Below are positions 1 to 64,000 of a stretch of 64,000 nucleotides of DNA, in pieces. Position 1 is the first letter of the stretch, and every line of letters begins with the position of its first letter. The translations under genes and the position numbers were made by a program. The notes beneath the pieces were generated by a model. That model worked only from the letters and a program-made list of their open reading frames with translations. It was not told the origin of the DNA and made no database searches. Source of the DNA: Achromobacter spanius (lineage in GTDB: Bacteria; Pseudomonadota; Gammaproteobacteria; Burkholderiales; Burkholderiaceae_B); contig NZ_CP121261.1 of NCBI RefSeq assembly GCF_029637605.1, forward strand, positions 4,836,001 to 4,900,000, in the 5' to 3' direction.

Positions 1-247
<247 letters not shown>

Positions 248-538
248 TTACTTCAAATAGGAACGGACGATGCGCATCAGCTGATCGACTTCGGCTGCGG
301 CGTCGATCCCGGCGTGTTGCGGCCCGCCCTGGGCGGATTGCAGAAAGGTTTCCCGGAGATGGCTTTCCAGCACCTCGGCCATCAGGCCGGTGGCGGCGCC
401 GCGCAAGGCGGCCAGTTGCTGTAGCAGCGCCCCGCATTCCGTGCCCTCGTTGACCGCGCGTTCCAATGCTAACGCCTGCCCCTGGATACGGCGCAAGCGG
501 GTGACGACACGTTTTTTTTCTTCCGGCGAATGCGGCAC
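248..538 (-). CDS. frmR: Formaldehyde-responsive transcriptional repressor FrmR
   Basis: A 96-residue all-helical repressor of the CsoR/RcnR (DUF156) family. In the characterised FrmR, formaldehyde is sensed by a methylene bridge between Pro2 and Cys35. Both residues are present here: the protein starts Met-Pro, and Cys35 sits in NEGTECGALL. The helix RVVTRLRRIQGQALALER is typical of the family. The gene lies immediately upstream of frmA on the same strand, as in enteric frmRA operons. A G-tract operator candidate precedes it. Full length for the family. Confidence 0.9.
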   Translation of the reverse strand: MPHSPEEKKRVVTRLRRIQGQALALERAVNEGTECGALLQQLAALRGAATGLMAEVLESHLRETFLQSAQGGPQHAGIDAAAEVDQLMRIVRSYLK

Positions 539-554
539 GGCAGGCTCCGAAAAC

Positions 555-573
555 GATACAGGGGGGGAGTATA
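555..573 (-). promoter_or_regulatory. Probable FrmR operator
   Basis: An AT-rich imperfect inverted repeat flanks a run of seven G residues (gataca, seven G, agtata), 17 bases upstream of the frmR start. CsoR/RcnR-family repressors typically bind a G/C tract flanked by AT-rich inverted repeats, so autoregulation of frmRA is inferred. Confidence 0.6.
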
Positions 574-608
574 AGGAAAGCCGCGCTTAATTCGCAAGAC
601 ATGTGTAC

Positions 609-620
609 CTGTCTATACTG
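609..620 (+). promoter_or_regulatory. Weak HutC-like operator upstream of hutC
   Basis: The 12-mer ctgtctatactg matches 8 of 12 positions of the perfect palindrome found in front of hutU. It lies 64 bases before the preferred hutC start. HutC commonly represses its own gene, so autoregulation is plausible, but the match is imperfect. Confidence 0.35.
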
Positions 621-683
621 GAGGCCGATTTTTTCACCGCGCTTGGGGTCATTGTCCCAGCGACGCCCACCCAGGATGCTTCC

Positions 684-1427
684 GTGGCTTCTCCTCCCCC
701 CCGATTGCCCGCCCAGACCAACGCTCTGCCCGCGCCCCTGTATGCGCAGGTCAAGCAGATGATCGCCCAGCAGATCCGCACCGGCGCCTGGCCCGCGCAT
801 TACCGCGTGCCATCGGAAAGCGAACTGGTCGACGAGCTGGGGTTCAGCCGCATGACGATCAATCGCGCGCTGCGCGAGCTGACCGCCGAAGGCTTGCTGG
901 TGCGGATGCAGGGGGTGGGCACGTTCGTGGCGCAGCCCAAGGCGCGGTCGGCGCTGTTCGCGGTGAACAACATCGCGGATGAGATCGCGGCGCGTAATCA
1001 TCACCATCACAGCCGCGTGGTGCGCCTGGCCGAAGAGCCGGCCGGCCCCGAGCAGGCCCAGGCGCTGGAGCTGCGCCCGGGGCAGCCGGTATTCCATTCC
1101 GTGATCGTGCATTTTGAAGACGACGTGCCGATCCAGTTGGAAGACCGTTACGTCAATGTGCGGCTGGCGCCCGACTACCTGAAGCAGGACTTCACGCAGC
1201 ACACCCCCTACGAATACCTGACGCGCGTGGCACCGCTGAGCGAAGGCGAGCACGTGGTCGAGGCCATTCTGGCCAAGCCGCGCGAATGCCAGTTGCTACA
1301 GATCGAACGCAACGAACCGTGTTTGCTGATCCGCCGCCGTACGTGGTCGGGCGACCGCGCGGTCACGCTTGCGCGCTTGATCCACCCCGGGTCGCGCCAT
1401 CGTCTGGAAGGCAAGTTCACGACATGA
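684..1427 (+). CDS. hutC: Histidine-utilisation repressor HutC (GntR family)
   Basis: GntR/HutC-family regulator that represses hut genes and is released by urocanate. The N-terminal winged helix-turn-helix (about residues 13-80) contains RVPSESELVDELGFSRMTINRALREL. The C-terminal UTRA ligand-binding domain follows, with the typical GQPVFHSVIVHFEDDVPIQLEDR stretch. I chose the GTG at 684 because AGGA lies 7 bases before it and gives 247 residues, normal for HutC. An ATG at 603 is in frame but would add 27 unusual residues and cover the likely promoter. Its stop overlaps the hutD start (ATGA), so the two are translationally coupled. Confidence 0.9.
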   Translation: MASPPPRLPAQTNALPAPLYAQVKQMIAQQIRTGAWPAHYRVPSESELVDELGFSRMTINRALRELTAEGLLVRMQGVGTFVAQPKARSALFAVNNIADEIAARNHHHHSRVVRLAEEPAGPEQAQALELRPGQPVFHSVIVHFEDDVPIQLEDRYVNVRLAPDYLKQDFTQHTPYEYLTRVAPLSEGEHVVEAILAKPRECQLLQIERNEPCLLIRRRTWSGDRAVTLARLIHPGSRHRLEGKFTT

Positions 1428-2008
1428 CACCGCGCAATATTCGTTTGTATCGCGCCGCCGATTATCCGCGCATGCCGTGGAAGAATGGCGGGGGCATCAC
1501 GCAAGAGGTCGCCTGCAACCCGAGTGGCAGTAGCGCTGCGTTTGATTGGCGCTTGTCGATTGCCGACGTGGCGCAAGATGGGGGATTTTCGACGTTCAAT
1601 GGCTATCAGCGGGTTATTACCGTGCTTGAAGGCCAGGGCATTCAGTTGACGGTTGATGGCCGCGAACAAACGCCGTTGACGCCACGCCAGGTCTACGCAT
1701 TCCCGGGAGATGCGCGGGTCGATTGCCGTTTGCTGGACGGGGCGATCCGGGACTTCAACTTGATTTACGCGCCCGACCGCTATCAGGCCAGGCTGCATTG
1801 GGCGTCGGCGGCTTGCGTGTTCCACAGCGCCGCGCCCACCGTGCTGGTGCTGAGCGCGGGCGGTAAGCTGGTGGTGCGCGTGAATGGTGAGGCGCACGCG
1901 CTGCCGTCACGGTATGACTGCCTGCACAGTGATGGGCGGGTTGAGCTGGTGGAATATCGGCTGGAAGGCGACGTCGATGCGTGCGTGATCGAGCTGACGC
2001 CCCGGTAG
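1424..2008 (+). CDS. hutD: HutD family protein
   Basis: A 194-residue bicupin-like protein of the HutD family, which in pseudomonads is thought to limit the maximum activity of the hut pathway rather than catalyse a step. The N terminus carries the family signature RMPWKNGGGITQEVA, followed by FDWRLSIADVAQDGGFSTF and GYQRVITVLEG. It overlaps hutC by four bases. Its TAG stop is part of a dispersed intergenic repeat that begins at the same place, so the repeat defines the C terminus (ends ELTPR). No catalytic residues can be assigned. Confidence 0.87.
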   Translation: MTPRNIRLYRAADYPRMPWKNGGGITQEVACNPSGSSAAFDWRLSIADVAQDGGFSTFNGYQRVITVLEGQGIQLTVDGREQTPLTPRQVYAFPGDARVDCRLLDGAIRDFNLIYAPDRYQARLHWASAACVFHSAAPTVLVLSAGGKLVVRVNGEAHALPSRYDCLHSDGRVELVEYRLEGDVDACVIELTPR

Positions 2009-2352
2009 GATGGGTGAAGCGCGAACAAACAATGAAAAGAACCCACTGCGGATCGCGCGTAACCCATCAAGCAGCGGTTGTCCTGTGGCCGGCTTCGTTT
2101 AGCAAGCGGTTACGCTGTGGCCGGCTTCATCTAGCATGCCGTTGTGCTGTGGCTGACTTCGTTTAGCATGCCGTTGTGCTGTGGCTGGTCCTGTTTAGAA
2201 CCCTGCGCTGCCTGATGGGTTTCGCGCGTTGAGCGGTTGAGTTTTTGCCTTGAGCCTTGCGCGCTGCACCCATCCTACGGGCGCATCGTAGGATGGGTGC
2301 AGCGCGAACAAATCCCAACAAGAACCCCACTGCGGATCGCGCGTAACCCATC
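2004..2352. repeat. Three copies of a roughly 66-bp intergenic repeat, two in inverted orientation
   Basis: Copy A (about 2004-2068) and copy C (about 2287-2352) are direct copies that begin taggatgggtg and end gatcgcgcgtaacccatc. Copy B (about 2213-2279) is inverted. Copies B and C abut and form perfect inverted arms at 2259-2279 and 2287-2307 separated by seven bases, a very stable hairpin. Each unit itself begins GGATGGGT and ends ACCCATC, so it can also fold alone. Repeats of this type (GGGTGGGTTACGC-like palindromes) are common in intergenic DNA of proteobacteria. No open reading frame of note is inside. Confidence 0.75.
2071..2198. repeat. Four tandem copies of a 32-bp repeat
   Basis: Units at 2071-2102, 2103-2134, 2135-2166 and 2167-2198 have exact 32-base periodicity. 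Each contains ctgtggc near its middle and ends in TAG. The last two units are nearly identical. They lie between copies A and B of the larger repeat, in the 496-base gap between hutD and hutU. No protein of interest is encoded. Confidence 0.85.
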
Positions 2353-2421
2353 GATCAACCGTCCCCAAAACACCCTCCATCCATTCGGGTATTCCCTTAT
2401 CCAAATTTCGCTTATCTAGGC

Positions 2422-2433
2422 TTGTATATACAA
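2422..2433 (+). promoter_or_regulatory. HutC operator in front of hutU
   Basis: The 12-base perfect palindrome ttgtatatacaa matches the TGTATATACA core known for HutC sites in Pseudomonas. It overlaps the predicted -35 element of the hutU promoter, so bound HutC should block RNA polymerase until urocanate is present. Confidence 0.8.
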
Positions 2434-2451
2434 CCCTAGGCATCCTATGAT
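2422..2451 (+). promoter_or_regulatory. Predicted sigma-70 promoter of the hutU operon
   Basis: A -35 candidate TTGTAT (2422-2427) and a -10 candidate TATGAT (2446-2451) are separated by 18 bases. The -35 lies within the HutC palindrome. The start codon of hutU is 54 bases further on. Inferred from consensus only. Confidence 0.55.
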
Positions 2452-2504
2452 GCGGGCAACCGCCGCGGGTGAACTTCGCGGTTGAACCGATCAAGGAGAC
2501 TCTC

Positions 2505-4184
2505 TTGGACCAATCGAACCGATACCGCGATGTCGTGATCCGTGCCGCGCGCGGCAATAAGCTGACCGCCAAGAGCTGGCTGACCGAAGCGCCGTTGCGC
2601 ATGTTGATGAACAACCTGGACCCGGACGTCGCCGAAAATCCCAAGGAACTGGTCGTGTACGGCGGCATCGGCCGTGCCGCGCGCAACTGGGATTGTTATG
2701 ACAAGATCGTTGAATCGCTCACCAACCTGAACGACGATGAAACCCTGCTGGTGCAGTCGGGCAAGCCGGTCGGTGTGTTCAAGACGCATGCCAACGCGCC
2801 GCGCGTGCTGATCGCCAACTCCAACCTGGTGCCGCACTGGGCCACCTGGGAACACTTCAACGAACTGGACGCCAAGGGTCTGGCCATGTACGGCCAGATG
2901 ACGGCGGGAAGCTGGATCTACATCGGCAGCCAGGGCATCGTGCAGGGCACCTACGAAACTTTTGTGGAAGCCGGCCGCCAGCACTACGGCGGCAACCTGA
3001 CCGGCCGCTGGGTGCTGACCGCGGGCCTGGGCGGCATGGGCGGCGCGCAGCCGCTGGCTGCCACTCTGGCGGGCGCGTGTTCCCTGAACATCGAATGCCA
3101 GCAGACCAGCATCGACTTCCGCCTGCGCACCCGCTATGTGGACGAACAGGCCACCGACCTGGACGACGCGCTGGCGCGCATTGCCGCGTACACGAAGGAA
3201 GGCCGCGCGGTGTCCATCGCGCTGTGCGGCAACGCCGCCGACATCCTGCCCGAACTGGTGCGCCGTGGCGTCAAGCCCGACATGGTCACCGACCAGACCA
3301 GCGCGCACGATCCGCTGAATGGCTATCTGCCCGCCGGTTGGACCTGGCCGGAATACCGCGAACGCGCCAAGCGCGAGCCCGCCGCCGTCATCAAGGCCGC
3401 CAAGCAATCGATGGCCGTCCACGTGCAAGCCATGCTCGCCTTCAAGCGCCAGGGCATTCCCACCTTCGACTACGGCAACAACATTCGCCAGATGGCCAAG
3501 GAAGAAGGCGTGGCCGACGCCTTTGACTTTCCCGGTTTCGTGCCCGCCTACATCCGGCCGCTGTTCTGCCGGGGCGTGGGCCCGTTCCGCTGGGCCGCGC
3601 TGTCCGGCGACCCGCAAGACATCTACAAGACCGACGCCAAGGTCAAGGAACTGATTCCGGACGACGCGCATCTGCACCGCTGGCTGGCCATGGCGCGCGA
3701 GCGCATCAGTTTTCAGGGCTTGCCGGCGCGCATCTGCTGGGTGGGCCTGGGCCAGCGCGCGAAGCTGGGCCTGGCCTTCAATGAAATGGTCCGATCAGGC
3801 GAACTGTCCGCGCCGGTCGTCATCGGCCGCGACCATCTGGATTCCGGGTCGGTCGCCAGCCCCAACCGCGAAACCGAATCCATGCGCGACGGCTCGGACG
3901 CCGTGTCCGACTGGCCGCTGTTGAACGCCTTGTTGAACACCGCCAGCGGCGCCACCTGGGTGTCGCTGCACCATGGCGGCGGCGTGGGGATGGGGTTCTC
4001 GCAGCACTCCGGCATGGTCGTGGTGTGCGATGGAACCGACGAGGCCGCCGAGCGCATCGCCCGCGTGCTGACCAACGACCCGGCCACGGGCGTGATGCGG
4101 CATGCGGACGCGGGGTACGACATCGCCATCGACTGCGCGAAAGAGCAGGGCTTGAACCTGCCCATGGTCACGGGCCTGCGCTAA
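2505..4184 (+). CDS. hutU: Urocanate hydratase
   Basis: Second enzyme of histidine degradation: hydrates urocanate to 4-imidazolone-5-propionate using tightly bound NAD+. At 559 residues it has normal length. The active-site segment [16 protein letters not shown] places Cys411 at the position of the known catalytic cysteine. The NAD-binding region [12 protein letters not shown] and the C-terminal [17 protein letters not shown] are conserved. I chose the TTG at 2505 because AAGGAG lies 6 bases before it; a GTG at 2469 has no such site and would sit upstream of it. First gene of the inducible hut operon. Confidence 0.94.
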
Positions 4185-4267
4185 GGCCGCACCCGTTCCC
4201 ATTCCGCCAACCCGCGTGGGGCCACGATCGGCAACGATCGGCCCCACGTCATCCACGAGGCAACGCG

Positions 4268-5668
4268 ATGGTGCAGGCAAGCGAGGCAGGGTCCACGCCG
4301 CTGATCGAGCGGCGTTCCATCGACTACATTCCGGCGTCCGAACGGCACGGCAAGCTCTACAGCCAGTTCACGCTGTGGATGGGCGCCAACCTTCAGATCA
4401 CCGCCATCGTCACGGGTGCGCTGGCGGTGGTGTTGGGTGGCGACGTGTTCTGGTCCTTGATCGGGCTGTTCATCGGCCAGGTGCTGGGTGGTGTGGTGAT
4501 GGCGCTGCATGCGGCGCAGGGGCCGAAGCTGGGCTTGCCGCAGATGATCTCCAGCCGCGTGCAGTTCGGCGTGTATGGCGCGGCGATTCCCATCGCACTG
4601 GTGTGCCTGATGTACCTGGGCTTCACGGCCACGGGCACGGTGTTGTCGGGCCAGGCGCTGGGGCAGTTGTTCGGCGTGAGCGACACCATCGGCATCTTGC
4701 TATTCGCGTCGATCATCGTGGTGGCCACGCTGTTCGGCTATCGGGTCATCCATATCATCGGGCGTGTCGCCACTGTGTTCGGCCTGATCGCGTTCGTGTA
4801 CCTGTTCAGCCGCGTCATCGCCGTGGGCGATGTGGGCCAGTTGCTGCAGATCCGGCATTTTGCGTGGGGGCCGTTCCTGCTGGCCGTGTCGCTGGCCGCG
4901 TCCTGGCAGATTGCCTATGGGCCGTATGTGGCTGACTACTCGCGCTACCTGCCCAGTTCGACCTCGTCGATGAAGACGTTCCTGGCGGTAGGGCTGGGCT
5001 CCGTACTCGGTGCGCAGACTGCCATGGTGCTGGGCGTGCTGGCCGCGGCAATGTCGGCGGGGCAGTTCGCGGGGCGGGAAGTCGCGACCATCGTGGGCCT
5101 GGGTGGCACGGGAACCATGGCGGCGCTGCTGTACTTCAGCATCGCGTTTGGAAAGGTCACGATATCGACGCTGAACTCCTACGGCAGCTTCATGTGCATC
5201 GCGACGATCGTCAGCGGCTTTCGCGGACATGTCGAGATCACGCGGCGCCAGCGCGCGGTGGCCGTGTTGTTGATCGTGGGCGCGGCCACGGCGGTGGCCT
5301 TGGTGGGCCAGCATTCCTTCCTGAACGCATTCAAGTCCTTCATCCTGTTCCTCCTGGCCTTCTTTGTGCCCTGGAGCGCGGTGAACCTGGTGGACTATTA
5401 CTTCGTGAATCGCGAACGCTACGACGTGGCCGCGCTGTCCGACCCCAACGGACGCTATGGCCGATGGAACTGGCCCGGCATCCTGGTGTACGCCTTTGGT
5501 GTCTTGGTGCAGATGCCGTTCATCTCGACCAAGCTTTATACCGGCCCGATGGTCGAACGCCTGGGGGGCGTGGACATCTCGTGGGTCGTCGGCCTGATCG
5601 TTCCCAGCATTCTTTATTACCTATTTGCCCGTCGCGATACGCGGCTTGCGGCGCACGCGCCGGCATGA
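4268..5668 (+). CDS. Purine-cytosine permease-like NCS1 family transporter
   Basis: A 466-residue, 12-helix-type membrane protein of the nucleobase:cation symporter-1 family. It shows [20 protein letters not shown] near the N terminus, followed by paired helices and the family-typical [16 protein letters not shown] in the middle. It sits between hutU and hutH, a place where pseudomonad hut operons also carry a CodB-like permease. The likely role is uptake of an imidazole such as urocanate or histidine, but this is inferred from context only. ATG at 4268 follows ACGAGG. Confidence 0.8.
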
Positions 5669-5724
5669 CGGCCGGCCTGACTACCCCATTGCAAGACGCC
5701 GAAGCACCGGCGCAGGAGAAGAAA

Positions 5725-7254
5725 ATGGAATTGCACTTGAAACCCGGCCACCTCACCTTGGCCGATTTGCGGCGTGTCTATCAGGAGCCGGTCCGCTTGA
5801 CGCTGGATGCGGGCGCGGCGGACGCCATTGACGCCAGCGTGGCCACCGTTGAACGGCTGATCGCCGAGGGCCGCACGGTGTATGGCATCAACACGGGCTT
5901 TGGCTTGCTGGCGTCCACCAAGATCGCGCGCGAAGACCTCGAAGCGCTGCAAAGCTCCTTGGTGCGCTCGCACGCGGCGGGCGTGGGCGAGCCCCTGGAC
6001 GACGCCATGGTGCGACTGATCATGGTCTTGAAGATCAACAGCCTGGCGCGTGGCTATTCCGGTATCCGCCGCCACGTTATCGACAGCCTGATCGCGATGG
6101 TGAACGCGGGTGTTTATCCGCATATACCGCTTAAGGGGTCGGTGGGCGCGTCGGGTGACCTGGCGCCGTTGGCGCATATGTCCATCGTGCTGTTGGGCGA
6201 AAGCCGCGCCCGTTATCAAGGCGAGTGGCTGCCCGCGCAGGAAGCGCTGGCGCGCGCCGGCCTGGTGCCGCTGACGCTGGCGGCCAAGGAAGGGCTGGCG
6301 TTGTTGAATGGCACGCAAGTGTCTACGGCCTACGCCCTGCGCGGCCTGTTCGACGCCGAAGACATGATGGCGGCCGGGCTGGTATGCGGCAGCCTTAGCG
6401 TGGAAGCCATGCTGGGTTCGCGCGTGCCCTTCGATGCGCGCATCCACGCCGCGCGCGGCCAGCCGGGCCAGATCGCGGTGGCCGGCGTCTATCGCGACCT
6501 GCTGGGCCAGGACAGCGAAGTCGGCCATTCGCACGCCGATTGTGAAAAGGTGCAGGACCCCTATTCCCTGCGCTGCCAACCCCAGGTGATGGGCGCCTGC
6601 CTGACGCAGATCCGCCACGCGGCGCATGTGCTGCAAATCGAATCCAACGCCGTATCCGACAACCCGCTGGTGTTCGTGTCCCAGGGCGACGTGATTTCGG
6701 GCGGCAACTTCCATGCGGAGCCCGTGGCTATGGTGGCGGACAACCTGGCCTTGGCCCTGGCCGAAATCGGCGCGCTGTCCGAACGGCGCATTGCGTTGAT
6801 GATGGACAAGCACATGTCGCAGTTGCCGCCGTTCCTGGTGGCCAAGGGCGGTGTTAATTCGGGCTTCATGATTGCCCAGGTGACCGCCGCCGCGCTGGCC
6901 AGCGACAACAAGGCGCTGGCGCATCCAGCCAGCGTGGACAGCATGCCCACGTCAGCCAACCAGGAAGACCACGTGTCGATGGCGCCCAACGCCGGCAAGC
7001 GGCTCTGGGCCATGGCTGACAACGTGCGCGACATCCTGGCCATCGAATGGCTGGGCGCGTGCCAGGGGCTGGATTTCCGCGAAGGCTTGAAGACGTCGCC
7101 CCAGCTTGAACAGGCACGCCGTGTACTGCGCGAGCAAGTGCCGCACTACGAAGAAGACCGCTTCTTCGCGCCGGACATCGCCGCCGCCAGCAGCCTGATA
7201 TCGGCGCAGGTGCTGAACGGGCTGATGCCCTCGGGGCTGCTGCCCAGCCTTTGA
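5725..7254 (+). CDS. hutH: Histidine ammonia-lyase
   Basis: First enzyme of histidine degradation: removes ammonia from L-histidine to give trans-urocanate. The 509-residue protein contains [14 protein letters not shown], in which Ala142-Ser143-Gly144 cyclise to the MIO electrophile, the same numbering as in the Pseudomonas enzyme. The N-terminal YGINTGFG supplies the active-site tyrosine. ATG at 5725 is preceded by AGGAGAAG. An in-frame upstream start would add about 20 residues and overlap the permease stop, so I reject it. Confidence 0.95.
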
Positions 7255-7263
7255 TTTTTACTG

Positions 7264-7285
7264 GCGGCCGGCGTCTGACGGCCGC
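7264..7285 (+). other. Hairpin in the hutH-hutT gap
   Basis: Perfect 7-base arms (gcggccg and cggccgc) flank an 8-base loop just after the hutH stop. There is no U-tract, so it is more likely an RNA-stabilising or partial attenuation hairpin than a terminator. Confidence 0.35.
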
Positions 7286-7367
7286 ATCCCCGCGCTGTGC
7301 GTACGCGTCCGTAGAAGGCGCCCGCACGGCGTGATGCTGCACGCCTATAACAATTACGGAGACGGAA

Positions 7368-8774
7368 ATGCAAGCTGAAACGCAGGATCTCAAACGGGGG
7401 CTGAACGCCAGGCACATACGCTTCATGGCGCTGGGTTCGGCCATTGGGACCGGCCTGTTCTATGGATCGGCCAAGGCCATCCAGGAGGCCGGGCCTTCGG
7501 TGCTGATCGCCTATCTGATTGCCGGCGCGGCCGTGTACATGGTGATGCGCGCCTTAGGCGAAATGGCGGTCAGAAACCCCGTGTCCGGGTCCTTCGGGCA
7601 GTACGCCACCAGTTACCTCGGCCCCATCGCGGGCTTTTTGACTGGCTGGACGTATGCCTTCGAGATGATCATCGTCTGCCTGGCCGACGTGACAGCCTTC
7701 GGCTTGTACATGGGGTTCTGGTATCCGGACGTGCCGCGCTGGATCTGGGTGCTGTCCATCGTGTTCTTCATCGGTGCCATCAACCTGTGTTCGGTCAAGG
7801 TGTTTGGCGAACTGGAGTTCTGGTTGTCGTTGCTGAAAGTGGGCGCGATTATCGCCATGATTGCCGGCGGGCTGGGCATCATGCTGTTCGGTTTCGGCTT
7901 GAACGTGGATAGCGCGGCGACGGGTGTGCATAACCTGTGGGAGCACGGCGGCTTCATGCCCAACGGCGTGGGCGGGCTGATCGCGTCGCTGGCGGTGGTG
8001 GTGTTCGCCTTTGGCGGCATCGAAATCATTGGCATCACGGCGGGCGAAGCCAAGGACCCCGGCCGTACCATCCCGCGCGCGATCAACGCGGTGCCGCTGC
8101 GCATCCTGCTGTTCTATGTGCTGACGCTGTTCGTGCTGATGTCCATTTTTCCGTGGACGCAGATCGGCAGCCAGGGCAGCCCCTTCGTGCAGATCTTTGA
8201 CGGGCTGGGCATCAAGTCGGCGGCCACTATCCTGAATATCGTGGTGATCTCGGCCGCCGTGTCGGCCATCAACAGCGACATCTTCGGCGCGGGCCGCATG
8301 CTGTATGGCATGGCCCGCCAAGGCCAGGCGCCGCGCGGCTTCGCGGCGGTGTCCGAATCCGGCGTGCCGTGGATGACGGTGGTGGTGATGACCGTTGCGC
8401 TGCTGCTGGGCGTGTTGCTGAACTACCTGATCCCCGAAGACGTGTTCGTGCTGATCGCCTCGATTGCCACTTTCGCTACCGTGTGGGTGTGGCTGATGAT
8501 TCTGTTGTCGCAGGTGGCGATGCGGCGCAAGATGAATCCCCAGGAGGTCGCGGACCTGAAGTTCCCGGTGCCCTTCTGGCCGGTCGGGCCGCTGCTGGCC
8601 ATCGCGTTTTTGGTGTTCGTGATCGGGGTGCTGGGGTATTTTCCGCGCACGCAGATGGCCTTGGTCGTGGGCGCGGTGTGGATTGCGTTGTTGTGCGTGG
8701 CGTACCGCTACCTGGTTCTGCCGCGCGGTCCCAGTGGCGGCATCCCGGTGCCGGTGGCGCAGGGGTCCGACTGA
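7368..8774 (+). CDS. hutT: Amino-acid permease, probable histidine transporter
   Basis: A 468-residue APC-superfamily transporter of the AAT type with about 12 hydrophobic segments. The N terminus has [21 protein letters not shown], the canonical first-helix substrate-binding loop GSAIGTGLF. The later motif [20 protein letters not shown] is typical of AAT permeases. Its place between hutH and hutI and its resemblance to HutT/ProY suggest histidine uptake through the inner membrane. Specificity cannot be proved from sequence. Confidence 0.85.
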
Positions 8775-8794
8775 TGGGTCTGACTGACCGAGCA

Positions 8795-8826
8795 CGGCGC
8801 CCGCCACTCCCGGTGGCGTGGCGCCG
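8795..8826 (+). other. Stable hairpin before the hutI ribosome-binding site
   Basis: Inner arms cgccac/gtggcg (8802-8807, 8813-8818) are extended by cggcgc/ggcgccg. The hairpin ends six bases before the AAGGAG that serves hutI. It may protect or modulate the downstream message. Confidence 0.35.
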
Positions 8827-8844
8827 GTTTCAAGGAGTATGTGC

Positions 8845-10062
8845 ATGAGACAGATCTGGCGACATTGCCACGCCGCCACCATGGCAGGCGGGGCCTACTC
8901 AGTGATTGAAGGCGCGGCCATCGTGACCCATGCCGATCGCATCGAATGGATCGGCCACGAAGCGGACCTGCCGCCAGTGGATGCGGCGCAGGAACACGAC
9001 CTGGGCGGCGCGTGGGTGACGCCCGGGCTGATCGACTGCCACACGCACCTGGTCTTTGGCGGCAACCGCAGCAAGGAATTCGAGCAGCGGCTGCAAGGCG
9101 TGGACTACGCAAGGATCGCGGCGCAGGGCGGCGGCATCGCCAGTACGGTGCGCGCCACGCGCGAGGCCTCCGAAGACGCGCTGTATGTCAGCGCCCGCCA
9201 ACGCGCGCTGCATCTGCTGCGCGATGGCGTAACCACGGTAGAGGTCAAGTCAGGCTATGGCCTGGACCTGCCCAATGAACGCAAGATGCTGCGCGTGGCG
9301 CGGCGCCTGGGCCAGACGCTGCCGATGACGGTGCAGGCCACCTGTCTGGCGGCGCACGCGCTGCCGCCGGAATTCGCGGGGCGCGCGGATGACTACATCG
9401 ACGACGTGGCGCGGCGCATGCTGCCGGTGCTGGCGGCCGAAGGGCTGATTGATGCGGTCGATGCGTTTTGCGAGCATCTGGCGTTTTCCCCCGAGCAGGT
9501 TGAACGGGTGTTTCAGGCCGCCAAGCATCTGGATCTGCCCGTGAAGCTGCACGCCGAGCAATTGTCTTCGCTGCATGGCGCCACGCTTGCCGCCCGCTAC
9601 GGGGCCTTGTCCGCGGACCATCTGGAATACCTGACCGAAAGCGATGTGCGGGCGATGGCCGACGCCGGCACCGTGGCGGTGCTGTTGCCGGGCGCGTTCT
9701 ACGCGCTACGTGAAACGCAGTTGCCGCCCTTGGACCTGCTGCGCCGCCATGGCGTGCCCATTGCCATTTCAACCGACCTGAACCCGGGCACTTCGCCCGT
9801 GTTGTCGCTGCGCTTGATGTTGAGCATGGCGTGCACGCTGTTCAAGATGACGCCGGAAGAAGCGTTGGCGGGCGCCACGGTGAACGCGGCGCGCGCGCTG
9901 GGCTTGCATGCCACGCACGGCGCGCTGGAAGTCGGCAAGGTGGCGGACTTTGTCGCCTGGCGCGTGGCGCATCCGGCGGAGCTGGCGTACTGGATCGGCG
10001 GAGATATCCCGAAGCGCGTGATCCGTCATGGCGCGCTGGTGGAAGTGGCGGCGCTGGCCTGA
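8845..10062 (+). CDS. hutI: Imidazolonepropionase
   Basis: Third hut enzyme: hydrolyses 4-imidazolone-5-propionate to N-formimino-L-glutamate. Member of the metal-dependent amidohydrolase superfamily, with the metal-binding pair His66-x-His68 in [15 protein letters not shown], a later KLHAEQL histidine, and SADHLEYL plus [11 protein letters not shown] at the C-terminal side. ATG at 8845 has AAGGAG 7 bases upstream; earlier in-frame codons (8818, 8839) lie before or on that site. 405 residues, normal for HutI. Last hut gene here: neither hutG nor hutF follows. Confidence 0.94.
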
Positions 10063-10098
10063 TGCCGCCTGGGTTCCGGCCAGCGCGCCCACTTCCCG

Positions 10099-11697
10099 TC
10101 AGGCCGCGATAGCCATCTGCCGTTGGTCCTGGATCAACGTCGGCAGGCGGAACGCGCTGACGGCGCCTTGCAGGCGTTGCGCCTGGGTTTCCAGCGACAT
10201 GGCGGCTGCCGCGGCTTCTTCCACCAGCGCGGCGTTCTGCTGCGTGACCTGGTCCATCTGGTTCACGGCGGTGTTGACCTGGTCGATGCCCGTCACCTGC
10301 TCCTGCGACGCTGTGGCAATGTCATTGACCAGCAGCGTCAGGCGTTCGATGGTCTCCAGGATTTCCTGCATGGTGTGCCCGGCCGCTTCGACCTGGGCCG
10401 AGCCGGCCTGCACGGTGGCGCTGGACGCCGACAGCAGTTGCTTGATCTCTTTCGCGGCCCCGGCGCTGCGCTGCGCCAACGACCGCACTTCGGCGGCCAC
10501 CACGGCAAAGCCCTTGCCTTCCTCGCCCGCGCGTGCGGCTTCGACCGCCGCGTTCAGCGCCAGGATGTTGGTCTGGAAGGCAATGCCGTCGATGACGCCG
10601 ACGATGTCTTCGATGCGGCCCGAATCCTGCGCAATCTCGCGCATGGTGCTGACCGCTTCCTGCACGGCCATGCCGCCGCGCTGCACCACCTGGCTGGCGG
10701 TGGCCGCCATCTGGTTGGCCTGGCGGGCGTTCTCGGCGTTGCTGGTCACGGTGGACAGCAACTGTTCCATGCTGGCGGCCGTTTCTTCCAGCGACGCCGC
10801 CTGTTGCTCGGTGCGGCTGGACAGGTCCTGGTTGCCGGCCGCGATTTCGCTGGAACCGGCGTTGATCTCGACCACGCCCTCGCGCACGGCGTGCACGGTA
10901 TGCACCAGGCTGTTCTGCATTTCCTGCAGATAGGGAATGAGTTGCCCCACGCAGTTCTTGCCATACGAGGCGATGGGCGTGGTCAGGTCGCCGCCGGCGA
11001 TGCGCTGAAAGTGGGCTTTGACCATATCCAGCGGGCGTCGCACGAATATCACCACGTAGCGGTCGCCCAGCACCAGCAGCAACAGGCAGACGCCGAGCAC
11101 GCTGCCCATGCCGACATAGGCCTGCTGGCGCTGGGCGGCGGCGTCTTCCCACATTTGCGTTTCGCGGTCCTTGGCATAGGCCTCGTAGTTTTCCATGCTC
11201 TTGCCGAAGGCGCGGCTGGCCGACACCACGACCGTGGAGGCGTGCTCGCGCGCACGCGCGATGTCGCCCGCTTCCAGGTGCTGGCGTTGCACCGCGATGC
11301 CGCCGTTGACCAGCGCGTCAAAGCCCGCTTGCATGGGTTGCAGGATGGTGTCGGGGGCGTCCTTGGTGGCCAATTCAATAAAGATGGCCTGCTGCTTGCG
11401 CGCTTCGGCAAGCGCGCTGTCGATGCTGCGGCCTTCTTCGGCCGCCTTGGCGGCCTGGCCTTCGGCGGCATATTCCAATTGCCGCGACAAGCGCAGGCGG
11501 GCGCGCATGATCTGGTCATTGACCCGGGATAGCGCCGAAACCTCGTGCAGCAGGTCGCCGCTGGTGGCAAGCGCTTCCCCGGCGCTGCGTAATCCGTTGA
11601 CGCTGATGGCTGACAAGCCCGTGACCAGCGCGCTGATGGCGAGCAGGGTGCACAGAATCATGCGTCGGATCGTGATGTCTTTCAGTAACTGTGTCAT
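10099..11697 (-). CDS. Methyl-accepting chemotaxis protein
   Basis: A 532-residue transducer. An N-terminal membrane helix ([20 protein letters not shown]) precedes a periplasmic four-helix-bundle region. A second membrane helix ([25 protein letters not shown]) leads to a HAMP domain and the cytoplasmic coiled-coil signalling domain, with the hairpin tip [31 protein letters not shown] shortened here to its core [20 protein letters not shown]. It ends QRQMAIAA without the CheR-binding NWETF pentapeptide. The ligand is unknown. Start at 11697 chosen as the ATG directly before the charged N-terminal stretch; an upstream TTG is possible. It is convergent with hutI. Confidence 0.92.
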
Positions 11698-11780
11698 AGC
11701 GAGTCGTCCGATATACAGCGAGTGCTGCACTACGAACAACGACGCCGCTCAGGGGATATTTAGCAACTGTTTCACAACTT

Positions 11781-11813
11781 ACGAATATATCGGTCCGTTC
11801 GACGAATATATCG
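11781..11813. promoter_or_regulatory. Direct repeat upstream of the chemotaxis gene
   Basis: The 12-mer acgaatatatcg occurs at 11781-11792 and again at 11802-11813. The copies are exactly 21 bases apart, two helical turns, about 85-115 bases before the MCP start. The arrangement suggests a dimeric regulator site. The regulator is not known. Confidence 0.45.
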
Positions 11814-11845
11814 ATAGATGCTGCAACATTGTTGCGTTTTAGATG

Positions 11846-13264
11846 CTATTTCATCGGTCTCGGCGACGGGCATGCCATCGGTTCCGACGCATCAAAACGC
11901 AAGCGCGAAAAGCTGGCGATGCAGGCCAAGGCGGCGCACAGGCCGCCCAGCCACAAGGCGGTTATCGCGCCGTGCGTGGTGGACACGTGAAAGCACGCGG
12001 CCACCAGCGCCGCGCCGGACGCCTGGCCCAGCAGCCGCACGGTGCCGATCATGCCGCTGGCGCCGCCCGCCCGGGACGCGGGCGCCGACGTCATGATGGC
12101 CCGCAGATTGGGCGACTGGAAAAAACCGAAGCCCGCGCCGCAGATGGCCATGCGCCAGCAGATATCCCACGCGGAAGGGGCGGCTGGCAGCAAAGCCAGC
12201 AGCACCATGCCCACGGCCAGCAGCGCCAGGCCGACGCCGCCCAGGATGCCGGCGGGGTAGCGGTCGGACAGGCGCCCCGCGATCGGGGCCATGAAGGCCA
12301 CCACCACCGGCCACGGCGTAATCAGGAATCCGGTATGCACCTGGCTGTAGCCCAGCACGGTCTGCAACATGAACGGCAGCGACACAAACGCCAGCCCCTG
12401 CGCGGCGAAGGCGCAGACAGCGGTGGCGGCTGACAGGGCGAACAAGGGGCGCCGCAGCAGGTCAACCGCCAGGATGGGCGCCGGGTGGCCGGCCTGGCGT
12501 CGCATCAGCAGCCACAGGCTGGCGATGGCGCCACCCCATTCCAGCGCGATGCGCGGCCAGGGCGCGCCATGGGCCAGCTCATTGGAGCCCAACACGAACA
12601 GGCCCAGCGTCAGCGCGCACAGCACGGCGGCAATGCCGTCAAAGCCGTGCGGCGCGCGCGCGGTTTCGGGCAGGCCGCGCAGGCCCAGCACCGCGGCCAG
12701 GATGCCGATGGGCACATTGATCAGAAACAGCCAGTGCCAGGACCCCAGCAACAGGATGGCCGACGCGGCGGTTGGGCCGGCCGCGAACGACAAGCCCACC
12801 ACCATCGCGTTCAAGCCCAGGCCGCGTCCCAGCATGGAGGACGGATAGATAAAGCGCAGCAAGGCGCCGTTCACGCTCATCACGCCGGCCGCGCCCAGTC
12901 CTTGCAGAATGCGCGCCACCACCAGCGTGGGCAGGGACGGCGCCAGCCCACAGGCTAGCGACGACAAGGTGAACACCACCAGGCCCACCATGTACACCCG
13001 CCGATGACCCAGGATTTCGCCCAGCGCGGCGGCGGGCAGCAGCCCGGCCACCATGGCCAGTTGATAGCCGCTGATGACCCAGATAGACCCGGCGTCGCTG
13101 GCCTGCAGGTCGCGCGCGATGGTGGGCAGCGCGGTGTTGGCAATGGCCGTGTCCAGGCTTGCCATGCACACCGCCAACATGACGGCGAGCAGCGCGCCAA
13201 CGCGCTCCGAAGCAGGCAGGCCGGCGCCTGCCGGATAGACGGTATTGCGGGAGAACGGGAGCAT
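11846..13264 (-). CDS. MFS drug-exporter-like transporter (DHA2 family)
   Basis: A 472-residue major facilitator superfamily protein of the EmrB/QacA type with about 14 predicted hydrophobic segments. Motif C-like and motif D-like features are visible: MASLDTAIANTALPTIARDL near the N terminus (motif D1 of DHA2) and the loop GEILGHRRVYMVG (motif A). The substrate is unknown. It is followed, in transcription order, by the chemotaxis gene's upstream region, and preceded by the Gcr-family gene which ends 67 bases before it is reached from the right, so all three lie on the minus strand but with gaps. Confidence 0.85.
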   Translation of the reverse strand: MLPFSRNTVYPAGAGLPASERVGALLAVMLAVCMASLDTAIANTALPTIARDLQASDAGSIWVISGYQLAMVAGLLPAAALGEILGHRRVYMVGLVVFTLSSLACGLAPSLPTLVVARILQGLGAAGVMSVNGALLRFIYPSSMLGRGLGLNAMVVGLSFAAGPTAASAILLLGSWHWLFLINVPIGILAAVLGLRGLPETARAPHGFDGIAAVLCALTLGLFVLGSNELAHGAPWPRIALEWGGAIASLWLLMRRQAGHPAPILAVDLLRRPLFALSAATAVCAFAAQGLAFVSLPFMLQTVLGYSQVHTGFLITPWPVVVAFMAPIAGRLSDRYPAGILGGVGLALLAVGMVLLALLPAAPSAWDICWRMAICGAGFGFFQSPNLRAIMTSAPASRAGGASGMIGTVRLLGQASGAALVAACFHVSTTHGAITALWLGGLCAALACIASFSRLRFDASEPMACPSPRPMK

Positions 13265-13331
13265 GGGCAGCGGAAATGCGAGGCGTGCTGGGCGGAGCGT
13301 CCGGCATCAAGGGACTGATTCTAATGCGGCA

Positions 13332-15482
13332 TCAGGTCTGCTTGGGCGCGGGCCGAGGCTTGACCGGCCAGAAAAGCGTCGCGGGGCGCTGCCAGATGCG
13401 CTGCCGCACGCCAGCCGAGAGCGAGTCGCGGTCACCGCGGCGCAGGTCGCGCGAACGCAGCGCCACATTGAACGCCAGCGCGAAGCTGACCGCCACATTC
13501 AGCAGGCCCGTGACGGCCAGGCCGGCCACGGCCAGCCAGAACCCCTGCGTGCGCACGATGTCCCATCCCAACGTGCCGATCACCGTGCCAAGCTGGCCGG
13601 CGCTGAGCGTCACGTGGCGCACCTCCACATGTGCGCCAAGCAGTTCGACGATGGCGGGTCCCAAGCCCAACATCAGGCCCAACGACACGTTGGCCGCGAT
13701 GCCGGAAATGTTGCGTTGCCAGAACCCGGCCCAGCGCAGCGCGCCGCGCGCGCCAAGCAGTTGCCGCGCGCGGCGGCTATAGGCCATCACGTCGTGCACG
13801 CGGTGCAGGGCGAACCAGTTGTCGGCCCAACCCGCGATCAGGCTGGACAGCCACAGCAGCACGCCGGTGGCGGCAGCGTAGAGCGGGGTCGCGCCCCAGA
13901 TGGAGAACGACGCCAGCGTTTCCTCTGCCTTGTCCGCGTTGATAAGCGGCCGCTGCAGGGCATTGACCGCCACCCACTGCACCGCCCAGGCCAGCGGAAA
14001 CACCACGGCCAGGTTGCCCGCGATGGCCGCGGCATTGGACCGGATCATGGCCAGCGTGTCGTCCAGGAAGGCGTCGCGGCCCTCTGGCGTGTGGGAATCG
14101 TCCAGGCGGTGGGCCAGCGTGGGCCCGGTCATGGCGGGCTGCTTGGTGGCCAGCGAGAAGTGCGCAAAGTGGATCACCAGGAAGCCGCCCGCGTAATTCA
14201 AGGCCGTCAACAGCCCTTCGACGAGCTTGTCCAGGTGCAGTGACAGGATGAAGAACTTCAAATACACCGTGAACACCATGACGAAACCGCCGCCCAGCGA
14301 GGCTTTCAACATCGCCAGGTATTCGATGCTGTCCCGCGCGATGTAGTGTTCGCCGGTCTGGGCCGTGCGTTCCATGACCCGGCGCGCCAGTTGTGCGAAC
14401 GCCGAGCTCACCAGGTGGCGGATGCTGTTGCGCGCCTGGGTGGACCGGATCAGCTCGGTGGTCAGGTGCACGAATTTATGGCGATGCGTCGGATCCACCC
14501 AAACGTTCAGCAGCAGTTCGATGCGCGCCAGGCGCAGTTTCATGCGTTCGATCTGAAACACGACGTCGACCGACACGCCGTTCTCCGCGAGCTCGTCAAA
14601 GACGCCTTGCACGGCCAGGCGGCAGCGGTCCAGCAGCGCGCGGAACAGGTTCAGGCGGCGTGCGAAGACGTCCTCAGGCATGTCGGGCGCGCGGTCGCAC
14701 AGTTCGGCCACGGCGGGGGCCAGCGCAAAGAACGGCGAGTCCTGCACAGGACCCGGCAGGCGAGATCGAATGTCCTGGCCCAGGCCGGTGGCGCGCACCT
14801 GGCTGACCAGCACCTGGATGCTGCTGGTCAGCGCTTGTTCGATGTGTGGGGGAAACGGTTCAACGGCGGGCGCGGCGGCGAGGTCGGGCGTGGCGTCCGC
14901 GCGCGCGCCGGTGCGAAATACGGCGGACATGCGGGCCAGCGTCTCGTCGTCCAGGGCCTCGATCCATTCCACCGCGCCTCGGCGGCGGAAGATCTGCGAG
15001 AACAGGTTGAACATGTCGCCATGAGTGGGGGGCGGCGGCAGCAGGCGCGTCTGGACACGGTTCCAGAACTCGTTCCAGAAGCCGGGATGCGCGGCCACAC
15101 CCGTGTCGCACAGCAGCGAAGTCGGGTCGTTGTCGGTCATCAGGGAACGCAGCGTGGCGGCAACGCGCGCGGCACGCTCGGGGGTGTGTTCCAGCACTTG
15201 CAGCAGGTAACGCAGGCGCATGTGCTGCGGGTAGCGGGGGCTTGCCGCGGTGTCAGGGGCTGCGGCGTCGGCCTGGGCCGGGGTCAGGGTTGGAGTCTGG
15301 GCCGGGGGTTGCGGCGCGGTTTGAGTCGGAACGCCGGGGCGGTCCAGCCAGCGGCACAGGTCCACCAGCCATAAATTGCGGTCGGCCAGCGGCGCGTCCG
15401 GATCGGCGTTGGCCAGTATCACGTCCAATTGCGGCCCGCCGTGGTGCGTAGCCCGCCACTTGCGCCAAAGGGAGGTAAGCAT
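13332..15482 (-). CDS. Gcr-family 'site-specific recombinase' (membrane protein)
   Basis: A 716-residue protein of the family annotated as 'site-specific recombinase' (PF10136, Gcr), widespread in beta- and gamma-proteobacteria. The N-terminal two thirds are helical and soluble. The C-terminal third carries about five hydrophobic segments, for example AAAIAGNLAVVFPLAWAVQW and LGLMLGLGPAIVELLG. I see no tyrosine- or serine-recombinase active-site signature, so the family name is doubtful and a membrane function is more likely. The region upstream of its start contains an array of 11-bp repeats. Confidence 0.85.
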   Translation of the reverse strand: MLTSLWRKWRATHHGGPQLDVILANADPDAPLADRNLWLVDLCRWLDRPGVPTQTAPQPPAQTPTLTPAQADAAAPDTAASPRYPQHMRLRYLLQVLEHTPERAARVAATLRSLMTDNDPTSLLCDTGVAAHPGFWNEFWNRVQTRLLPPPPTHGDMFNLFSQIFRRRGAVEWIEALDDETLARMSAVFRTGARADATPDLAAAPAVEPFPPHIEQALTSSIQVLVSQVRATGLGQDIRSRLPGPVQDSPFFALAPAVAELCDRAPDMPEDVFARRLNLFRALLDRCRLAVQGVFDELAENGVSVDVVFQIERMKLRLARIELLLNVWVDPTHRHKFVHLTTELIRSTQARNSIRHLVSSAFAQLARRVMERTAQTGEHYIARDSIEYLAMLKASLGGGFVMVFTVYLKFFILSLHLDKLVEGLLTALNYAGGFLVIHFAHFSLATKQPAMTGPTLAHRLDDSHTPEGRDAFLDDTLAMIRSNAAAIAGNLAVVFPLAWAVQWVAVNALQRPLINADKAEETLASFSIWGATPLYAAATGVLLWLSSLIAGWADNWFALHRVHDVMAYSRRARQLLGARGALRWAGFWQRNISGIAANVSLGLMLGLGPAIVELLGAHVEVRHVTLSAGQLGTVIGTLGWDIVRTQGFWLAVAGLAVTGLLNVAVSFALAFNVALRSRDLRRGDRDSLSAGVRQRIWQRPATLFWPVKPRPAPKQT

Positions 15483-15872
15483 CGATGGCCTCGAGGTTCA
15501 TGGGAAATCGGGGAAATCGTGAAGACAGGCGGGGCATTGCGCGGTGATCAATGGTACGCCGGAAGGCGCCGCCCGGGCAGGGGCCGTCGGTGGATAACTA
15601 TGTGGGCAAGCCGGTGGAAAAGGGGTGGATAGCCAGTGGATAGGCGGTGGATAGCCGGTGGACAACGCGGGATAACTTTTGGTGACGCATACGCGATCTC
15701 TGTTTCCGGGTATTCCCGTAGATTTCGGGTACGCTGCCCGGTGCTTCGCGCGTGCCGGCCCGGACTGCCATGCCTGCCCGTGCCGCCATGACGGGGCGTC
15801 GGGCACGCTTGCGCCGGCCGCCGGCCGCCGTCCCTGTCCACCGTCCGTTTTCACCCTTAGCTGCTTCTTGCC
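15483..15872. other. 390-base intergenic region between divergent genes
   Basis: Separates the Gcr-family gene from the DUF2809 gene. It contains the 11-bp repeat array (15589-15678) and otherwise only unremarkable GC-rich sequence. Short open frames on both strands here have no ribosome-binding site or recognisable domain. Confidence 0.6.
15589..15678. repeat. Phased 11-bp tandem repeats resembling DnaA boxes
   Basis: About eight units of consensus ggtggatagcc. Five consecutive units start at 15624, 15635, 15646, 15657 and 15668 with exact 11-base period; less perfect units precede them from 15589. The core GGTGGATAA (15589-15597) differs from a DnaA box read on this strand (TGTGGATAA) by one base. 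Function unknown. Confidence 0.75.
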
Positions 15873-16304
15873 ATGACCCTGACTTTCAATGGGCGCGCCT
15901 TCGCCGCCCTGCTTGCCGTAACCGCGCTGTTGGCCGTGATTGCCCTGTATGGCGCGCCCTATCCGTTCTTGCGCGGGTTCATGGGTGACGTGGTGGCGGT
16001 GGGTTGGGCGTTTTTGCTGTACCGCACGTTCATCCGCGCGCGCGTGTTGCCGCTGGCGGTTGCTGCGCTGTTGACCGGTTACGCGGTCGAATTCTGCCAA
16101 TACCTGGCGCGGCTTTACGGCTTGCAGATTCAGCAGCCGGTGTTGCGGGTGGTGCTGGGCAGCGTGCCCGATTGGTGGGACGTGCTGGCCTACACGGTGG
16201 GGTTTGTGGTGGTGCTGATGCTGGCTGGCGCCAATGAACGCCGCCAACACGCGGCGTCTCTGCAGCATGCCCGGATGCGGGCCAGCCTGCGCGCGCGCCG
16301 CTAG
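15873..16304 (+). CDS. DUF2809 family membrane protein
   Basis: A 143-residue protein with four hydrophobic segments: AALLAVTALLAVIALYGAPY, MGDVVAVGWAFLLYRTFI, PLAVAALLTGYAVEFCQYL and WDVLAYTVGFVVVLMLAG. The conserved VEFCQYL and PDWWDVLAYTVG stretches fit DUF2809, a family without known function. It ends in a basic tail (RMRASLRARR). ATG at 15873 chosen as the codon before the first hydrophobic stretch. Convergent with the next small gene, with a GC-rich hairpin (arms 16319-16325 and 16336-16342) between them. Confidence 0.75.
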   Translation: MTLTFNGRAFAALLAVTALLAVIALYGAPYPFLRGFMGDVVAVGWAFLLYRTFIRARVLPLAVAALLTGYAVEFCQYLARLYGLQIQQPVLRVVLGSVPDWWDVLAYTVGFVVVLMLAGANERRQHAASLQHARMRASLRARR

Positions 16305-16377
16305 GCGGCATCGCGCTTGGGCCGGTGCAGAGGCGCCGGCCCGGCTACCGGCTTAGCGGAGCCCGGCCGGCAAAACA

Positions 16378-16593
16378 TCAACCTGCCTGACACACCGGTT
16401 CGTCGTCGTGCCGACGGACCGCGGGGGCTGCCGCGCGCAACGGTTGCAGCCGGGCGCTGCGGAACGGCGCAAACAACTCGGTCCAGGAAGACGGGAACAG
16501 GGGGGTGGCGTGGCGCACCGCATCGCGGCGGGCGTAATGCGTCAGCAGTTGCTGGCCGATGGGAGCGTCTCCCAGAGGGTGGCGGGTAGTCAT
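16378..16593 (-). CDS. Small hypothetical protein (71 residues)
   Basis: A possible small gene beginning MTTRHPLGDAPIGQQLLTHY, with strongly GC-rich third codon positions like its neighbours, which argues for coding. It carries no recognised domain, is arginine-rich in the centre and ends DDEPVCQAG. A longer start at 16626 is in frame. No convincing ribosome-binding site is seen for either start. It could be spurious. Confidence 0.4.
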   Translation of the reverse strand: MTTRHPLGDAPIGQQLLTHYARRDAVRHATPLFPSSWTELFAPFRSARLQPLRAAAPAVRRHDDEPVCQAG

Positions 16594-16762
16594 GGTATTT
16601 CCGTATTGCATTGATAATGTATTCATTGTACTCAGCGCTCGCCATGTCGTCCACCCAGCTTCCTGCCGCTTGTCTTATCCACAACCCCTTGATTTGAAGG
16701 GCTCTGGCCCCTTTTCTACCGAACATCTTCGGGATTGCCCTAGCAGTCCAAAACAGTAGACG

Positions 16763-16777
16763 GTATACAATGTTCAT
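16763..16777 (+). promoter_or_regulatory. Candidate GntR operator in front of the di-iron oxidase gene
   Basis: The 15-mer gtatacaatgttcat lies 55 bases before the oxidase start and is identical to a site upstream of the aldehyde dehydrogenase gene (22133-22147). With preceding bases it reads GGTATACAA, close to the TNGT-N-ACNA palindrome bound by FCD-type GntR regulators, one of which is encoded at 18678-19394. Confidence 0.6.
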
Positions 16778-16831
16778 CATTCCCGGGCTAAACCCAGCCT
16801 GGTATCCCTCCCTACTGGACTGGAGCGCGTC

Positions 16832-17563
16832 ATGGCAGAACTGATGAACCGAGATGAATTCCGCACCGCGTTGGAAAACGCGATCAAGGGCAAGAGCGCC
16901 AATGCGTCGCCCTTTTCCATTGCCTGGGCCGAAGGCAAGCTCAGCCGCGAACATCTGTCGCGCTGGGCCGAGAACCACTACCACTATGTCGGCCCGTTCG
17001 CCGACTACCTGGGGTATCTGTACGCCCGCACGCCCGACACCTACACCGAGGCCAAGGACTTCCTGCTGGCCAATATGTATGAAGAAGAGATCGGCGGCGA
17101 CCGCCATACCGACCTGCTGATCCGCTTTGCCGAAGCCTGCGGCACGACGCGCGAACGGGTCACCAACCCGGACAACATGTCGCCCACCACGCGCGCGCTG
17201 CAAAGCTGGTGTTATGCCGTGGCCATGCGCGAAGACCCCATCGTGGCGGTGGCGGGCCTGGTGGTCGGCCTGGAATCGCAGGTGCCGTCCATTTACCGCA
17301 AGCAGACGCCGACGCTGCGCGAAAAGTACGGCTTCACCGATGAAGAAGTGGAATTCTTCGACCTGCACATCGTGTCCGACGAGATCCACGGCGAACGCGG
17401 CTATCAGATCGTGCTGGAACACGCGAACACGGTAGACCTGCAGCAGCGCTGCCTGAAGATCTGCGAAATCGGCGCCCAGATGCGGCTGCTGTACACCACG
17501 GCGCTTTACACCGACTACGTGCAGCACGAGATCAAGCTGCCCGAACTCGGGCTGGCCGCCTGA
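16832..17563 (+). CDS. Heme-oxygenase-like di-iron oxidase (HDO/PqqC-TenA fold)
   Basis: A 243-residue all-helical protein. It has the ligand set of heme-oxygenase-fold di-iron oxidases: Glu85 and His92 (E-x6-H in MYEEEIGGDRHTDLL), Glu148 (GLESQVPSIY), and His179, Asp183, His186 (H-x3-D-x2-H in FFDLHIVSDEIHGERG). PqqC, the cofactorless relative, lacks this set, so metal-dependent O2 chemistry is inferred. CADD-type and BesC/UndA-type enzymes share the arrangement, but the substrate here is unknown. ATG at 16832 follows TGGAGC. Two ferredoxin genes directly downstream could deliver electrons. Some databases would call it an 'iron-containing redox enzyme' or 'TenA family' protein. Confidence 0.82.
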   Translation: MAELMNRDEFRTALENAIKGKSANASPFSIAWAEGKLSREHLSRWAENHYHYVGPFADYLGYLYARTPDTYTEAKDFLLANMYEEEIGGDRHTDLLIRFAEACGTTRERVTNPDNMSPTTRALQSWCYAVAMREDPIVAVAGLVVGLESQVPSIYRKQTPTLREKYGFTDEEVEFFDLHIVSDEIHGERGYQIVLEHANTVDLQQRCLKICEIGAQMRLLYTTALYTDYVQHEIKLPELGLAA

Positions 17564-17636
17564 TTGTTATTGGTGTTTTCCGGGGCCGCGCCGTATAGGC
17601 GCCGCGCCCGGCCCGCCGTTCCTGGACGACAGACTC

Positions 17637-17936
17637 ATGCCTACCGTTGTATTTCATAAAGGCGGCCAGACCTACACCGACGTGGTGAAGGACAACACCA
17701 ATCTGGTGGTGCGGGCCGGCATCAAGCAGTTTCCGTATCCGCATCTGCGCTACGAATGCGGCATGGGCAAGTGCGCCAAGTGCGCGTGCCGCGTGCTGGC
17801 TGGCGCCGAGCATCTGCCGCCGGTCAACTGGAAAGAGAAAAAGCAGTTGGGCGACCGTATCGACCAGGGCTATCGGCTGGCCTGCCAACTGTGGTTGAAC
17901 AACGATGTCGAGCTGGTTCAGGACGGGGAGGCATAA
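17637..17936 (+). CDS. [2Fe-2S] ferredoxin, plant type (first copy)
   Basis: A 99-residue soluble ferredoxin. The cluster ligands are Cys41-x4-Cys46-x2-Cys49 (ECGMGKCAKCACRV) and Cys83 (RLACQLWL), the plant-type pattern. The extra Cys51 is not a standard ligand. It lies 73 bases after the oxidase gene and four bases before the 108-residue gene. Likely one-electron carrier for the di-iron oxidase, reduced by the reductase encoded at 24193-25203; this pairing is inference. Confidence 0.88.
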   Translation: MPTVVFHKGGQTYTDVVKDNTNLVVRAGIKQFPYPHLRYECGMGKCAKCACRVLAGAEHLPPVNWKEKKQLGDRIDQGYRLACQLWLNNDVELVQDGEA

Positions 17937-17940
17937 CGCC

Positions 17941-18267
17941 ATGGATGCCGTGTACGTAATCCTGACGTCCAAGCCCGGCGTGTTCCGCACCGAGGTCGGC
18001 AGCGATGTCGACATCATCGAAACGTATGACTACGCGTTCTACGGGCGGGCCTTGGCCGTGTTCTGCATTGCGCGACTGCACGGCGACACGCGCCTGATCG
18101 TGACGGAAGAAACGCCGCCCTATGTCGTCAATCGCGTGCCCGCCAAGTTTCTGGAGAAGTTCGCGTCGCTGGAGGCGGCTCGCAAGGAACTTGCCCACCT
18201 GACCCGCTTTGGCAGCATGGAATCCACCTTGACGCTGCGCCCCGCCGCCATCGTCGCAAGGCATTGA
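17941..18267 (+). CDS. Conserved-context protein of unknown function (108 residues)
   Basis: I do not recognise the family. The protein begins MDAVYVILTSKPGVFRTE, is mixed alpha/beta by appearance, contains one cysteine (AVFCIARL) and has no signal peptide or membrane segment. ATG at 17941 follows GGGAGG and is four bases after the first ferredoxin stop; the second ferredoxin starts six bases after its stop. This tight packing between two ferredoxins suggests a subunit, effector or assembly factor of the oxygenase system, analogous in position only to the small effector proteins of other multicomponent oxygenases. Confidence 0.75.
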   Translation: MDAVYVILTSKPGVFRTEVGSDVDIIETYDYAFYGRALAVFCIARLHGDTRLIVTEETPPYVVNRVPAKFLEKFASLEAARKELAHLTRFGSMESTLTLRPAAIVARH

Positions 18268-18273
18268 AAAAAC

Positions 18274-18624
18274 ATGGTTCAGATTACATTCGTCTCGAAC
18301 GGCGGCAAGGTTGCCACCGCGCCCGAGAACAGCAACCTGCTGCGCGTTTCGCTCAAGGAAAAAGGGGGCATCCCCTTCAAGTGCGGGGGCGGCCTGTGCG
18401 GCACCTGCAAGTGCCGTATCGAGGAAGGGCTGGAGCACACTGACGCGATCAAGCCCAAGGAACGCAAACACCTGCGTCCCGAAGACTTCGAGGCCGGCTA
18501 CCGCATGGCCTGCCAGACCTTTGTGAACGGCGACGTAAAGGTGTCGTGGGTGGTGCAGAACGGCAAGGGCGTGGTGGTGGGCGTGGCGTCAGACGCGGCC
18601 GACGCGCCGGTGCCATCCGCCTGA
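18274..18624 (+). CDS. [2Fe-2S] ferredoxin, plant type (second copy)
   Basis: A 116-residue ferredoxin with Cys37-x4-Cys42-x2-Cys45 (FKCGGGLCGTCKCRIEEG) and Cys80 (RMACQTF). It is only distantly similar to the first copy, and the loop between the cluster-binding cysteines and Cys80 is similar in length. The C terminus has a hydrophobic-Gly/Val extension (GVVVGVASDAADAPVPSA). It is the last gene of the short oxidase operon, followed at once by a rho-independent terminator. Confidence 0.88.
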   Translation: MVQITFVSNGGKVATAPENSNLLRVSLKEKGGIPFKCGGGLCGTCKCRIEEGLEHTDAIKPKERKHLRPEDFEAGYRMACQTFVNGDVKVSWVVQNGKGVVVGVASDAADAPVPSA

Positions 18625-18632
18625 CACGGCGG

Positions 18633-18655
18633 GCGCAACGCCCGTTGCGCTTTTT
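18633..18655 (+). terminator. Rho-independent terminator after the oxidase-ferredoxin operon
   Basis: Arms gcgcaacg and cgttgcgc are perfectly complementary and are followed by five T residues. It lies 9 bases after the second ferredoxin stop. Confidence 0.85.
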
Positions 18656-18677
18656 GCCTTATTGCTTACTGGCCTGA

Positions 18678-19394
18678 TCAGTCAGCCGCGCCATGCGGCT
18701 GCTGGGCGTCGGTGTAGGCCTTGGCCGCGTTGTGCACATGCTGGCTGGCCAGCAGGGCGGCCAAGTCGCCATTGCCGGCGATCACGGCATTCAAGATCTG
18801 CGAATGTTCATCCCAATTCGCCTTGGCGCGATGCATGTTGCTGGGCGCGAACAAGAGCGCCGTGCGGTCACGCAGCGAGCGCATCAGATCCGTCAGCACC
18901 ACGTTGCCGGCAATGGTGGCCAGCATTTCGTGAAACTGGGAGTTCAGCGCCAGGAACTTGTCCAACTGTTCGCCGCGCGCGGCTTCGGTGCCTTCGCGCA
19001 GGAATTCCTGCAAGCGTTCCACGGTTTTGGCGTCGCGGCGTTGCGCCGCCAGCTTGGCGTTCAGCCCTTCCAGCGTGGCGCGCACTTCCACCATGTCGTA
19101 GGCGATGGCGTCCGACAGTACCGATACCGATGCGCCGCGCCGCGGCTCGATGGTGACCAGCCCTTCGGCGGCCAATGCGCGCAGCGCTTCGCGCACGGGG
19201 ATGCGCGACACGCCCATTTCCTCGGACAAGCGGCCTTCCACCAAGCGGTCACCGGGGGTGAATTCCCCGCTGAGTATGCGTTCGCGCAGCTTGTCCCGGA
19301 TGACGGCGAACAACTGCGGATGCTGCTCGCCGATCTTCAGCGGGGCGGAAGACGGCGTCTCTACGGCTTGCGGGCTGACGGGAGAAGTGGTCAT
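18678..19394 (-). CDS. GntR family regulator with FCD domain
   Basis: A 238-residue regulator. The N-terminal winged helix includes LSGEFTPGDRLVEGRLSEEMGVSRIPVREALRALAAEGLV (core: VSRIPVREALRALAAEG). The C-terminal FCD ligand domain has the metal-binding pattern D/N..H...H expected for FadR-type regulators, including the segments LNSQFHEML and ANWDEHSQIL. I chose ATG 19394; an ATG at 19430 is possible but would place the start in the candidate operator. It is convergent with the oxidase operon and probably controls the surrounding 16.7-25.2 kb block through GTATAC-type sites, including its own. The inducer is unknown. Confidence 0.88.
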   Translation of the reverse strand: MTTSPVSPQAVETPSSAPLKIGEQHPQLFAVIRDKLRERILSGEFTPGDRLVEGRLSEEMGVSRIPVREALRALAAEGLVTIEPRRGASVSVLSDAIAYDMVEVRATLEGLNAKLAAQRRDAKTVERLQEFLREGTEAARGEQLDKFLALNSQFHEMLATIAGNVVLTDLMRSLRDRTALLFAPSNMHRAKANWDEHSQILNAVIAGNGDLAALLASQHVHNAAKAYTDAQQPHGAAD

Positions 19395-19427
19395 GGCGAG
19401 CAGATATGGATTAATGGATACAGTCCG

Positions 19428-19440
19428 CATTGTATTACCG
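19428..19440 (-). promoter_or_regulatory. Candidate autoregulatory GntR site
   Basis: On the minus strand this reads cggtaatacaatg, one base longer than cggtatacaatg upstream of the di-iron oxidase. It sits 34 bases before the chosen gntR start. Confidence 0.45.
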
Positions 19441-19542
19441 GGTGTAGCCGAATGCCGCGAGGGCAAGCGCGCATTGCGGCGCCGGACACCAGGGCTTCCG
19501 GCATCGGGGCGGCCAACGTCGAGGCGGGCGGGGCTGCCAACA

Positions 19543-20283
19543 TCAGGCGCCCCAGAAGGCCTTGGCCAGCACCCCCACGGCGCTTAGTGCGCATACCGCA
19601 AGCAGCACGCTGCGCACGGCATGCGGCGGCAGCCGGTTGCGCAAGCGATTCGAGACCGCAAAGCCCGCCAGCAGAAAAGGCGCCAGGCTAAGCGCCAGCC
19701 CAACGTGGTAACCCGTGTACCGCTTGGCTAGCGCCAGCATGGCCAGAGAGAAAATCGACCCCAGGAACAGCACCACGCCCAGCGTGGCCCGTAGTTGGGG
19801 CGGCGCGGTGTGTTGCAACACGATGGCGATGGGCGGGGCGCCCACCGACGTCATCGTTCCCATGATGCCGGAGGCCACGCCGGCCCCGGACACCCGGCCC
19901 GGCGTGGCGGTAAAGCGCAAGCCTGCCACGCTCAGGGCCACGGCCACGAGGATCACGCCGGCGAACAGCACGCCCAGGGTCTGGGGCGCAAAGCGCGCCA
20001 TCGCGTAGATGGCCAGCAGCGTGCCGACCGCGCGGCCGGCCAGCGCATAAGACACGGAAGACCAGTCGATAAAGGTCCGCTCGCGCAAGGCGGTCAACAG
20101 TGAGATGAAGCCGCCCAGCGTCAGCAAGGGGCCGGGCGCCAGTTGCGGAAAGAACATTGCCGCCACCGGGGCCGCGAACATGGCGAAGCCGATGCCGCCC
20201 ACGCCTTGCGCCACGGCGGCGCCGAACACCACCACGGCCATGGCGGCGTAATGCCAAAAATCGGGGAAAGACAGGGCGGACAT
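19543..20283 (-). CDS. TauE/SafE family permease (sulfite exporter-like)
   Basis: A 246-residue membrane protein with about eight hydrophobic segments. The two family repeats are visible, the N-terminal FGAAVAQGVGGIGFAMFAAP and the C-terminal GIMGTMTSVGAPPIAIVLQH. TauE/SafE proteins are linked to export of sulfite, sulfoacetate or other anions, and many are uncharacterised. It is divergent from the large permease gene at 20509 and shares the regulated intergenic region, so it probably moves a substrate or product of the oxidase pathway. Confidence 0.82.
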   Translation of the reverse strand: MSALSFPDFWHYAAMAVVVFGAAVAQGVGGIGFAMFAAPVAAMFFPQLAPGPLLTLGGFISLLTALRERTFIDWSSVSYALAGRAVGTLLAIYAMARFAPQTLGVLFAGVILVAVALSVAGLRFTATPGRVSGAGVASGIMGTMTSVGAPPIAIVLQHTAPPQLRATLGVVLFLGSIFSLAMLALAKRYTGYHVGLALSLAPFLLAGFAVSNRLRNRLPPHAVRSVLLAVCALSAVGVLAKAFWGA

Positions 20284-20300
20284 GGGCTAAGCCTATTTAT

Positions 20301-20306
20301 GTATAC
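20301..20306 (-). promoter_or_regulatory. GTATAC motif before the TauE/SafE gene
   Basis: The hexamer GTATAC (context tatgtatacgata) is centred about 20 bases upstream of the TauE/SafE start. It resembles the shared GntR site but only the core matches. Confidence 0.35.
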
Positions 20307-20425
20307 GATAGTCAGGCGTGAATTTCGGATGCAGTGAGCCCCGGTACCCAAAGGCAAGGGTAAACCCGTAATTTTCGGGCGAGATTCATGTAATTTTCAG
20401 AATTATCGGTTTCCCTAGGCACTGC

Positions 20426-20458
20426 ATATTTCGATTGGTATGCCTGCAAACGAAATAT
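20426..20458. promoter_or_regulatory. Inverted repeat in the divergent permease region
   Basis: Perfect 8-base arms atatttcg (20426-20433) and cgaaatat (20451-20458) are separated by 17 bases. They lie just before the GTATAC motif at 20460 and 51-83 bases from the permease start. Possibly a second regulator site. Confidence 0.35.
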
Positions 20459-20459
20459 A

Positions 20460-20465
20460 GTATAC
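20460..20465 (+). promoter_or_regulatory. GTATAC motif before the large permease gene
   Basis: Context tagtataccgac, 43 bases before the start codon. Core match to the shared GntR-site motif of this block. Confidence 0.35.
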
Positions 20466-20508
20466 CGACTGTGGCGACCTAACAGCCACGTCACAAGGGG
20501 AATCACGC

Positions 20509-22041
20509 ATGCAAGCGGACGTCGTGCTCACTGCTGCTCACTGGATGTATCTGATCAGCGTGGCCGCCATCATCCTGACGATGATTTTGCGGGCCAATGT
20601 GGTGGTGCCATCGGTAATCGGCACTTTTCTGGTGGTGCTGGCCATCACCGGCAGTCCGATCAGCGCGCTGATCGGCATCTTTTCGGCCAGCTTCGTGGCG
20701 GCCAAGGAATTGTTCAACATTTTCCTGGTCATCACGTTCATGACCGCCCTGCTGAATTCGCTGAAGACCTTGCAGGCGGACGTGCGCATGGTGCAGCCGT
20801 TTCGGCGCGTGATGCGGGGCGGCCATTCGGCATTCATCATCATCGCGCTCTGTACCTATGTGCTGTCTCTGTTCTTCTGGCCCACGCCCGCCGTGCCGCT
20901 GGTATCCGCCATCTTGCTGCCCGCCGCCATCGCGGCCGGCCTGCCGCCCCTGGCGGGCGCCATGGCGATTGCCATTGCCGGCCAAGGCATGGCCCTGTCG
21001 TCCGATTATGTGATTGGCGTGGCGCCCAGCATCAGCGCCAAGGCCGCGGGCGCGGCGGTCAGCGCGGCCGTGGTGGCCGACCGTGCGCTGGTGTTGTCGC
21101 TGATAACCGGCGCCGTGGCGCTGACCGCGGCCTATCTGCTGATCCGCAAGCACATCGTTCCGGCCAACGCGGGGCTGTTGGACGCCTGGCAGGCGCGTGC
21201 CCAGGACGGCAGCCTGGCAAGCATCGAGCAATCTGGCTCATTCGACAAAGCCGAACTTGCGCGCGGCACCATGGGCACCGACCCGGCCTTGCCCAACGGC
21301 GTCACCGTCAGCGATGAAGAACGCCGCCGTGTGCGCTGGTCCAAGACCTTCGCCGTGGTGACGCCGCTGGCCTTCCTGACGGTGATCGGGGTGATGGTGC
21401 TGCCCCGCCTGTTCCCATCGCTGCCCGCCTTGCGCGGCGGTGACGCGGCGGCGCTGGTGGGCGGTGTCGCCTTCGTGGTGATGATGCTGGTGACGCTGGC
21501 CGCCGAAGGCCCGCGCAAGATGCTGGATGTGTGCCCCGAGCACGTGACGGATGGCTTTGTCTTCGCGTTCAAGGCCATGGGATCGGTCCTGCCGATTGCC
21601 GGCTTCTTCTTTATCGGCGCCAACGAGACAGCGGCGCAGATCCTGGGCGTTTCGCAGGCGCAGGCCCCTGGGCTGCTGTTCGAAGTGATCTCGGCCGGTC
21701 AGCACCTGATTCCCGAAAACCACTTCCTGGTCGCGTTCGGCGTCTTGCTGGTGGGGATGATCACCGGCATCGACGGCTCTGGTTTTGCCGGGTTGCCGCT
21801 CACCGGCACCTTGTCGGGCGCGCTGGGTCCGGTGGTGGGCGTGGACGCGGCCACCCTGGCCGCCGTGGGCCAGATGGGGGCGGTGTGGACGGGCGGGGGC
21901 ACGCTGATCGCGTGGTCTTCCCTGATTGCGGTGGCCGGCTTCGCCCGCGTGAACGTCCTGTCGCTGGTGCGGGCGCTATTGCTGCCGGTACTGCTGGCGC
22001 TGTCCGTGTCCACCATTTGCGCGGTGCTGATCTGGGGTTGA
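20509..22041 (+). CDS. Ion-transporter-superfamily permease (substrate unknown)
   Basis: A 510-residue membrane protein with about 11-12 hydrophobic segments in two halves, and a long hydrophilic central loop (about residues 220-280) rich in charged residues. Its overall look is that of the ion-transporter superfamily (NhaD, CitM and gluconate-type permeases), including a re-entrant-like GIDGSGFAGLPLTGTLSG and GQGMALSSDYVIGVAPS. ATG at 20509 follows AAGGGGAA. Position in a catabolic block suggests uptake of an organic anion, but this is inference. A strong terminator follows. Confidence 0.75.
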   Translation: MQADVVLTAAHWMYLISVAAIILTMILRANVVVPSVIGTFLVVLAITGSPISALIGIFSASFVAAKELFNIFLVITFMTALLNSLKTLQADVRMVQPFRRVMRGGHSAFIIIALCTYVLSLFFWPTPAVPLVSAILLPAAIAAGLPPLAGAMAIAIAGQGMALSSDYVIGVAPSISAKAAGAAVSAAVVADRALVLSLITGAVALTAAYLLIRKHIVPANAGLLDAWQARAQDGSLASIEQSGSFDKAELARGTMGTDPALPNGVTVSDEERRRVRWSKTFAVVTPLAFLTVIGVMVLPRLFPSLPALRGGDAAALVGGVAFVVMMLVTLAAEGPRKMLDVCPEHVTDGFVFAFKAMGSVLPIAGFFFIGANETAAQILGVSQAQAPGLLFEVISAGQHLIPENHFLVAFGVLLVGMITGIDGSGFAGLPLTGTLSGALGPVVGVDAATLAAVGQMGAVWTGGGTLIAWSSLIAVAGFARVNVLSLVRALLLPVLLALSVSTICAVLIWG

Positions 22042-22063
22042 GCTTCGGATAGTGCCAATCAAA

Positions 22064-22086
22064 GAGGGGCCTGCGGGCCCCTTTTT
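22064..22086 (+). terminator. Rho-independent terminator after the permease gene
   Basis: Arms ggggcc and ggcccc flank a four-base loop and are followed by five T residues, 22 bases after the stop. It separates the permease from the aldehyde dehydrogenase unit, which therefore needs its own promoter. Confidence 0.88.
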
Positions 22087-22132
22087 CACAAGCCTGCCTG
22101 GGGTTTCCACGTATCGTTCTTCAAAGATTAAA

Positions 22133-22147
22133 GTATACAATGTTCAT
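22133..22147 (+). promoter_or_regulatory. Candidate GntR operator in front of the aldehyde dehydrogenase gene
   Basis: gtatacaatgttcat, identical over 15 bases to the site upstream of the di-iron oxidase gene at 16763-16777. It lies 58 bases before the preferred GTG start. Confidence 0.6.
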
Positions 22148-22205
22148 AAATTACCTCAGACGCCCCATCTCGGGCCAAGCCCGCACCGACAAAGGAAGCG
22201 CTCCC

Positions 22206-23666
22206 GTGGACGATCTTTCGCAGCAAACCTTCATGAACCATATCGGCGGCGCCTGGGAGCCCAGCGCCACCGGCCGCACGGCCCCCAACATCAACCCCGC
22301 CGACACCAGCGACATCGTGGGTAACTTCCCGGTATCGGACGCCGACGACGCGCGGCGCGCGGTGCAGGCGGCTGACGCGGCCTTTGCCGCCTGGCGCGAC
22401 ACGCCGATCTCGAAGCGGGCGGCCATTCTGTTTCGCGCGGCGCAATACCTGGAAGACCACGCCGACCAATTCGCCCGCGAACTGACGCGCGAAGAGGGCA
22501 AGGGCCTGAACCTGGCCAAGGACGAAGTCATGCGCTCGGCGCAGACGATCCGTTTCTATGCCGTCGAAGGGCAGAGCTTTACCGGCGAAACCTTCGTCAA
22601 TGATGATCCGGACATGGTGGTCTACAGCCAGCGCGAGCCGCTGGGCGTGGCGGCCGTGATATCGCCCTGGAACTTCCCCATTTCCATCCCGGCCCGCAAG
22701 ATCGCGCCCGCGCTCATCGCCGGCAACACGGTGGTGTTCAAGCCGTCGTCGGACGCGCCGTTATCGGGCTACCGCCTGACCGAAGCCTTTGTGCAGGCCG
22801 GCTTGCCCGCGGGCGTGCTGAACCTGGTTGTCGGCCCGGCGGCGGCGGTGGGCGCCGCCATCACCGGCGCCCCGGCGGTGCGCGCCATCTCGTTTACCGG
22901 GTCCACCGCAGCGGGTGAACAGATCCACCGCAGCGCCGGCCTGACGACGCGCACGCAGATGGAACTGGGCGGCAAGAACCCGCTGATCGTGCTGGCCGAC
23001 GCCGACCTGGACCGCGCCGTGGACCTGGCGGTCAAGGGCGGCTTTTCGCTGAGCGGCCAGGCCTGCACGGGGACCAGCCGCGTACTGGTGGACGCCAAGG
23101 TGCGCCAGGCGTTCACCGAAAAACTGGTCGCGCGCGTCAAGGCGCTGACCATCGGCAATGGCCTGGAAGGCAACTTCGATCTGGGGCCGCTGGCCACCCG
23201 CAAGCAGTTGGACAATGTGCTGAGCTACGTGGCGATCGGCAAGGAAGAGGCCACGCACCTGTGTGGCGGCGAGCAACTGACCGGCCCGGGCTTTGACGGC
23301 GGTTACTACGTCACGCCCGCGCTCTTCACCGACGTGACCCAGCAGATGCGTATCGCGCGCGAAGAGATCTTCGGGCCGGTGATCGCGCTGATTGAAGTCG
23401 ATGGCTACGACGACGCCATCGCCAAGGCCAATGACACGGAATACGGCCTGTCCGCCGCCATCGCCACCACCGACGCGCGTTACGCACACCGCTTCGCGCG
23501 CGACATCCAGGCGGGCACGGTGAAGATCAACCGCACCACCACCGGCAACCTGATCAACGCGCCGTTTGGCGGCCTGAAGCATTCCAGCACGTCCACGTTC
23601 CGGGAATCCGGCCGGGTGGGCCTGGAGTTCTACACGCAGATCAAAACCATCTACCGCGCGGGCTGA
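22206..23666 (+). CDS. NAD(P)+-dependent aldehyde dehydrogenase
   Basis: A 486-residue member of the aldehyde dehydrogenase superfamily, oxidising an aldehyde to an acid. Visible are the cofactor segment SPWNFPISIPARKIAPAL, the Gly-rich FTGSTAAGEQI, the general-base glutamate in MELGGKN and the nucleophilic cysteine in LSGQACTGTS. It resembles semialdehyde dehydrogenases of the succinate- or 2-oxoglutarate-semialdehyde type, but the substrate is not certain. I chose GTG 22206 with AAAGGA upstream; an ATG at 22140 lies inside the operator copy. Starts an operon with the GlcG-like and reductase genes. Confidence 0.9.
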   Translation: MDDLSQQTFMNHIGGAWEPSATGRTAPNINPADTSDIVGNFPVSDADDARRAVQAADAAFAAWRDTPISKRAAILFRAAQYLEDHADQFARELTREEGKGLNLAKDEVMRSAQTIRFYAVEGQSFTGETFVNDDPDMVVYSQREPLGVAAVISPWNFPISIPARKIAPALIAGNTVVFKPSSDAPLSGYRLTEAFVQAGLPAGVLNLVVGPAAAVGAAITGAPAVRAISFTGSTAAGEQIHRSAGLTTRTQMELGGKNPLIVLADADLDRAVDLAVKGGFSLSGQACTGTSRVLVDAKVRQAFTEKLVARVKALTIGNGLEGNFDLGPLATRKQLDNVLSYVAIGKEEATHLCGGEQLTGPGFDGGYYVTPALFTDVTQQMRIAREEIFGPVIALIEVDGYDDAIAKANDTEYGLSAAIATTDARYAHRFARDIQAGTVKINRTTTGNLINAPFGGLKHSSTSTFRESGRVGLEFYTQIKTIYRAG

Positions 23667-23700
23667 ACGCGCGCCATCAATCACTGAAGAGGCTACGAAT

Positions 23701-24180
23701 ATGAAGCAGATCTACCGCCTGGAACTGGAAGAAGCGCGCGTGATGGTGCGTGCCGCCATGGCCAAGTCCGAAGCCATCGGCGTGCTGGAATCCATTTGCA
23801 TCGTGGACGACGGCGGCTACCCCATCGCCTTGGAACGCATGGACGGTGCGCGCATCACCGGCCCGCAGATCGCCTGGAACAAGGCCTTTACCGCCGCCGG
23901 CCACAAGCGCTCGACGCACTTGTTCAACACGCCGCCCAATGGCCCCGCGCTGCCCGGCAACGAAGCCTTCGGCATCCAATGGAGCTTTGACGGCAAGTTC
24001 GCCGTGTTCGTGGGCGGCTTTCCCATCGTGGTGAACGACGAGGTGATCGGCGGCGTGGGCTTGAGCGGCGGCAACGGCGAACAGGACACGCAGGCGGGTC
24101 TGGCCGCGTTGGCGGCCTTGGCCGAACTGCTGGAGCCGCGCGGCATGAAAGTGCTGGTGCAGGCCGACATCAAGAAATAA
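23701..24180 (+). CDS. GlcG/HbpS family protein
   Basis: A 159-residue protein of the GlcG/HbpS (PduO C-terminal-like) family. The signature is visible as VDDGGYPIALERMDGARI, followed by KAFTAAGHKRST and VVNDEVIGGVGLSGGNGEQD. Family members bind heme, cobalamin-related or small organic ligands, or accompany glycolate and other oxidation pathways; most are uncharacterised. No signal peptide, so cytoplasmic. It lies 34 bases after the aldehyde dehydrogenase and 12 bases before the reductase in one operon. Its role in the pathway is unknown. Confidence 0.85.
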   Translation: MKQIYRLELEEARVMVRAAMAKSEAIGVLESICIVDDGGYPIALERMDGARITGPQIAWNKAFTAAGHKRSTHLFNTPPNGPALPGNEAFGIQWSFDGKFAVFVGGFPIVVNDEVIGGVGLSGGNGEQDTQAGLAALAALAELLEPRGMKVLVQADIKK

Positions 24181-24192
24181 GCGAGGCCCGTC

Positions 24193-25203
24193 ATGGCATA
24201 CCGCGTGCATATCCTGCAGACCGGCGCAGCCTTCGTTGCCGGCGCCGACGAATCGCTGTTGGAAGCCGCCGAACGCGCGGCGGTGAAGCTGCCGCACGAA
24301 TGTACCTTTGGCGGCTGCGGCACCTGCCGCATCAAGCTGGAATCCGGCGCGGTGCGCTATGACGAATTCCCGATGGCGTTGACGCCGGAAGAAGCCGCCG
24401 AAGGCTACGCGCTGGCTTGCCAGGCGCGCGCCGAAAGCGATCTTTGCATCAGCGTGCCCAGCAGCCGCCAGGTGTTTCCCGAGCCGCGCCAGCTTGCCGC
24501 CACCGTGCACCGCATCGACGCCTATACGGACGACATCATCCACCTGACGCTGGCGCTGCCTGATGGCGGGCTGGACTATGTGCCGGGCCAGTACATGAAC
24601 GTGCTGCTGCCGGATGGCGAAACGCGCAGTTTTTCCATGGCATCGGTGCCCTCGGATGGGCTGGTCGATTTTCACGTGCGCCGGATTCCCGGTGGCCGTT
24701 ACACCGACCTATGGCTGGGGCAAGCGCAACCCGGCGCGGCCTTGACGATCGAAGCGCCGTTGGGGGTGTTCAGCTATCACGAGGAAGATTGGCGCCCGCT
24801 CATCATGGTGGCCACGGGCACCGGCATCGCACCCATCAAGGCCATTCTGGAATCCTTGCTGGACAAGGAAGACTGCCCGCCCGTGACCCTGTATTGGGGC
24901 ATGCGCACGCAGGCTGACCTGTATCTGCAAGATGAAATCGCGGGCTGGGCGGGACGCTTGTACGAATTCAATTTCGTGCCCGTGCTGTCGCGCGCGGACG
25001 CAAGCTGGCAAGGCCGTCGCGGCCATGTGCAGGACGCCGTGGCGCAAGATCACGACGACCTGTCCGAACACGCGATCTACCTGTGCGGCGCGCCCGCCAT
25101 GATTCAAGACGCCAAGCACATGCTGGCCGGACGCGGCGCCAGCCTGGACTACATATACGCCGACAGCTTCACCTTCCAGCACGCGCTGGAGCCGGCGGGC
25201 TGA
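24193..25203 (+). CDS. Ferredoxin-NAD(P)H reductase with N-terminal [2Fe-2S] domain
   Basis: A 336-residue oxygenase reductase of the phenol hydroxylase/benzoate dioxygenase reductase type. The N-terminal plant-type ferredoxin has Cys37-x4-Cys42-x2-Cys45 and Cys76. The FAD domain has RSFSMAS, which binds the flavin, and the C-terminal NAD(P)-binding domain has GTGIAPIKA and CGAPAMI. It would pass electrons from NAD(P)H through FAD and [2Fe-2S] to the separate ferredoxins and the di-iron oxidase. Last gene of the operon, convergent with the stress protein gene. Confidence 0.9.
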   Translation: MAYRVHILQTGAAFVAGADESLLEAAERAAVKLPHECTFGGCGTCRIKLESGAVRYDEFPMALTPEEAAEGYALACQARAESDLCISVPSSRQVFPEPRQLAATVHRIDAYTDDIIHLTLALPDGGLDYVPGQYMNVLLPDGETRSFSMASVPSDGLVDFHVRRIPGGRYTDLWLGQAQPGAALTIEAPLGVFSYHEEDWRPLIMVATGTGIAPIKAILESLLDKEDCPPVTLYWGMRTQADLYLQDEIAGWAGRLYEFNFVPVLSRADASWQGRRGHVQDAVAQDHDDLSEHAIYLCGAPAMIQDAKHMLAGRGASLDYIYADSFTFQHALEPAG

Positions 25204-25228
25204 CGGCAAAGACGTCCGGCCTGGCGCC

Positions 25229-25666
25229 CTAGCGGAACACCAGCACCGGCAGCCGCGTCTTGGCCAGCACGCGCTGCGTTTCGCTACCCAGCAGAAAGCC
25301 CGTCATCCCGTGGCGCCCGTGCGACCCCATGATGATCAGGTCGCAACCCTGGCCCTTCGCGGTTTCCACAATGGCCTCGTGCGGATGGTCGTTGATCAGC
25401 ACGACGCAATTGCACGGCACCAGCGCGTGGCGGGCTTCGATTTCAAGACCGTTCAGGTAGTTTTCCGCGTTCTTGCGCGTCTGGTCGGTGTGATGCGTTT
25501 GCGTGGTGCCCAGCATTTCGGCCTGGTGAACCAGCAGATGGTCCTCCGGAATGGCGCGGATGAGCGTGATGGTTGCGCCCATTTCCTTGGCGAAAACGAG
25601 CGCGCGCTTGAATGCCGATTCGGACAGCAGTGAGCCATCCACGGCGATGAGCAAGTGCCTGTACAT
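25229..25666 (-). CDS. Universal stress protein UspA family
   Basis: A 145-residue single-domain UspA-like protein. The ATP-binding signature G-x2-G-x9-G-S/T is present as GSHGRHGMTGFLLGSETQ, so it is of the nucleotide-binding class. Begins MYRHLLIAVDGSLLSESAF, typical of family members. It lies alone, convergent with the reductase gene. The physiological trigger is unknown. Confidence 0.9.
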   Translation of the reverse strand: MYRHLLIAVDGSLLSESAFKRALVFAKEMGATITLIRAIPEDHLLVHQAEMLGTTQTHHTDQTRKNAENYLNGLEIEARHALVPCNCVVLINDHPHEAIVETAKGQGCDLIIMGSHGRHGMTGFLLGSETQRVLAKTRLPVLVFR

Positions 25667-25872
25667 GTTGCCTCTCCTTTAGGAAAAGGAATGTCGAGCA
25701 ACGGCGAAATCAGTATAGGCCCGGCCCTGCCGGCAATCCAGTCCCGCAGAAGGACGAGGCGCGCGGCGCCAGGGCTTCCCATGCCCTGGTGATAGGCATA
25801 TATTGTCAGCGCGTCATCCGGCAGTTCCCTCGTGGCTTTCAGCTTCATGCGTTGCAACACGGAGAACGGTTC

Positions 25873-27258
25873 ATGCGTCGACTGCAAGCGTGGTTAATTT
25901 CTTGTTTGTGTCTGGGGCTGGCGGTCTGCATGCCCGCGGCGGCGCAAACCAAGCTGGACAACGGGCAATTGGATCAGTTGATGGCGCCGGTGGCGCTGTA
26001 CCCCGATTCATTGCTGTCGCAGATCCTCATGGGGGCTACCTACCCCGACGACGTCGCGGCCGCCGCCAAATGGTCGGCGGCGCATACCTCGGAATCAGGT
26101 GACCAGGCGGTCAAGGCGGTCGAAGGCGAGGCCTGGGATCCCAGCGTGAAATCATTGGTGGCGTTCCCGTCGGTCATGGACATGATGGGCCGCCAACCTG
26201 ACTGGGTGAAGTCCGTGGGCGATGCCTTCCTGGCGCAGCCGGATGCCGTGATGGATTCGGTCCAGCGCTTGCGCACGCAGGCGCAAAAGGCCGGCAACCT
26301 GAAAAGCACGCCGCAGCAGACGGTCACCACCAACACCACCAACGAGAAGACGGTGGTCGTGATCGAGCCGGCTGATCCGCAGGTGGTCTACGTGCCCAGT
26401 TACAACCCCACCGTGGTCTACGGGGCGTGGGCTTACCCGTCCTACCCGCCTTACTACTATCCGCCGCCGCCTGGGTCCGTCTTTGGGACCGCGCTGGTGT
26501 CCGGCATCGGTTTCGGCTTGGGCGTGGCGGCGGTGAATTCGATGTGGGGCGGGTTTGACTGGGGACACAACGACGTCGACATCGACGTCAACCGCTACAA
26601 CAACGTCAACGTCAACCAGCGGATCAACAACGCCAACAACAATAATGTGTCCTGGAAGCACAACCCGCAGAACCGTGGCAACACGCCTTATGCGGACCAG
26701 GCCAACCGCCAGCGCTTTGATAGCCAGCGGCAACAGGGCCTGCAGAACCGGCAGGCGGGTCAGCGGCCGGGGCAAGGTCAGGGCGGACGCGTGGCTGGCG
26801 CCGCACCTGCGCCGAACTCCCGCGACGCCGCGCGTGATCGCGCTGCGCAGTCGTTCCAGGGACGCACCGGGGAGCCCATTGCGGGCCATGCGCAACCCGG
26901 CGCAGGGCGCGGCCAGGGCGCCGGCACCGCAGGGCGAAATGGCCAAGGCGCGGCAGGACGGTCAGACGGCCAGGGGGCTCGCAGCACACAGGCCGGCACC
27001 CATAGCCCGCGCTCTTCAAGTGTGTCCACGCAGAACCACCAGGCCGCGGCCCAGCGCCAGCGCGCGGATGAAAGCGCTGCCCGTGATCGGGCCCGGGCGG
27101 CCAACAGCAACAACGCACTGCGCGATTCCGGCAACGGCGACCGCATGCGCCAGCAAAGCCACCGAAGCGACATGAGCCGGGGCGGGGGTGGAGGCGGCGT
27201 CCATCGCGGCGGCGGCGGGCACGCGGGTGGCGGCGGCCATTTCGGCGGTCGGAGGTAG
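25873..27258 (+). CDS. DUF3300 family exported protein with Gly/Gln/Arg-rich tail
   Basis: A 461-residue exported protein. A signal peptide (residues 1 to about 24, ending MPAAAQT) precedes the DUF3300 domain, which starts LDQLMAPVALYPDSLLSQIL. A proline/tyrosine-rich segment (PSYPPYYYPPPPGS) follows, then Asn-rich repeats and a long low-complexity tail rich in Gly, Gln and Arg ending GGGGHFGGRR. Family function is unknown. ATG at 25873 has ggagaacggttc upstream. It is directly followed, four bases after its stop, by a DUF2950 gene; the pair recurs in many proteobacteria. Confidence 0.85.
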   Translation: MRRLQAWLISCLCLGLAVCMPAAAQTKLDNGQLDQLMAPVALYPDSLLSQILMGATYPDDVAAAAKWSAAHTSESGDQAVKAVEGEAWDPSVKSLVAFPSVMDMMGRQPDWVKSVGDAFLAQPDAVMDSVQRLRTQAQKAGNLKSTPQQTVTTNTTNEKTVVVIEPADPQVVYVPSYNPTVVYGAWAYPSYPPYYYPPPPGSVFGTALVSGIGFGLGVAAVNSMWGGFDWGHNDVDIDVNRYNNVNVNQRINNANNNNVSWKHNPQNRGNTPYADQANRQRFDSQRQQGLQNRQAGQRPGQGQGGRVAGAAPAPNSRDAARDRAAQSFQGRTGEPIAGHAQPGAGRGQGAGTAGRNGQGAAGRSDGQGARSTQAGTHSPRSSSVSTQNHQAAAQRQRADESAARDRARAANSNNALRDSGNGDRMRQQSHRSDMSRGGGGGGVHRGGGGHAGGGGHFGGRR

Positions 27259-27262
27259 CACC

Positions 27263-28135
27263 ATGGACAAGGGAAACTTCATGACGAATGCCTGGATTCG
27301 TGCCCGTGCCCTGGGTGGCGCGACACTGCTGGCGATGGGGCTGGCCGCGCCGTTGGCGGCGCAAAGCCTGTATCCCACCCCCGAGGCCGCGGCCGATGCC
27401 TTCGCCGACGCCCTGGCCACCAGCGATTCCGTTGCCATGGCAAAGGTGCTGGGACCCAACCACAATCAGCTGGTGCCGGGCGGCGTGGCGCAAGACGACA
27501 TCTACCGATTCCTGGCGGCCTGGGCCAAGAAGCACGAGGTCGTCACCGACGGTGGCCGCTCCTGGTTGGCCGTGGGCGAATCCGGCTGGACCTTGCCCGT
27601 GCCCATCGTAAGCGCGGGCAAGGGCTGGCGGTTTGACCCGGTGGCAGGCAAGGCCGAACTTCAGCGCCGTGCGATCGGCCGCAATGAACTGACCGCCATC
27701 GAAACCCTGCAGCAACTGCAGGCCGCGCAGACCCGTTACCAGCAAGGCGTGGGGCAAGGCCGCTACGCCAGCCGCCTGGTCAGCCGCCCCGGCGCCATGG
27801 ATGGCCTGTACTGGCCGGAGGTGCCCGGCGCCCCGCCGCAAGCCCTCGGGCCCGACGCGCTGGTCATGGGCCCGGAGGTGCCGGTGGCCGATGCGTATTA
27901 CGGTTATCGCTACAAAGTCCTGCCGGGCGGTAAAGACATGGCCTACCGCATCGTGGCATGGCCCGCGCGGTACGGGCAGACGGGCATCGGCACCTTCGTC
28001 ATCGGTCCGCAGGGCGGGGTACGCGAGGCCGATCTTGGCCCCTCGTCCGCCACCCGCGCGGCGTCGCTGCGCGACCGCGATGTCGACGCCGGAAACTGGG
28101 TGGAGGCCGACGCGCAACCCGCTGGCGCCAAATGA
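27263..28135 (+). CDS. DUF2950 family exported protein
   Basis: A 290-residue exported protein with a signal peptide (cleavage expected after LAAPLAAQS) and the DUF2950 segment YPTPEAAADAFADALA at its start. A central DGLYWPEVPGAPPQ and YGYRYKVLPGG are characteristic. Function unknown. ATG at 27263 follows GGAGG that overlaps the end of the DUF3300 gene, indicating coupled translation. Confidence 0.83.
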   Translation: MDKGNFMTNAWIRARALGGATLLAMGLAAPLAAQSLYPTPEAAADAFADALATSDSVAMAKVLGPNHNQLVPGGVAQDDIYRFLAAWAKKHEVVTDGGRSWLAVGESGWTLPVPIVSAGKGWRFDPVAGKAELQRRAIGRNELTAIETLQQLQAAQTRYQQGVGQGRYASRLVSRPGAMDGLYWPEVPGAPPQALGPDALVMGPEVPVADAYYGYRYKVLPGGKDMAYRIVAWPARYGQTGIGTFVIGPQGGVREADLGPSSATRAASLRDRDVDAGNWVEADAQPAGAK

Positions 28136-28295
28136 GTTTTTGGCGTTTCCGGGGGCTGCGCGAGCAGGGGTTGTTGCTGAGTGGCAACAGGCGCAAGCGA
28201 ATGCTCCCCAGCCCCTGCTTGATGCCCTTTTGAAAGGTGCGTGTGCATAAAATGGCGAGCACTGGGATCGGTGCCCGATCCTCCTTCGCCGGACC

Positions 28296-29291
28296 TTGAA
28301 ATTGAACCCCTTGCATTTTGTCCGCTACGCCCTGGTTGGCGTAGGGATGGCGCTTAGCGCAGCGGCGGCATCCGCCCCGATTTTTGTCCTGAATTCCTTG
28401 GACGCCAACGTCAGCATCGTCGACCCGGTGTCCTACAAAGAGCTTCGGCGCGTACCCACCGGCAAGGAACCGCACCACCTGTACCTGACGCCCGACGAAA
28501 AGTCGCTGATGGTGGCCAACGCGACGGGCAACACCATCACCATGATGGATCCGAAGACAGGCGAGGTGCAGCGCACCCTGAAGGATATCGTCGACCCCTA
28601 TCAGTTGCAGTTTTCTCCGGACATGAAGTGGTTCGTCACCGCCGCCAACCGGCTGGACCATATCGACATCTATGCCTGGCAGCCGCAGCATCCGGGCGCG
28701 GAACTGAAGCTGGTCAAGCGCTTGCAGGCGGGCAAGACGCCCAGCCACATCATGATCGACAAGCGCAGCACCACGGCCTACGTCACCTTGCAGGACAGCG
28801 ACCAGTTGATCGCCATCGACCTGGCCACGCAGACACCGAAGTGGACCGTGTCGGTGGGCAAGACGCCGGCCGACGTGTTTCTGACGCCTGACCAGAAAAC
28901 CCTGCTGGTGGCGCTGACGGGCGATTCCTTCGTGGAAGCCTATGACGTCAGCCACGGTCCCGCCAAGCTGATCAAGCGCATCCCCACCGGCGCCGGCGCG
29001 CACGCCTTTCGCGCGCAGGGCGACAAGCACCATCTGTTCGTCAGCAACCGCACCGCCAACTCCATCAGCCGTATCGACATGCTGACGCTGACCGTCACCG
29101 ACACCTTCGCCGTGCCGGGCGGCCCGGACTGCATGGACATCCTGGCGGATGGCAAAACGCTGCTGGTGACGTCGCGCTGGGCACGCAAGCTGACCGTGGT
29201 GGATTTGGAACAGAAGAAGGTCGTGAACCAGGTCCCGGTAGGAAAATCGCCGCACGGCGTATGGACGCTGAACCATGCACCAACCCGTTAA
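28296..29291 (+). CDS. YncE-like beta-propeller protein
   Basis: A 331-residue exported protein with an N-terminal signal-like hydrophobic stretch and repeated blades of the YVTN/YncE type, for example KEPHHLYLTPDEKSLMVANA, KTPSHIMIDKRSTTAYVTLQ and KTPADVFLTPDQKTLLVALT. Such proteins are periplasmic and often of unknown function, some bind DNA or redox partners. It starts with TTG at 28296, and no better start is seen. Its 3' end overlaps the deacetylase gene by 17 bases, suggesting a joint operon. Confidence 0.8.
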   Translation: MKLNPLHFVRYALVGVGMALSAAAASAPIFVLNSLDANVSIVDPVSYKELRRVPTGKEPHHLYLTPDEKSLMVANATGNTITMMDPKTGEVQRTLKDIVDPYQLQFSPDMKWFVTAANRLDHIDIYAWQPQHPGAELKLVKRLQAGKTPSHIMIDKRSTTAYVTLQDSDQLIAIDLATQTPKWTVSVGKTPADVFLTPDQKTLLVALTGDSFVEAYDVSHGPAKLIKRIPTGAGAHAFRAQGDKHHLFVSNRTANSISRIDMLTLTVTDTFAVPGGPDCMDILADGKTLLVTSRWARKLTVVDLEQKKVVNQVPVGKSPHGVWTLNHAPTR

Positions 29292-30066
29292 GAGCTTGCT
29301 CGCTGTCGCCCTTGCATTCGCCATCCCGATGGCGCATGCCGCGGCGCCGACCACCTGCGACAAGCCGGTCTACCTGACCTTCGACACCGGCCACATGGGC
29401 GTGGCGCCGCTGATCGCGGACGTGCTGGCGCGCCATCATGTGAAGGTCACTTTCTTCCTGGCCAACGAACGCACCAAGACAGACGGCGCAAGTTTGGACG
29501 ACGTGTGGGCGCCCTGGTGGAAGGCGCGCGTGGCGGAAGGCCATGCGTTTGCCTCGCACACCTACGACCACGTCTACTGGCAGGGCGACCTGCCCGGCGG
29601 CAAATTCCGCGTGAAGCCCAGCGCCGGCCCCAACACCGGCAAGCGCGCCGAAATGACGTCGGAACAATACTGCGCCGAGATCAAGCGATCCGCCACCCGC
29701 TTCCATCAGATGACGGGCGCCACCATGTTGCCGCTGTACCGCGCGCCGGGTGGCAAGACCTCGCCCGCCTTGCTCAAGGCCGCAAAAGAGTGTGGCTACG
29801 AACACGTGGGCTGGTCGCCAGCAGGTTTCCTGGGCGATGAACTGCCCAGCGACAAATTCCCCAACGCCAAGCTGCTGGACCAGGCCCTGCGCACGATCAA
29901 GCCAGGCGACATCCTGCTGGCGCATCTGGGCATCTGGTCGCGCCAGGACCCCTGGGCGCCCGCCGTGCTTGAACCCCTGATTGTCGGCCTGCAACAGAAG
30001 GGCTATTGTTTTGCCACCCTGGACAAGAACCCCGCCTATCGCGACTGGATCGCCACGCATCATTGA
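29275..30066 (+). CDS. Exported polysaccharide-deacetylase (NodB) family protein, atypical active site
   Basis: A 263-residue secreted protein with a signal peptide (ending MAHAAA) and a NodB fold. Motif 1 is LTFDTGH (Asp37, Thr38): the first aspartate remains but the metal-binding second aspartate of the usual TFDDG is Thr. Motif 2 SHTYDH supplies His95 and His99, motif 3 RAPGG and the C-terminal LAHLG are intact. Typical enzymes remove acetyl groups from glycans using a divalent metal. Thr38 could alter the metal site or activity. Coupled to the propeller gene upstream and 2 bases from the sterol-desaturase gene downstream. Confidence 0.82.
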   Translation: MHQPVKSLLAVALAFAIPMAHAAAPTTCDKPVYLTFDTGHMGVAPLIADVLARHHVKVTFFLANERTKTDGASLDDVWAPWWKARVAEGHAFASHTYDHVYWQGDLPGGKFRVKPSAGPNTGKRAEMTSEQYCAEIKRSATRFHQMTGATMLPLYRAPGGKTSPALLKAAKECGYEHVGWSPAGFLGDELPSDKFPNAKLLDQALRTIKPGDILLAHLGIWSRQDPWAPAVLEPLIVGLQQKGYCFATLDKNPAYRDWIATHH

Positions 30067-30068
30067 TC

Positions 30069-31076
30069 ATGGAAACGCTTAGCCAATTCTTCGGCGCAAG
30101 CCAGCAATGGCTCTTCGAAACCCTGATCCAGCCCGCGCTGTTTCACCTGGGCATGAGCAACCTCATCGAAGACGGCTACGACGCCACCATGTGGCTGCTG
30201 GTTGGCCTGGTGCAGGTGGCCGTGCTGGTGCTGGTGCTCGGCCCGCTGCAACGCCTGCGGCCGGTCGAACCCGTTACCGACCGCCGCCAGATCGGCATCG
30301 ACGTGCTCTACACCTTGATCCACCGGCTGGGCGTTTTCCGGCTGGCGCTGTTCTTCACCATCGACCCGTTCTGGGACAGCGTGTTCGGGCAGTTGCACGT
30401 GTGGGGCTTCGCGCCGTTCCAGCTTGACCAGTACTGGCCCGGCGTCACCGACAAAGCCTGGGTCAGCCTGATCATCTATCTGCTGCTGTTCGACGCGGTC
30501 GACTACTTCTACCACCGCGCGCAGCATCGCTTTGGCTGGCTATGGGCGCTGCATGCCGTGCATCACAGTCAACGCCAGATGACCGTCTGGAGCGATGACC
30601 GCAACCACCTGCTGGACGACATGCTGCGCGACGTGCTGGTCGTGTTCGTGTCGCAACTGGTGGGCGTGCCGCCCGCGCAGTTCGTAGTGGTGGTGGCCAT
30701 TACGCAATTGGCGCAGAGCCTGTCGCACGCGAACCTGCGCATGCACTTTGGCGCGTTGGGTGAACGCTTGCTGGTCAGCCCGCGTTTTCATCGGCACCAC
30801 CATTCCATCGCCTATGACGCCTCCACCCCCGGCCCCGTCGGCGGCTATAACTTCGCCGCGCTGTTCCCCATCTGGGACGTGCTGTTTCGTACCGCCCGCT
30901 TCGGCGTGGGCTACGGCCCCACGGGCATCCATGACCAGCAGGCCGAATTGGGCGGACGCGACTACGGCCGCGGATTCTGGTCCCAGCAATGGCTGGGATT
31001 GAAGCGCATGGTGGGGCGTGACCGCGAGCCGGCGTCCGCACCGCCCGCGCCGCCGGGAGCGGCTGAGCGGGCTTGA
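30069..31076 (+). CDS. Sterol desaturase/fatty acid hydroxylase family membrane protein
   Basis: A 335-residue integral membrane protein with several hydrophobic segments. The three histidine clusters of the di-iron fatty acid hydroxylase superfamily are present: HRAQH, HAVHH and HRHHH. Family members hydroxylate or desaturate lipids or carotenoids at the membrane. ATG at 30069 is two bases after the deacetylase stop, so it is probably co-transcribed with it. Substrate unknown. Confidence 0.86.
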   Translation: METLSQFFGASQQWLFETLIQPALFHLGMSNLIEDGYDATMWLLVGLVQVAVLVLVLGPLQRLRPVEPVTDRRQIGIDVLYTLIHRLGVFRLALFFTIDPFWDSVFGQLHVWGFAPFQLDQYWPGVTDKAWVSLIIYLLLFDAVDYFYHRAQHRFGWLWALHAVHHSQRQMTVWSDDRNHLLDDMLRDVLVVFVSQLVGVPPAQFVVVVAITQLAQSLSHANLRMHFGALGERLLVSPRFHRHHHSIAYDASTPGPVGGYNFAALFPIWDVLFRTARFGVGYGPTGIHDQQAELGGRDYGRGFWSQQWLGLKRMVGRDREPASAPPAPPGAAERA

Positions 31077-31124
31077 TGTCGGTCTGAAGCCGCGCGAAGA
31101 ATGAACCCGCGCGACGAACCAGGC

Positions 31125-31625
31125 CTACGCCGCGTCGTGCGTGGTTTCGCGCTTGATCTCGTCGTGGCGGCGTTCCATTTCCTGGCGCAGTTCGCGGCGC
31201 AGGCGCGCGGCTTCGAAGCGCTGCCGCTCTTCCAGGTTGCGCGGGGCCAGCGGGGGCACGGCCGTGGGCGCGCCCTTGTCGTCCACCGCCACCATTGTGA
31301 AATAACAGCTGTTGGTGTGGCGCACGAGCTTCTGGCGGATGTCTTCGGTGACGACCTTGATGCCGATCTCCATCGACGTGCGCCCGGTGAAGTTCACGGC
31401 CGCCAGGAAAGTCACCAATTCGCCCACGTGGATGGGTTCGCGAAACACCACCTGATCCACGGACAGCGTCACCACGTATTGGCCGGCGTAGCGGCTGGCA
31501 CAGGCGTAGGCCACCTGGTCCAGGTACTTCAGAATGGTTCCGCCGTGGACGTTTCCTGAAAAATTCGCCATGTCCGGCGTCATCAGGATGGTCATCGACA
31601 ATTGGTGGCTAAAGGCGTCGTCCAT
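31125..31625 (-). CDS. Acyl-CoA thioesterase, hotdog fold (YciA-like)
   Basis: A 166-residue hotdog-fold protein. Near the N terminus it has MANFSGNVHGGTILKYLDQV, the helix and catalytic region of YciA/acot-type acyl-CoA thioesterases, with a later NSCYFTMVAVDDKG. It hydrolyses acyl-CoA to free acid and CoA in the cytoplasm. Charged C-terminal helix (RRELRQEMERRHDE). Stands alone between convergent neighbours. Confidence 0.88.
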   Translation of the reverse strand: MDDAFSHQLSMTILMTPDMANFSGNVHGGTILKYLDQVAYACASRYAGQYVVTLSVDQVVFREPIHVGELVTFLAAVNFTGRTSMEIGIKVVTEDIRQKLVRHTNSCYFTMVAVDDKGAPTAVPPLAPRNLEERQRFEAARLRRELRQEMERRHDEIKRETTHDAA

Positions 31626-31703
31626 GGCGGGCGCTCATCACTCAAAAATAAAACGCCTATGGTAGCGGCAGTGGCTGTCATGGTGCCGACTACTGGGCAC
31701 GTC

Positions 31704-33281
31704 CTAGGGTTTATTCGCGGATGTCCGGGCTGACGCTGGCGCCAATGGTTGTGCAGGCCCTTGCGTCGGCGGTTCCGGCATCGCCTGCGCGACTGGCGAC
31801 GCGGCGTCGGGCAGCGCCTCGGGCCCGTTGCGTACCAGCGCCGGTGGGATCCACAAGCCATCCAGCAACGCGGGCTGCGGCTCGTACACGCGCAGCAACA
31901 GAGTCGCCGGCCCCGCCGACGGCAGCGGTAGCCAGTTGGCCTGCTGTTCTGGCGGGGGCGGCGTGTGGCTGATGGGCAGCTCCAGCGAACCGTCGGCGTT
32001 GTAAAGCAAGGGCGAGCGGTCGCCCAGGGCATAACGGTTCAGGATATTTGCCACCGGCATGCCCTGGCTGTCGTAGGCCGCCAGCGACCACGACGCGCCG
32101 GCGGGCGGCAACTGCCCGGCTTCAAAGCGCATGACGTAGTGGTGCGCGCCATCGATAGGCGCGCCCTGGCTGTCGGCCGCCAGCAGCAGCACGGACAAGT
32201 CTTCGGGCAGGCCGGCGCCGGGTTGTGCCTGGGCGGCCAGCGCGCGGCGCAGATAGGCGTTGCCGTACACGCCCACGCTGGCCGTCTCCTGCTGCCACCC
32301 GTTCAGGCTGCGCAAGCTGGCGCCCGCGGCGGCGGCCATGCGCTCACGCGCGGCGCGCAGGCCGCGTCGCATGCCTTGTTTGGCGGGGTGGTCCAGCTTG
32401 TCGAAGTCAAAGGGCCTGCCGGGTATCAATCCCACCCGGCGCAGCATGGCCAGCACCGGCTGGTCGGTGGCGTGCGGCGGATTTTGGCGCAGCAGCGCGG
32501 CGGCGTAGGTGAAGTAGGCATCGGTCGGCATGGATTCCACCTGTTCGCGCACCGGAATCTTCAGGTCCAGGTTCGGGTCGGACTTCACGCGCTGCGATTG
32601 CGCGGGCAGGTTCCATTGCGACAGCGGCGTCAGCGTGTAGCCATCCTGCAAGGCGTGCACGGCCGCATAGTCGGCGGGTCCGTTGGTTTGGATGAGGATC
32701 TTGCTCCAGACGTGGGCAGTCGGCGCGTCGATGCGCGCCATGCCCGAAGGCAGCGTGCCCGTCCAGCCGGGCGGCACGATGACGGTGTTGGACTTGGCGG
32801 TGCCCGTGGTGCGCTGGCCCAGCGTGGCGAAGACGTCCGTCCACATATCCAGCAGGGTCAGCGTGGACAGCCGGCCCTGGGTGTCGGGCACCGACAGCAC
32901 CACGGGGCCGGCCGTCAGGTCCACCCAGCCCGTGCTGCGCAGCATGTCGGGGTTGGCCCAGGGCGAGGCCGCGACGGCGCCGGCCTGGGGCAGCGTGCGG
33001 CCATGCAGGAAGGTGTTGGCGGCCGCGCCTTTGTCGCCTTGCGACGGGTGCGTGAACTGGCGCCGGGTCAGGTCCATCGTGACCAGCGGATAAAAGTACA
33101 GATAGCCCTGCATGGCCGCTTGATGCGCGGCTTCGGTGGCGGCGGCGGCGGGCGTGGGGCGGCCGGACGCGGGGGCGGCATGCACGGTGTGGGCGGGCGT
33201 TCCAGCCAGACAGGCAAGCAAGAGGGCCGAGAGGGCAAAGCGGTCCAGACGGTCCAAGCGGGCAAAGCGGCGCATCGGCAT
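31704..33281 (-). CDS. DUF1254/DUF1214 family exported protein
   Basis: A 525-residue protein with a signal-like hydrophobic stretch (ALSALLLACLAGTPAHTVHA) near the N terminus. The body has the DUF1254 features FYPLVTMDLTRRQF and GPVVLSVPDTQGRLSTLTLL, and the DUF1214 C-terminal features YVMRFEAGQLPPAGASWSLA and PLLYNADGSLELPI. Function unknown; members are often periplasmic. An ATG at 33281 or 33275 is possible; the former gives a basic N terminus. Divergent from fdnG. Confidence 0.82.
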   Translation of the reverse strand: MPMRRFARLDRLDRFALSALLLACLAGTPAHTVHAAPASGRPTPAAAATEAAHQAAMQGYLYFYPLVTMDLTRRQFTHPSQGDKGAAANTFLHGRTLPQAGAVAASPWANPDMLRSTGWVDLTAGPVVLSVPDTQGRLSTLTLLDMWTDVFATLGQRTTGTAKSNTVIVPPGWTGTLPSGMARIDAPTAHVWSKILIQTNGPADYAAVHALQDGYTLTPLSQWNLPAQSQRVKSDPNLDLKIPVREQVESMPTDAYFTYAAALLRQNPPHATDQPVLAMLRRVGLIPGRPFDFDKLDHPAKQGMRRGLRAARERMAAAAGASLRSLNGWQQETASVGVYGNAYLRRALAAQAQPGAGLPEDLSVLLLAADSQGAPIDGAHHYVMRFEAGQLPPAGASWSLAAYDSQGMPVANILNRYALGDRSPLLYNADGSLELPISHTPPPPEQQANWLPLPSAGPATLLLRVYEPQPALLDGLWIPPALVRNGPEALPDAASPVAQAMPEPPTQGPAQPLAPASARTSANKP

Positions 33282-33504
33282 TCCAATTGTCAGGCAGTCA
33301 ACGCGAAATGTAGCAGCCGGCAGACAATCCAAAATCTGCGAACAACTTCCATTTCGCTTTCATTTCCGCAGTGCAGCGTGCGTTTTACATGGCGTGGGCG
33401 TCCGCCTTGGGCATATACTTTTCCAATGTCCTTCGATGCCGTAGGGCTTTTTCCGCGTTGGGCGAGCCATCGGCTTTGTTCATTCACCAGGAGAGGAGTG
33501 CTTC

Positions 33505-36500
33505 ATGGTCAACATGAATCGCCGCCAGTTCTTCAAGGTGACGGGTGCAACCCTGGCAGGCTCCAGCCTGGCATTGCTGGGGGTAGCCCCCGGCACGGCC
33601 ATGGCTGAGGTCCGTCAGTACAAACTTGCGCGCATGACTGAAACGCGCAACACCTGTCCCTACTGTTCGGTCGCCTGTGGCTTGCTGATGTACGGTCTGG
33701 GCGATGGGTCCAAGAACGCGCGTGCCAGCATCATGCACATTGAGGGCGACCCTGATCACCCCGTCAACCGCGGCACGCTCTGTCCGAAGGGTGCGGCGCT
33801 GATTGACTTCATCCACAGCCCCAACCGCCTGAAGTACCCGGAATATCGGGCGCCCGGTTCGGACAAGTGGCAGCGGATGTCCTGGGACGAAGCACTCACC
33901 CGCATCACCAAACTCATGAAAGCCGACCGCGATGCGAACTTCGTCGAGAAGACCGCGGACGGCAAAACGGTTAACCGGTGGCTGACCACCGGCATGCTGG
34001 CCGCCTCGGCAAGCAGCAACGAGGTGGGCTACGTCACGCACAAGACCGTGCGCAGCATGGGGATGTTGGCATTCGATAATCAAGCACGTGTCTGACACGG
34101 CCCGACGGTGGCAGGTCTTGCCCCGACGTTTGGCCGTGGAGCGATGACGAACCATTGGGTCGACATCAAGAACGCGGACGTAGTGTTGATCATGGGCGGC
34201 AATGCCGCCGAGGCCCACCCCTGCGGGTTCAAGTGGGTAACCGAAGCCAAGGCCCATAACAAGGCCAAGCTGATCGTCGTGGATCCGCGCTTTACGCGCT
34301 CGGCGTCCGTGGCGGACTTCTACGCGCCCATACGCACCGGCACCGACATCATCTTCCTGGGTGGCGTCATCAAGTACCTGTTGGATAACGACAAGATCCA
34401 GCACGAGTACGTGCGCAACTACACCGACTTTTCCTTCATCGTGCGCGAGGATTTTGCGTTCGACGCGGGCCTGTATTCGGGCTACAACGCCGACAAGCGC
34501 ACCTACGACAAGGCAAGCTGGGACTACGAGCGCGGCGACGACGGCTACGTCAAGACGGACCCCACGCTGGCGCATCCGCGCACCGTCTACCAACTGCTGA
34601 AGAAGCACTATTCGCGCTACACCGAAGACATGGTCGAGCGCGTGTGCGGCACGCCGAAGGACAAGTTCCTGAAGGTGTGCGAGATGCTGGCGTCCACCGC
34701 CAGCCCCAACCGCGCGGCCACGGTGCTGTACGCGCTGGGTTGGACGCAGCATTCCATTGGTTCGCAGATCATCCGCACCGGCGCCATGGTGCAGTTGCTG
34801 CTGGGCAACATCGGCATCGCGGGCGGCGGCATGAATGCGCTGCGCGGGCACTCGAACATCCAGGGCCTGACCGACCTGGGGCTGATGTCCAACCTGCTGC
34901 CGGGCTACCTGACGCTGCCCAACGAAGCCGAACAGGAGTACGGCAAGTACATCGAAACCCGCACGCTGAAGCCGCTGCGCCCCAACCAGCTCAGCTACTG
35001 GCAGAACTACAACAAGTTCCACGTCAGCCTGATGAAGGCCTGGTGGGGCCAGGCCGCCACGGCGGAAAACAATTGGGCCTTCGACTACCTGCCCAAGCTG
35101 GACAAGCTCTACGACATGCTGCAAGTCTACGAGCTCATGGTCCAGGGCAAGATGAACGGCTACATCGCGCAGGGCTTCAACCCGCTGGCGGCCGCGCCCA
35201 ACAAGTCCAAGATGAACGACGGCTTCGCCAAGCTGAAGTACCTGATCATCATGGATCCGCTCGTCACCGAGACCTCGGAATTCTGGCGTAACGCGGGCGA
35301 GCTCAACGATGTGGACCCGTCCCAGATCCAGACCGAAGTCTTCCGCCTGCCCACCACCTGTTTTGCCGAGGAAGACGGCGCGCTGGTGAACTCCGGGCGC
35401 TGGTTGCAGTGGCACTGGAAGGGCGCCGAGCCCCCCGGCGAAGCCAAGAGCGACATCGAAATCATGTCGCTCATCTTCACGCGCCTGCGCAAGATGTACC
35501 AGGACGAAGGCGGCACGTATCCCGACCCCATCGTCAACCTGTCCTGGCCGTACGCCAACCCGCAGAACCCCACCGCGGAAGAGCTGGCCAAGGAATATTC
35601 CGGCCGCGCGCTCGCGGACCTTGTCGACCCCAAGGACCCCACCAAAGTCACTCGCAAGGGCGGTGAGCAATTGGCGGGCTTTGCGGAACTGCGTGATGAC
35701 GGCTCCACGGCCAGCGGCTGTTGGATCTTCGCCGGCGCCTGGGGCCCCGGTGGCAACCTGATGGCCCGGCGCGACAACAGCGACCCCACCGGCATCGGGC
35801 AGACCCTGAACTGGGCCTGGTCATGGCCGGCCAACCGCCGCATCCTGTACAACCGCGCGTCTTGCGATGTAACGGGCAAGCCGTTCGACCCCAGCCGCAG
35901 GCTGATCAGCTGGAACGGCAAGGCCTGGACGGGTGTCGACATTCCCGACTTCAAGGGTGACGAAAACCCGGCAGGCGGCATGGGTCCGTTCATCATGAAC
36001 CCGGAGGGCGTGGCGCGCTTCTTCGCGCGGGCAAGCATGGCCGAAGGGCCGTTCCCCGAACACTACGAACCCTTCGAGACGCCACTGGGCTACAACCCGC
36101 TGTACCCGAAGGCCAAGGGCGTGACCAGCAACCCGGCCGCGCGCGTCTTCAAGGACGACCTGGCCGCGATGGGCACGGTGGAAAACTTCCCGTATGTGGC
36201 CACCACCTATCGCTTGACCGAGCATTTCCACTACTGGACCAAGAACGTCGAGATCAATGCGATTCTCCAGCCGGAGCAATTCGTGGAGATCGGCGACGCG
36301 CTGGCCAAGGAACTGGGCATCGCCAACGGGTCGCGGGTGAAAGTGACGTCCAACCGTGGCTACATCAAGGCGGTGGCGCTGGTCACCAAGCGCTTGCGTG
36401 CGTTGACCATCGAGGGCAAGACGGTGCACCACGTGGGCATTCCCATTCACTGGGGCTTTGTGGGCCTGGCCAGACCCGGCTTCCTTGCCAACACCCTGAC

Positions 36501-36573
36501 GCCATTCGTGGGCGACGGCAATTCCCAGACACCGGAATTCAAGTCGTTCCTGGTCAAGGTCGAAAAGGTATAG
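33505..36573 (+). CDS. fdnG: Formate dehydrogenase-N alpha subunit, selenocysteine-containing
   Basis: Catalytic subunit that oxidises formate to CO2 on the periplasmic side with a molybdenum bis-MGD cofactor and one [4Fe-4S] cluster. The gene reads through an in-frame TGA at 34093-34095, residue 197: the flanking [21 protein letters not shown] matches the active site of the known selenoenzyme. Total 1022 residues with Sec. The N terminus [17 protein letters not shown] is a twin-arginine signal. CPYCSVACG begins the Fe-S motif. A hairpin with the GGTCT loop directly follows the UGA. It is followed by fdnH and fdnI, and fdhE/selA/selB downstream. Automatic pipelines may split it at the TGA. 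Confidence 0.96.
34093..34135 (+). promoter_or_regulatory. Bacterial SECIS element of fdnG
   Basis: Starts at the UGA codon. The apical stem ggca/tgcc (34110-34113 and 34119-34122) carries the loop ggtct, the GGTCT known to bind SelB. The lower arms ggcc (34099-34102) and ggcc (34132-34135) can pair. The whole fits in the space expected for bacterial SECIS hairpins just downstream of UGA. Confidence 0.85.
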
Positions 36574-36583
36574 GAGAACCGAC

Positions 36584-37483
36584 ATGTCCATGCAATCCCT
36601 AGACATCAAGCGGCGCTCCGCCACCACCACGCCGCCGCCCGGCATCCGGGAACCTGTCACGGGTTCGGTGGCCAAGCTGATCGACGTGTCCAAGTGCATC
36701 GGCTGCAAGGCCTGCCAAAGCGCCTGTATGGAATGGAACGATCTGCGCGACGAGATCGGCACCAACGTCGGCGTCTACGACAACCCGGCTGACCTGACCG
36801 AGCATTCCTGGACCGTCATGCGCTTCTCGGAATACGAGAACCCCGCGGGCGACCTGGAATGGCTGATCCGCAAGGACGGCTGCATGCACTGCGAGGACCC
36901 GGGCTGCCTGAAGGCCTGTCCATCGCCGGGGGCCATCATCCAGTACACCAACGGCATCGTGGATTTCCACGAGGAAAACTGCATTGGTTGCGGCTACTGC
37001 ATCACCGGCTGTCCGTTCGACGTGCCGCGCATCGCCAAGAAAGACAACAAGGCCTACAAGTGCACCTTGTGCTCCGACCGCGTGGCGGTCGGCCAGGAGC
37101 CGGCCTGCGTCAAGGCCTGTCCCACCGGCGCCATCGTCTTCGGCACCAAGGAAGACATGAAGCAGCATGCCGAAGAGCGCATCGTGGACCTGAAGTCGCG
37201 CGGCTTCGACCAGGCCGGGCTGTACGACCCGCAAGGCGTGGGCGGCACCCACGTCATGTATGTGCTGCATCACGCCGACCAGCCCGGGCTGTATCACGGC
37301 CTGCCCAAAGACCCGCACATCAGCCCGATGGTGTCGCTGTGGAAGGGCCTGGCCAAACCGGTGGGCCTGGCCATGATGGCCCTGACCGCCCTGGCGGGCT
37401 TCTTCCATTACGCCCGCGTGGGCCGCAACGAGGTGTCGGAAGAGGACGAGCGCCGCGCCGAAGAGGAGATGCGTCATGACTGA
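36584..37483 (+). CDS. fdnH: Formate dehydrogenase-N iron-sulfur beta subunit
   Basis: A 299-residue electron-transfer subunit. Four cysteine-rich motifs for [4Fe-4S] clusters are visible: [35 protein letters not shown] and CTLCSDR with a later CVKAC. A C-terminal membrane helix ([20 protein letters not shown]) anchors it. Passes electrons from FdnG to the FdnI heme b. It starts 10 bases after fdnG and overlaps fdnI by eight bases. Confidence 0.95.
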
Positions 37484-38108
37484 AGACCACCATCACCGCC
37501 GCATCAAGCGCTATTCGCCCGGCGAGCGCACCAACCACTGGATCATCGCCTTCACGTTCATCCTTTTGGCGCTGTCCGGCCTGGCCTTGTTTCACCCGTC
37601 CATGTACTGGCTTAGCAACCTGTTCGGCGGCGGCCCCTGGACGCGCATTCTCCACCCCATCATCGGGGTGGTGATGTTCGTTTGCTTCGTTGTGTTCGCC
37701 GGCCACATGTGGCGGCAGAACATGATGACCAAGGCTGACCGCCAATGGCTTCGGCAACTGAACGACGTGGTTGAAAACCGCGAAGAGAAACTGCCCGAAG
37801 TCGGCAAGTACAACGCCGGCCAGAAGCTGTTGTTCTATGTACTGGTGCTGTGCATGCTGGGCTTGTTCATCAGCGGCATCGTGATCTGGCGCGAGTATTT
37901 CGCGTTCTATTTCCCGATCTGGGTGGTTCGGATCGCATCGGTGGTGCACGCGGTAAGCGCGTTGGTGATGATCTGCGCGATCATCGTGCACATCTATGCG
38001 GGTATCTGGGTCAAGGGCTCGCTGACGGCGATGCTGCGCGGTCACGTGACGGCGGGATGGGCCTGGAAGCACCATCGCGCCTGGTTCCGCGAGCAAGTCA
38101 AGAAATAG
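37476..38108 (+). CDS. fdnI: Formate dehydrogenase-N cytochrome b556 gamma subunit
   Basis: A 210-residue membrane protein with four hydrophobic helices ([78 protein letters not shown]). Conserved histidines in those helices are the likely heme b ligands, transferring electrons to the quinone pool. Overlaps fdnH by eight bases. It begins [22 protein letters not shown]. Confidence 0.94.
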
Positions 38109-38211
38109 GCCGCGCCCACCTCGCCAGAGGGCTTCCCCCTCTGGTCGCAAACGGCTGCTATCCTTCTTTTCACGAAGGCTGGCAGCCGTGTTTGTTTTCT
38201 TGGAGACGCAA

Positions 38212-39144
38212 TTGCAGCGAATTCTTCCGCGCGGTGAAATCGAAGCGCTAGACCACAATGTCATCCCCCGTGTCAGCCTGCCTGATCGCGGGTCAGTCTT
38301 TTCGACGCGCGCGGCGCGCCTGCGGCAACTGGCCTCAGACAGCCCGGTGGCGGATTACCTGCTCTTGATGGCGCAACTGGTCGACGCCCAACACCGTGCC
38401 TTGCAGGACTGCACCGCGCCTGGCGCATCCGAAGACCGGCTGGCGCTGGCGCAGGCGCATGGCATGCCGCCGTTGCAGGCGGTGGGCTGGCCGCGTGATC
38501 CGATGTGGCGCGGCATCCTGGCGCGGCTGGTTGACGACGTGGCGCGCGGCCAGGGCGTACCGGCCGAAGCCATTGAAGTCTGTACGGCGCTGCGCCGGGC
38601 GGTGGATGAAGACCCCGAATCCTTGGAAGACCTGGCCGAAGCCGTGTTGTCCGAGCAGGACCAGGGTGTGGACGGCGCCGCCGCGCCCTTCGTGATGGCG
38701 GCCCTGCAGGTCTACTGGACGGATCTGGCCAGCCGCTTCGACGCCAGACAATTGCCGGTGGTCAGCCCCTTTGGCGTGTGCCCCGTCTGCGCCAGCCTGC
38801 CGGTGGCCAGCGTGGTGCGCGTGGGCGGCCAATTCGAAGGCTACCGCTATCTGTGTTGCAGCCTGTGCGCCACGCAGTGGCACATGGTGCGCGTCAAGTG
38901 CACGCACTGCGAAGACGTGGAATCCGTCGCCTACCAGGCCATCGACGGCCGCGCGCCGGCCATCAAGGCCGAAACCTGCGACCACTGCCACACCTACCGC
39001 AAGATCTTCTATCAAGACAAAGACCTGTACGTCGAGCCGGTGGCCGATGATCTGGCCAGCTTGATGCTGGACGTGCTGGTGGGCGAGGCCGGCTATTCGC
39101 GTGCCAGCGGCAACCCCCTGTTGTGGCATGGCAACGAGGAATAG
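38212..39144 (+). CDS. fdhE: Formate dehydrogenase accessory protein FdhE
   Basis: A cytoplasmic protein needed to make active formate dehydrogenase. It has four cysteine pairs or clusters (CPVC, CCSLC, CTHC, CDHC) for iron or rubredoxin-like metal binding, as in FdhE. I chose TTG 38212, with GGAG six bases upstream, which aligns the N terminus ([14 protein letters not shown]) with other FdhE; a GTG at 38188 is in frame and would add eight residues. 310 residues, normal length. Confidence 0.9.
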
Positions 39145-39145
39145 C

Positions 39146-40576
39146 ATGGCCCAGCAACCGTCTGGCGGTGATGTGGCCGCCGCCTCGGACATCCCTCCGC
39201 TGGATCGTCTGCTGAACGCCGATGCCCTGCGCGCCGCCCTGGATACGCACGGCCGCACGCAAGTGGTGGCGGCGTTGCGGCGCGACCTGGACGCCTTGCG
39301 CCAACGCGTGCTGGCGGGCGATCTGATGCGCACGGAACTGGAAGCTGCCGCCGTGGCGTCCCGCGTGACGGCGGCGTTAAACAAGGCTACCCAGCCGCGC
39401 CTGCGCGCCGTCTACAACCTGACCGGCACGGTGCTGCACACCAACCTGGGCCGAGCCCTGCTGCCCGACGAGGCGGTGGCCTCGGTGATGCGCGCGCTGA
39501 CCACGCCGGCCAATCTTGAATTCGACCTGGACAGCGGTGGGCGCGGTGACCGCGACGATCTCATCGACGAGCTGCTGTGCGAATTGACCGGTGCCGAGGC
39601 CGCCACCGTCGTCAACAACAACGCCGCCGCCGTGCTGCTGATGCTGAACGCGCTGGCCGACCGGCGCGAGGTCGTGGTGTCGCGCGGTGAACTCGTCGAG
39701 ATTGGCGGGGCGTTCCGCATTCCCGACATCATGAAGCGCGCGGGCGCCAAGCTGGTTGAAGTGGGCACCACCAATCGCACCCATGCCGCCGACTACGACG
39801 GCGCCATCGGCCCGCGCACCGCGATGCTGATGAAAGTGCATTGCAGCAACTATGCCGTTACCGGCTTCACCAAAAGCGTGGGCCTGGCCGAGGTGGCGGC
39901 GTTGGCGCATGCCAAGGGCCTGCCCGCCACTGTGGACCTGGGCAGCGGCACGCTGGTGGACTTGACGCAGTTTGGCCTGCCGCGCGAAGACACGGTGCGC
40001 GACACCATTGCCGCGGGCGCGGACCTGGTCACCTTCAGCGGCGACAAGCTGCTGGGCGGGCCGCAAGCGGGCCTGCTGGTGGGCCGCGCCGACCTGATCC
40101 GCAAGATCAAGAAGAATCCGCTCAAGCGCGCATTGCGTGTCGGCAAGCTGACGCTGGCGGCGCTGGAACCCGTGCTGAACCTGTACCGCGCGCCGGAATT
40201 CCTGGCGCAGCGCCTGACCACCTTGCGCTTGCTGACCCGGCCGCAGCGCGACATCCAGCCGCAGGCCGAACGCTTGCGCGCCGTGCTGGCGCATGCGGTG
40301 GGCGCGAACTACGCGGTTGAAGCGGTGCCCATGTTCAGCCAGATCGGCAGCGGCGCCTTGCCCGTGGATCAATTACCCAGCTTCGGCCTGACCGCGCGTT
40401 ATACCGGCAGTGGCCGGCCGGGCCGACATCTGGACAAGCTGGAAGCGCAGTTGCGCGGCTTGCCCACGCCCGTCATCGGCCGCATCGCCGACGACGCCTT
40501 GTGGCTGGACCTGCGCTGCCTGGAGGCGCGTGACGAAGCCGCGTTTGTCGAGCAACTGGCGGAGCCGCTGGCATGA
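39146..40576 (+). CDS. selA: L-seryl-tRNA(Sec) selenium transferase
   Basis: A pyridoxal-phosphate enzyme that converts seryl-tRNA(Sec) to selenocysteyl-tRNA using selenophosphate. It shows [32 protein letters not shown] and the lysine-bearing [16 protein letters not shown] that binds PLP. ATG at 39146 follows GAGGA. 476 residues, normal. It starts one base after fdhE and overlaps selB by four bases (ATGA). Confidence 0.95.
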
Positions 40577-42507
40577 TCATCGGCACCGCGGGCCATATCG
40601 ACCACGGCAAGACCACGCTGGTGCGCGCGCTGACCGGGGTCGACACCGACCGGCTCAAGGAAGAGAAGGCGCGCGGCATCTCCATTGAACTCGGCTACGC
40701 CTACACGCCGCTGGCCAACGGCGACGTGCTGGGCTTCATCGACGTGCCCGGCCACGAAAAGCTGGTGCACACGATGGCGGCCGGCGCCAGCGGTATCGAC
40801 TTCGGCCTGCTGGTGGTGGCGGCGGATGACGGGGTCATGCCGCAAACGCGCGAGCACCTTGCCATTCTGACGCTGCTGGGCGTGGCCCGGGGCGCGGTGG
40901 CGCTCACGAAAGCTGACCGCGCCGACGCCGCGCGGCTAGCCGCCGTGCGTGCCGAGATCGCCGAACTGACCACCGGCACGTTCCTGGATGGCGCAGCGGT
41001 ATACGCCGTCTGCGCGGCGCAGGCCGATGACACCGGTACGGCGCAACTGAAGCACTACCTGCACGCGCAGGCCGAACTCCTGCAACGGCGCGACGCCGGC
41101 GGCCTGTTCCGGCTGGCGGTGGATCGCGTCTTTACGCTGGCGGGCCACGGCACGGTGGTAACGGGTACGGCGCATTCGGGTCAAGCGCGCGCGGGCGACG
41201 ACGGCGCCGATCTGCGCGTGATGCCGGCCGGCACGCGCGTGCGGGTGCGCAGCATCCATGCCCAGAACCAGCCCAGCTACACCGGCGCGGCCGGCCAGCG
41301 CTGCGCCTTGAACCTGGCGGGCATCGACAAGCAGGCTATCTCGCGCGGCGATTGGATCGCGGATGCGCGTTGCTTTCAGCCGTCGCGCCATATCGACGTT
41401 GCGCTGACCCTGCTGCCATCGGCCGATGCGCCCTTGCGGGCCTGGGCGCCCTTGCACGTCCACATCGGCGCCGCGCGCCAGGTGGCGCACGTGGTGCCGC
41501 TAAGCGCGGAGACATTGGCGCCGGGGCAATCGGGCTGGGTGCAACTGGTGTTCGACGAGCCGGTGTGCGCCATGCCCGGCGACCGCTACATCGTGCGCAA
41601 CGCGCAGGCGACCCGCACGGTGGGCGGCGGCCGCGTGCTGGACCCCAATGCGCCGGACCGCAAACGCCGAGCGGCGACGCGCATGCAGGGCTTGCAGGCG
41701 CTGTGCGACATGCTGGACGGCGGCGGGCTGCCCCCGGTATTGGCGCATGCGCCATTGGGCCTGGACGAAGGAGCCTTGCAACGCCTGACCGGCAAGCCCG
41801 TGCAAGACATCGACGCTCCGCACGGCGCCTTGTGGATTGAGTCGCGCCACGCGCAAGGCTCGCGCACGCTGATCGGGTCAGCCCACTGGGATGCGCTGCT
41901 TGGCCGCGTGGAACAGGCGCTGGCGACCTTCCATCAGAGCGCGCCGGACGAGCCCGGCCCGGACAGCGCGCGTCTGCGCCGCATGGCCATGCCGGTTGGG
42001 TCGGATGCCTTGTGGACGGCGGTGCTGGATCATCTGCAACGCGATGGGCGGGTCGCGCGCAACGGTCCCTGGCTGCATCTGCCTTCGCACACCGCTACGT
42101 TGGCCGACGAGGAAAGCGCGCTGGCGCAGCGTTTGCTGCCGCTGCTGGATGCGGGCGCATTCGATCCGCCCTGGGTGCGGGACCTGGCGCGCATGCAAGG
42201 CGAACCGGAAGAGCGCGTGCGGCAACTGATGCGCAAGCTGCTGCGGCGGGGAGAGGTCGCGCAGGTGGTGAAGGACTTGTTCTATCACCGCGATCAGGTG
42301 CGGGCGCTGGCGCGCCTAGCGGCCGAGCTGGCCGCCCAGCCCCCGGGGCTGAACGCGGCGGTGTTCCGCGACCGCACGGGGCTGGGGCGCAAGCGCGCCA
42401 TCCAGATCCTGGAATTCTTCGACCGCGTGGGCTATACCCGGCGTGTGCGGGACACGCACCTCCTGCGCGGTGAAAGCGCGTATGCAGCGCTGCAAGAGGC
42501 GACGTAA
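40573..42507 (+). CDS. selB: Selenocysteine-specific elongation factor SelB
   Basis: GTP-binding translation factor that delivers selenocysteyl-tRNA to UGA codons with SECIS hairpins. The N-terminal G domain has [16 protein letters not shown] (P-loop) with [11 protein letters not shown] and TKAD. Middle EF-Tu-like domains follow. The C-terminal portion carries winged-helix domains (for example [20 protein letters not shown] and [20 protein letters not shown]) that bind the hairpin. 644 residues. Directly followed by tRNA-Sec. Confidence 0.95.
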
Positions 42508-42543
42508 AACCCGCCGCAGCCGGTATCATAGGCAGTCCGCCAC

Positions 42544-42639
42544 GGAAGGCATCCGTGCCCGGCGGCACGGCTGGGCTTCAAACCCAGTTGGGGGCGTCAG
42601 ACGTTCCCAGGTAGGTTCGACTCCTGCTGCCTTCCGCCA
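42544..42639 (+). tRNA. selC: tRNA-Sec (anticodon TCA)
   Basis: The 96-nt sequence folds as a bacterial selenocysteine tRNA. It has an eight-base acceptor stem (ggaaggca/tgccttcc), a six-base D stem (cgtgcc/ggcacg), anticodon TCA at 42578-42580 in a ctggg/cccag stem, a long variable arm and a five-base T stem. The encoded CCA end is present. It lies 36 bases after selB. Confidence 0.97.
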
Positions 42640-42678
42640 CCTCCTTCCTTTCTGGCCCAGGCGGCGTGTCTTGTCCGC

Positions 42679-43782
42679 TCAGACGGACACGGGTTTCGCG
42701 CTGATTTTGTACCGGAATCCATCGGCGTCCAGGCTGTCCAGGCGGCCCGCGCTGGTTTCTCCGTTGGGGTACATCAGAAACGGCACGGGCTCATGGGCCG
42801 AACCCGGCAGCACGACATCGTGGCCGTGGTTGTACGCCACCCAGTTCATTTCCCAGGCGCCAAACAGCATGACGCGCGCCGCGCGCACCTTGGCATTGGT
42901 CAAGGGCAATTCCCCGGGCGGTTCTTCCAGCATCACCTTGCGCACATCGGCCGGATCGACCGGTACCCAGCCATAGCCCGCGGCATAGAACTCGGCACGG
43001 CAGTGCTGCGCTTTCGTGACGTCGCCCGCCTTGCCCAGGCTTTTGTAGCCCAATTCGGAATTGGCTACGCGCACGCCGTAGGCGTCGCGCGCGGGGATGC
43101 CAGAGGCGCGCGCCAACGCCACGAACAGCGCGTTGATGTCGGCACACTTGCCGTTCAGGTCGTTGGCGCTAAGCATGTAGTGCACGTCGCCCACCCCGCA
43201 GCCGGGCGTTGACGCGGTGCGGCAAGTGTTTTCAACCACCCATTCGTAGATGGCGCGGGCACGCGCCACGTCGCCCTGGTGGCCGCGTGTGATCTGGTCG
43301 GCGGTGGCCTTGACGATGCCGTCGGTGGGCAGCAGCGCCGTGGGTTTCACGAATTCGCGCAGCACGGCCGGGTCTTCAAGCACGGCGTTGGCGGGAGGCG
43401 GCTGCGTCAGGTCGACGCGGCGGTTGCGGGTCTGGAAGCGGCTGGTCACCGTTACGCCGCGCGGCGCCTGGGCGTCGGGCCATTGCACGGCCAGCATCTG
43501 CACGTCGTAGCCGGGTGCCTGCGTCAACTGCGCGGTGCCGCCGCCGCTGACGTTCCAGGTGGTCGTCACCCCGCGCTGGTAGTCCGTGTCGGCGGCATAG
43601 GGCACCGGAATCCAGATGCGCGTGTGTGCGCCGGGCTTGGTCACGCTGATGTCGGTGCTAAGTTCAAAGCCACGCCAGCCCGCGGTGACGGGCGCCTGCT
43701 GCGCGCGCAGTACCTGGGGCAATGCGGTGGTGGTGGCGGCGCACAATGCGCCGGATAAACGGAGAAAGTGTCGGCGATCCAT
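42679..43782 (-). CDS. Exported transglutaminase-like protein
   Basis: A 367-residue protein with a twin-arginine-type signal (MDRRHFLRLSGALCAATTTA). The transglutaminase-like cysteine protease fold is indicated by the catalytic residues Cys in NGKCADINALF, His in AQHCRAEFY and Asp in WVPVDPAD. Such proteins act in the periplasm as peptidases or cross-linkers; the target is unknown. ATG at 43782 follows GAGGG. It lies inside the selenium module on the opposite strand, so an inserted gene is possible. Confidence 0.82.
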   Translation of the reverse strand: MDRRHFLRLSGALCAATTTALPQVLRAQQAPVTAGWRGFELSTDISVTKPGAHTRIWIPVPYAADTDYQRGVTTTWNVSGGGTAQLTQAPGYDVQMLAVQWPDAQAPRGVTVTSRFQTRNRRVDLTQPPPANAVLEDPAVLREFVKPTALLPTDGIVKATADQITRGHQGDVARARAIYEWVVENTCRTASTPGCGVGDVHYMLSANDLNGKCADINALFVALARASGIPARDAYGVRVANSELGYKSLGKAGDVTKAQHCRAEFYAAGYGWVPVDPADVRKVMLEEPPGELPLTNAKVRAARVMLFGAWEMNWVAYNHGHDVVLPGSAHEPVPFLMYPNGETSAGRLDSLDADGFRYKISAKPVSV

Positions 43783-43948
43783 AGAGCCCTCACGCACGGT
43801 GAAGATTGGCTGTCGGTGCGCCCGGGGCCGGGCGGCCGTCCGTTGCTGCTGAAGTCGAGCATACTGCGGCAATGCCTGCCGCCAAAACATCATAGGGCCA
43901 TCGGCGGGCGCGATGCTATCCTTTTTTTGTTGATCCCCGGAGACTGAA

Positions 43949-45010
43949 ATGACCCAGGAAGTCGAGTCCGCGGCAGTGCCGCGTTTGACATCGCTATCGC
44001 ACGGCGGCGGCTGTGGCTGCAAGATCGCGCCGGGCGTGCTGTCCGAACTGCTCAAGCGTTTCGGCCCCGCCGCAAGCTATCCCAACCTGATGGTCGGCAC
44101 CGAGACCGCCGACGACGCGGCGGTCTACCGGCTGAACGACGAGCAGGCGCTTATCGCCACCACCGACTTCTTCATGCCCATCGTGGATGACCCGCATGAC
44201 TTCGGCCGCATCGCGGCCACCAATGCGCTGTCGGACGTGTATGCCATGGGCGGCACGCCCATCATGGCGCTGGCCATCGTGGGTATGCCGATCAACGTGC
44301 TGCCGCACAGTGTCATTGCCGAGATCCTGCGCGGCGGTGAATCGGTTTGCGCGGAGGCGGGCATTCCGGTGGCGGGCGGGCACAGCATTGATTCCGTCGA
44401 GCCCATCTACGGCCTGGCGGTGATGGGGCTGGTGCACCCCAGCCGCGTCAAGCGCAATGCCGATGCGCGCGCGGGCGACGTGCTGATCCTGGGCAAGGCG
44501 CTGGGCGTGGGCATCTTGTCGGCCGCGCTGAAAAAGAATCGACTGGACGACGCCGGCTACCGCGTGATGATCGACACGACCACCCGGCTGAACCGGCCCG
44601 GCGCCGCCCTGGCGACGCTGGACGGCGTGCATGCGGTCACGGACGTCACCGGCTTTGGCCTGGCGGGCCATGCGCTGGAAATGGCGCGCGGCGCGAACCT
44701 GACGGCGCGGCTGCGGCTGGACGCGCTGCCGTGGCTGCCGGGGGTGGAAGCCTTTGCGGCGGATGGCGTGATTACGGGCGCATCCGGCCGCAACTGGGCG
44801 TCTTATGGTGAATCCGTGCACTTGGGCGCCAACGTGAGCGACACGCACCGCGCCTTGCTGACCGACCCACAAACCTCGGGCGGGCTGCTGGTGTCGTGTT
44901 CGCCGGAAGCGGCCGACGCGGTGCTGGCGCTGTTTCACAGCCAGGGGTTCGGCGACGCCACAGTGATCGGCGAGATGGTCGAAGGCGACGCGCGGGTGTT
45001 GGTGGAATAG
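43949..45010 (+). CDS. selD: Selenide, water dikinase
   Basis: Makes selenophosphate from selenide and ATP for SelA. The N-terminal catalytic motif GGGCGCKI has Cys22-x-Cys24-Lys25, the cysteine (not selenocysteine) form of the active site. The PurM/AIR synthase fold shows GTETADDAAVYRLNDEQALI and TDVTGFGLAGHALEMA. 353 residues. ATG at 43949. Placed after the transglutaminase gene and pointing the same way as selAB. Confidence 0.95.
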   Translation: MTQEVESAAVPRLTSLSHGGGCGCKIAPGVLSELLKRFGPAASYPNLMVGTETADDAAVYRLNDEQALIATTDFFMPIVDDPHDFGRIAATNALSDVYAMGGTPIMALAIVGMPINVLPHSVIAEILRGGESVCAEAGIPVAGGHSIDSVEPIYGLAVMGLVHPSRVKRNADARAGDVLILGKALGVGILSAALKKNRLDDAGYRVMIDTTTRLNRPGAALATLDGVHAVTDVTGFGLAGHALEMARGANLTARLRLDALPWLPGVEAFAADGVITGASGRNWASYGESVHLGANVSDTHRALLTDPQTSGGLLVSCSPEAADAVLALFHSQGFGDATVIGEMVEGDARVLVE

Positions 45011-45049
45011 GCAGGTTGGCCGAGCAGGTAGGCCGAGTAGGTACGCTGA
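45011..45049. repeat. Three 13-bp tandem repeats after selD
   Basis: gcaggttggccga, gcaggtaggccga and gtaggtacgctga follow the selD stop with exact 13-base period. Confidence 0.7.
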
Positions 45050-45095
45050 TCGAACCCGGGCCGCTTCGCGCAGGCCCGCGTTGCCCTGCGTTACC

Positions 45096-46013
45096 TCACG
45101 CCCGCAGATCTTGCGCGGTGGACGAGGCCTGCTCGATCAGCCATTGGGCCACCACATCGGCGTCTGGCGTGCCGCGGCGCGTATTGCGCACCAGCCAATA
45201 GGCAAGTTCGGTGGCACGGGCGGGCTGGCCGCCCACCGCCTGCAGCCGCCCATCGGCCAGCATGGGTGCAATCAATGCCAGCCTGCCCAGCGCAATGCCG
45301 TGGCCTGCCAGCGCCGCCAACACAATCTGGTCGTACTGGTTAAAGCGCAGCATGCCTCGGGCGCGCGTGCGCCCCAGGCCGCGCGCGCTCAGCCATTCCG
45401 ACCATTGCAGCCACGGCCGGGTCGGGTCGTCGAATTCCAGCAAGACATGGCGTTGCAGCACCTGCGCATCCAGTTCGCGCACCTTGAGCGAAGGGTGGGC
45501 CACCGGCACCACCGCTTCTCCGAACAGCCACGCGGCGGCGTCCGGCACCTTGTCGCGCTCGCTGTAGCGAATGGCGATGTCCACGCTTTCACGGTCGATG
45601 TCGATCAAGCGGTTGTCGGCCGCCACGCGCACGTCGATGTGGGGATGCGCCGCCTGAAATGCCCCCAGGCGCGGCAGCAGCCACAACGAGGCCACGCCGA
45701 TGGTGGTGGTGACGGTGACCGGCGTGCGCCGCTCGGGCGCGCGCAATTGTTCGGTCAGGTCACCCAATTGGCTGAGCCATACATCGGCCATGCGAAACAG
45801 TTGCGCGCCTTCGGACGTGAACGACACGCTGCGGAACCCGCGCACCAGCAGGGGCACGCCCAGATGTTCTTCCAGCGCGCGAATCTGGCGGCTGACGGCG
45901 GATTGCGTCACGTGCAGATCCTGCGCGGCCAGGGTGATGCTCATGCGGCGGCCCACGGCGACAAAGCCTCGGACCAGATCCAGCGGGGGAAGCTTGGCTA
46001 GCGGATATGGCAT
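45096..46013 (-). CDS. LysR family transcriptional regulator (GcvA-like)
   Basis: A 305-residue LysR-type regulator. The N-terminal winged helix MSITLAAQDLHVTQSAVSRQIRALEEHLG is of the GcvA subgroup (core: QDLHVTQSAVSRQIRALEEH). The substrate-binding domain follows. It is divergent from the DUF2917 gene, which it may control. Confidence 0.9.
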   Translation of the reverse strand: MPYPLAKLPPLDLVRGFVAVGRRMSITLAAQDLHVTQSAVSRQIRALEEHLGVPLLVRGFRSVSFTSEGAQLFRMADVWLSQLGDLTEQLRAPERRTPVTVTTTIGVASLWLLPRLGAFQAAHPHIDVRVAADNRLIDIDRESVDIAIRYSERDKVPDAAAWLFGEAVVPVAHPSLKVRELDAQVLQRHVLLEFDDPTRPWLQWSEWLSARGLGRTRARGMLRFNQYDQIVLAALAGHGIALGRLALIAPMLADGRLQAVGGQPARATELAYWLVRNTRRGTPDADVVAQWLIEQASSTAQDLRA

Positions 46014-46154
46014 TCGTGAAACTCATGCGTGTTGGACGGAAAAGTCGCTTGAGCAATAGTACGCCGAGCGCGTTCAATGGGAACCATGCGACAGGCGGAG
46101 GGGAGTATCCCTGACGCCTGACGTGATCGCCGCCGACGCGGCCAGGGGGTTGCC

Positions 46155-46409
46155 ATGATCCAGTTACGCTGCACCACGGGAATGTCATTCCGTTTGGATG
46201 GCGGCTCGACTATGCTGCTCAAGCGCGCTTCGGGCGTCCGCATCGTGTGCCGTGCCGGCGCCGTGTGGATTTCCGAATACCGCCGCTTCGATGACAGCGT
46301 GCTGCAAGCGGGCGATTCGCTCACCGTCGCCAGCGATCGCGATGTCGTGCTCAGCGGCCTGCGGGATGCGCAGGTCGCGCTACTTTCCCAGCCGGAGTCT
46401 CCCGAATGA
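46155..46409 (+). CDS. DUF2917 family protein
   Basis: An 84-residue protein beginning MIQLRCTTGMSFRLDGGSTM, with the DUF2917 features GVRIVCRAGAVWISEYRRFDD and LQAGDSLTVASDRDVVLSGL. Function unknown. It overlaps the following isomerase gene by four bases (ATGA) and is divergent from the LysR gene. Confidence 0.82.
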   Translation: MIQLRCTTGMSFRLDGGSTMLLKRASGVRIVCRAGAVWISEYRRFDDSVLQAGDSLTVASDRDVVLSGLRDAQVALLSQPESPE

Positions 46410-47026
46410 CCGCGTCTTTGTCCGATGGCCCCCGCATGCAGATGTGGTTCGATTTCGCCAGCCCCTACAGCTATCTGGCGATCGAACGCATAGAAGCCCT
46501 GGCGCGCGACGCCGGCGTAAACGTCGACCTGCGCCCCTTCCTGCTGGGGCCGATTTTTCAGGCGCAGGGCTGGAACGATTCGCCATTCCGGCTGTTTCCG
46601 GGCAAGGGCGCGTACATGATGCGCGACATCGCGCGCCTGGCCGACAAGTACGGCGTGGTCTACAAGCGCCCGCGCCTGTTTCCCCGCATGAGCGTGCTGC
46701 CGGCCCGTATCGCGCTGTTGGGCCAGGACGAGCCCTGGTGCCGAGATTTCTGCGTGGCGGTGTTTCGCGCCAACTTCCAGCATGACGAGGACATCCAGTC
46801 CGAAGACGTGGTGCACGCTTTGCTGAAGGGCCTGTCGCTGGACGCCGATGCGCTGATCGCGCGCGCCAAGTCCGAAGCCGCCAAGGAAGCGCTGCGCCGC
46901 CAGGTGGACCGGGCGCGCGACCTGGGCCTGTTCGGCGCGCCCACGTTTTTTGTGGGCGATGAAATGTTCTGGGGCAATGATCGGCTGGAAGACGCGCTGG
47001 ACTGGGCGCGTCGCGGGCAGGGCTGA
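46406..47026 (+). CDS. DsbA family protein, 2-hydroxychromene-2-carboxylate isomerase-like
   Basis: A 206-residue DsbA-fold protein without the CxxC motif. It contains WFDFASPYSYLAIERIEALA and GAPTFFVGDEMFWGNDRLED, typical of glutathione-dependent 2-hydroxychromene-2-carboxylate isomerases and their relatives. It may act on an aromatic or glutathione adduct; true substrate unknown. Translationally coupled to DUF2917. Confidence 0.85.
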   Translation: MTASLSDGPRMQMWFDFASPYSYLAIERIEALARDAGVNVDLRPFLLGPIFQAQGWNDSPFRLFPGKGAYMMRDIARLADKYGVVYKRPRLFPRMSVLPARIALLGQDEPWCRDFCVAVFRANFQHDEDIQSEDVVHALLKGLSLDADALIARAKSEAAKEALRRQVDRARDLGLFGAPTFFVGDEMFWGNDRLEDALDWARRGQG

Positions 47027-47034
47027 TTCGCCAG

Positions 47035-47099
47035 CCCGGGTTTACAGCCCTGGTTTAGAGGCCGGGTCTACAGGCCGGGTCTACAGGCCGGGTCTACAG
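47035..47099. repeat. Five 13-bp tandem repeats after the isomerase gene
   Basis: Units at 47035, 47048, 47061, 47074 and 47087. The last three are identical (gccgggtctacag) and the first two are variants. They start nine bases after the isomerase stop. Confidence 0.85.
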
Positions 47100-47140
47100 C
47101 CGTATAGCCAGCCCGTATCGCGCCGGTCTTTCCCCGCACG

Positions 47141-47518
47141 CTATCCCTTCGTCACGGGCGCCACGCGCGCCCATTCGTCGTCCGAATACAGTCGCGAGCG
47201 CAGCAGAAAGCGCTTGCCTTCCGCGCTGTCCAGCGAAAACGCGCCGCCGCGTCCCGGTACAGCGTCGATGATGAGCTGGGTGTGTTCCCAGTACGCGAAC
47301 TGGTCCTCGCCCATGTAGAACGGGCAGCCCTCAAGCTGGCCCAGCAACACGTCCGACCCACCCACCATGAATTCGCCTTGCGCATAGCACATGGGGGAAC
47401 TGCCATCGCAGCATCCGCCCGATTGGTGGAACATCAGCGGGCCGTGCTTGGCGCGCAGCGTGTCGATCAACTCGCGTGCCGCGTCGGTGGCAACCACGCG
47501 CGGGGTCGGTTCATCCAT
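47141..47518 (-). CDS. DUF779 family protein
   Basis: A 125-residue protein with the DUF779 cysteine segment FHQSGGCCDGSSPMCY and the acidic AYWEHTQLIIDAVPGRGG. DUF779 genes are commonly next to acetaldehyde dehydrogenase genes, as here; function is unknown. The gene follows the aldehyde dehydrogenase on the same strand, so it is the last gene of that unit. Confidence 0.87.
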   Translation of the reverse strand: MDEPTPRVVATDAARELIDTLRAKHGPLMFHQSGGCCDGSSPMCYAQGEFMVGGSDVLLGQLEGCPFYMGEDQFAYWEHTQLIIDAVPGRGGAFSLDSAEGKRFLLRSRLYSDDEWARVAPVTKG

Positions 47519-47622
47519 GGTGTTTTCCTTGTCGCCTGCGTTGTGGCTTTCCTGGTGGCATCAAATACGGCAAATACGCGCACCGGACCCGATGGCCCGG
47601 TGCGCGTGTCGCGGTGTGAAGC

Positions 47623-49152
<1,530 letters not shown>

Positions 49153-49205
49153 GCTTGTCTCCGATATTGTTGGGATAGCGGCAGTGGGCTGCCTACTTCC
49201 TATCA

Positions 49206-49221
49206 AGCAAGGAGCATGCCA
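49206..49221 (-). promoter_or_regulatory. Sigma-54 promoter of the aldehyde dehydrogenase gene
   Basis: On the minus strand the sequence is TGGCAT-N5-TTGCT, close to the TGGCAC-N5-TTGCW consensus of -24/-12 promoters. It lies between the dehydrogenase start and the activator gene. Confidence 0.75.
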
Positions 49222-49329
49222 AGCTTGGGGCTTCCCCGCTGGACAGTGCGGCCTCCAGCGTGCGAAAGTTGATTGCGACGCGCCCCGACGGGCGTGCACG
49301 ATTTTTTGTCCTTTCGAGATGACGTTTTT

Positions 49330-49363
49330 TGCGACGGTGTCGCAGAACAGGTGTCGCAGAACA
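49330..49363. promoter_or_regulatory. Upstream activator sites for the AcoR-like protein
   Basis: A perfect 14-bp tandem repeat ggtgtcgcagaaca occurs at 49336-49349 and 49350-49363. An inverted repeat TGCGAC-ggt-GTCGCA (49330-49335 and 49339-49344) overlaps the first copy. The spacing to the sigma-54 promoter (about 110 bases) is suited to looping by an enhancer-binding activator. Confidence 0.6.
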
Positions 49364-49382
49364 CCCGTCCAAGGAGACATGC

Positions 49383-51344
49383 ATGGCCAGTCAATCCCGT
49401 CAGCACGCGCTGACGCAAGCGCGCCTGCTGTTCAACCAGCAGGGGGCGGTGCCCGGCGGCATCGTCGCTGAACCCATCCTGCGATCCTGGCGGCGCTGCG
49501 CCGACCTGGGCTTTGACATGCGTGGCGTGCGCCGCGCTGAACTCATGACCCAAGGCGAACTGCGCGAAGCCCAGCAGCGCAATGAAGCCCTGCGACGCCT
49601 GTCCGAACCCGCCATGTCCTACCTGCGCCGCCAGGCCGGCGGCAATGGCAACCTGGTGATCTTGTCCGACGCGCAAGGGCTGGTGCTGGACAGCGATGGC
49701 GACACCGGATTCGCCAGCCGCGCGTCCCGCGTGGCGCTGATGCCCGGCGCGCCCTGGGATGAGGCCGCCGCCGGTACCAACGCCATCGGCACCGCGCTGG
49801 TTGAAGGCCGGCCCATCGCCGTGCATGGCGCGGAACACTACTTTGAACCCAATCGCATCCTGACCTGCGCGGCCGTGCCCATCACCGACAGCGAAGGGCG
49901 CATGCTGGGAGTGCTGGACCTGTCCAGCCAGGCGCGCGACGTTCGCCCGGATGTGCTGGCCCTGGTGCGCGCGGCCGTGGACGTGATCGAGCACCGCTTG
50001 TTCGAACAAGCCTACGAGCACTACGCCGTGCTGCGCCTGCATGCCGACGCATCCGGCCTGGGCGCGCCGGGTGAAGGCTTGCTGGCGTTTCAGGGGGATG
50101 TGCTGATTGGCGCGAACCGCCGCGCCTTGCAGGCCTTGGGTCTGGCCGCGACCGCCTTGGGCGTGTACCGCTACGCTGATGTCTTCGACGGCGAGCTGGA
50201 ACGCTGCCCCGACGCGGCGGGCCGAGTGCATGCACGCGCGGGCACGAGCTACCACGCGCGCCTGCGGCTGCCGCGTTCGCGCCCGCCGCGACCGGTGGCG
50301 CCCGCCTTACCGCTCAGCGAGCCGCCCACCGAGGCCAATCGCCCCGTGGCGCCCAGCTTCGACGCCGCCACACTGGGCGCGTTGGCGCGTGCCGTGCATC
50401 TGTCGGATGCGGGCGTGTCGATTTTGCTGCAAGGCGAAACCGGGGTGGGCAAGGAAGTGTTTGCCCGCGAATTGCATGCGCGCGGCAAGCGCGCGGCGGG
50501 GCCGTTCGTGGCGGTCAATTGCGCGGCGCTGCCCGAAAGCCTGATCGAATCCGAACTGTTTGGCTACGAGGACGGCGCCTTTACCGGCGCGCGCCGCCAG
50601 GGCAGCAAGGGCTTGCTGCGCCAGGCGCACGGCGGGGTGCTGTTCCTGGATGAAATCGGCGATATGCCGCTGCTGCTGCAATCGCGTTTACTGCGCGTGC
50701 TGCAAACGCGCGAAGTGTCGCCGCTGGGCGCGGCGCGGCCGGTGCCGGTGGACTTTGCGCTGGTGTGCGCCACCCACCGCCCGCTGGCGCATGACGGCGC
50801 GGATGCGCCGGTGCGCCCTGACCTGTACTTCCGCATCGCCGAATACACGGTCACGCTGGAACCGCTGCGCGCCCGCGCCGACCGCCTGGAATTGCTGCGC
50901 GGGCTATGGGCGGCACAAGGCCCGGGCCCAATGCTGCCGCCGCACATCGAAGCGCTGTTGGCGGCGTATCCCTGGCCGGGCAACTACCGCCAATTGGCGG
51001 CGGTGCTGCGCAACATGCATGTGTTGGCGGGGCCATCGGGCGTGGTGGATGCCGACATGTTGCCGGCCGAGTTGTTGCAGGCCAAGGTATTGCCGTCCGA
51101 TCCGCTGCCCACGGGTCTGTTGGCAACCGATGTGAGGCCAACCATGGACGCGCGTCACGCCACCGACGTGGCGGCGGCTGCCGGCAGCAGCATGGAAGAT
51201 CTGCAATCGATTACGGACACGGCGATCCGCGACGCGCTGGCCGCGCACGGCGGCAATGTCAGCCGCGCGGCGCGGGCCCTGGGTGTGCACCGCAGCACCG
51301 TGTACCGGCGCGCGGGCGGGCTGGGTTTGCCGCGCTCGCGCTAA
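49383..51344 (+). CDS. Sigma-54-dependent activator, AcoR-like (GAF, AAA+, Fis HTH)
   Basis: A 653-residue bacterial enhancer-binding protein. The N-terminal GAF sensory domain (about residues 60-220) has [20 protein letters not shown]. The AAA+ domain has Walker [22 protein letters not shown] that contacts sigma-54 and Walker [15 protein letters not shown]. The C-terminal Fis-type HTH ([20 protein letters not shown]) binds DNA. It is divergent from the aldehyde dehydrogenase and likely activates it in response to acetaldehyde, ethanol or acetoin, which the sequence cannot distinguish. ATG 49383 follows AAGGAG. Confidence 0.93.
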
Positions 51345-51360
51345 GCCCTTGATCTCTCGG

Positions 51361-51435
51361 CCCAGGACTCCTCAGCCCATGACTTCTTGGCCCATGACTT
51401 GTCGACCCATGACCTCTGTGCCCCTGGCCCGGAGC
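51361..51435. repeat. Five 15-bp tandem repeats downstream of the activator gene
   Basis: Units start at 51361, 51376, 51391, 51406 and 51421 with exact 15-base period; most begin cccatgac. They start 16 bases after the activator stop and lie in the gap with trpC. Confidence 0.8.
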
Positions 51436-51445
51436 CCGTGGCGCC

Positions 51446-52234
51446 TTAGTGCATCAGGCGGGCAAGTTCGCTGCCCGGATCCTTGGCGCGCATGAAGGCT
51501 TCGCCCACCAGGAAGGCGTTGACCTGGTTATCGCGCATGAGCTTGACGTCTTCGGGCTTGAGAATGCCGCTTTCCGTGACGACGCGCTTGCCTGCCGGAA
51601 TGCTGGGCAGCAGGTCCAGCGTGTTCTTCAGGCTGGTTTCGAAGGTGCGCAGGTTGCGGTTGTTGATGCCCAGGAGCGGCGTCTTCATCGTCAGCGCCAC
51701 GTCCAGTTCGCGGGCGTCGTGCACTTCCACCAGCACGTCCATGCCCAGTTCCATCGCCAGCGTTTCGTAGTCGCGCAGTTGCGACGGCGTCAGCGCGGCC
51801 ACGATCAGCAGCACGCAGTCGGCGCCCATCGCGCGCGCCGCGATGATCTGGTAGGAATCGATCACGAAGTCCTTGCGCAGCACGGGTAGCGAGCAGGCCG
51901 CGCGCGCTTGGCGCAGGTGGTCGTGCGAACCCTGGAAGAACTGCACGTCGGTCAGCACCGACAGGCAGGCCGCGCCATGCACGGCATAGGACGACGCAAT
52001 GTCCGCGGGGGCAAAGGTGTCGCGCAGCACGCCCTTGGAGGGCGATGCTTTCTTGATTTCAGCGATGACGCCGGCCTTGCCCTGCGAGATCTTGTCTTCG
52101 ATGGCTTGCGCGAAGCCGCGCACGTCCTGGCGAGCCTGCGCTTCGCGCAGGACTTCGGCTTCGCTGCGCATCTGGCGAGCGGCGGCGACTTCCTCAACCT
52201 TGACGGCGAGGATCTTCGCGAGAATATCGTTCAT
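51446..52234 (-). CDS. trpC: Indole-3-glycerol phosphate synthase
   Basis: TIM-barrel enzyme that closes the indole ring from CdRP. It shows [12 protein letters not shown] with the catalytic lysine and later [11 protein letters not shown] plus [11 protein letters not shown]. 262 residues, no fused TrpF domain. It overlaps trpD by four bases and is the last gene of the trp operon in this window. Confidence 0.95.
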
Positions 52235-53262
52235 TTCTGGAATTTCCGGGTATATGCGCAGAATTCTTCCAGCTTGGCTCGCGCCGCGCCGGTGGCGATC
52301 AGTTCAAATGCTAGCGCTAAGGCTTCGGGAATGGAATCGGCTTTATTGCCGGCGTAGATGGCAAGTCCTGCATTCAGGGCGACGATGTCGCGGGCCGTGC
52401 CCTCGACATTTTCCAGCGCCTCGATGACAAGTTCGCGCGACTGCTCGCGATTGGACACCTTGATGGACCGGTTGGACATCATGGATAGCCCGTAGTCTTC
52501 GGGGTGGATTTCATATTCCCGTATTTGACCATCTTTCAGCTCGCCGACCAGCGTGGCCCCGCCCAACGACGCTTCGTCCATGCCGTCCTTGCCGTGCACC
52601 ACCAGCACATGGCGCGAGCCCAGGCGTTCCAGCACGCGCACCTGAATGCCGACCAGGTCAGGGTGGAACACGCCCATCAACTGGTTGGCGGCGCCGGCAG
52701 GGTTGGTCAGGGGGCCAAGAATATTGAAGATGGTGCGCACGGCCAATTCCTTGCGCACGGCGGCCACGTTCTTCATGGCGCCGTGATGCGCGGGCGCGAA
52801 CATGAAGCCGATGCCGGTGGCCTGGATGCACTCGGCCACTTCATCGGGCGTCAGCACCAGGTTGGCGCCCAGCGCTTCCAGCACGTCGGCGCTGCCGCTG
52901 GACGACGAGGCGCTGCGGTTGCCATGCTTGGCGATCGGCACGCCGGCCGCCGCCGCCACGAACATGGCCGTGGTCGAGATGTTGAAGGTGTGGCTGCCGT
53001 CGCCGCCCGTGCCGCACATGTCCAGCAGGTCTTGCGGGTTGGGCGTGACGACCGGCGTGGCGAATTCGCGCATGACCTGGGCGGCGGCGGTGATTTCGCC
53101 GATGGTCTCCTTCTTGACGCGCAGGCCCATCAAGAGCGCGCTGGCGATTTGCGGCGACATCTCGCCGCGCATCAGCATGCGCATCAGATGCAGCATTTCG
53201 TCGTGGAAAATTTCGCGATGTTCAATGCAGCGCGTCAGGGCTTCGGTGGGGGAAATGGTCAC
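52231..53262 (-). CDS. trpD: Anthranilate phosphoribosyltransferase
   Basis: Transfers ribose 5-phosphate to anthranilate. The PRPP-binding [11 protein letters not shown] and [18 protein letters not shown] are typical. I chose GTG 53262, with AAGGA upstream, giving 343 residues. Separate from trpG (not the fused form). Between trpG and trpC. Confidence 0.95.
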
Positions 53263-53279
53263 GGTGCGTCCTTCTTGTC

Positions 53280-53846
53280 TTAGGCGAGGTTCAGGAAATT
53301 GCGCAGCAGGGCATGGCCGTGTTCGCTGAGCACGGACTCGGGGTGAAACTGTACTCCGTACAGCGGCAGGGTCTTGTGGCGCACGCCCATGATGTCGCCG
53401 TCCGGCGCTGTTGCCGTCACCGCCAGGCAGTCGGGCAGGGTGGCGGGGTCTATCGTCAGCGAGTTGTAACGGATCACGGTGTACGGCGTGGGCAGGTCGG
53501 TGAAGATGTCTGTGCCGGTATGGGAAATTTGTACCGTCTTGCCATGCATGATCTGCTGGGCGCGCACGATGTCGCCGCCGTAGGCCGCGCCGATCGCCTG
53601 ATGGCCCAGGCACACACCCAGAATCGGTTTCTTGCCGGCGAAGGCCTGGATGGCGGCCACCGAAATGCCGGCTTCAGAAGGCGAGCACGGGCCGGGCGAC
53701 ACGCAGATGCGGTCCGGGTTCAGCGCGCTGATTTCTTCCAGCGTGATTTGGTCATTGCGCGCCACGCGCACGTCTTCGCCGAGCTCGCCGAAGTACTGGA
53801 CCAGGTTGTAGGTAAACGAATCGTAGTTATCAATCATCAACAGCAT
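53280..53846 (-). CDS. trpG: Anthranilate synthase glutamine amidotransferase component
   Basis: A 188-residue class I glutamine amidotransferase that provides ammonia to TrpE. Catalytic Cys in [10 protein letters not shown] and the His/Glu pair in [11 protein letters not shown] are visible. Start at 53846 has [20 protein letters not shown], the standard N terminus. Short gap (43 bases) after trpE. Confidence 0.95.
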
Positions 53847-53889
53847 TTTTTTCTCCGTGCGGGCGGGGGGCGTCTGGCCGGGGCCGGAA

Positions 53890-55410
53890 TCAGATGGGTT
53901 CGTCCAGGCCGTGCTGGACCTGCTCGGCGGCGCGCAGCACCGCGCGGGCCTTGGCTTCGGTTTCGGCATATTCGGCTTCGGGGTTGGAGTCGGCCACGAT
54001 GCCGGCTGCGGCTTGCACGTACAGCGTGCCGTCCTTGATGACGCCGGTGCGGATGGCGATGGCCACGTCCATTTCGCCGCCGTAGCTCAGGTAGCCGGCG
54101 GCTCCGCCGTAGATGCCACGGCGCACGGGTTCCAGTTCGTCGATGATCTTCATGGCTTCCACTTTGGGTGCGCCCGTCAGGGTGCCGGCGGGGAAGGACG
54201 CGCGCAGCACGTCCATGCTGCTCATGCCGGGATTCAGGTTGCCGGTGACGTTGGACACCAGGTGCATCACGTGCGAATAGCGTTCGATGACCATGGTGTC
54301 GCTGACCTTGACCGAGCCCACTTCAGCCACGCGACCCACGTCGTTGCGCGCCAGGTCGATCAGCATCACGTGTTCGGCCACTTCCTTGGGGTCGGCCTTC
54401 AGTTCGGCGGCCAGCGCCGCGTCTTCCTGGGGCGTGGCGCCGCGCTTGCGGGTGCCGGCCAGCGGGCGGATGGTGATCTGCGACTTGGGCACGCCGTTGT
54501 CCACCACGCTTTCCTGGCGCACCAGGATCTCGGGCGACGCGCCCACCACCTGGAAGTCGCCAAAGTTCCAGAAGTACATGTAGGGCGAGGGGTTCAGCGA
54601 ACGCAGGGCGCGGTAGAGGGACAACGGGGAATCACGGAAGGGCTTGGCGATGACTTGGCCGATCTGCACCTGCATCAGGTCGCCGGCGGCAATGTGTTCC
54701 TTGGCGCGGTGCACGGCGGCCAGATAGTCTTCTTTCTTGAAGTCGCGCCGCTCTTCGGTCTGCATGCTGGCGTGGCTGTACGGAATTTCAACCGGGCGTC
54801 GCAGGCGGGCGCGCAGGTCGTGCAGGCGCTGCTGGGCGCGGCTGTAGGATTCGGGCTGGCTGGGGTCGGCGTAGACCATCAGGTAGATGCGGCCGGCCAG
54901 GTTGTCGACGATGACCAGTTCATCCACATGCATCAGCATCAGGTCGGGCGTACCGCCTTCCATGCCGGCCGGGAACGGTTTGACGGCAGGCCCCAGGCAG
55001 GGCTCGATGTGGCGCACGGTGTCATAGCCGAAGTAGCCGGCCAGGCCGCCGCAAAAGCGCGGCATGCCGGGGCGCAGCGCCACCTTGAAACGGCTTTGGT
55101 ATTGCTCGATGAAGGCCAGCGGGTCGCCTTCGTGCGTTTCCACGACCTTGCCGTCGTGCAGCACTTCCGTCAGCGTGCCGCTGGCCCGGATCACGGTGCG
55201 GGCGGGCAGGCCGATGAAGGAATAGCGACCGAAGCGCTCGCCGCCCACCACGGATTCCATCAGGCAGGTCATGCGGCCGGCCAAGGGGCCCGCGTGCGCC
55301 AGCTTCAGGTAGATGCCCAGCGGGGTATCCAGGTCGGCGTAGGTTTCGGCCACCAGCGGGATGCGGTTGTAGCCTTGGGCGGCGAGGGCCTTGAATTCGA
55401 TTTCGGTCAT
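53890..55410 (-). CDS. trpE: Anthranilate synthase component I
   Basis: A 506-residue chorismate-binding enzyme that forms anthranilate. The C-terminal domain has [30 protein letters not shown] and [16 protein letters not shown] at 55410. Upstream are a Trp-rich leader peptide and an attenuator. Feedback inhibition by tryptophan is known for the family. Confidence 0.96.
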
Positions 55411-55460
55411 GTCGGGTCTCGTGAGCGATTCTTGATTTGCTTTCAGACCGGGCGCACAAC

Positions 55461-55495
55461 AAAAAAGCCCGGTCCAGGTATCTGGTTCCGGGCTT
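55461..55495 (-). terminator. trp attenuator terminator before trpE
   Basis: On the minus strand the arms aagcccgg and ccgggctt (55488-55495 and 55465-55472) flank a 15-base loop and are followed by a run of T. It ends about 50 bases before the trpE start. An alternative hairpin, ctgtgt/acacag (55500-55513), lies between it and the leader peptide. With the Trp-rich leader this is classical transcription attenuation. Confidence 0.88.
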
Positions 55496-55554
55496 GGCTC
55501 TGTGTTTACACAGCTACGGCACTAGGCGGCATACGCGTCCAGGGCCGGGAGGGA

Positions 55555-55629
55555 TCATCGCCACCCGGAAGACAAACGCCACCAGCGCCACGAGGCGCCG
55601 AGCATTTGGTTCTGGGGGTAAGCGTTCAT
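55555..55629 (-). CDS. trpL: trp operon leader peptide
   Basis: A 24-residue peptide MNAYPQNQMLGASWRWWRL followed by SSGWR, with four tryptophan codons, three of them in a cluster of four codons (W-R-W-W). It lies directly upstream of the attenuator of trpE. No ribosome-binding site is strong. It was missed by simple gene-length filters. Stalling at the Trp codons when tryptophan is scarce would prevent the terminator from forming. Inference from arrangement and known trp attenuators. Confidence 0.85.
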   Translation of the reverse strand: MNAYPQNQMLGASWRWWRLSSGWR

Positions 55630-55701
55630 TGATCTGGCTGTGTCTTTACGTGTTGGGGGTATTGCTGGTGTTCACGCTGGTATTCAGTTTGCTGGCACCG
55701 A

Positions 55702-56409
55702 TCAGGAGGCGATTTTCGCGGCGTTCTGGTTTTGATTCCAGAGCGCCACCCACTGGGCGGCGTCAACAAGCGTGTCAACTATACCATCGACATCCAGCTC
55801 CCGCACGTCACGGCCTTCGTTGTAGCCATAAGGCACCACCAGCACCTGCGTGCCGGCCGTGCGGCCCGCCTGGGCGTCGTTGATCGAGTCGCCGATGGTG
55901 ACGGCTTCACCCACCGCCACGCCCAGCAGTTCGCAGGCGTGCACGACCTGGTCCGGGTCGGGTTTGCGGCGCGCGCAGGTGTCGCCGCAGACGACCGCGT
56001 CGAAAAAGCCCGCCAAGCCGGTGCGCTGCAACAGCGGCAGCGTGAATTCGGTGGGCTTGTTGGTGACGACGGCCAGCTTCAGGCCCTGGTCGCGCATGTG
56101 CTTCAGGCCGTCGATGACGCCGGGGTAGACCTGGGCGCGTTCGCCGTTGACCAGGTGATAGTGGCGATAGAAAGATTCCCGGGCGCGTTCGAATTCGGCG
56201 GGCGAGGGGTCGGCGGCGTGCAGGCTGCCGGCCAGGCTGCGGCGGACCAGGTTGTCGACGCCCTTGCCCACGAAGGTGGCCACTACGTCTACACGCAGCG
56301 CGGTCATGCCGAGCTCAACGCGCATGGCGTTGGCGGCGAAGGCCAGGTCGGGGATGGAGTCCAGCAGGGTGCCGTCCAGGTCCAGCAGCGCGGCGCGAAA
56401 AGCGGTCAT
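55702..56409 (-). CDS. gph: Phosphoglycolate phosphatase
   Basis: A 235-residue HAD-superfamily phosphatase: LLDLDGTLLDS carries the nucleophilic aspartate, VVTNKPT and GDSINDAQAG complete the active site. It dephosphorylates 2-phosphoglycolate. In the same run as rpe and trp, a conserved order in Bordetella relatives. Confidence 0.93.
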   Translation of the reverse strand: MTAFRAALLDLDGTLLDSIPDLAFAANAMRVELGMTALRVDVVATFVGKGVDNLVRRSLAGSLHAADPSPAEFERARESFYRHYHLVNGERAQVYPGVIDGLKHMRDQGLKLAVVTNKPTEFTLPLLQRTGLAGFFDAVVCGDTCARRKPDPDQVVHACELLGVAVGEAVTIGDSINDAQAGRTAGTQVLVVPYGYNEGRDVRELDVDGIVDTLVDAAQWVALWNQNQNAAKIAS

Positions 56410-56426
56410 GGCGATTATTCCTGGGT

Positions 56427-57131
56427 TCAGACGGCGGTGGTTTCGCCAACGGCGATCTGTTCGCGCATGGACTTGATGATGCCGGCGTAGTCCGGCTTGC
56501 CGAAAATGGCGGAGCCGGCCACGAAGGTGTCGGCACCCGCGCGGCGGATTTCGGCGATGTTGTCGATTTTGACGCCGCCGTCCACCTGCAGCACGATTTC
56601 CTGGCCGCCCGCCTGCGTCCAGGCGTCGATCCGGGCGCGCGCTTCGCGCAGCTTGGTCAGCGCGCCGGGAATGAAGCTCTGGCCGCCAAAGCCCGGGTTC
56701 ACCGACATGATCAGGATCAGGTCGATCTTGTCCATGACGTAATCCAGGTAGGACAGCGGCGTGGCGGGGTTGAAGACCAGGCCGGCCTTACAGCCGTTTT
56801 CGCGGATCAAGGACAGCGTGCGGTCCACGTGGCGGCTGGCGTCCGGGTGGAAGCTGATGTAGTCGGCGCCCGCCTTGGCGAACATGGGCACCAGGTCGTC
56901 CACCGGCTCAACCATCAGATGCACGTCAATCGGCACTTGCACGTGGGGGCGGATCGCCGCGCACACCATCGGGCCGATGGTCAGATTGGGGACATAGTGA
57001 TTGTCCATCACGTCCACGTGGATCCAGTCGGCGCCGGCGGCGACAACGTTGCGGACTTCCTCGCCCAGGCGGGCGAAGTCAGCCGACAGGATGCTGGGGG
57101 TGATGCGAGTGGAGGCCATGGAGGATGACAT
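56427..57131 (-). CDS. rpe: Ribulose-phosphate 3-epimerase
   Basis: Interconverts ribulose 5-phosphate and xylulose 5-phosphate. Signature features: [37 protein letters not shown] and [12 protein letters not shown]. Start uncertain among in-frame ATGs at 57155, 57131 and 57119, none with a clear ribosome-binding site; I report 57131 (234 residues). Divergent from apaG. Confidence 0.94.
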
Positions 57132-57317
57132 GATGTTCGGAATCGGGGAGGGCATAATGTGCCATTATTGCAGTTTGAGGCGCGGGTTCGGGAAAGGCCC
57201 GGTTTCGCGGGACCGAAATCTGCGTCTCTTATACACGTTCCCATACGTCTCCCAAATGTCTACCAAGCGCCCGGCGCCGTTCTGTGGCCCGGGGCGTCCA
57301 GCCACACAGGAAGGACT

Positions 57318-57692
57318 GTGAAACCTTACGACCTGAGCGTCTCTGTCTCTCCGCGCTTCGTGCCTGAACAGTCCGATCCCAGCGAGCAGCAATTCGTCTT
57401 CGCCTATACCGTGCGCATCACCAATACCGGCGAACATCCCGCCCAGGTGATCAGCCGCCACTGGGTCATCACCGACGGCAACCAGCGCGTGCAGGAAGTG
57501 CGCGGGCTGGGCATCGTGGGCCAGCAGCCCCTGCTGGCGCCCGGCGAAACCTTCGAATACACCAGCGGCTGTCCGCTACCCACGCCGGTGGGTACGATGC
57601 GTGGCACTTACCATTGCGTCGGCGAGAACGGCATCCCGTTCGAAGTGCCGATCTCTGAATTCGTCCTGGCCATGCCTCGCACCCTGCATTAA
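57318..57692 (+). CDS. apaG: ApaG family protein
   Basis: A 124-residue protein with an Ig-like fold, known from many proteobacteria, of unclear role (often near ksgA and apaH). It has RFVPEQSDPSEQQFVFAYTV, HWVITDGNQRVQEVRGLGIVG and GTMRGTYHCV. GTG at 57318 has AAGGA upstream; preceded by rpe on the opposite strand. Confidence 0.9.
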   Translation: MKPYDLSVSVSPRFVPEQSDPSEQQFVFAYTVRITNTGEHPAQVISRHWVITDGNQRVQEVRGLGIVGQQPLLAPGETFEYTSGCPLPTPVGTMRGTYHCVGENGIPFEVPISEFVLAMPRTLH

Positions 57693-57741
57693 TGGTTGTG
57701 CCCGCCGTCCGTAGCCCGTCGCCCGCTTGTTCCCTCTGCTC

Positions 57742-59043
57742 ATGAAGCGCATTCTCAGCCTGTCCCTGCTGTCCATCCTGCTGGCGGCATGTTCCACCCC
57801 CTCGGATATTCCTCCTGATTCCGGCGGCTCCGGTATTCCCGGTGCGCCTGCGTCGGCGGCCGATGGCCCGCTGGTGGTGCCGCAACTGTCGGCGCTGCGT
57901 GATACGCCGCCCCGTGCGCTGGCTGGAAAATTCAAGCCCGCCAACTGGTCCGAAATGCCGGGCTGGACGTCCGACGACCTGACCCAGTTCTGGCCCTTGT
58001 TCCTGCGTAACTGCAAGGGCTTGATGCGGCAGACCAGCGGCAACCTGGCCGCGCCCGCGCGCGCCACGCCGCGCGTCTGGCAGCCAGTTTGCGCCGCCGC
58101 CGTCGACCCGGCCCGCGCTCCGGCCGCTGGTGACGGCGAAGGCGTGCGCCGCTTCCTGCAAACCTATTTGCAGCCGTGGCGCCTGAACGCCGCCGACGGC
58201 AAGCCCGCCGCCAACACGGTCACTGGCTATTACGAACCCCTGGTGCGCGGCTCGCGTCGCCAGGGCGGCAAGTACCAGTGGCCGCTCTACGCCGTGCCGG
58301 CCGACCTGCTGACGATCGACCTGGGCTCGGTGTACCCGGACCTGGCCGGCAAGCGCGTGCGCGGCAAGCTCGACGGCAAGCGCGTCGTGCCCTATGACAC
58401 CCGGGCGGCCATCGAGTCCTCCGGGCGCAAGCCGCCGGTGGTGGTCTGGGTTGACGACCCGGTCGACAACTTCTTCCTGCAGGTACAGGGCTCCGGCCGT
58501 GTCCAACTGACCGATGGGCCGGACGCAGGCAAGACCATCCGTGTCGCCTACGCCGACCATAACGGCCAGCCCTATGCGTCCATCGGCCGCTGGCTGATCG
58601 ACCGTGGCGAGCTGACCGCCGACCAGGCGTCCATGCAGAACATCCGCGCCTGGGCGCAGCGCAATCCCAAGCGCGTGCCCGAGATGCTGAACGCCAATCC
58701 GGCCGTCGTGTTCTTCCGCGAAGAGCCGGTCATTGACCCCGAACAAGGGCCGAAGGGCGCCTACGCGATCCCGCTGTCGCCCCGGCGCTCCATCGCGGTG
58801 GACGCCACCTTCGTGCCGCTGGGCACGCCGGTATACCTGAGCACGACCTTTCCGGCCTCCGACCGGCCGCTGCAACGCCTGGTGTTCGCACAGGACACGG
58901 GCACGGCCATCCGGGGCGCCGCGCGCGCCGACTTCTACTGGGGTTACGGCGAAGAAGCCGGCCAGCAGGCGGGCCGCATGAAACAACGGGGCCAGATGTG
59001 GGTGCTGTGGCCCAAGCAAGCGGGGGAGCCCTCGGCAAGATGA
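57742..59043 (+). CDS. mltA: Membrane-bound lytic murein transglycosylase A
   Basis: A 433-residue outer-membrane lipoprotein that cleaves peptidoglycan. The lipobox LLAAC places the lipid on Cys17. The MltA domain has TGYYEPLVRGS and the 3D domain shows FVPLGTPVYL, DTGTAIRG and ADFYWGYG. ATG at 57742. Coupled to the next gene by an ATGA overlap. Confidence 0.93.
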   Translation: MKRILSLSLLSILLAACSTPSDIPPDSGGSGIPGAPASAADGPLVVPQLSALRDTPPRALAGKFKPANWSEMPGWTSDDLTQFWPLFLRNCKGLMRQTSGNLAAPARATPRVWQPVCAAAVDPARAPAAGDGEGVRRFLQTYLQPWRLNAADGKPAANTVTGYYEPLVRGSRRQGGKYQWPLYAVPADLLTIDLGSVYPDLAGKRVRGKLDGKRVVPYDTRAAIESSGRKPPVVVWVDDPVDNFFLQVQGSGRVQLTDGPDAGKTIRVAYADHNGQPYASIGRWLIDRGELTADQASMQNIRAWAQRNPKRVPEMLNANPAVVFFREEPVIDPEQGPKGAYAIPLSPRRSIAVDATFVPLGTPVYLSTTFPASDRPLQRLVFAQDTGTAIRGAARADFYWGYGEEAGQQAGRMKQRGQMWVLWPKQAGEPSAR

Positions 59044-60209
59044 GCCATCAAATCGTTGTTTGCGGGGCCGGCATCGTCGGCCTGTCCACCGCCCTGGCGC
59101 TGGCCCGACGCGGCCAGCGCGTAGCCGTGCTGGCGCCGCGCGCGTCCGTGCCCGCGGCGGATCCCAACCACTACCACCCGCGCGTCTACGCCATCTCGCC
59201 CGCCAGCCAGCGTTTCCTGGCCGACCTGGGCGTCTGGGACGCCATGCCCGCCGCCCGGCTGACGCCGGTCGAGGCCATGGAGATCCACGGCGACGCCGAC
59301 GGGCAGGTCAACCTGAACGCCTGGCAGGCGGCTTTGCCGCAGCTTGCCTGGATCGTCGAATCCGGCGAAATCGAACGTGTGCTGATCCAAGCCGTGCGGA
59401 TGTTCGGCATCCCCTGGCTGGAAGACCGCTGCACGGGCTATCAGGATGGCGCGGTCGATACCGAAAGCGGTACGCGCATCCGGGCAGAACTGTTCGTGGG
59501 CGCCGACGGCGCGGCCTCGCCGCTGCGCGCGGCGGCGGGCCTGAAACACGATGCGGTCTCGTACAACGACACCGGGCTGGTCGTACACCTGGACGCGGAA
59601 CGTGCCCACCACGGCACGGCGCTCCAGTGGTTCCGCGACGACGGCGTGCTGGCCTTGCTGCCGCTGCCCGACACCACCAGCGGCCCGCAAGTGTCGATGG
59701 TGTGGTCCATGCGCAGCGAATTGGCGCAGGACCTGCTGGCCTTGCCGCCCGAGCAGCAGACGTCGCGCCTGGAAACCTTGCTGGCCGATGCCGCCGAGGG
59801 CCGGCTGGGCCGCTTGACGGTCCGCAGCAAGCTGCACGGCTTTCCGCTCACGCTGGAGCGCGCCCAGATGGTGGCGCCCGGCATCGCGCTGGCCGGCGAC
59901 GCCGCGCACCGCTTGCACCCGTTGGCGGGGCAGGGGCTGAACCTGGGCCTGGGAGATGTCGAGGCGCTGGCTCGCACCGTGGCGGGGCGCGAGCCGTACC
60001 GCTCGGCGGGCGACATCCGCGTGCTGCACCGCTACCAGCGTGCGCGCGCCGAACCGGTGCTGGCGATGCGCCTGGCCACCGACGGCTTGCACAAGCTGTT
60101 CGCCTCGCGCGCCACGCCCCTGGTTTGGCTGCGCAATGCCGGCATGCACTGGGTGGAAAAAGCGCCCCTGATCAAGCGCCGCCTGATCGCCGGGGCATCG
60201 GCCAATTGA
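59040..60209 (+). CDS. UbiH/UbiF/VisC family FAD-dependent hydroxylase
   Basis: A 389-residue FAD monooxygenase of the ubiquinone-hydroxylase group. GAGIVGLSTALALARRG is the Rossmann FAD motif, GADGAASPLR follows, and GDAAHRLHPLAGQGLNLGLGD is the second FAD motif. It probably hydroxylates an ubiquinone precursor ring, but the exact position (UbiH, UbiF or UbiI) is not settled by sequence. Overlaps mltA by four bases. Confidence 0.88.
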   Translation: MSHQIVVCGAGIVGLSTALALARRGQRVAVLAPRASVPAADPNHYHPRVYAISPASQRFLADLGVWDAMPAARLTPVEAMEIHGDADGQVNLNAWQAALPQLAWIVESGEIERVLIQAVRMFGIPWLEDRCTGYQDGAVDTESGTRIRAELFVGADGAASPLRAAAGLKHDAVSYNDTGLVVHLDAERAHHGTALQWFRDDGVLALLPLPDTTSGPQVSMVWSMRSELAQDLLALPPEQQTSRLETLLADAAEGRLGRLTVRSKLHGFPLTLERAQMVAPGIALAGDAAHRLHPLAGQGLNLGLGDVEALARTVAGREPYRSAGDIRVLHRYQRARAEPVLAMRLATDGLHKLFASRATPLVWLRNAGMHWVEKAPLIKRRLIAGASAN

Positions 60210-60376
60210 CGCGCTCTTGCGCTTTTTCTTGAGGTTTTCTTTTGGAACCTTGAAGGGTGGCCGGCGTCTGAATGACACTCCGCCTTTCCGCGTCGCCCCG
60301 GCAAGTCGTCCGGCCCGGCTCCCCGCCGGATGAGTTACGCTTTTCCCCAAAGAACACGATAAGTACAGGAGCACCC

Positions 60377-61165
60377 ATGACTTTCCGCATCTCCGCCACG
60401 CTGGCGGCTTGTTTCCTGGCCGGCGGGCTGGGCTTGTCCGCCCCGGCCCTGGCGCAAGCGCCCGCCCAAGGCGCCAAGACCATTTCGACCGACTCGGTCG
60501 GACAGCCCGGCAAGGGCGAGAAAAGCGTGTCGACGCCGCAGCTCGACGCCGTCAAGGAACGCTTCCAGCAACGCTTCTCCGGCATGGACGTGACCGCCGT
60601 GCGCCTGACGCCCTACGGCATTTTTGAAGTGCAACTGGGCATGGACCTGATCTACACCGACGAAAAGGTCACCTGGGTCATGGAAGGTCCGTTGATCGAC
60701 GCCATGACGCGTCAGGACGTCACCCGCGCCTCGCAGGAAAAGCTCAGCGCCGTCACGTTCGACCAACTGCCGCTGGAACTGGCCATCAAGCAGGTCAAGG
60801 GCACCGGCGCGAAGAAGGTCGCCATCTTTGAAGACCCCAACTGCGGCTACTGCAAGCAGTTGCGCAAGACGATGGAAGAGCTTACCGACGTCACCGTCTA
60901 CACCTTCATGTACCCGATCCTGTCGCCCGATTCCAAGGACAAGGTGCGCGACGTCTGGTGCGCCAAGGACCAGGGCAAGACCTGGGACGACTGGATGGTG
61001 CGCAACAAGAAGCCGGCCACCGCCAACTGCGACGTGCCTGAAGACAAGCTGCTGGCGCTGGGCCACAAGCTGATGGTGCGCGGCACGCCCACGCTGTTCT
61101 TTGCGGACGGCTCGCGCGTCAGCGGCGCCATTCCGCTGGACCAATTGAAAGAACGCTTGAACTGA
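60377..61165 (+). CDS. dsbC: Thiol:disulfide interchange protein DsbC
   Basis: A periplasmic disulfide isomerase of 262 residues. A signal peptide (ends SAPALAQA) precedes the dimerisation domain and a thioredoxin domain with CGYC (EDPNCGYCKQLRKTM). A second cysteine pair (WCAKD and NCDV) and the cis-proline loop RGTPTLFF are present. ATG 60377 follows CAGGAG. Confidence 0.93.
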   Translation: MTFRISATLAACFLAGGLGLSAPALAQAPAQGAKTISTDSVGQPGKGEKSVSTPQLDAVKERFQQRFSGMDVTAVRLTPYGIFEVQLGMDLIYTDEKVTWVMEGPLIDAMTRQDVTRASQEKLSAVTFDQLPLELAIKQVKGTGAKKVAIFEDPNCGYCKQLRKTMEELTDVTVYTFMYPILSPDSKDKVRDVWCAKDQGKTWDDWMVRNKKPATANCDVPEDKLLALGHKLMVRGTPTLFFADGSRVSGAIPLDQLKERLN

Positions 61166-61229
61166 CCGGCGCTGGTCGCGCCGGCCGGGTGGCTGGCGCG
61201 ATTGCCGCCTAGCCATCCGGAGACATCAC

Positions 61230-62195
61230 TTGAAAATCGCAATACTCGACGATTACCACGACGTAGCACGGCGCTATGCGAACTGGACCTCGCTGGGCGG
61301 TGACGCCGAGGTGCAGATCTTCAATAACTTCATTCCGGCGGAACAGGTCGAGGCCACGCTCGAACCCTTCGACGTGATCGTGGCGATGCGCGAACGCACG
61401 CCGTTCCCCGCCGAACGCATCCGCGCCTTGCCGCGCCTGCGTCTCTTGATCACCACCGGCATGCGCAACAACGCCATCGACATGCAAGCCTGCACGGCCC
61501 AAGGCATAGTCGTGTGCGGGGCGCCGGGCAGCGCCGACGCCAATACCGCCACGGCCGAGCTGGCCTGGGCGCATATCCTGGGCCTGTTCAAGCACCTGAC
61601 AACGGAAGACGCGGCCATGCGGCGCGGCATGTGGCAAACCGCCATGCCCGAACCCTTGGCCGGCAAACGGCTGGGCGTGGTGGGCCTGGGCAAGCTGGGC
61701 GCCGCCGTGGCCAAGGTGGGCCTGGCGTTCGGCATGGATGTGGTGGCCTGGAGCCCCAACCTGACCGACGAACGCGCCGAAGCCGCGGGCGTGAAGCGGG
61801 TGGACAAGCATGAGCTCTTCGCCACGTCCGACGTGGTCAGCCTGCACTTGATTCTGTCCGACCGCAGCCGCCACGTGGTGGACGCCACGGCCTTGGCCGC
61901 CATGAAGCCGACCTCCTATCTGGTGAACACGTCGCGCGCCGGACTGGTGGACAACGAGGCCTTGATGGACGCGCTGGTGAAGTTCCGCATCGCGGGCGCG
62001 GGGCTGGACGTGTACCCCGAAGAGCCGCTGTCGCCGACCGATACCGTGCGTGACCTGGACAACGTGATCCTGACCCCGCACCTGGGCTATGTCAGCCGCG
62101 AGAATTTCGAGGCGTTCTACCAGAACGCGCTGGACGCCGTGAAGGTGTTTCAGGCGGGCAAGCCGATTCGGGTGTTGAACACGAAGGGGGATTGA
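61230..62195 (+). CDS. D-2-hydroxyacid dehydrogenase family protein
   Basis: A 321-residue NAD(P)+-dependent oxidoreductase of the D-2-hydroxyacid dehydrogenase family, related to phosphoglycerate dehydrogenase. The Rossmann loop is VVGLGKLGAAVAKVG, and the catalytic Arg, Glu and His lie in TSRAGLVDNEALMDAL, VYPEEPLS and TPHLGYVSREN. TTG start at 61230 follows CGGAG. Substrate unknown. Its 3' end is overlapped by the LysR gene on the other strand. Confidence 0.87.
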   Translation: MKIAILDDYHDVARRYANWTSLGGDAEVQIFNNFIPAEQVEATLEPFDVIVAMRERTPFPAERIRALPRLRLLITTGMRNNAIDMQACTAQGIVVCGAPGSADANTATAELAWAHILGLFKHLTTEDAAMRRGMWQTAMPEPLAGKRLGVVGLGKLGAAVAKVGLAFGMDVVAWSPNLTDERAEAAGVKRVDKHELFATSDVVSLHLILSDRSRHVVDATALAAMKPTSYLVNTSRAGLVDNEALMDALVKFRIAGAGLDVYPEEPLSPTDTVRDLDNVILTPHLGYVSRENFEAFYQNALDAVKVFQAGKPIRVLNTKGD

Positions 62196-63117
62196 ATCCA
62201 GGGTTGAACCCCGGACTGAACCCCTGGCCGTCGCTCACGGCCGCTTCCAGATACTTCCATAGGCGATTCAGCACCGGCCCCTGCGGTCGGTCGCTGCGCC
62301 GCGCTGCCACCAGCGCCTCGACGCTGCCCGGCAGATGACGGCTGGTGATGTCCAGCAGCCGCCCATCGCGCAATTCCTCTTCAATCAGAAAGCGCGGCAG
62401 GTGGCCCCAGCCCATGCCCTGCATGATGACTTCCTTTTTCATCTGCTGGTCCGCCACCGTGCATTGATGCGCGCCTTCAATCATGAAGTAGCTGCGGTCC
62501 GGCGTATGGCGGGCGGTATCGCGCATGACGCACTGCGTGTAGTCGCGCAGCAGTCGGGGGGTGACAGGACGGCGGGCCGACGCGGGTAGAAAGCCCGGCG
62601 CCATGACAGGTGTGAAAGGCACGTTCAGCAAGTCCAGGAATTCGATGCGGGAATCGCCGCGATCCACCCGGTGCAGGATCAGGTCGGCCTCCCCATCCAG
62701 CAAGCGTTCCATCGGCCCACCCACCGCCTCGAAGTGCAGGTGCAGGCGCGTGGCGGGGCACTGCGCAAAAAAGCGGCTGAGCAGGCCCAGCATCTGGGGG
62801 CGTGGGCATAAATCGCCAATCACCACATGCAGCTCGCTTTCCTCGCCCATCGCCAATTGCGCGGCGTGCGTGCGCAGGCCTTCCAATTCGCGCAGCATGC
62901 CTTGCGCGCGGCGGTGAAACGATTCGCCCGCGGGCGTAGGCCGCACGCGGTAGCCGCTGCGGTCAAGCAACGTCACGCCCAACTGGCGCTCCAGCTTGGC
63001 CACGGCGGCGAACACGGCGGGATGGGAGCGGTGCAGGGCGGCGGCGGCGGCTTGAAAGCCGCCCAGCCGCAGCACGGCATCAAAGCATTGAAGGTCGCGC
63101 AGCGTGAAGTCGCTCAT
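62092..63117 (-). CDS. LysR family transcriptional regulator with extended C terminus
   Basis: A 341-residue LysR-type regulator: the N-terminal helix-turn-helix includes AAAALHRSHPAVFAAVAKLE, followed by the usual substrate-binding domain to about residue 300. The last 40 residues (from GFSPGFNPGFNPPS) are read antisense through a 12-bp repeat and the 3' end of the D-2-hydroxyacid dehydrogenase gene, so this tail is probably not ancestral. Divergent from pcaD-like gene, which it may control. Confidence 0.85.
   Translation of the reverse strand: MSDFTLRDLQCFDAVLRLGGFQAAAAALHRSHPAVFAAVAKLERQLGVTLLDRSGYRVRPTPAGESFHRRAQGMLRELEGLRTHAAQLAMGEESELHVVIGDLCPRPQMLGLLSRFFAQCPATRLHLHFEAVGGPMERLLDGEADLILHRVDRGDSRIEFLDLLNVPFTPVMAPGFLPASARRPVTPRLLRDYTQCVMRDTARHTPDRSYFMIEGAHQCTVADQQMKKEVIMQGMGWGHLPRFLIEEELRDGRLLDITSRHLPGSVEALVAARRSDRPQGPVLNRLWKYLEAAVSDGQGFSPGFNPGFNPPSCSTPESACPPETPSRRPARSGRTPRNSRG
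62192..62227. repeat. Three 12-bp tandem repeats at the dehydrogenase stop codon
   Basis: ttgaatccaggg, ttgaaccccgga and ctgaacccctgg lie in exact 12-base register. The stop codon of the dehydrogenase falls in the first unit. They are also read by the LysR tail as GFNP repeats. Confidence 0.7.
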
Positions 63118-63217
63118 TTCCGTTTTTCTGACAATGACTGTGCGATCTTTGTAATTTCTTATTCGATCCGCCGCAACTACGCTGTGCCTCAAGTTCACCC
63201 TCCAAGACGAGTGCATC

Positions 63218-64000
63218 ATGCAAGCAAGTTCACCTTTCACCCCCACTTTCACCACCGGCGACGGCGTGCAGATCGCCTACCAGTTTGACGGCGACGAGCG
63301 CCTGCCCGTGCTGGTCCTGTCGAATTCCATCGGCACCACGCTGCACATGTGGGACGGCCAGGTCGCGGCGCTGTCCCGGCATTTTCGGGTGCTGCGCTAC
63401 GACACGCGCGGGCATGGCGCCTCCGGCGTGCCGGCGGGCGCGTACTCCATGGACCGTCTGGGTCGTGACGTCATCGAATTGCTGGACGCACTGGGCATTG
63501 CCCGCGCGCATTTCCTGGGCTTGTCGCTAGGAGGCTTCATCGGTCAGTGGTTGGGTGTACACGCGCCGGAGCGCATAGACCATTTGATCCTGGCCAACAC
63601 GTCTTCGTATCTGGGGCCCGTGCCGCAGTGGGACGCCCGCATCGCCGCGACCTTGCAGGCGCCCGACATGACGGAAAACACAGAGATGTTTCTGGGGAAC
63701 TGGTTTCCGCGCGCCATGCTGCAAGCGGGCGGCCCGGTCATCGATCAGTTTCGATCCATGCTGCTGGCGATGGATCGGCAAGGTCTTGCGGGCGCATTCG
63801 CGGCGGTCAGGGATGCGGACCTGCGGCGCACGATCACACTGATCAATCGGCCTACGCTGGTGATAGCTGGCCGCGACGACACCGTTACCGCCGCCAGCCA
63901 TGGCGCGTTGATAGCGGCCTCGGTGCCGGGAGCGCGCCTGGTGGAATTGCCCACCGTGCATTTGTCGAATGTTGAACGGCCCGAAGCGTTCGTGGACGCG
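63218..64000 (+). CDS. pcaD: Alpha/beta hydrolase, 3-oxoadipate enol-lactonase-like (runs off the window)
   Basis: A truncated gene whose visible 261 residues start MQASSPFTPTFTTGDG. The alpha/beta hydrolase nucleophile elbow GLSLGG, an SNSIGTTLHMWDGQ oxyanion-region segment and the DTRGHG motif match 3-oxoadipate enol-lactonases of the protocatechuate pathway; the acid residue GRDD and the histidine VHLSN follow. The stop is beyond base 64000. Divergent from the LysR gene. Other lactone hydrolases would look similar. Confidence 0.75.
   Translation, partial: MQASSPFTPTFTTGDGVQIAYQFDGDERLPVLVLSNSIGTTLHMWDGQVAALSRHFRVLRYDTRGHGASGVPAGAYSMDRLGRDVIELLDALGIARAHFLGLSLGGFIGQWLGVHAPERIDHLILANTSSYLGPVPQWDARIAATLQAPDMTENTEMFLGNWFPRAMLQAGGPVIDQFRSMLLAMDRQGLAGAFAAVRDADLRRTITLINRPTLVIAGRDDTVTAASHGALIAASVPGARLVELPTVHLSNVERPEAFVDA

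Follow-up and report, generated by a model that had tools for sequence, protein, structure and literature searches.

A heme-oxygenase-like di-iron oxidase/oxygenase (HDO) of Achromobacter spanius is encoded together with two plant-type ferredoxins, a reductase and a 108-residue protein, and the gene set stays together in related genomes. The cluster appears to degrade a small nutrient through a di-iron oxygenase with its own electron-supply proteins, an arrangement described to date chiefly for biosynthetic enzymes of natural products. We consider it probable, if well short of certain, that it encodes a multicomponent HDO system for catabolism, controlled by a GntR/FCD regulator, in which a substrate is converted into an aldehyde that passes to an aldehyde dehydrogenase (ALDH).

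Gene content and linkage across genomes

All ten reading frames that the original prediction had placed within 8.5 kb are open in the Achromobacter genome, and their families were assigned from Pfam and NCBIfam profile matches (Table 1; the window is the whole 64-kb stretch of DNA analysed). The ATG of the ALDH at 22140 overlaps the operator-like site at 22133, and the GTG at 22206, which is preceded by AAAGGAAG, gives a protein as long as several orthologues (486 residues).

Table 1 Genes and candidate regulatory sites of the cluster, with positions in the window
Feature	Position	Strand	Family match or remark
Operator-like site GTATACAATGTTCAT	16763..16777	+	Upstream of HDO; identical 15 bases at 22133
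HDO, heme-oxygenase-like di-iron oxidase/oxygenase, 243 aa	16832..17563	+	PF14518 Haem_oxygenas_2, 1.6e-38
FdA, plant-type [2Fe-2S] ferredoxin, 99 aa	17637..17936	+	PF00111 Fer2
DUF108, 108 aa, possible coupling/effector protein	17941..18267	+	No Pfam/NCBIfam family
FdB, second plant-type [2Fe-2S] ferredoxin, 116 aa	18274..18624	+	PF00111 Fer2
GntR/FCD regulator, start codon uncertain	18678..19466	-	PF00392 + PF07729
TauE/SafE-family permease	19543..20283	-	PF01925, 1.1e-17
GTATAC site, TauE side of TauE-permease intergenic region	20301..20306	+	
GTATACTAT site, upstream of permease	20457..20465	-	
510-aa membrane protein, uncharacterised family, presumed substrate importer	20509..22041	+	No family match
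Operator-like site GTATACAATGTTCAT	22133..22147	+	Upstream of ALDH
ALDH, aldehyde dehydrogenase, 486 aa from GTG 22206	22206..23666	+	PF00171 Aldedh, 3.9e-165; mechanical ORF from 22140
HbpS/GlcG/EfgA-family protein, 159 aa	23701..24180	+	PF03928, 1.2e-31
Red, Fd-FAD-NAD reductase, BenC type, 336 aa	24193..25203	+	Fer2 + FAD_binding_6 + NAD_binding_1

The original prediction had named unlinked genes in related genomes as the observation that would count against it, and what we found is a set that holds together as a unit. Linkage was counted in 40 full-length loci outside Achromobacter and in 23 full-length Achromobacter loci. Among the former, HDO and the HbpS-like gene co-occurred in all 40, the FdA-DUF108-FdB trio and the GntR gene in 39 each, the 510-residue permease in 36, ALDH in 35, Red, the flavin/Fe2S2 reductase, in 34 and TauE in 27 (missing in 13), while Red and TauE were each present in 23/23 Achromobacter loci. 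Since ALDH and Red are not universal, the strict core comprises HDO, the trio, the HbpS-like protein and GntR, along with the permease (36/40). Gene order is likewise conserved: DUF108 lies between FdA and FdB, in a contiguous trio, in 76/76 loci having all three, and the order ALDH-HbpS-Red is kept in 64/64 loci having those three, among 17 arrangements, some of which differ merely by one absent gene. The laboratory strain Cupriavidus metallidurans CH34 carries HDO, FdA, DUF108, FdB, GntR, permease, ALDH, HbpS and Red in a single stretch. For the sole full-length locus without the trio, the genome has a trio elsewhere, accompanied by OCD and by a GntR of 69% identity, on a contig of equal length. 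Red was absent from two of the six genomes searched for it (E ≤ 1e-40), and the one Achromobacter genome of 36 that lacks HDO also lacks the permease.

HDO has a median identity of 89%, and Red, TauE and DUF108 drop to 50–58%, so that recent transfer alone does not account for the conservation of HDO. Few sampled genomes carry HDO (5/398 of the phylum at E ≤ 1e-40; 10/399 of the order, and 11/385 of the class of genome G344, at E ≤ 1e-30) or DUF108 (1/369 of its own class, the source genome alone), and the distribution of the system is therefore patchy; none of these samples contained an HDO at 46%–81% identity. Beyond what the original prediction could see, an OCD-family reductase and hydrolases join the set outside Achromobacter. 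The best match to OCD in the source Achromobacter genome has 31–32% identity, which suggests that OCD is dispensable there or has been replaced. No second oxygenase was found among the conserved neighbour families identified.

The oxidase and its proposed partner proteins

The proposed reading of the oxidase as an HDO held, given the PF14518 match and the conserved di-metal ligand positions. The CADD-type positions E85, H92, E148, H179, D183 and H186 are kept in 79/79 loci, and the set of three histidines and three carboxylates is kept in 14/14 aligned sequences down to 25% identity; the alignment maps positions, and the CADD residues are those that we take to be metal ligands. The sacrificed residues are not kept: CADD Tyr27, Tyr43, Tyr141 and Lys152 align with Ser29, Trp45, Leu147 and Gln158 of the HDO, and Tyr27 and Lys152 presumably have their roles in the self-sacrificing synthesis of pABA. 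Scores fell below the cut-offs for both the 4-aminobenzoate synthase model TIGR04305 (99.6 bits; cut-off 200) and the PqqC model TIGR02111 (51.7 bits; cut-off 240). By sequence, the nearest solved structures are CT610/4-aminobenzoate synthase (9e-18) and PqqC, and none of the 10 PDB sequences matching HDO (E ≤ 0.001) is a chain named MboA. In eight loci read around distant HDO relatives (27–39% identity), neither the ferredoxin trio nor Red adjoined; neighbours of distant HDOs include amidohydrolases, UbiD and Asp/Glu racemases, a hint that amides, lactams or N-heterocycles may be the substrates.

Both ferredoxins were correctly recognised as plant-type, with intact cluster cysteines (CX4CX2C plus a distant C) in every covered locus. 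FdA C41, C46, C49 and C83 are kept in 77/77 loci, FdB cysteines 37, 42 and 45 in 76/76 and FdB cysteine 80 in 75/75. Red has its Fer2, FAD and NAD domains in BenC-type order, at 218 bits against a cut-off of 430 for the benzoate dioxygenase reductase model NF040810 (BenC). DUF108 had no match in Pfam or NCBIfam and no credible one in the PDB (best profile E = 1.1). The 510-residue membrane protein likewise had no match in Pfam, NCBIfam or the PDB and no credible one in a profile search of the PDB, and the named proteins among the 120 homologues listed are called "hypothetical", "membrane protein" or "transporter".

The best NCBIfam model for the ALDH, alpha-KGSADH (NF042993), scores 540.8 bits where its cut-off is 770. 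In the HbpS-like protein, Arg13 aligns with the heme-ligating His18 of PduO-C, which makes the label "heme-degrading" doubtful; at this position 73/76 loci have Arg, one each has Cys, Gln or Trp, and none has His. Equivalents of K57, S114 and D121, the formaldehyde-site residues of the sensor EfgA (DUF336/HbpS), are kept (PMC8153426). This likeness is weak, because these residues are described as largely conserved in DUF336 homologues (PMC8153426); unlike EfgA, the HbpS-like gene of the cluster is linked to HDO.

Candidate operator sites

The "related upstream motifs" of the original prediction were borne out as GTATAC at 16763, 20301, 20460 and 22133. These positions account for 4/6 copies in the window, and 1/100 shuffles reached six copies. 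The extended pattern GTATACWAT occurs four times in the 6.47-Mb genome, three of them within the cluster, compared with one occurrence of the reversed control pattern. One copy precedes a gene that by eye looks like hydroxyisourate hydrolase, so the pattern may also serve another regulator. A longer 11-base pattern with two mismatches was found six times, which is not above chance (14/100 shuffles reach six).

Across loci, and against a background of 0.07 per 250 bases, GTATAC stands upstream of HDO in 71/79, of the permease in 73/73 and of TauE in 47/56. Two copies lie directly before a 43–46%-identical HDO with its own HbpS and GntR and none elsewhere in those 19.9 kb, where 3/200 shuffles hold two. 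The unlinked trio is preceded by the single GTATAC in its 19.9 kb, a number equalled by 73/200 shuffles; only its position would speak for a regulatory role.

Proposed pathway and its relation to known systems

In the proposed pathway, the GntR/FCD regulator would bind GTATAC at the HDO, permease/TauE and ALDH promoters and be released by the substrate or an intermediate. The 510-residue permease would bring in a small acid, which may well contain nitrogen, as an amide, lactam or N-heterocycle. Judging from gene content, ligands and cysteines, electrons would pass from NAD(P)H to Red, to FdA and/or FdB and on to the HDO, which, reduced back to the di-ferrous state, would activate O2 and oxidise or cleave the substrate. 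DUF108, encoded between both ferredoxins, may be a docking or effector protein. The HDO product would be, or would yield, a semialdehyde for oxidation by ALDH, and the HbpS/EfgA-like protein might bind or buffer a reactive small product. In other genera, further steps before or after the HDO could fall to the OCD-family imine reductase together with a hydrolase, either an amidase or one of the GGT family or isochorismatase fold. The original interpretation is partly supported, by the linkage, the di-metal ligands, the ferredoxin cysteines, the upstream sites and the lack of a second oxygenase among the conserved neighbour families identified. ALDH and Red are not universal (35/40 and 34/40). 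Their absence near HDO in 5/40 and 6/40 loci counts against our best explanation, as do the two searched genomes without Red and the distant HDO relatives without a neighbouring trio or Red. In a more specific version, which we put forward tentatively as less likely than not, the HDO, driven by Red, two ferredoxins and DUF108 as a small effector, would open or cleave an amide, lactam or N-heterocycle and form one branch of a wider, unrecognised catabolic HDO group.

Known HDOs, about a dozen of them validated, are tied mainly to the biosynthesis of natural products or cofactors according to a 2026 review (PMC13108848). A dedicated redox partner has a precedent in MboB, the partner of the mangotoxin acetylenase MboA (PMC13185094), and the two have been described as perhaps the first pairing of an HDO with a redox partner dedicated to it; MboA apart, the HDOs described in these papers need no such partner. 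The MboA/MboB pair shares with the Achromobacter system an HDO that has an NAD(P)H-flavin-[2Fe-2S] reductase of its own and the three-His, three-carboxylate ligand set, but is biosynthetic, and neither separate ferredoxins nor a permease, an ALDH or a GntR gene is named for its six-gene cluster as presented in PMC13185094. CADD/4-aminobenzoate synthase (CT610, NePabS) shares the Pfam family and the six ligand positions, whereas the Achromobacter HDO is without the sacrificed residues and below the NCBIfam cut-off. A relay from reductase through ferredoxin to a non-heme iron oxygenase, to which a small effector may be added, would work like bacterial multicomponent monooxygenases and Rieske systems, and Red resembles BenC; unlike in those systems, the oxygenase is an HDO, neither ferritin-like nor Rieske, and DUF108 is without a Pfam or NCBIfam family. 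If the catabolic reading is right, the HDO superfamily would extend to catabolism, with a more elaborate variant of an MboAB-like pair, and so sharply conserved an HDO, accompanied by a dedicated reductase, two ferredoxins and a small protein of no known family within a nutrient-use regulon, would make the control of O2 activation by proteins open to test.

Alternative explanations

The ferredoxins, DUF108 and Red might instead prime or repair the HDO metal site or serve another enzyme, with the HDO using generic reductants. We regard this as unlikely, although, according to section 5 of the review (PMC13108848), the HDOs examined so far do not depend on a protein effector to activate O2, and although Red is absent near HDO in 6/40 loci: the trio accompanies HDO in 39/40 loci and is contiguous in 76/76, the conserved neighbour families identified include no second oxygenase, and mediators are reported to be unable to substitute for MboB (PMC13185094). 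It is also quite unlikely that the pathway has already been published under another name, for instance as a pyridine-carboxylate or homarine pathway. The homarine operon is reportedly homABCDER and leads to N-methylglutamate. In 2026 a paper in Nat Microbiol described a conserved pathway for homarine (as cited in PMC13390433), and the amidohydrolases, UbiD and Asp/Glu racemases beside distant HDO relatives and the nearness of the ALDH to alpha-ketoglutaric semialdehyde dehydrogenase would fit such a pathway; against it, a literature search covering few subscription journals found no paper with this gene set, nor, within the same scope, a matching set in the dipicolinate, homarine and trigonelline literature. 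A scan of nine further neighbour families raised the improbable alternative of a sulfonate substrate, in which the HDO would cleave or act near the C-S bond, TauE would export sulfite and the aldehyde would be sulfo- or desulfonated. TauE occurs in 27/40 non-Achromobacter and 23/23 Achromobacter loci, an SsuA-family binding protein in 6/40 (80 bits, below the cut-off of 163.5), the C-terminal part of sulfoacetaldehyde acetyltransferase (Xsc) in seven loci, phosphate acetyltransferase (Pta) in nine and a second TauE in eight. Yet TauE is a broad family missing in 13/40 loci, and although the Cupriavidus neighbours hint at sulfonates, Xsc, Pta and the second TauE were seen only in Cupriavidus loci, amid genus-level neighbours like CobS/CobT, and so may be mere neighbours.

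Far less credible is a cofactor-making enzyme, either a self-sacrificing pABA synthase of the CADD type or a PQQ synthase. JGI labels HDO homologues as PQQ synthase, and the nearest structures agree with that reading; the replacement of the sacrificed CADD residues and the TIGR04305 and PqqC scores speak against it, and a permease, an ALDH and a regulator would be out of place. Heme uptake and breakdown, with the ferredoxins or reductase as donor to a heme-oxygenase fold accompanied by HbpS, is just as hard to credit. Heme oxygenases do receive electrons from ferredoxins or reductases, and the Pfam family names suggest such a role, but all six dimetal ligand positions are kept, PduO-C His18 is replaced by Arg13, and ALDH, amidase and OCD would be odd partners. 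Heme breakdown, PQQ synthesis and pABA synthesis were thus set aside on residues and scores.

Gene set and its conservation in relatives

The window occupies positions 4836001-4900000 of a 6.47-Mb contig in an Achromobacter genome, and the nearest loci with a name are likewise Achromobacter. All ten genes named in the original prediction were found in the window with open reading frames, and eight could be assigned to Pfam families. The other two, a 108-residue protein (DUF108) and a 510-residue membrane protein (permease), matched no Pfam or NCBIfam model, and searches of PDB with profiles of each yielded no credible relative. Some NCBI records label DUF108 'ferredoxin', a name probably borrowed from its neighbours: none of the Fer2 models matches it, and only one cysteine occurs in the window copy. 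By reading of the sequence, the heme-oxygenase-like di-iron oxidase (HDO) forms one unit with ferredoxin FdA, DUF108 and ferredoxin FdB (intergenic gaps of 73, 4 and 6 bases), and the aldehyde dehydrogenase (ALDH), the HbpS/GlcG/EfgA-family protein (HbpS) and the Fd-FAD-NAD reductase (Red) form another (gaps of 34 and 12 bases). The GntR/FCD regulator and TauE lie on the strand opposite to the HDO unit, and the permease comes next.

A scan of genome contigs for HDO matched 517 stretches, 494 of which encode an HDO relative; only the best 80 were retained, so the linkage counts apply to close relatives (HDO identity at least 85%) and not to all 494. These gave 79 loci, of which 27 carry an Achromobacter title and 52 come from other genera (e.g., Cupriavidus, Variovorax, Paraburkholderia, Bordetella, Belnapia, Bradyrhizobium and Kaistia). 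The window proteins were mapped on all 79, and counting was restricted to the 63 that span 20.5 kb or more, which excludes 16 shorter ones. All ten genes occurred in a single order in 23/23 Achromobacter loci. As had been predicted, the set is linked in related genomes, with most of its genes staying together across 17 arrangements (that of Achromobacter included, and some distinguished by one absent gene alone); the neighbouring UspA gene was found in none of the 40 non-Achromobacter loci. FdA, DUF108 and FdB were contiguous in all 76 loci holding the three, and ALDH, HbpS and Red in all 64 holding them. That linkage survives rearrangement argues for a functional unit. The sole full-length locus without the ferredoxin-DUF108 trio (L059) has it at another place in its genome, accompanied by an OCD-family reductase and a GntR of 69% identity. 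HDO was absent from one of 36 same-genus genomes (G007), as was the permease. In two loci, from Kaistia (L092) and Cupriavidus (L053), HDO of this subfamily occurs twice within 20 kb.

Conservation of the ten genes outside Achromobacter (presence in loci of at least 20.5 kb, identity thresholds set gene by gene) and, among all 79 loci, those with GTATAC upstream
Gene	Presence	Median identity (%)	GTATAC upstream
HDO	40/40	89	71/79
HbpS	40/40	82	2/76
FdA	39/40	77	
DUF108	39/40	50	
FdB	39/40	72	0/78
GntR	39/40	61	29/60
Permease	36/40	75	73/73
ALDH	35/40	73	35/69
Red	34/40	58	0/73
TauE	27/40	54	47/56

The oxidase and its candidate partners

The solved structures nearest to HDO by sequence are CT610/CADD and PqqC. 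CADD residues E81, H88, E142, H174, D178 and H181, which we take to be metal ligands, align with HDO E85, H92, E148, H179, D183 and H186, whereas CADD Tyr27 and Lys152 are not kept. The six HDO positions are invariant in 79/79 loci and are retained in 14/14 sequences down to 25% identity, a set with 18 invariant columns. Across the 79 loci, 153 of 243 HDO residues are invariant, and its top median identity suggests that HDO is under the strongest constraint, a rank favoured by the choice of loci by HDO similarity.

Each ferredoxin has four cluster cysteines, kept in every covered locus. Red shares the Fer2-FAD-NAD layout of BenC, but its score falls under the BenC cut-off. Regarding other oxygenases that these donors might serve, a census of neighbours gave 28 protein families present in at least 4 of the 52 non-Achromobacter loci, of which 25 could be identified, none an oxygenase other than HDO; the remaining three are short, and the one of them that was scanned had no match. 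One Caballeronia plasmid has an annotated Rieske-type dioxygenase ~10 kb from HDO, and at one locus (L107) a protein read by eye as Rieske-like is divergent to HDO. About a dozen HDOs have been validated and those studied so far require no protein effector, according to a review (PMC13108848); another paper presents MboA and MboB as a dedicated HDO-redox partner pair that may be the first of its kind (PMC13185094). The literature searched, mostly without subscription journals, contained nothing direct on this gene set or candidate substrates, so a prior description is possible. The best reading, which we hold to be somewhat probable, is that of a catabolic multicomponent HDO system. The observation behind the original prediction is confirmed; its interpretation, electrons passing from reductase through ferredoxins to HDO and an aldehyde product going to ALDH, is partly supported.

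HbpS K61, S122 and D129 (kept in 76/76, 75/75 and 75/75 covered loci) align with EfgA K57, S114 and D121, and the heme histidine of PduO-C is replaced. The EfgA residues are thought to bind formaldehyde, and the EfgA paper describes them as largely conserved in the family (PMC8153426), so the match favours a small-aldehyde ligand over heme mildly at most.

Outside Achromobacter, further genes join the set: an OCD-family reductase, whose solved relatives include imine and ketimine reductases, in 33/40 loci versus 0/23 in Achromobacter, an amidase in 19/40, and GGT-family and isochorismatase proteins in 7/40 each. Some Cupriavidus loci (e.g., L052, L055 and L068) carry extra genes at their edge: part of a sulfoacetaldehyde acetyltransferase in 7 loci, a phosphate acetyltransferase in 9 and another TauE in 8. 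This is a sulfonate locus, which may be a mere neighbour of the HDO set because it was seen in Cupriavidus only.

GTATAC sites

The related upstream motifs reported originally were borne out: GTATACAATGTTCAT precedes both HDO and ALDH, and two further GTATAC copies lie between TauE and the permease, which often have one intergenic region in common. In relatives, GTATAC recurs upstream of several of the genes against a background of 0.07 per 250 bases. GTATACWAT has four copies in the own genome, three at this locus (control pattern, one copy); the fourth, GTATACAAT (G000:C1:6058588, locus L113), lies upstream of what reads by eye as a 5-hydroxyisourate hydrolase gene. A divergent locus from the alphaproteobacterial sample (HDO 43-46% identical, with HbpS and GntR) has two GTATAC copies in 19.9 kb, both directly before HDO. 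In the L059 genome, one lies directly before the unlinked trio, the sole copy in 19.9 kb, where 73/200 shuffles gave at least one. We infer that GntR binds these sites. The ALDH operator-like site overlaps the mechanically called start codon, and a downstream GTG is the more likely start.

Distant relatives of the oxidase

Whole-genome samples were searched for HDO at E ≤ 1e-30. The own order had HDO in 10/399 genomes, the best match of each at least 81% identical, and one genome had a second copy (33%). In the class of genome G344, 11/385 had it: one at 87%, one at 46% and nine at 32-39% identity. Eight of these nine loci were examined (L154-L161), and at E ≤ 1e-5 none of their ORFs was a match to FdA, DUF108, FdB or Red. 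Four (L154-L157) share neighbourhood parts, with Asp/Glu racemases in 4/4 and isochorismatase-fold hydrolases, UbiD and Amidohydro_2 in 3/4 (families named on L154-L156), besides AMP-binding enzymes and short-chain dehydrogenases; this looks like a separate undescribed catabolic pathway. Hydantoinase A and B are encoded at L158, their closest match being caprolactamase alpha with a score under its cut-off. Genes for a molybdenum hydroxylase lie beside several HDO-family copies at L160 and L161 (families named on L161), and L159 had nothing telling in its neighbourhood. We read these neighbourhoods as probably catabolic, with a chemistry of amides, lactams or heterocycles. The own genome holds two more PF14518 matches over the cut-off, at G000:C1:471745-472248 and 4264452-4264781.

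Other features of the window

Positions of features in the window
Feature	Position	Strand
SpecificRecomb-family protein	13332-15482	
GTATACAATGTTCAT, upstream of HDO	16763	
HDO	16832-17563	+
GTATACAATGTTCAT, upstream of ALDH	22133	
ALDH start (GTG, more likely)	22206	
DUF3300 protein	25789-27258	
Selenocysteine set	34090-42639	
SECIS_3 element	34090-34148	
Formate dehydrogenase-N-type alpha ORF	34108-36573	
Fe-S subunit (formate dehydrogenase-N-type set)	36584-37483	
SelA	39101-40576	
SelB	40573-42507	
tRNA-Sec	42544-42639	

The large SpecificRecomb-family protein (PF10136 at 707 bits) bears the name 'site-specific recombinase' and has membrane-like stretches by eye, and the DUF3300 protein (PF11737) has a long low-complexity tail.
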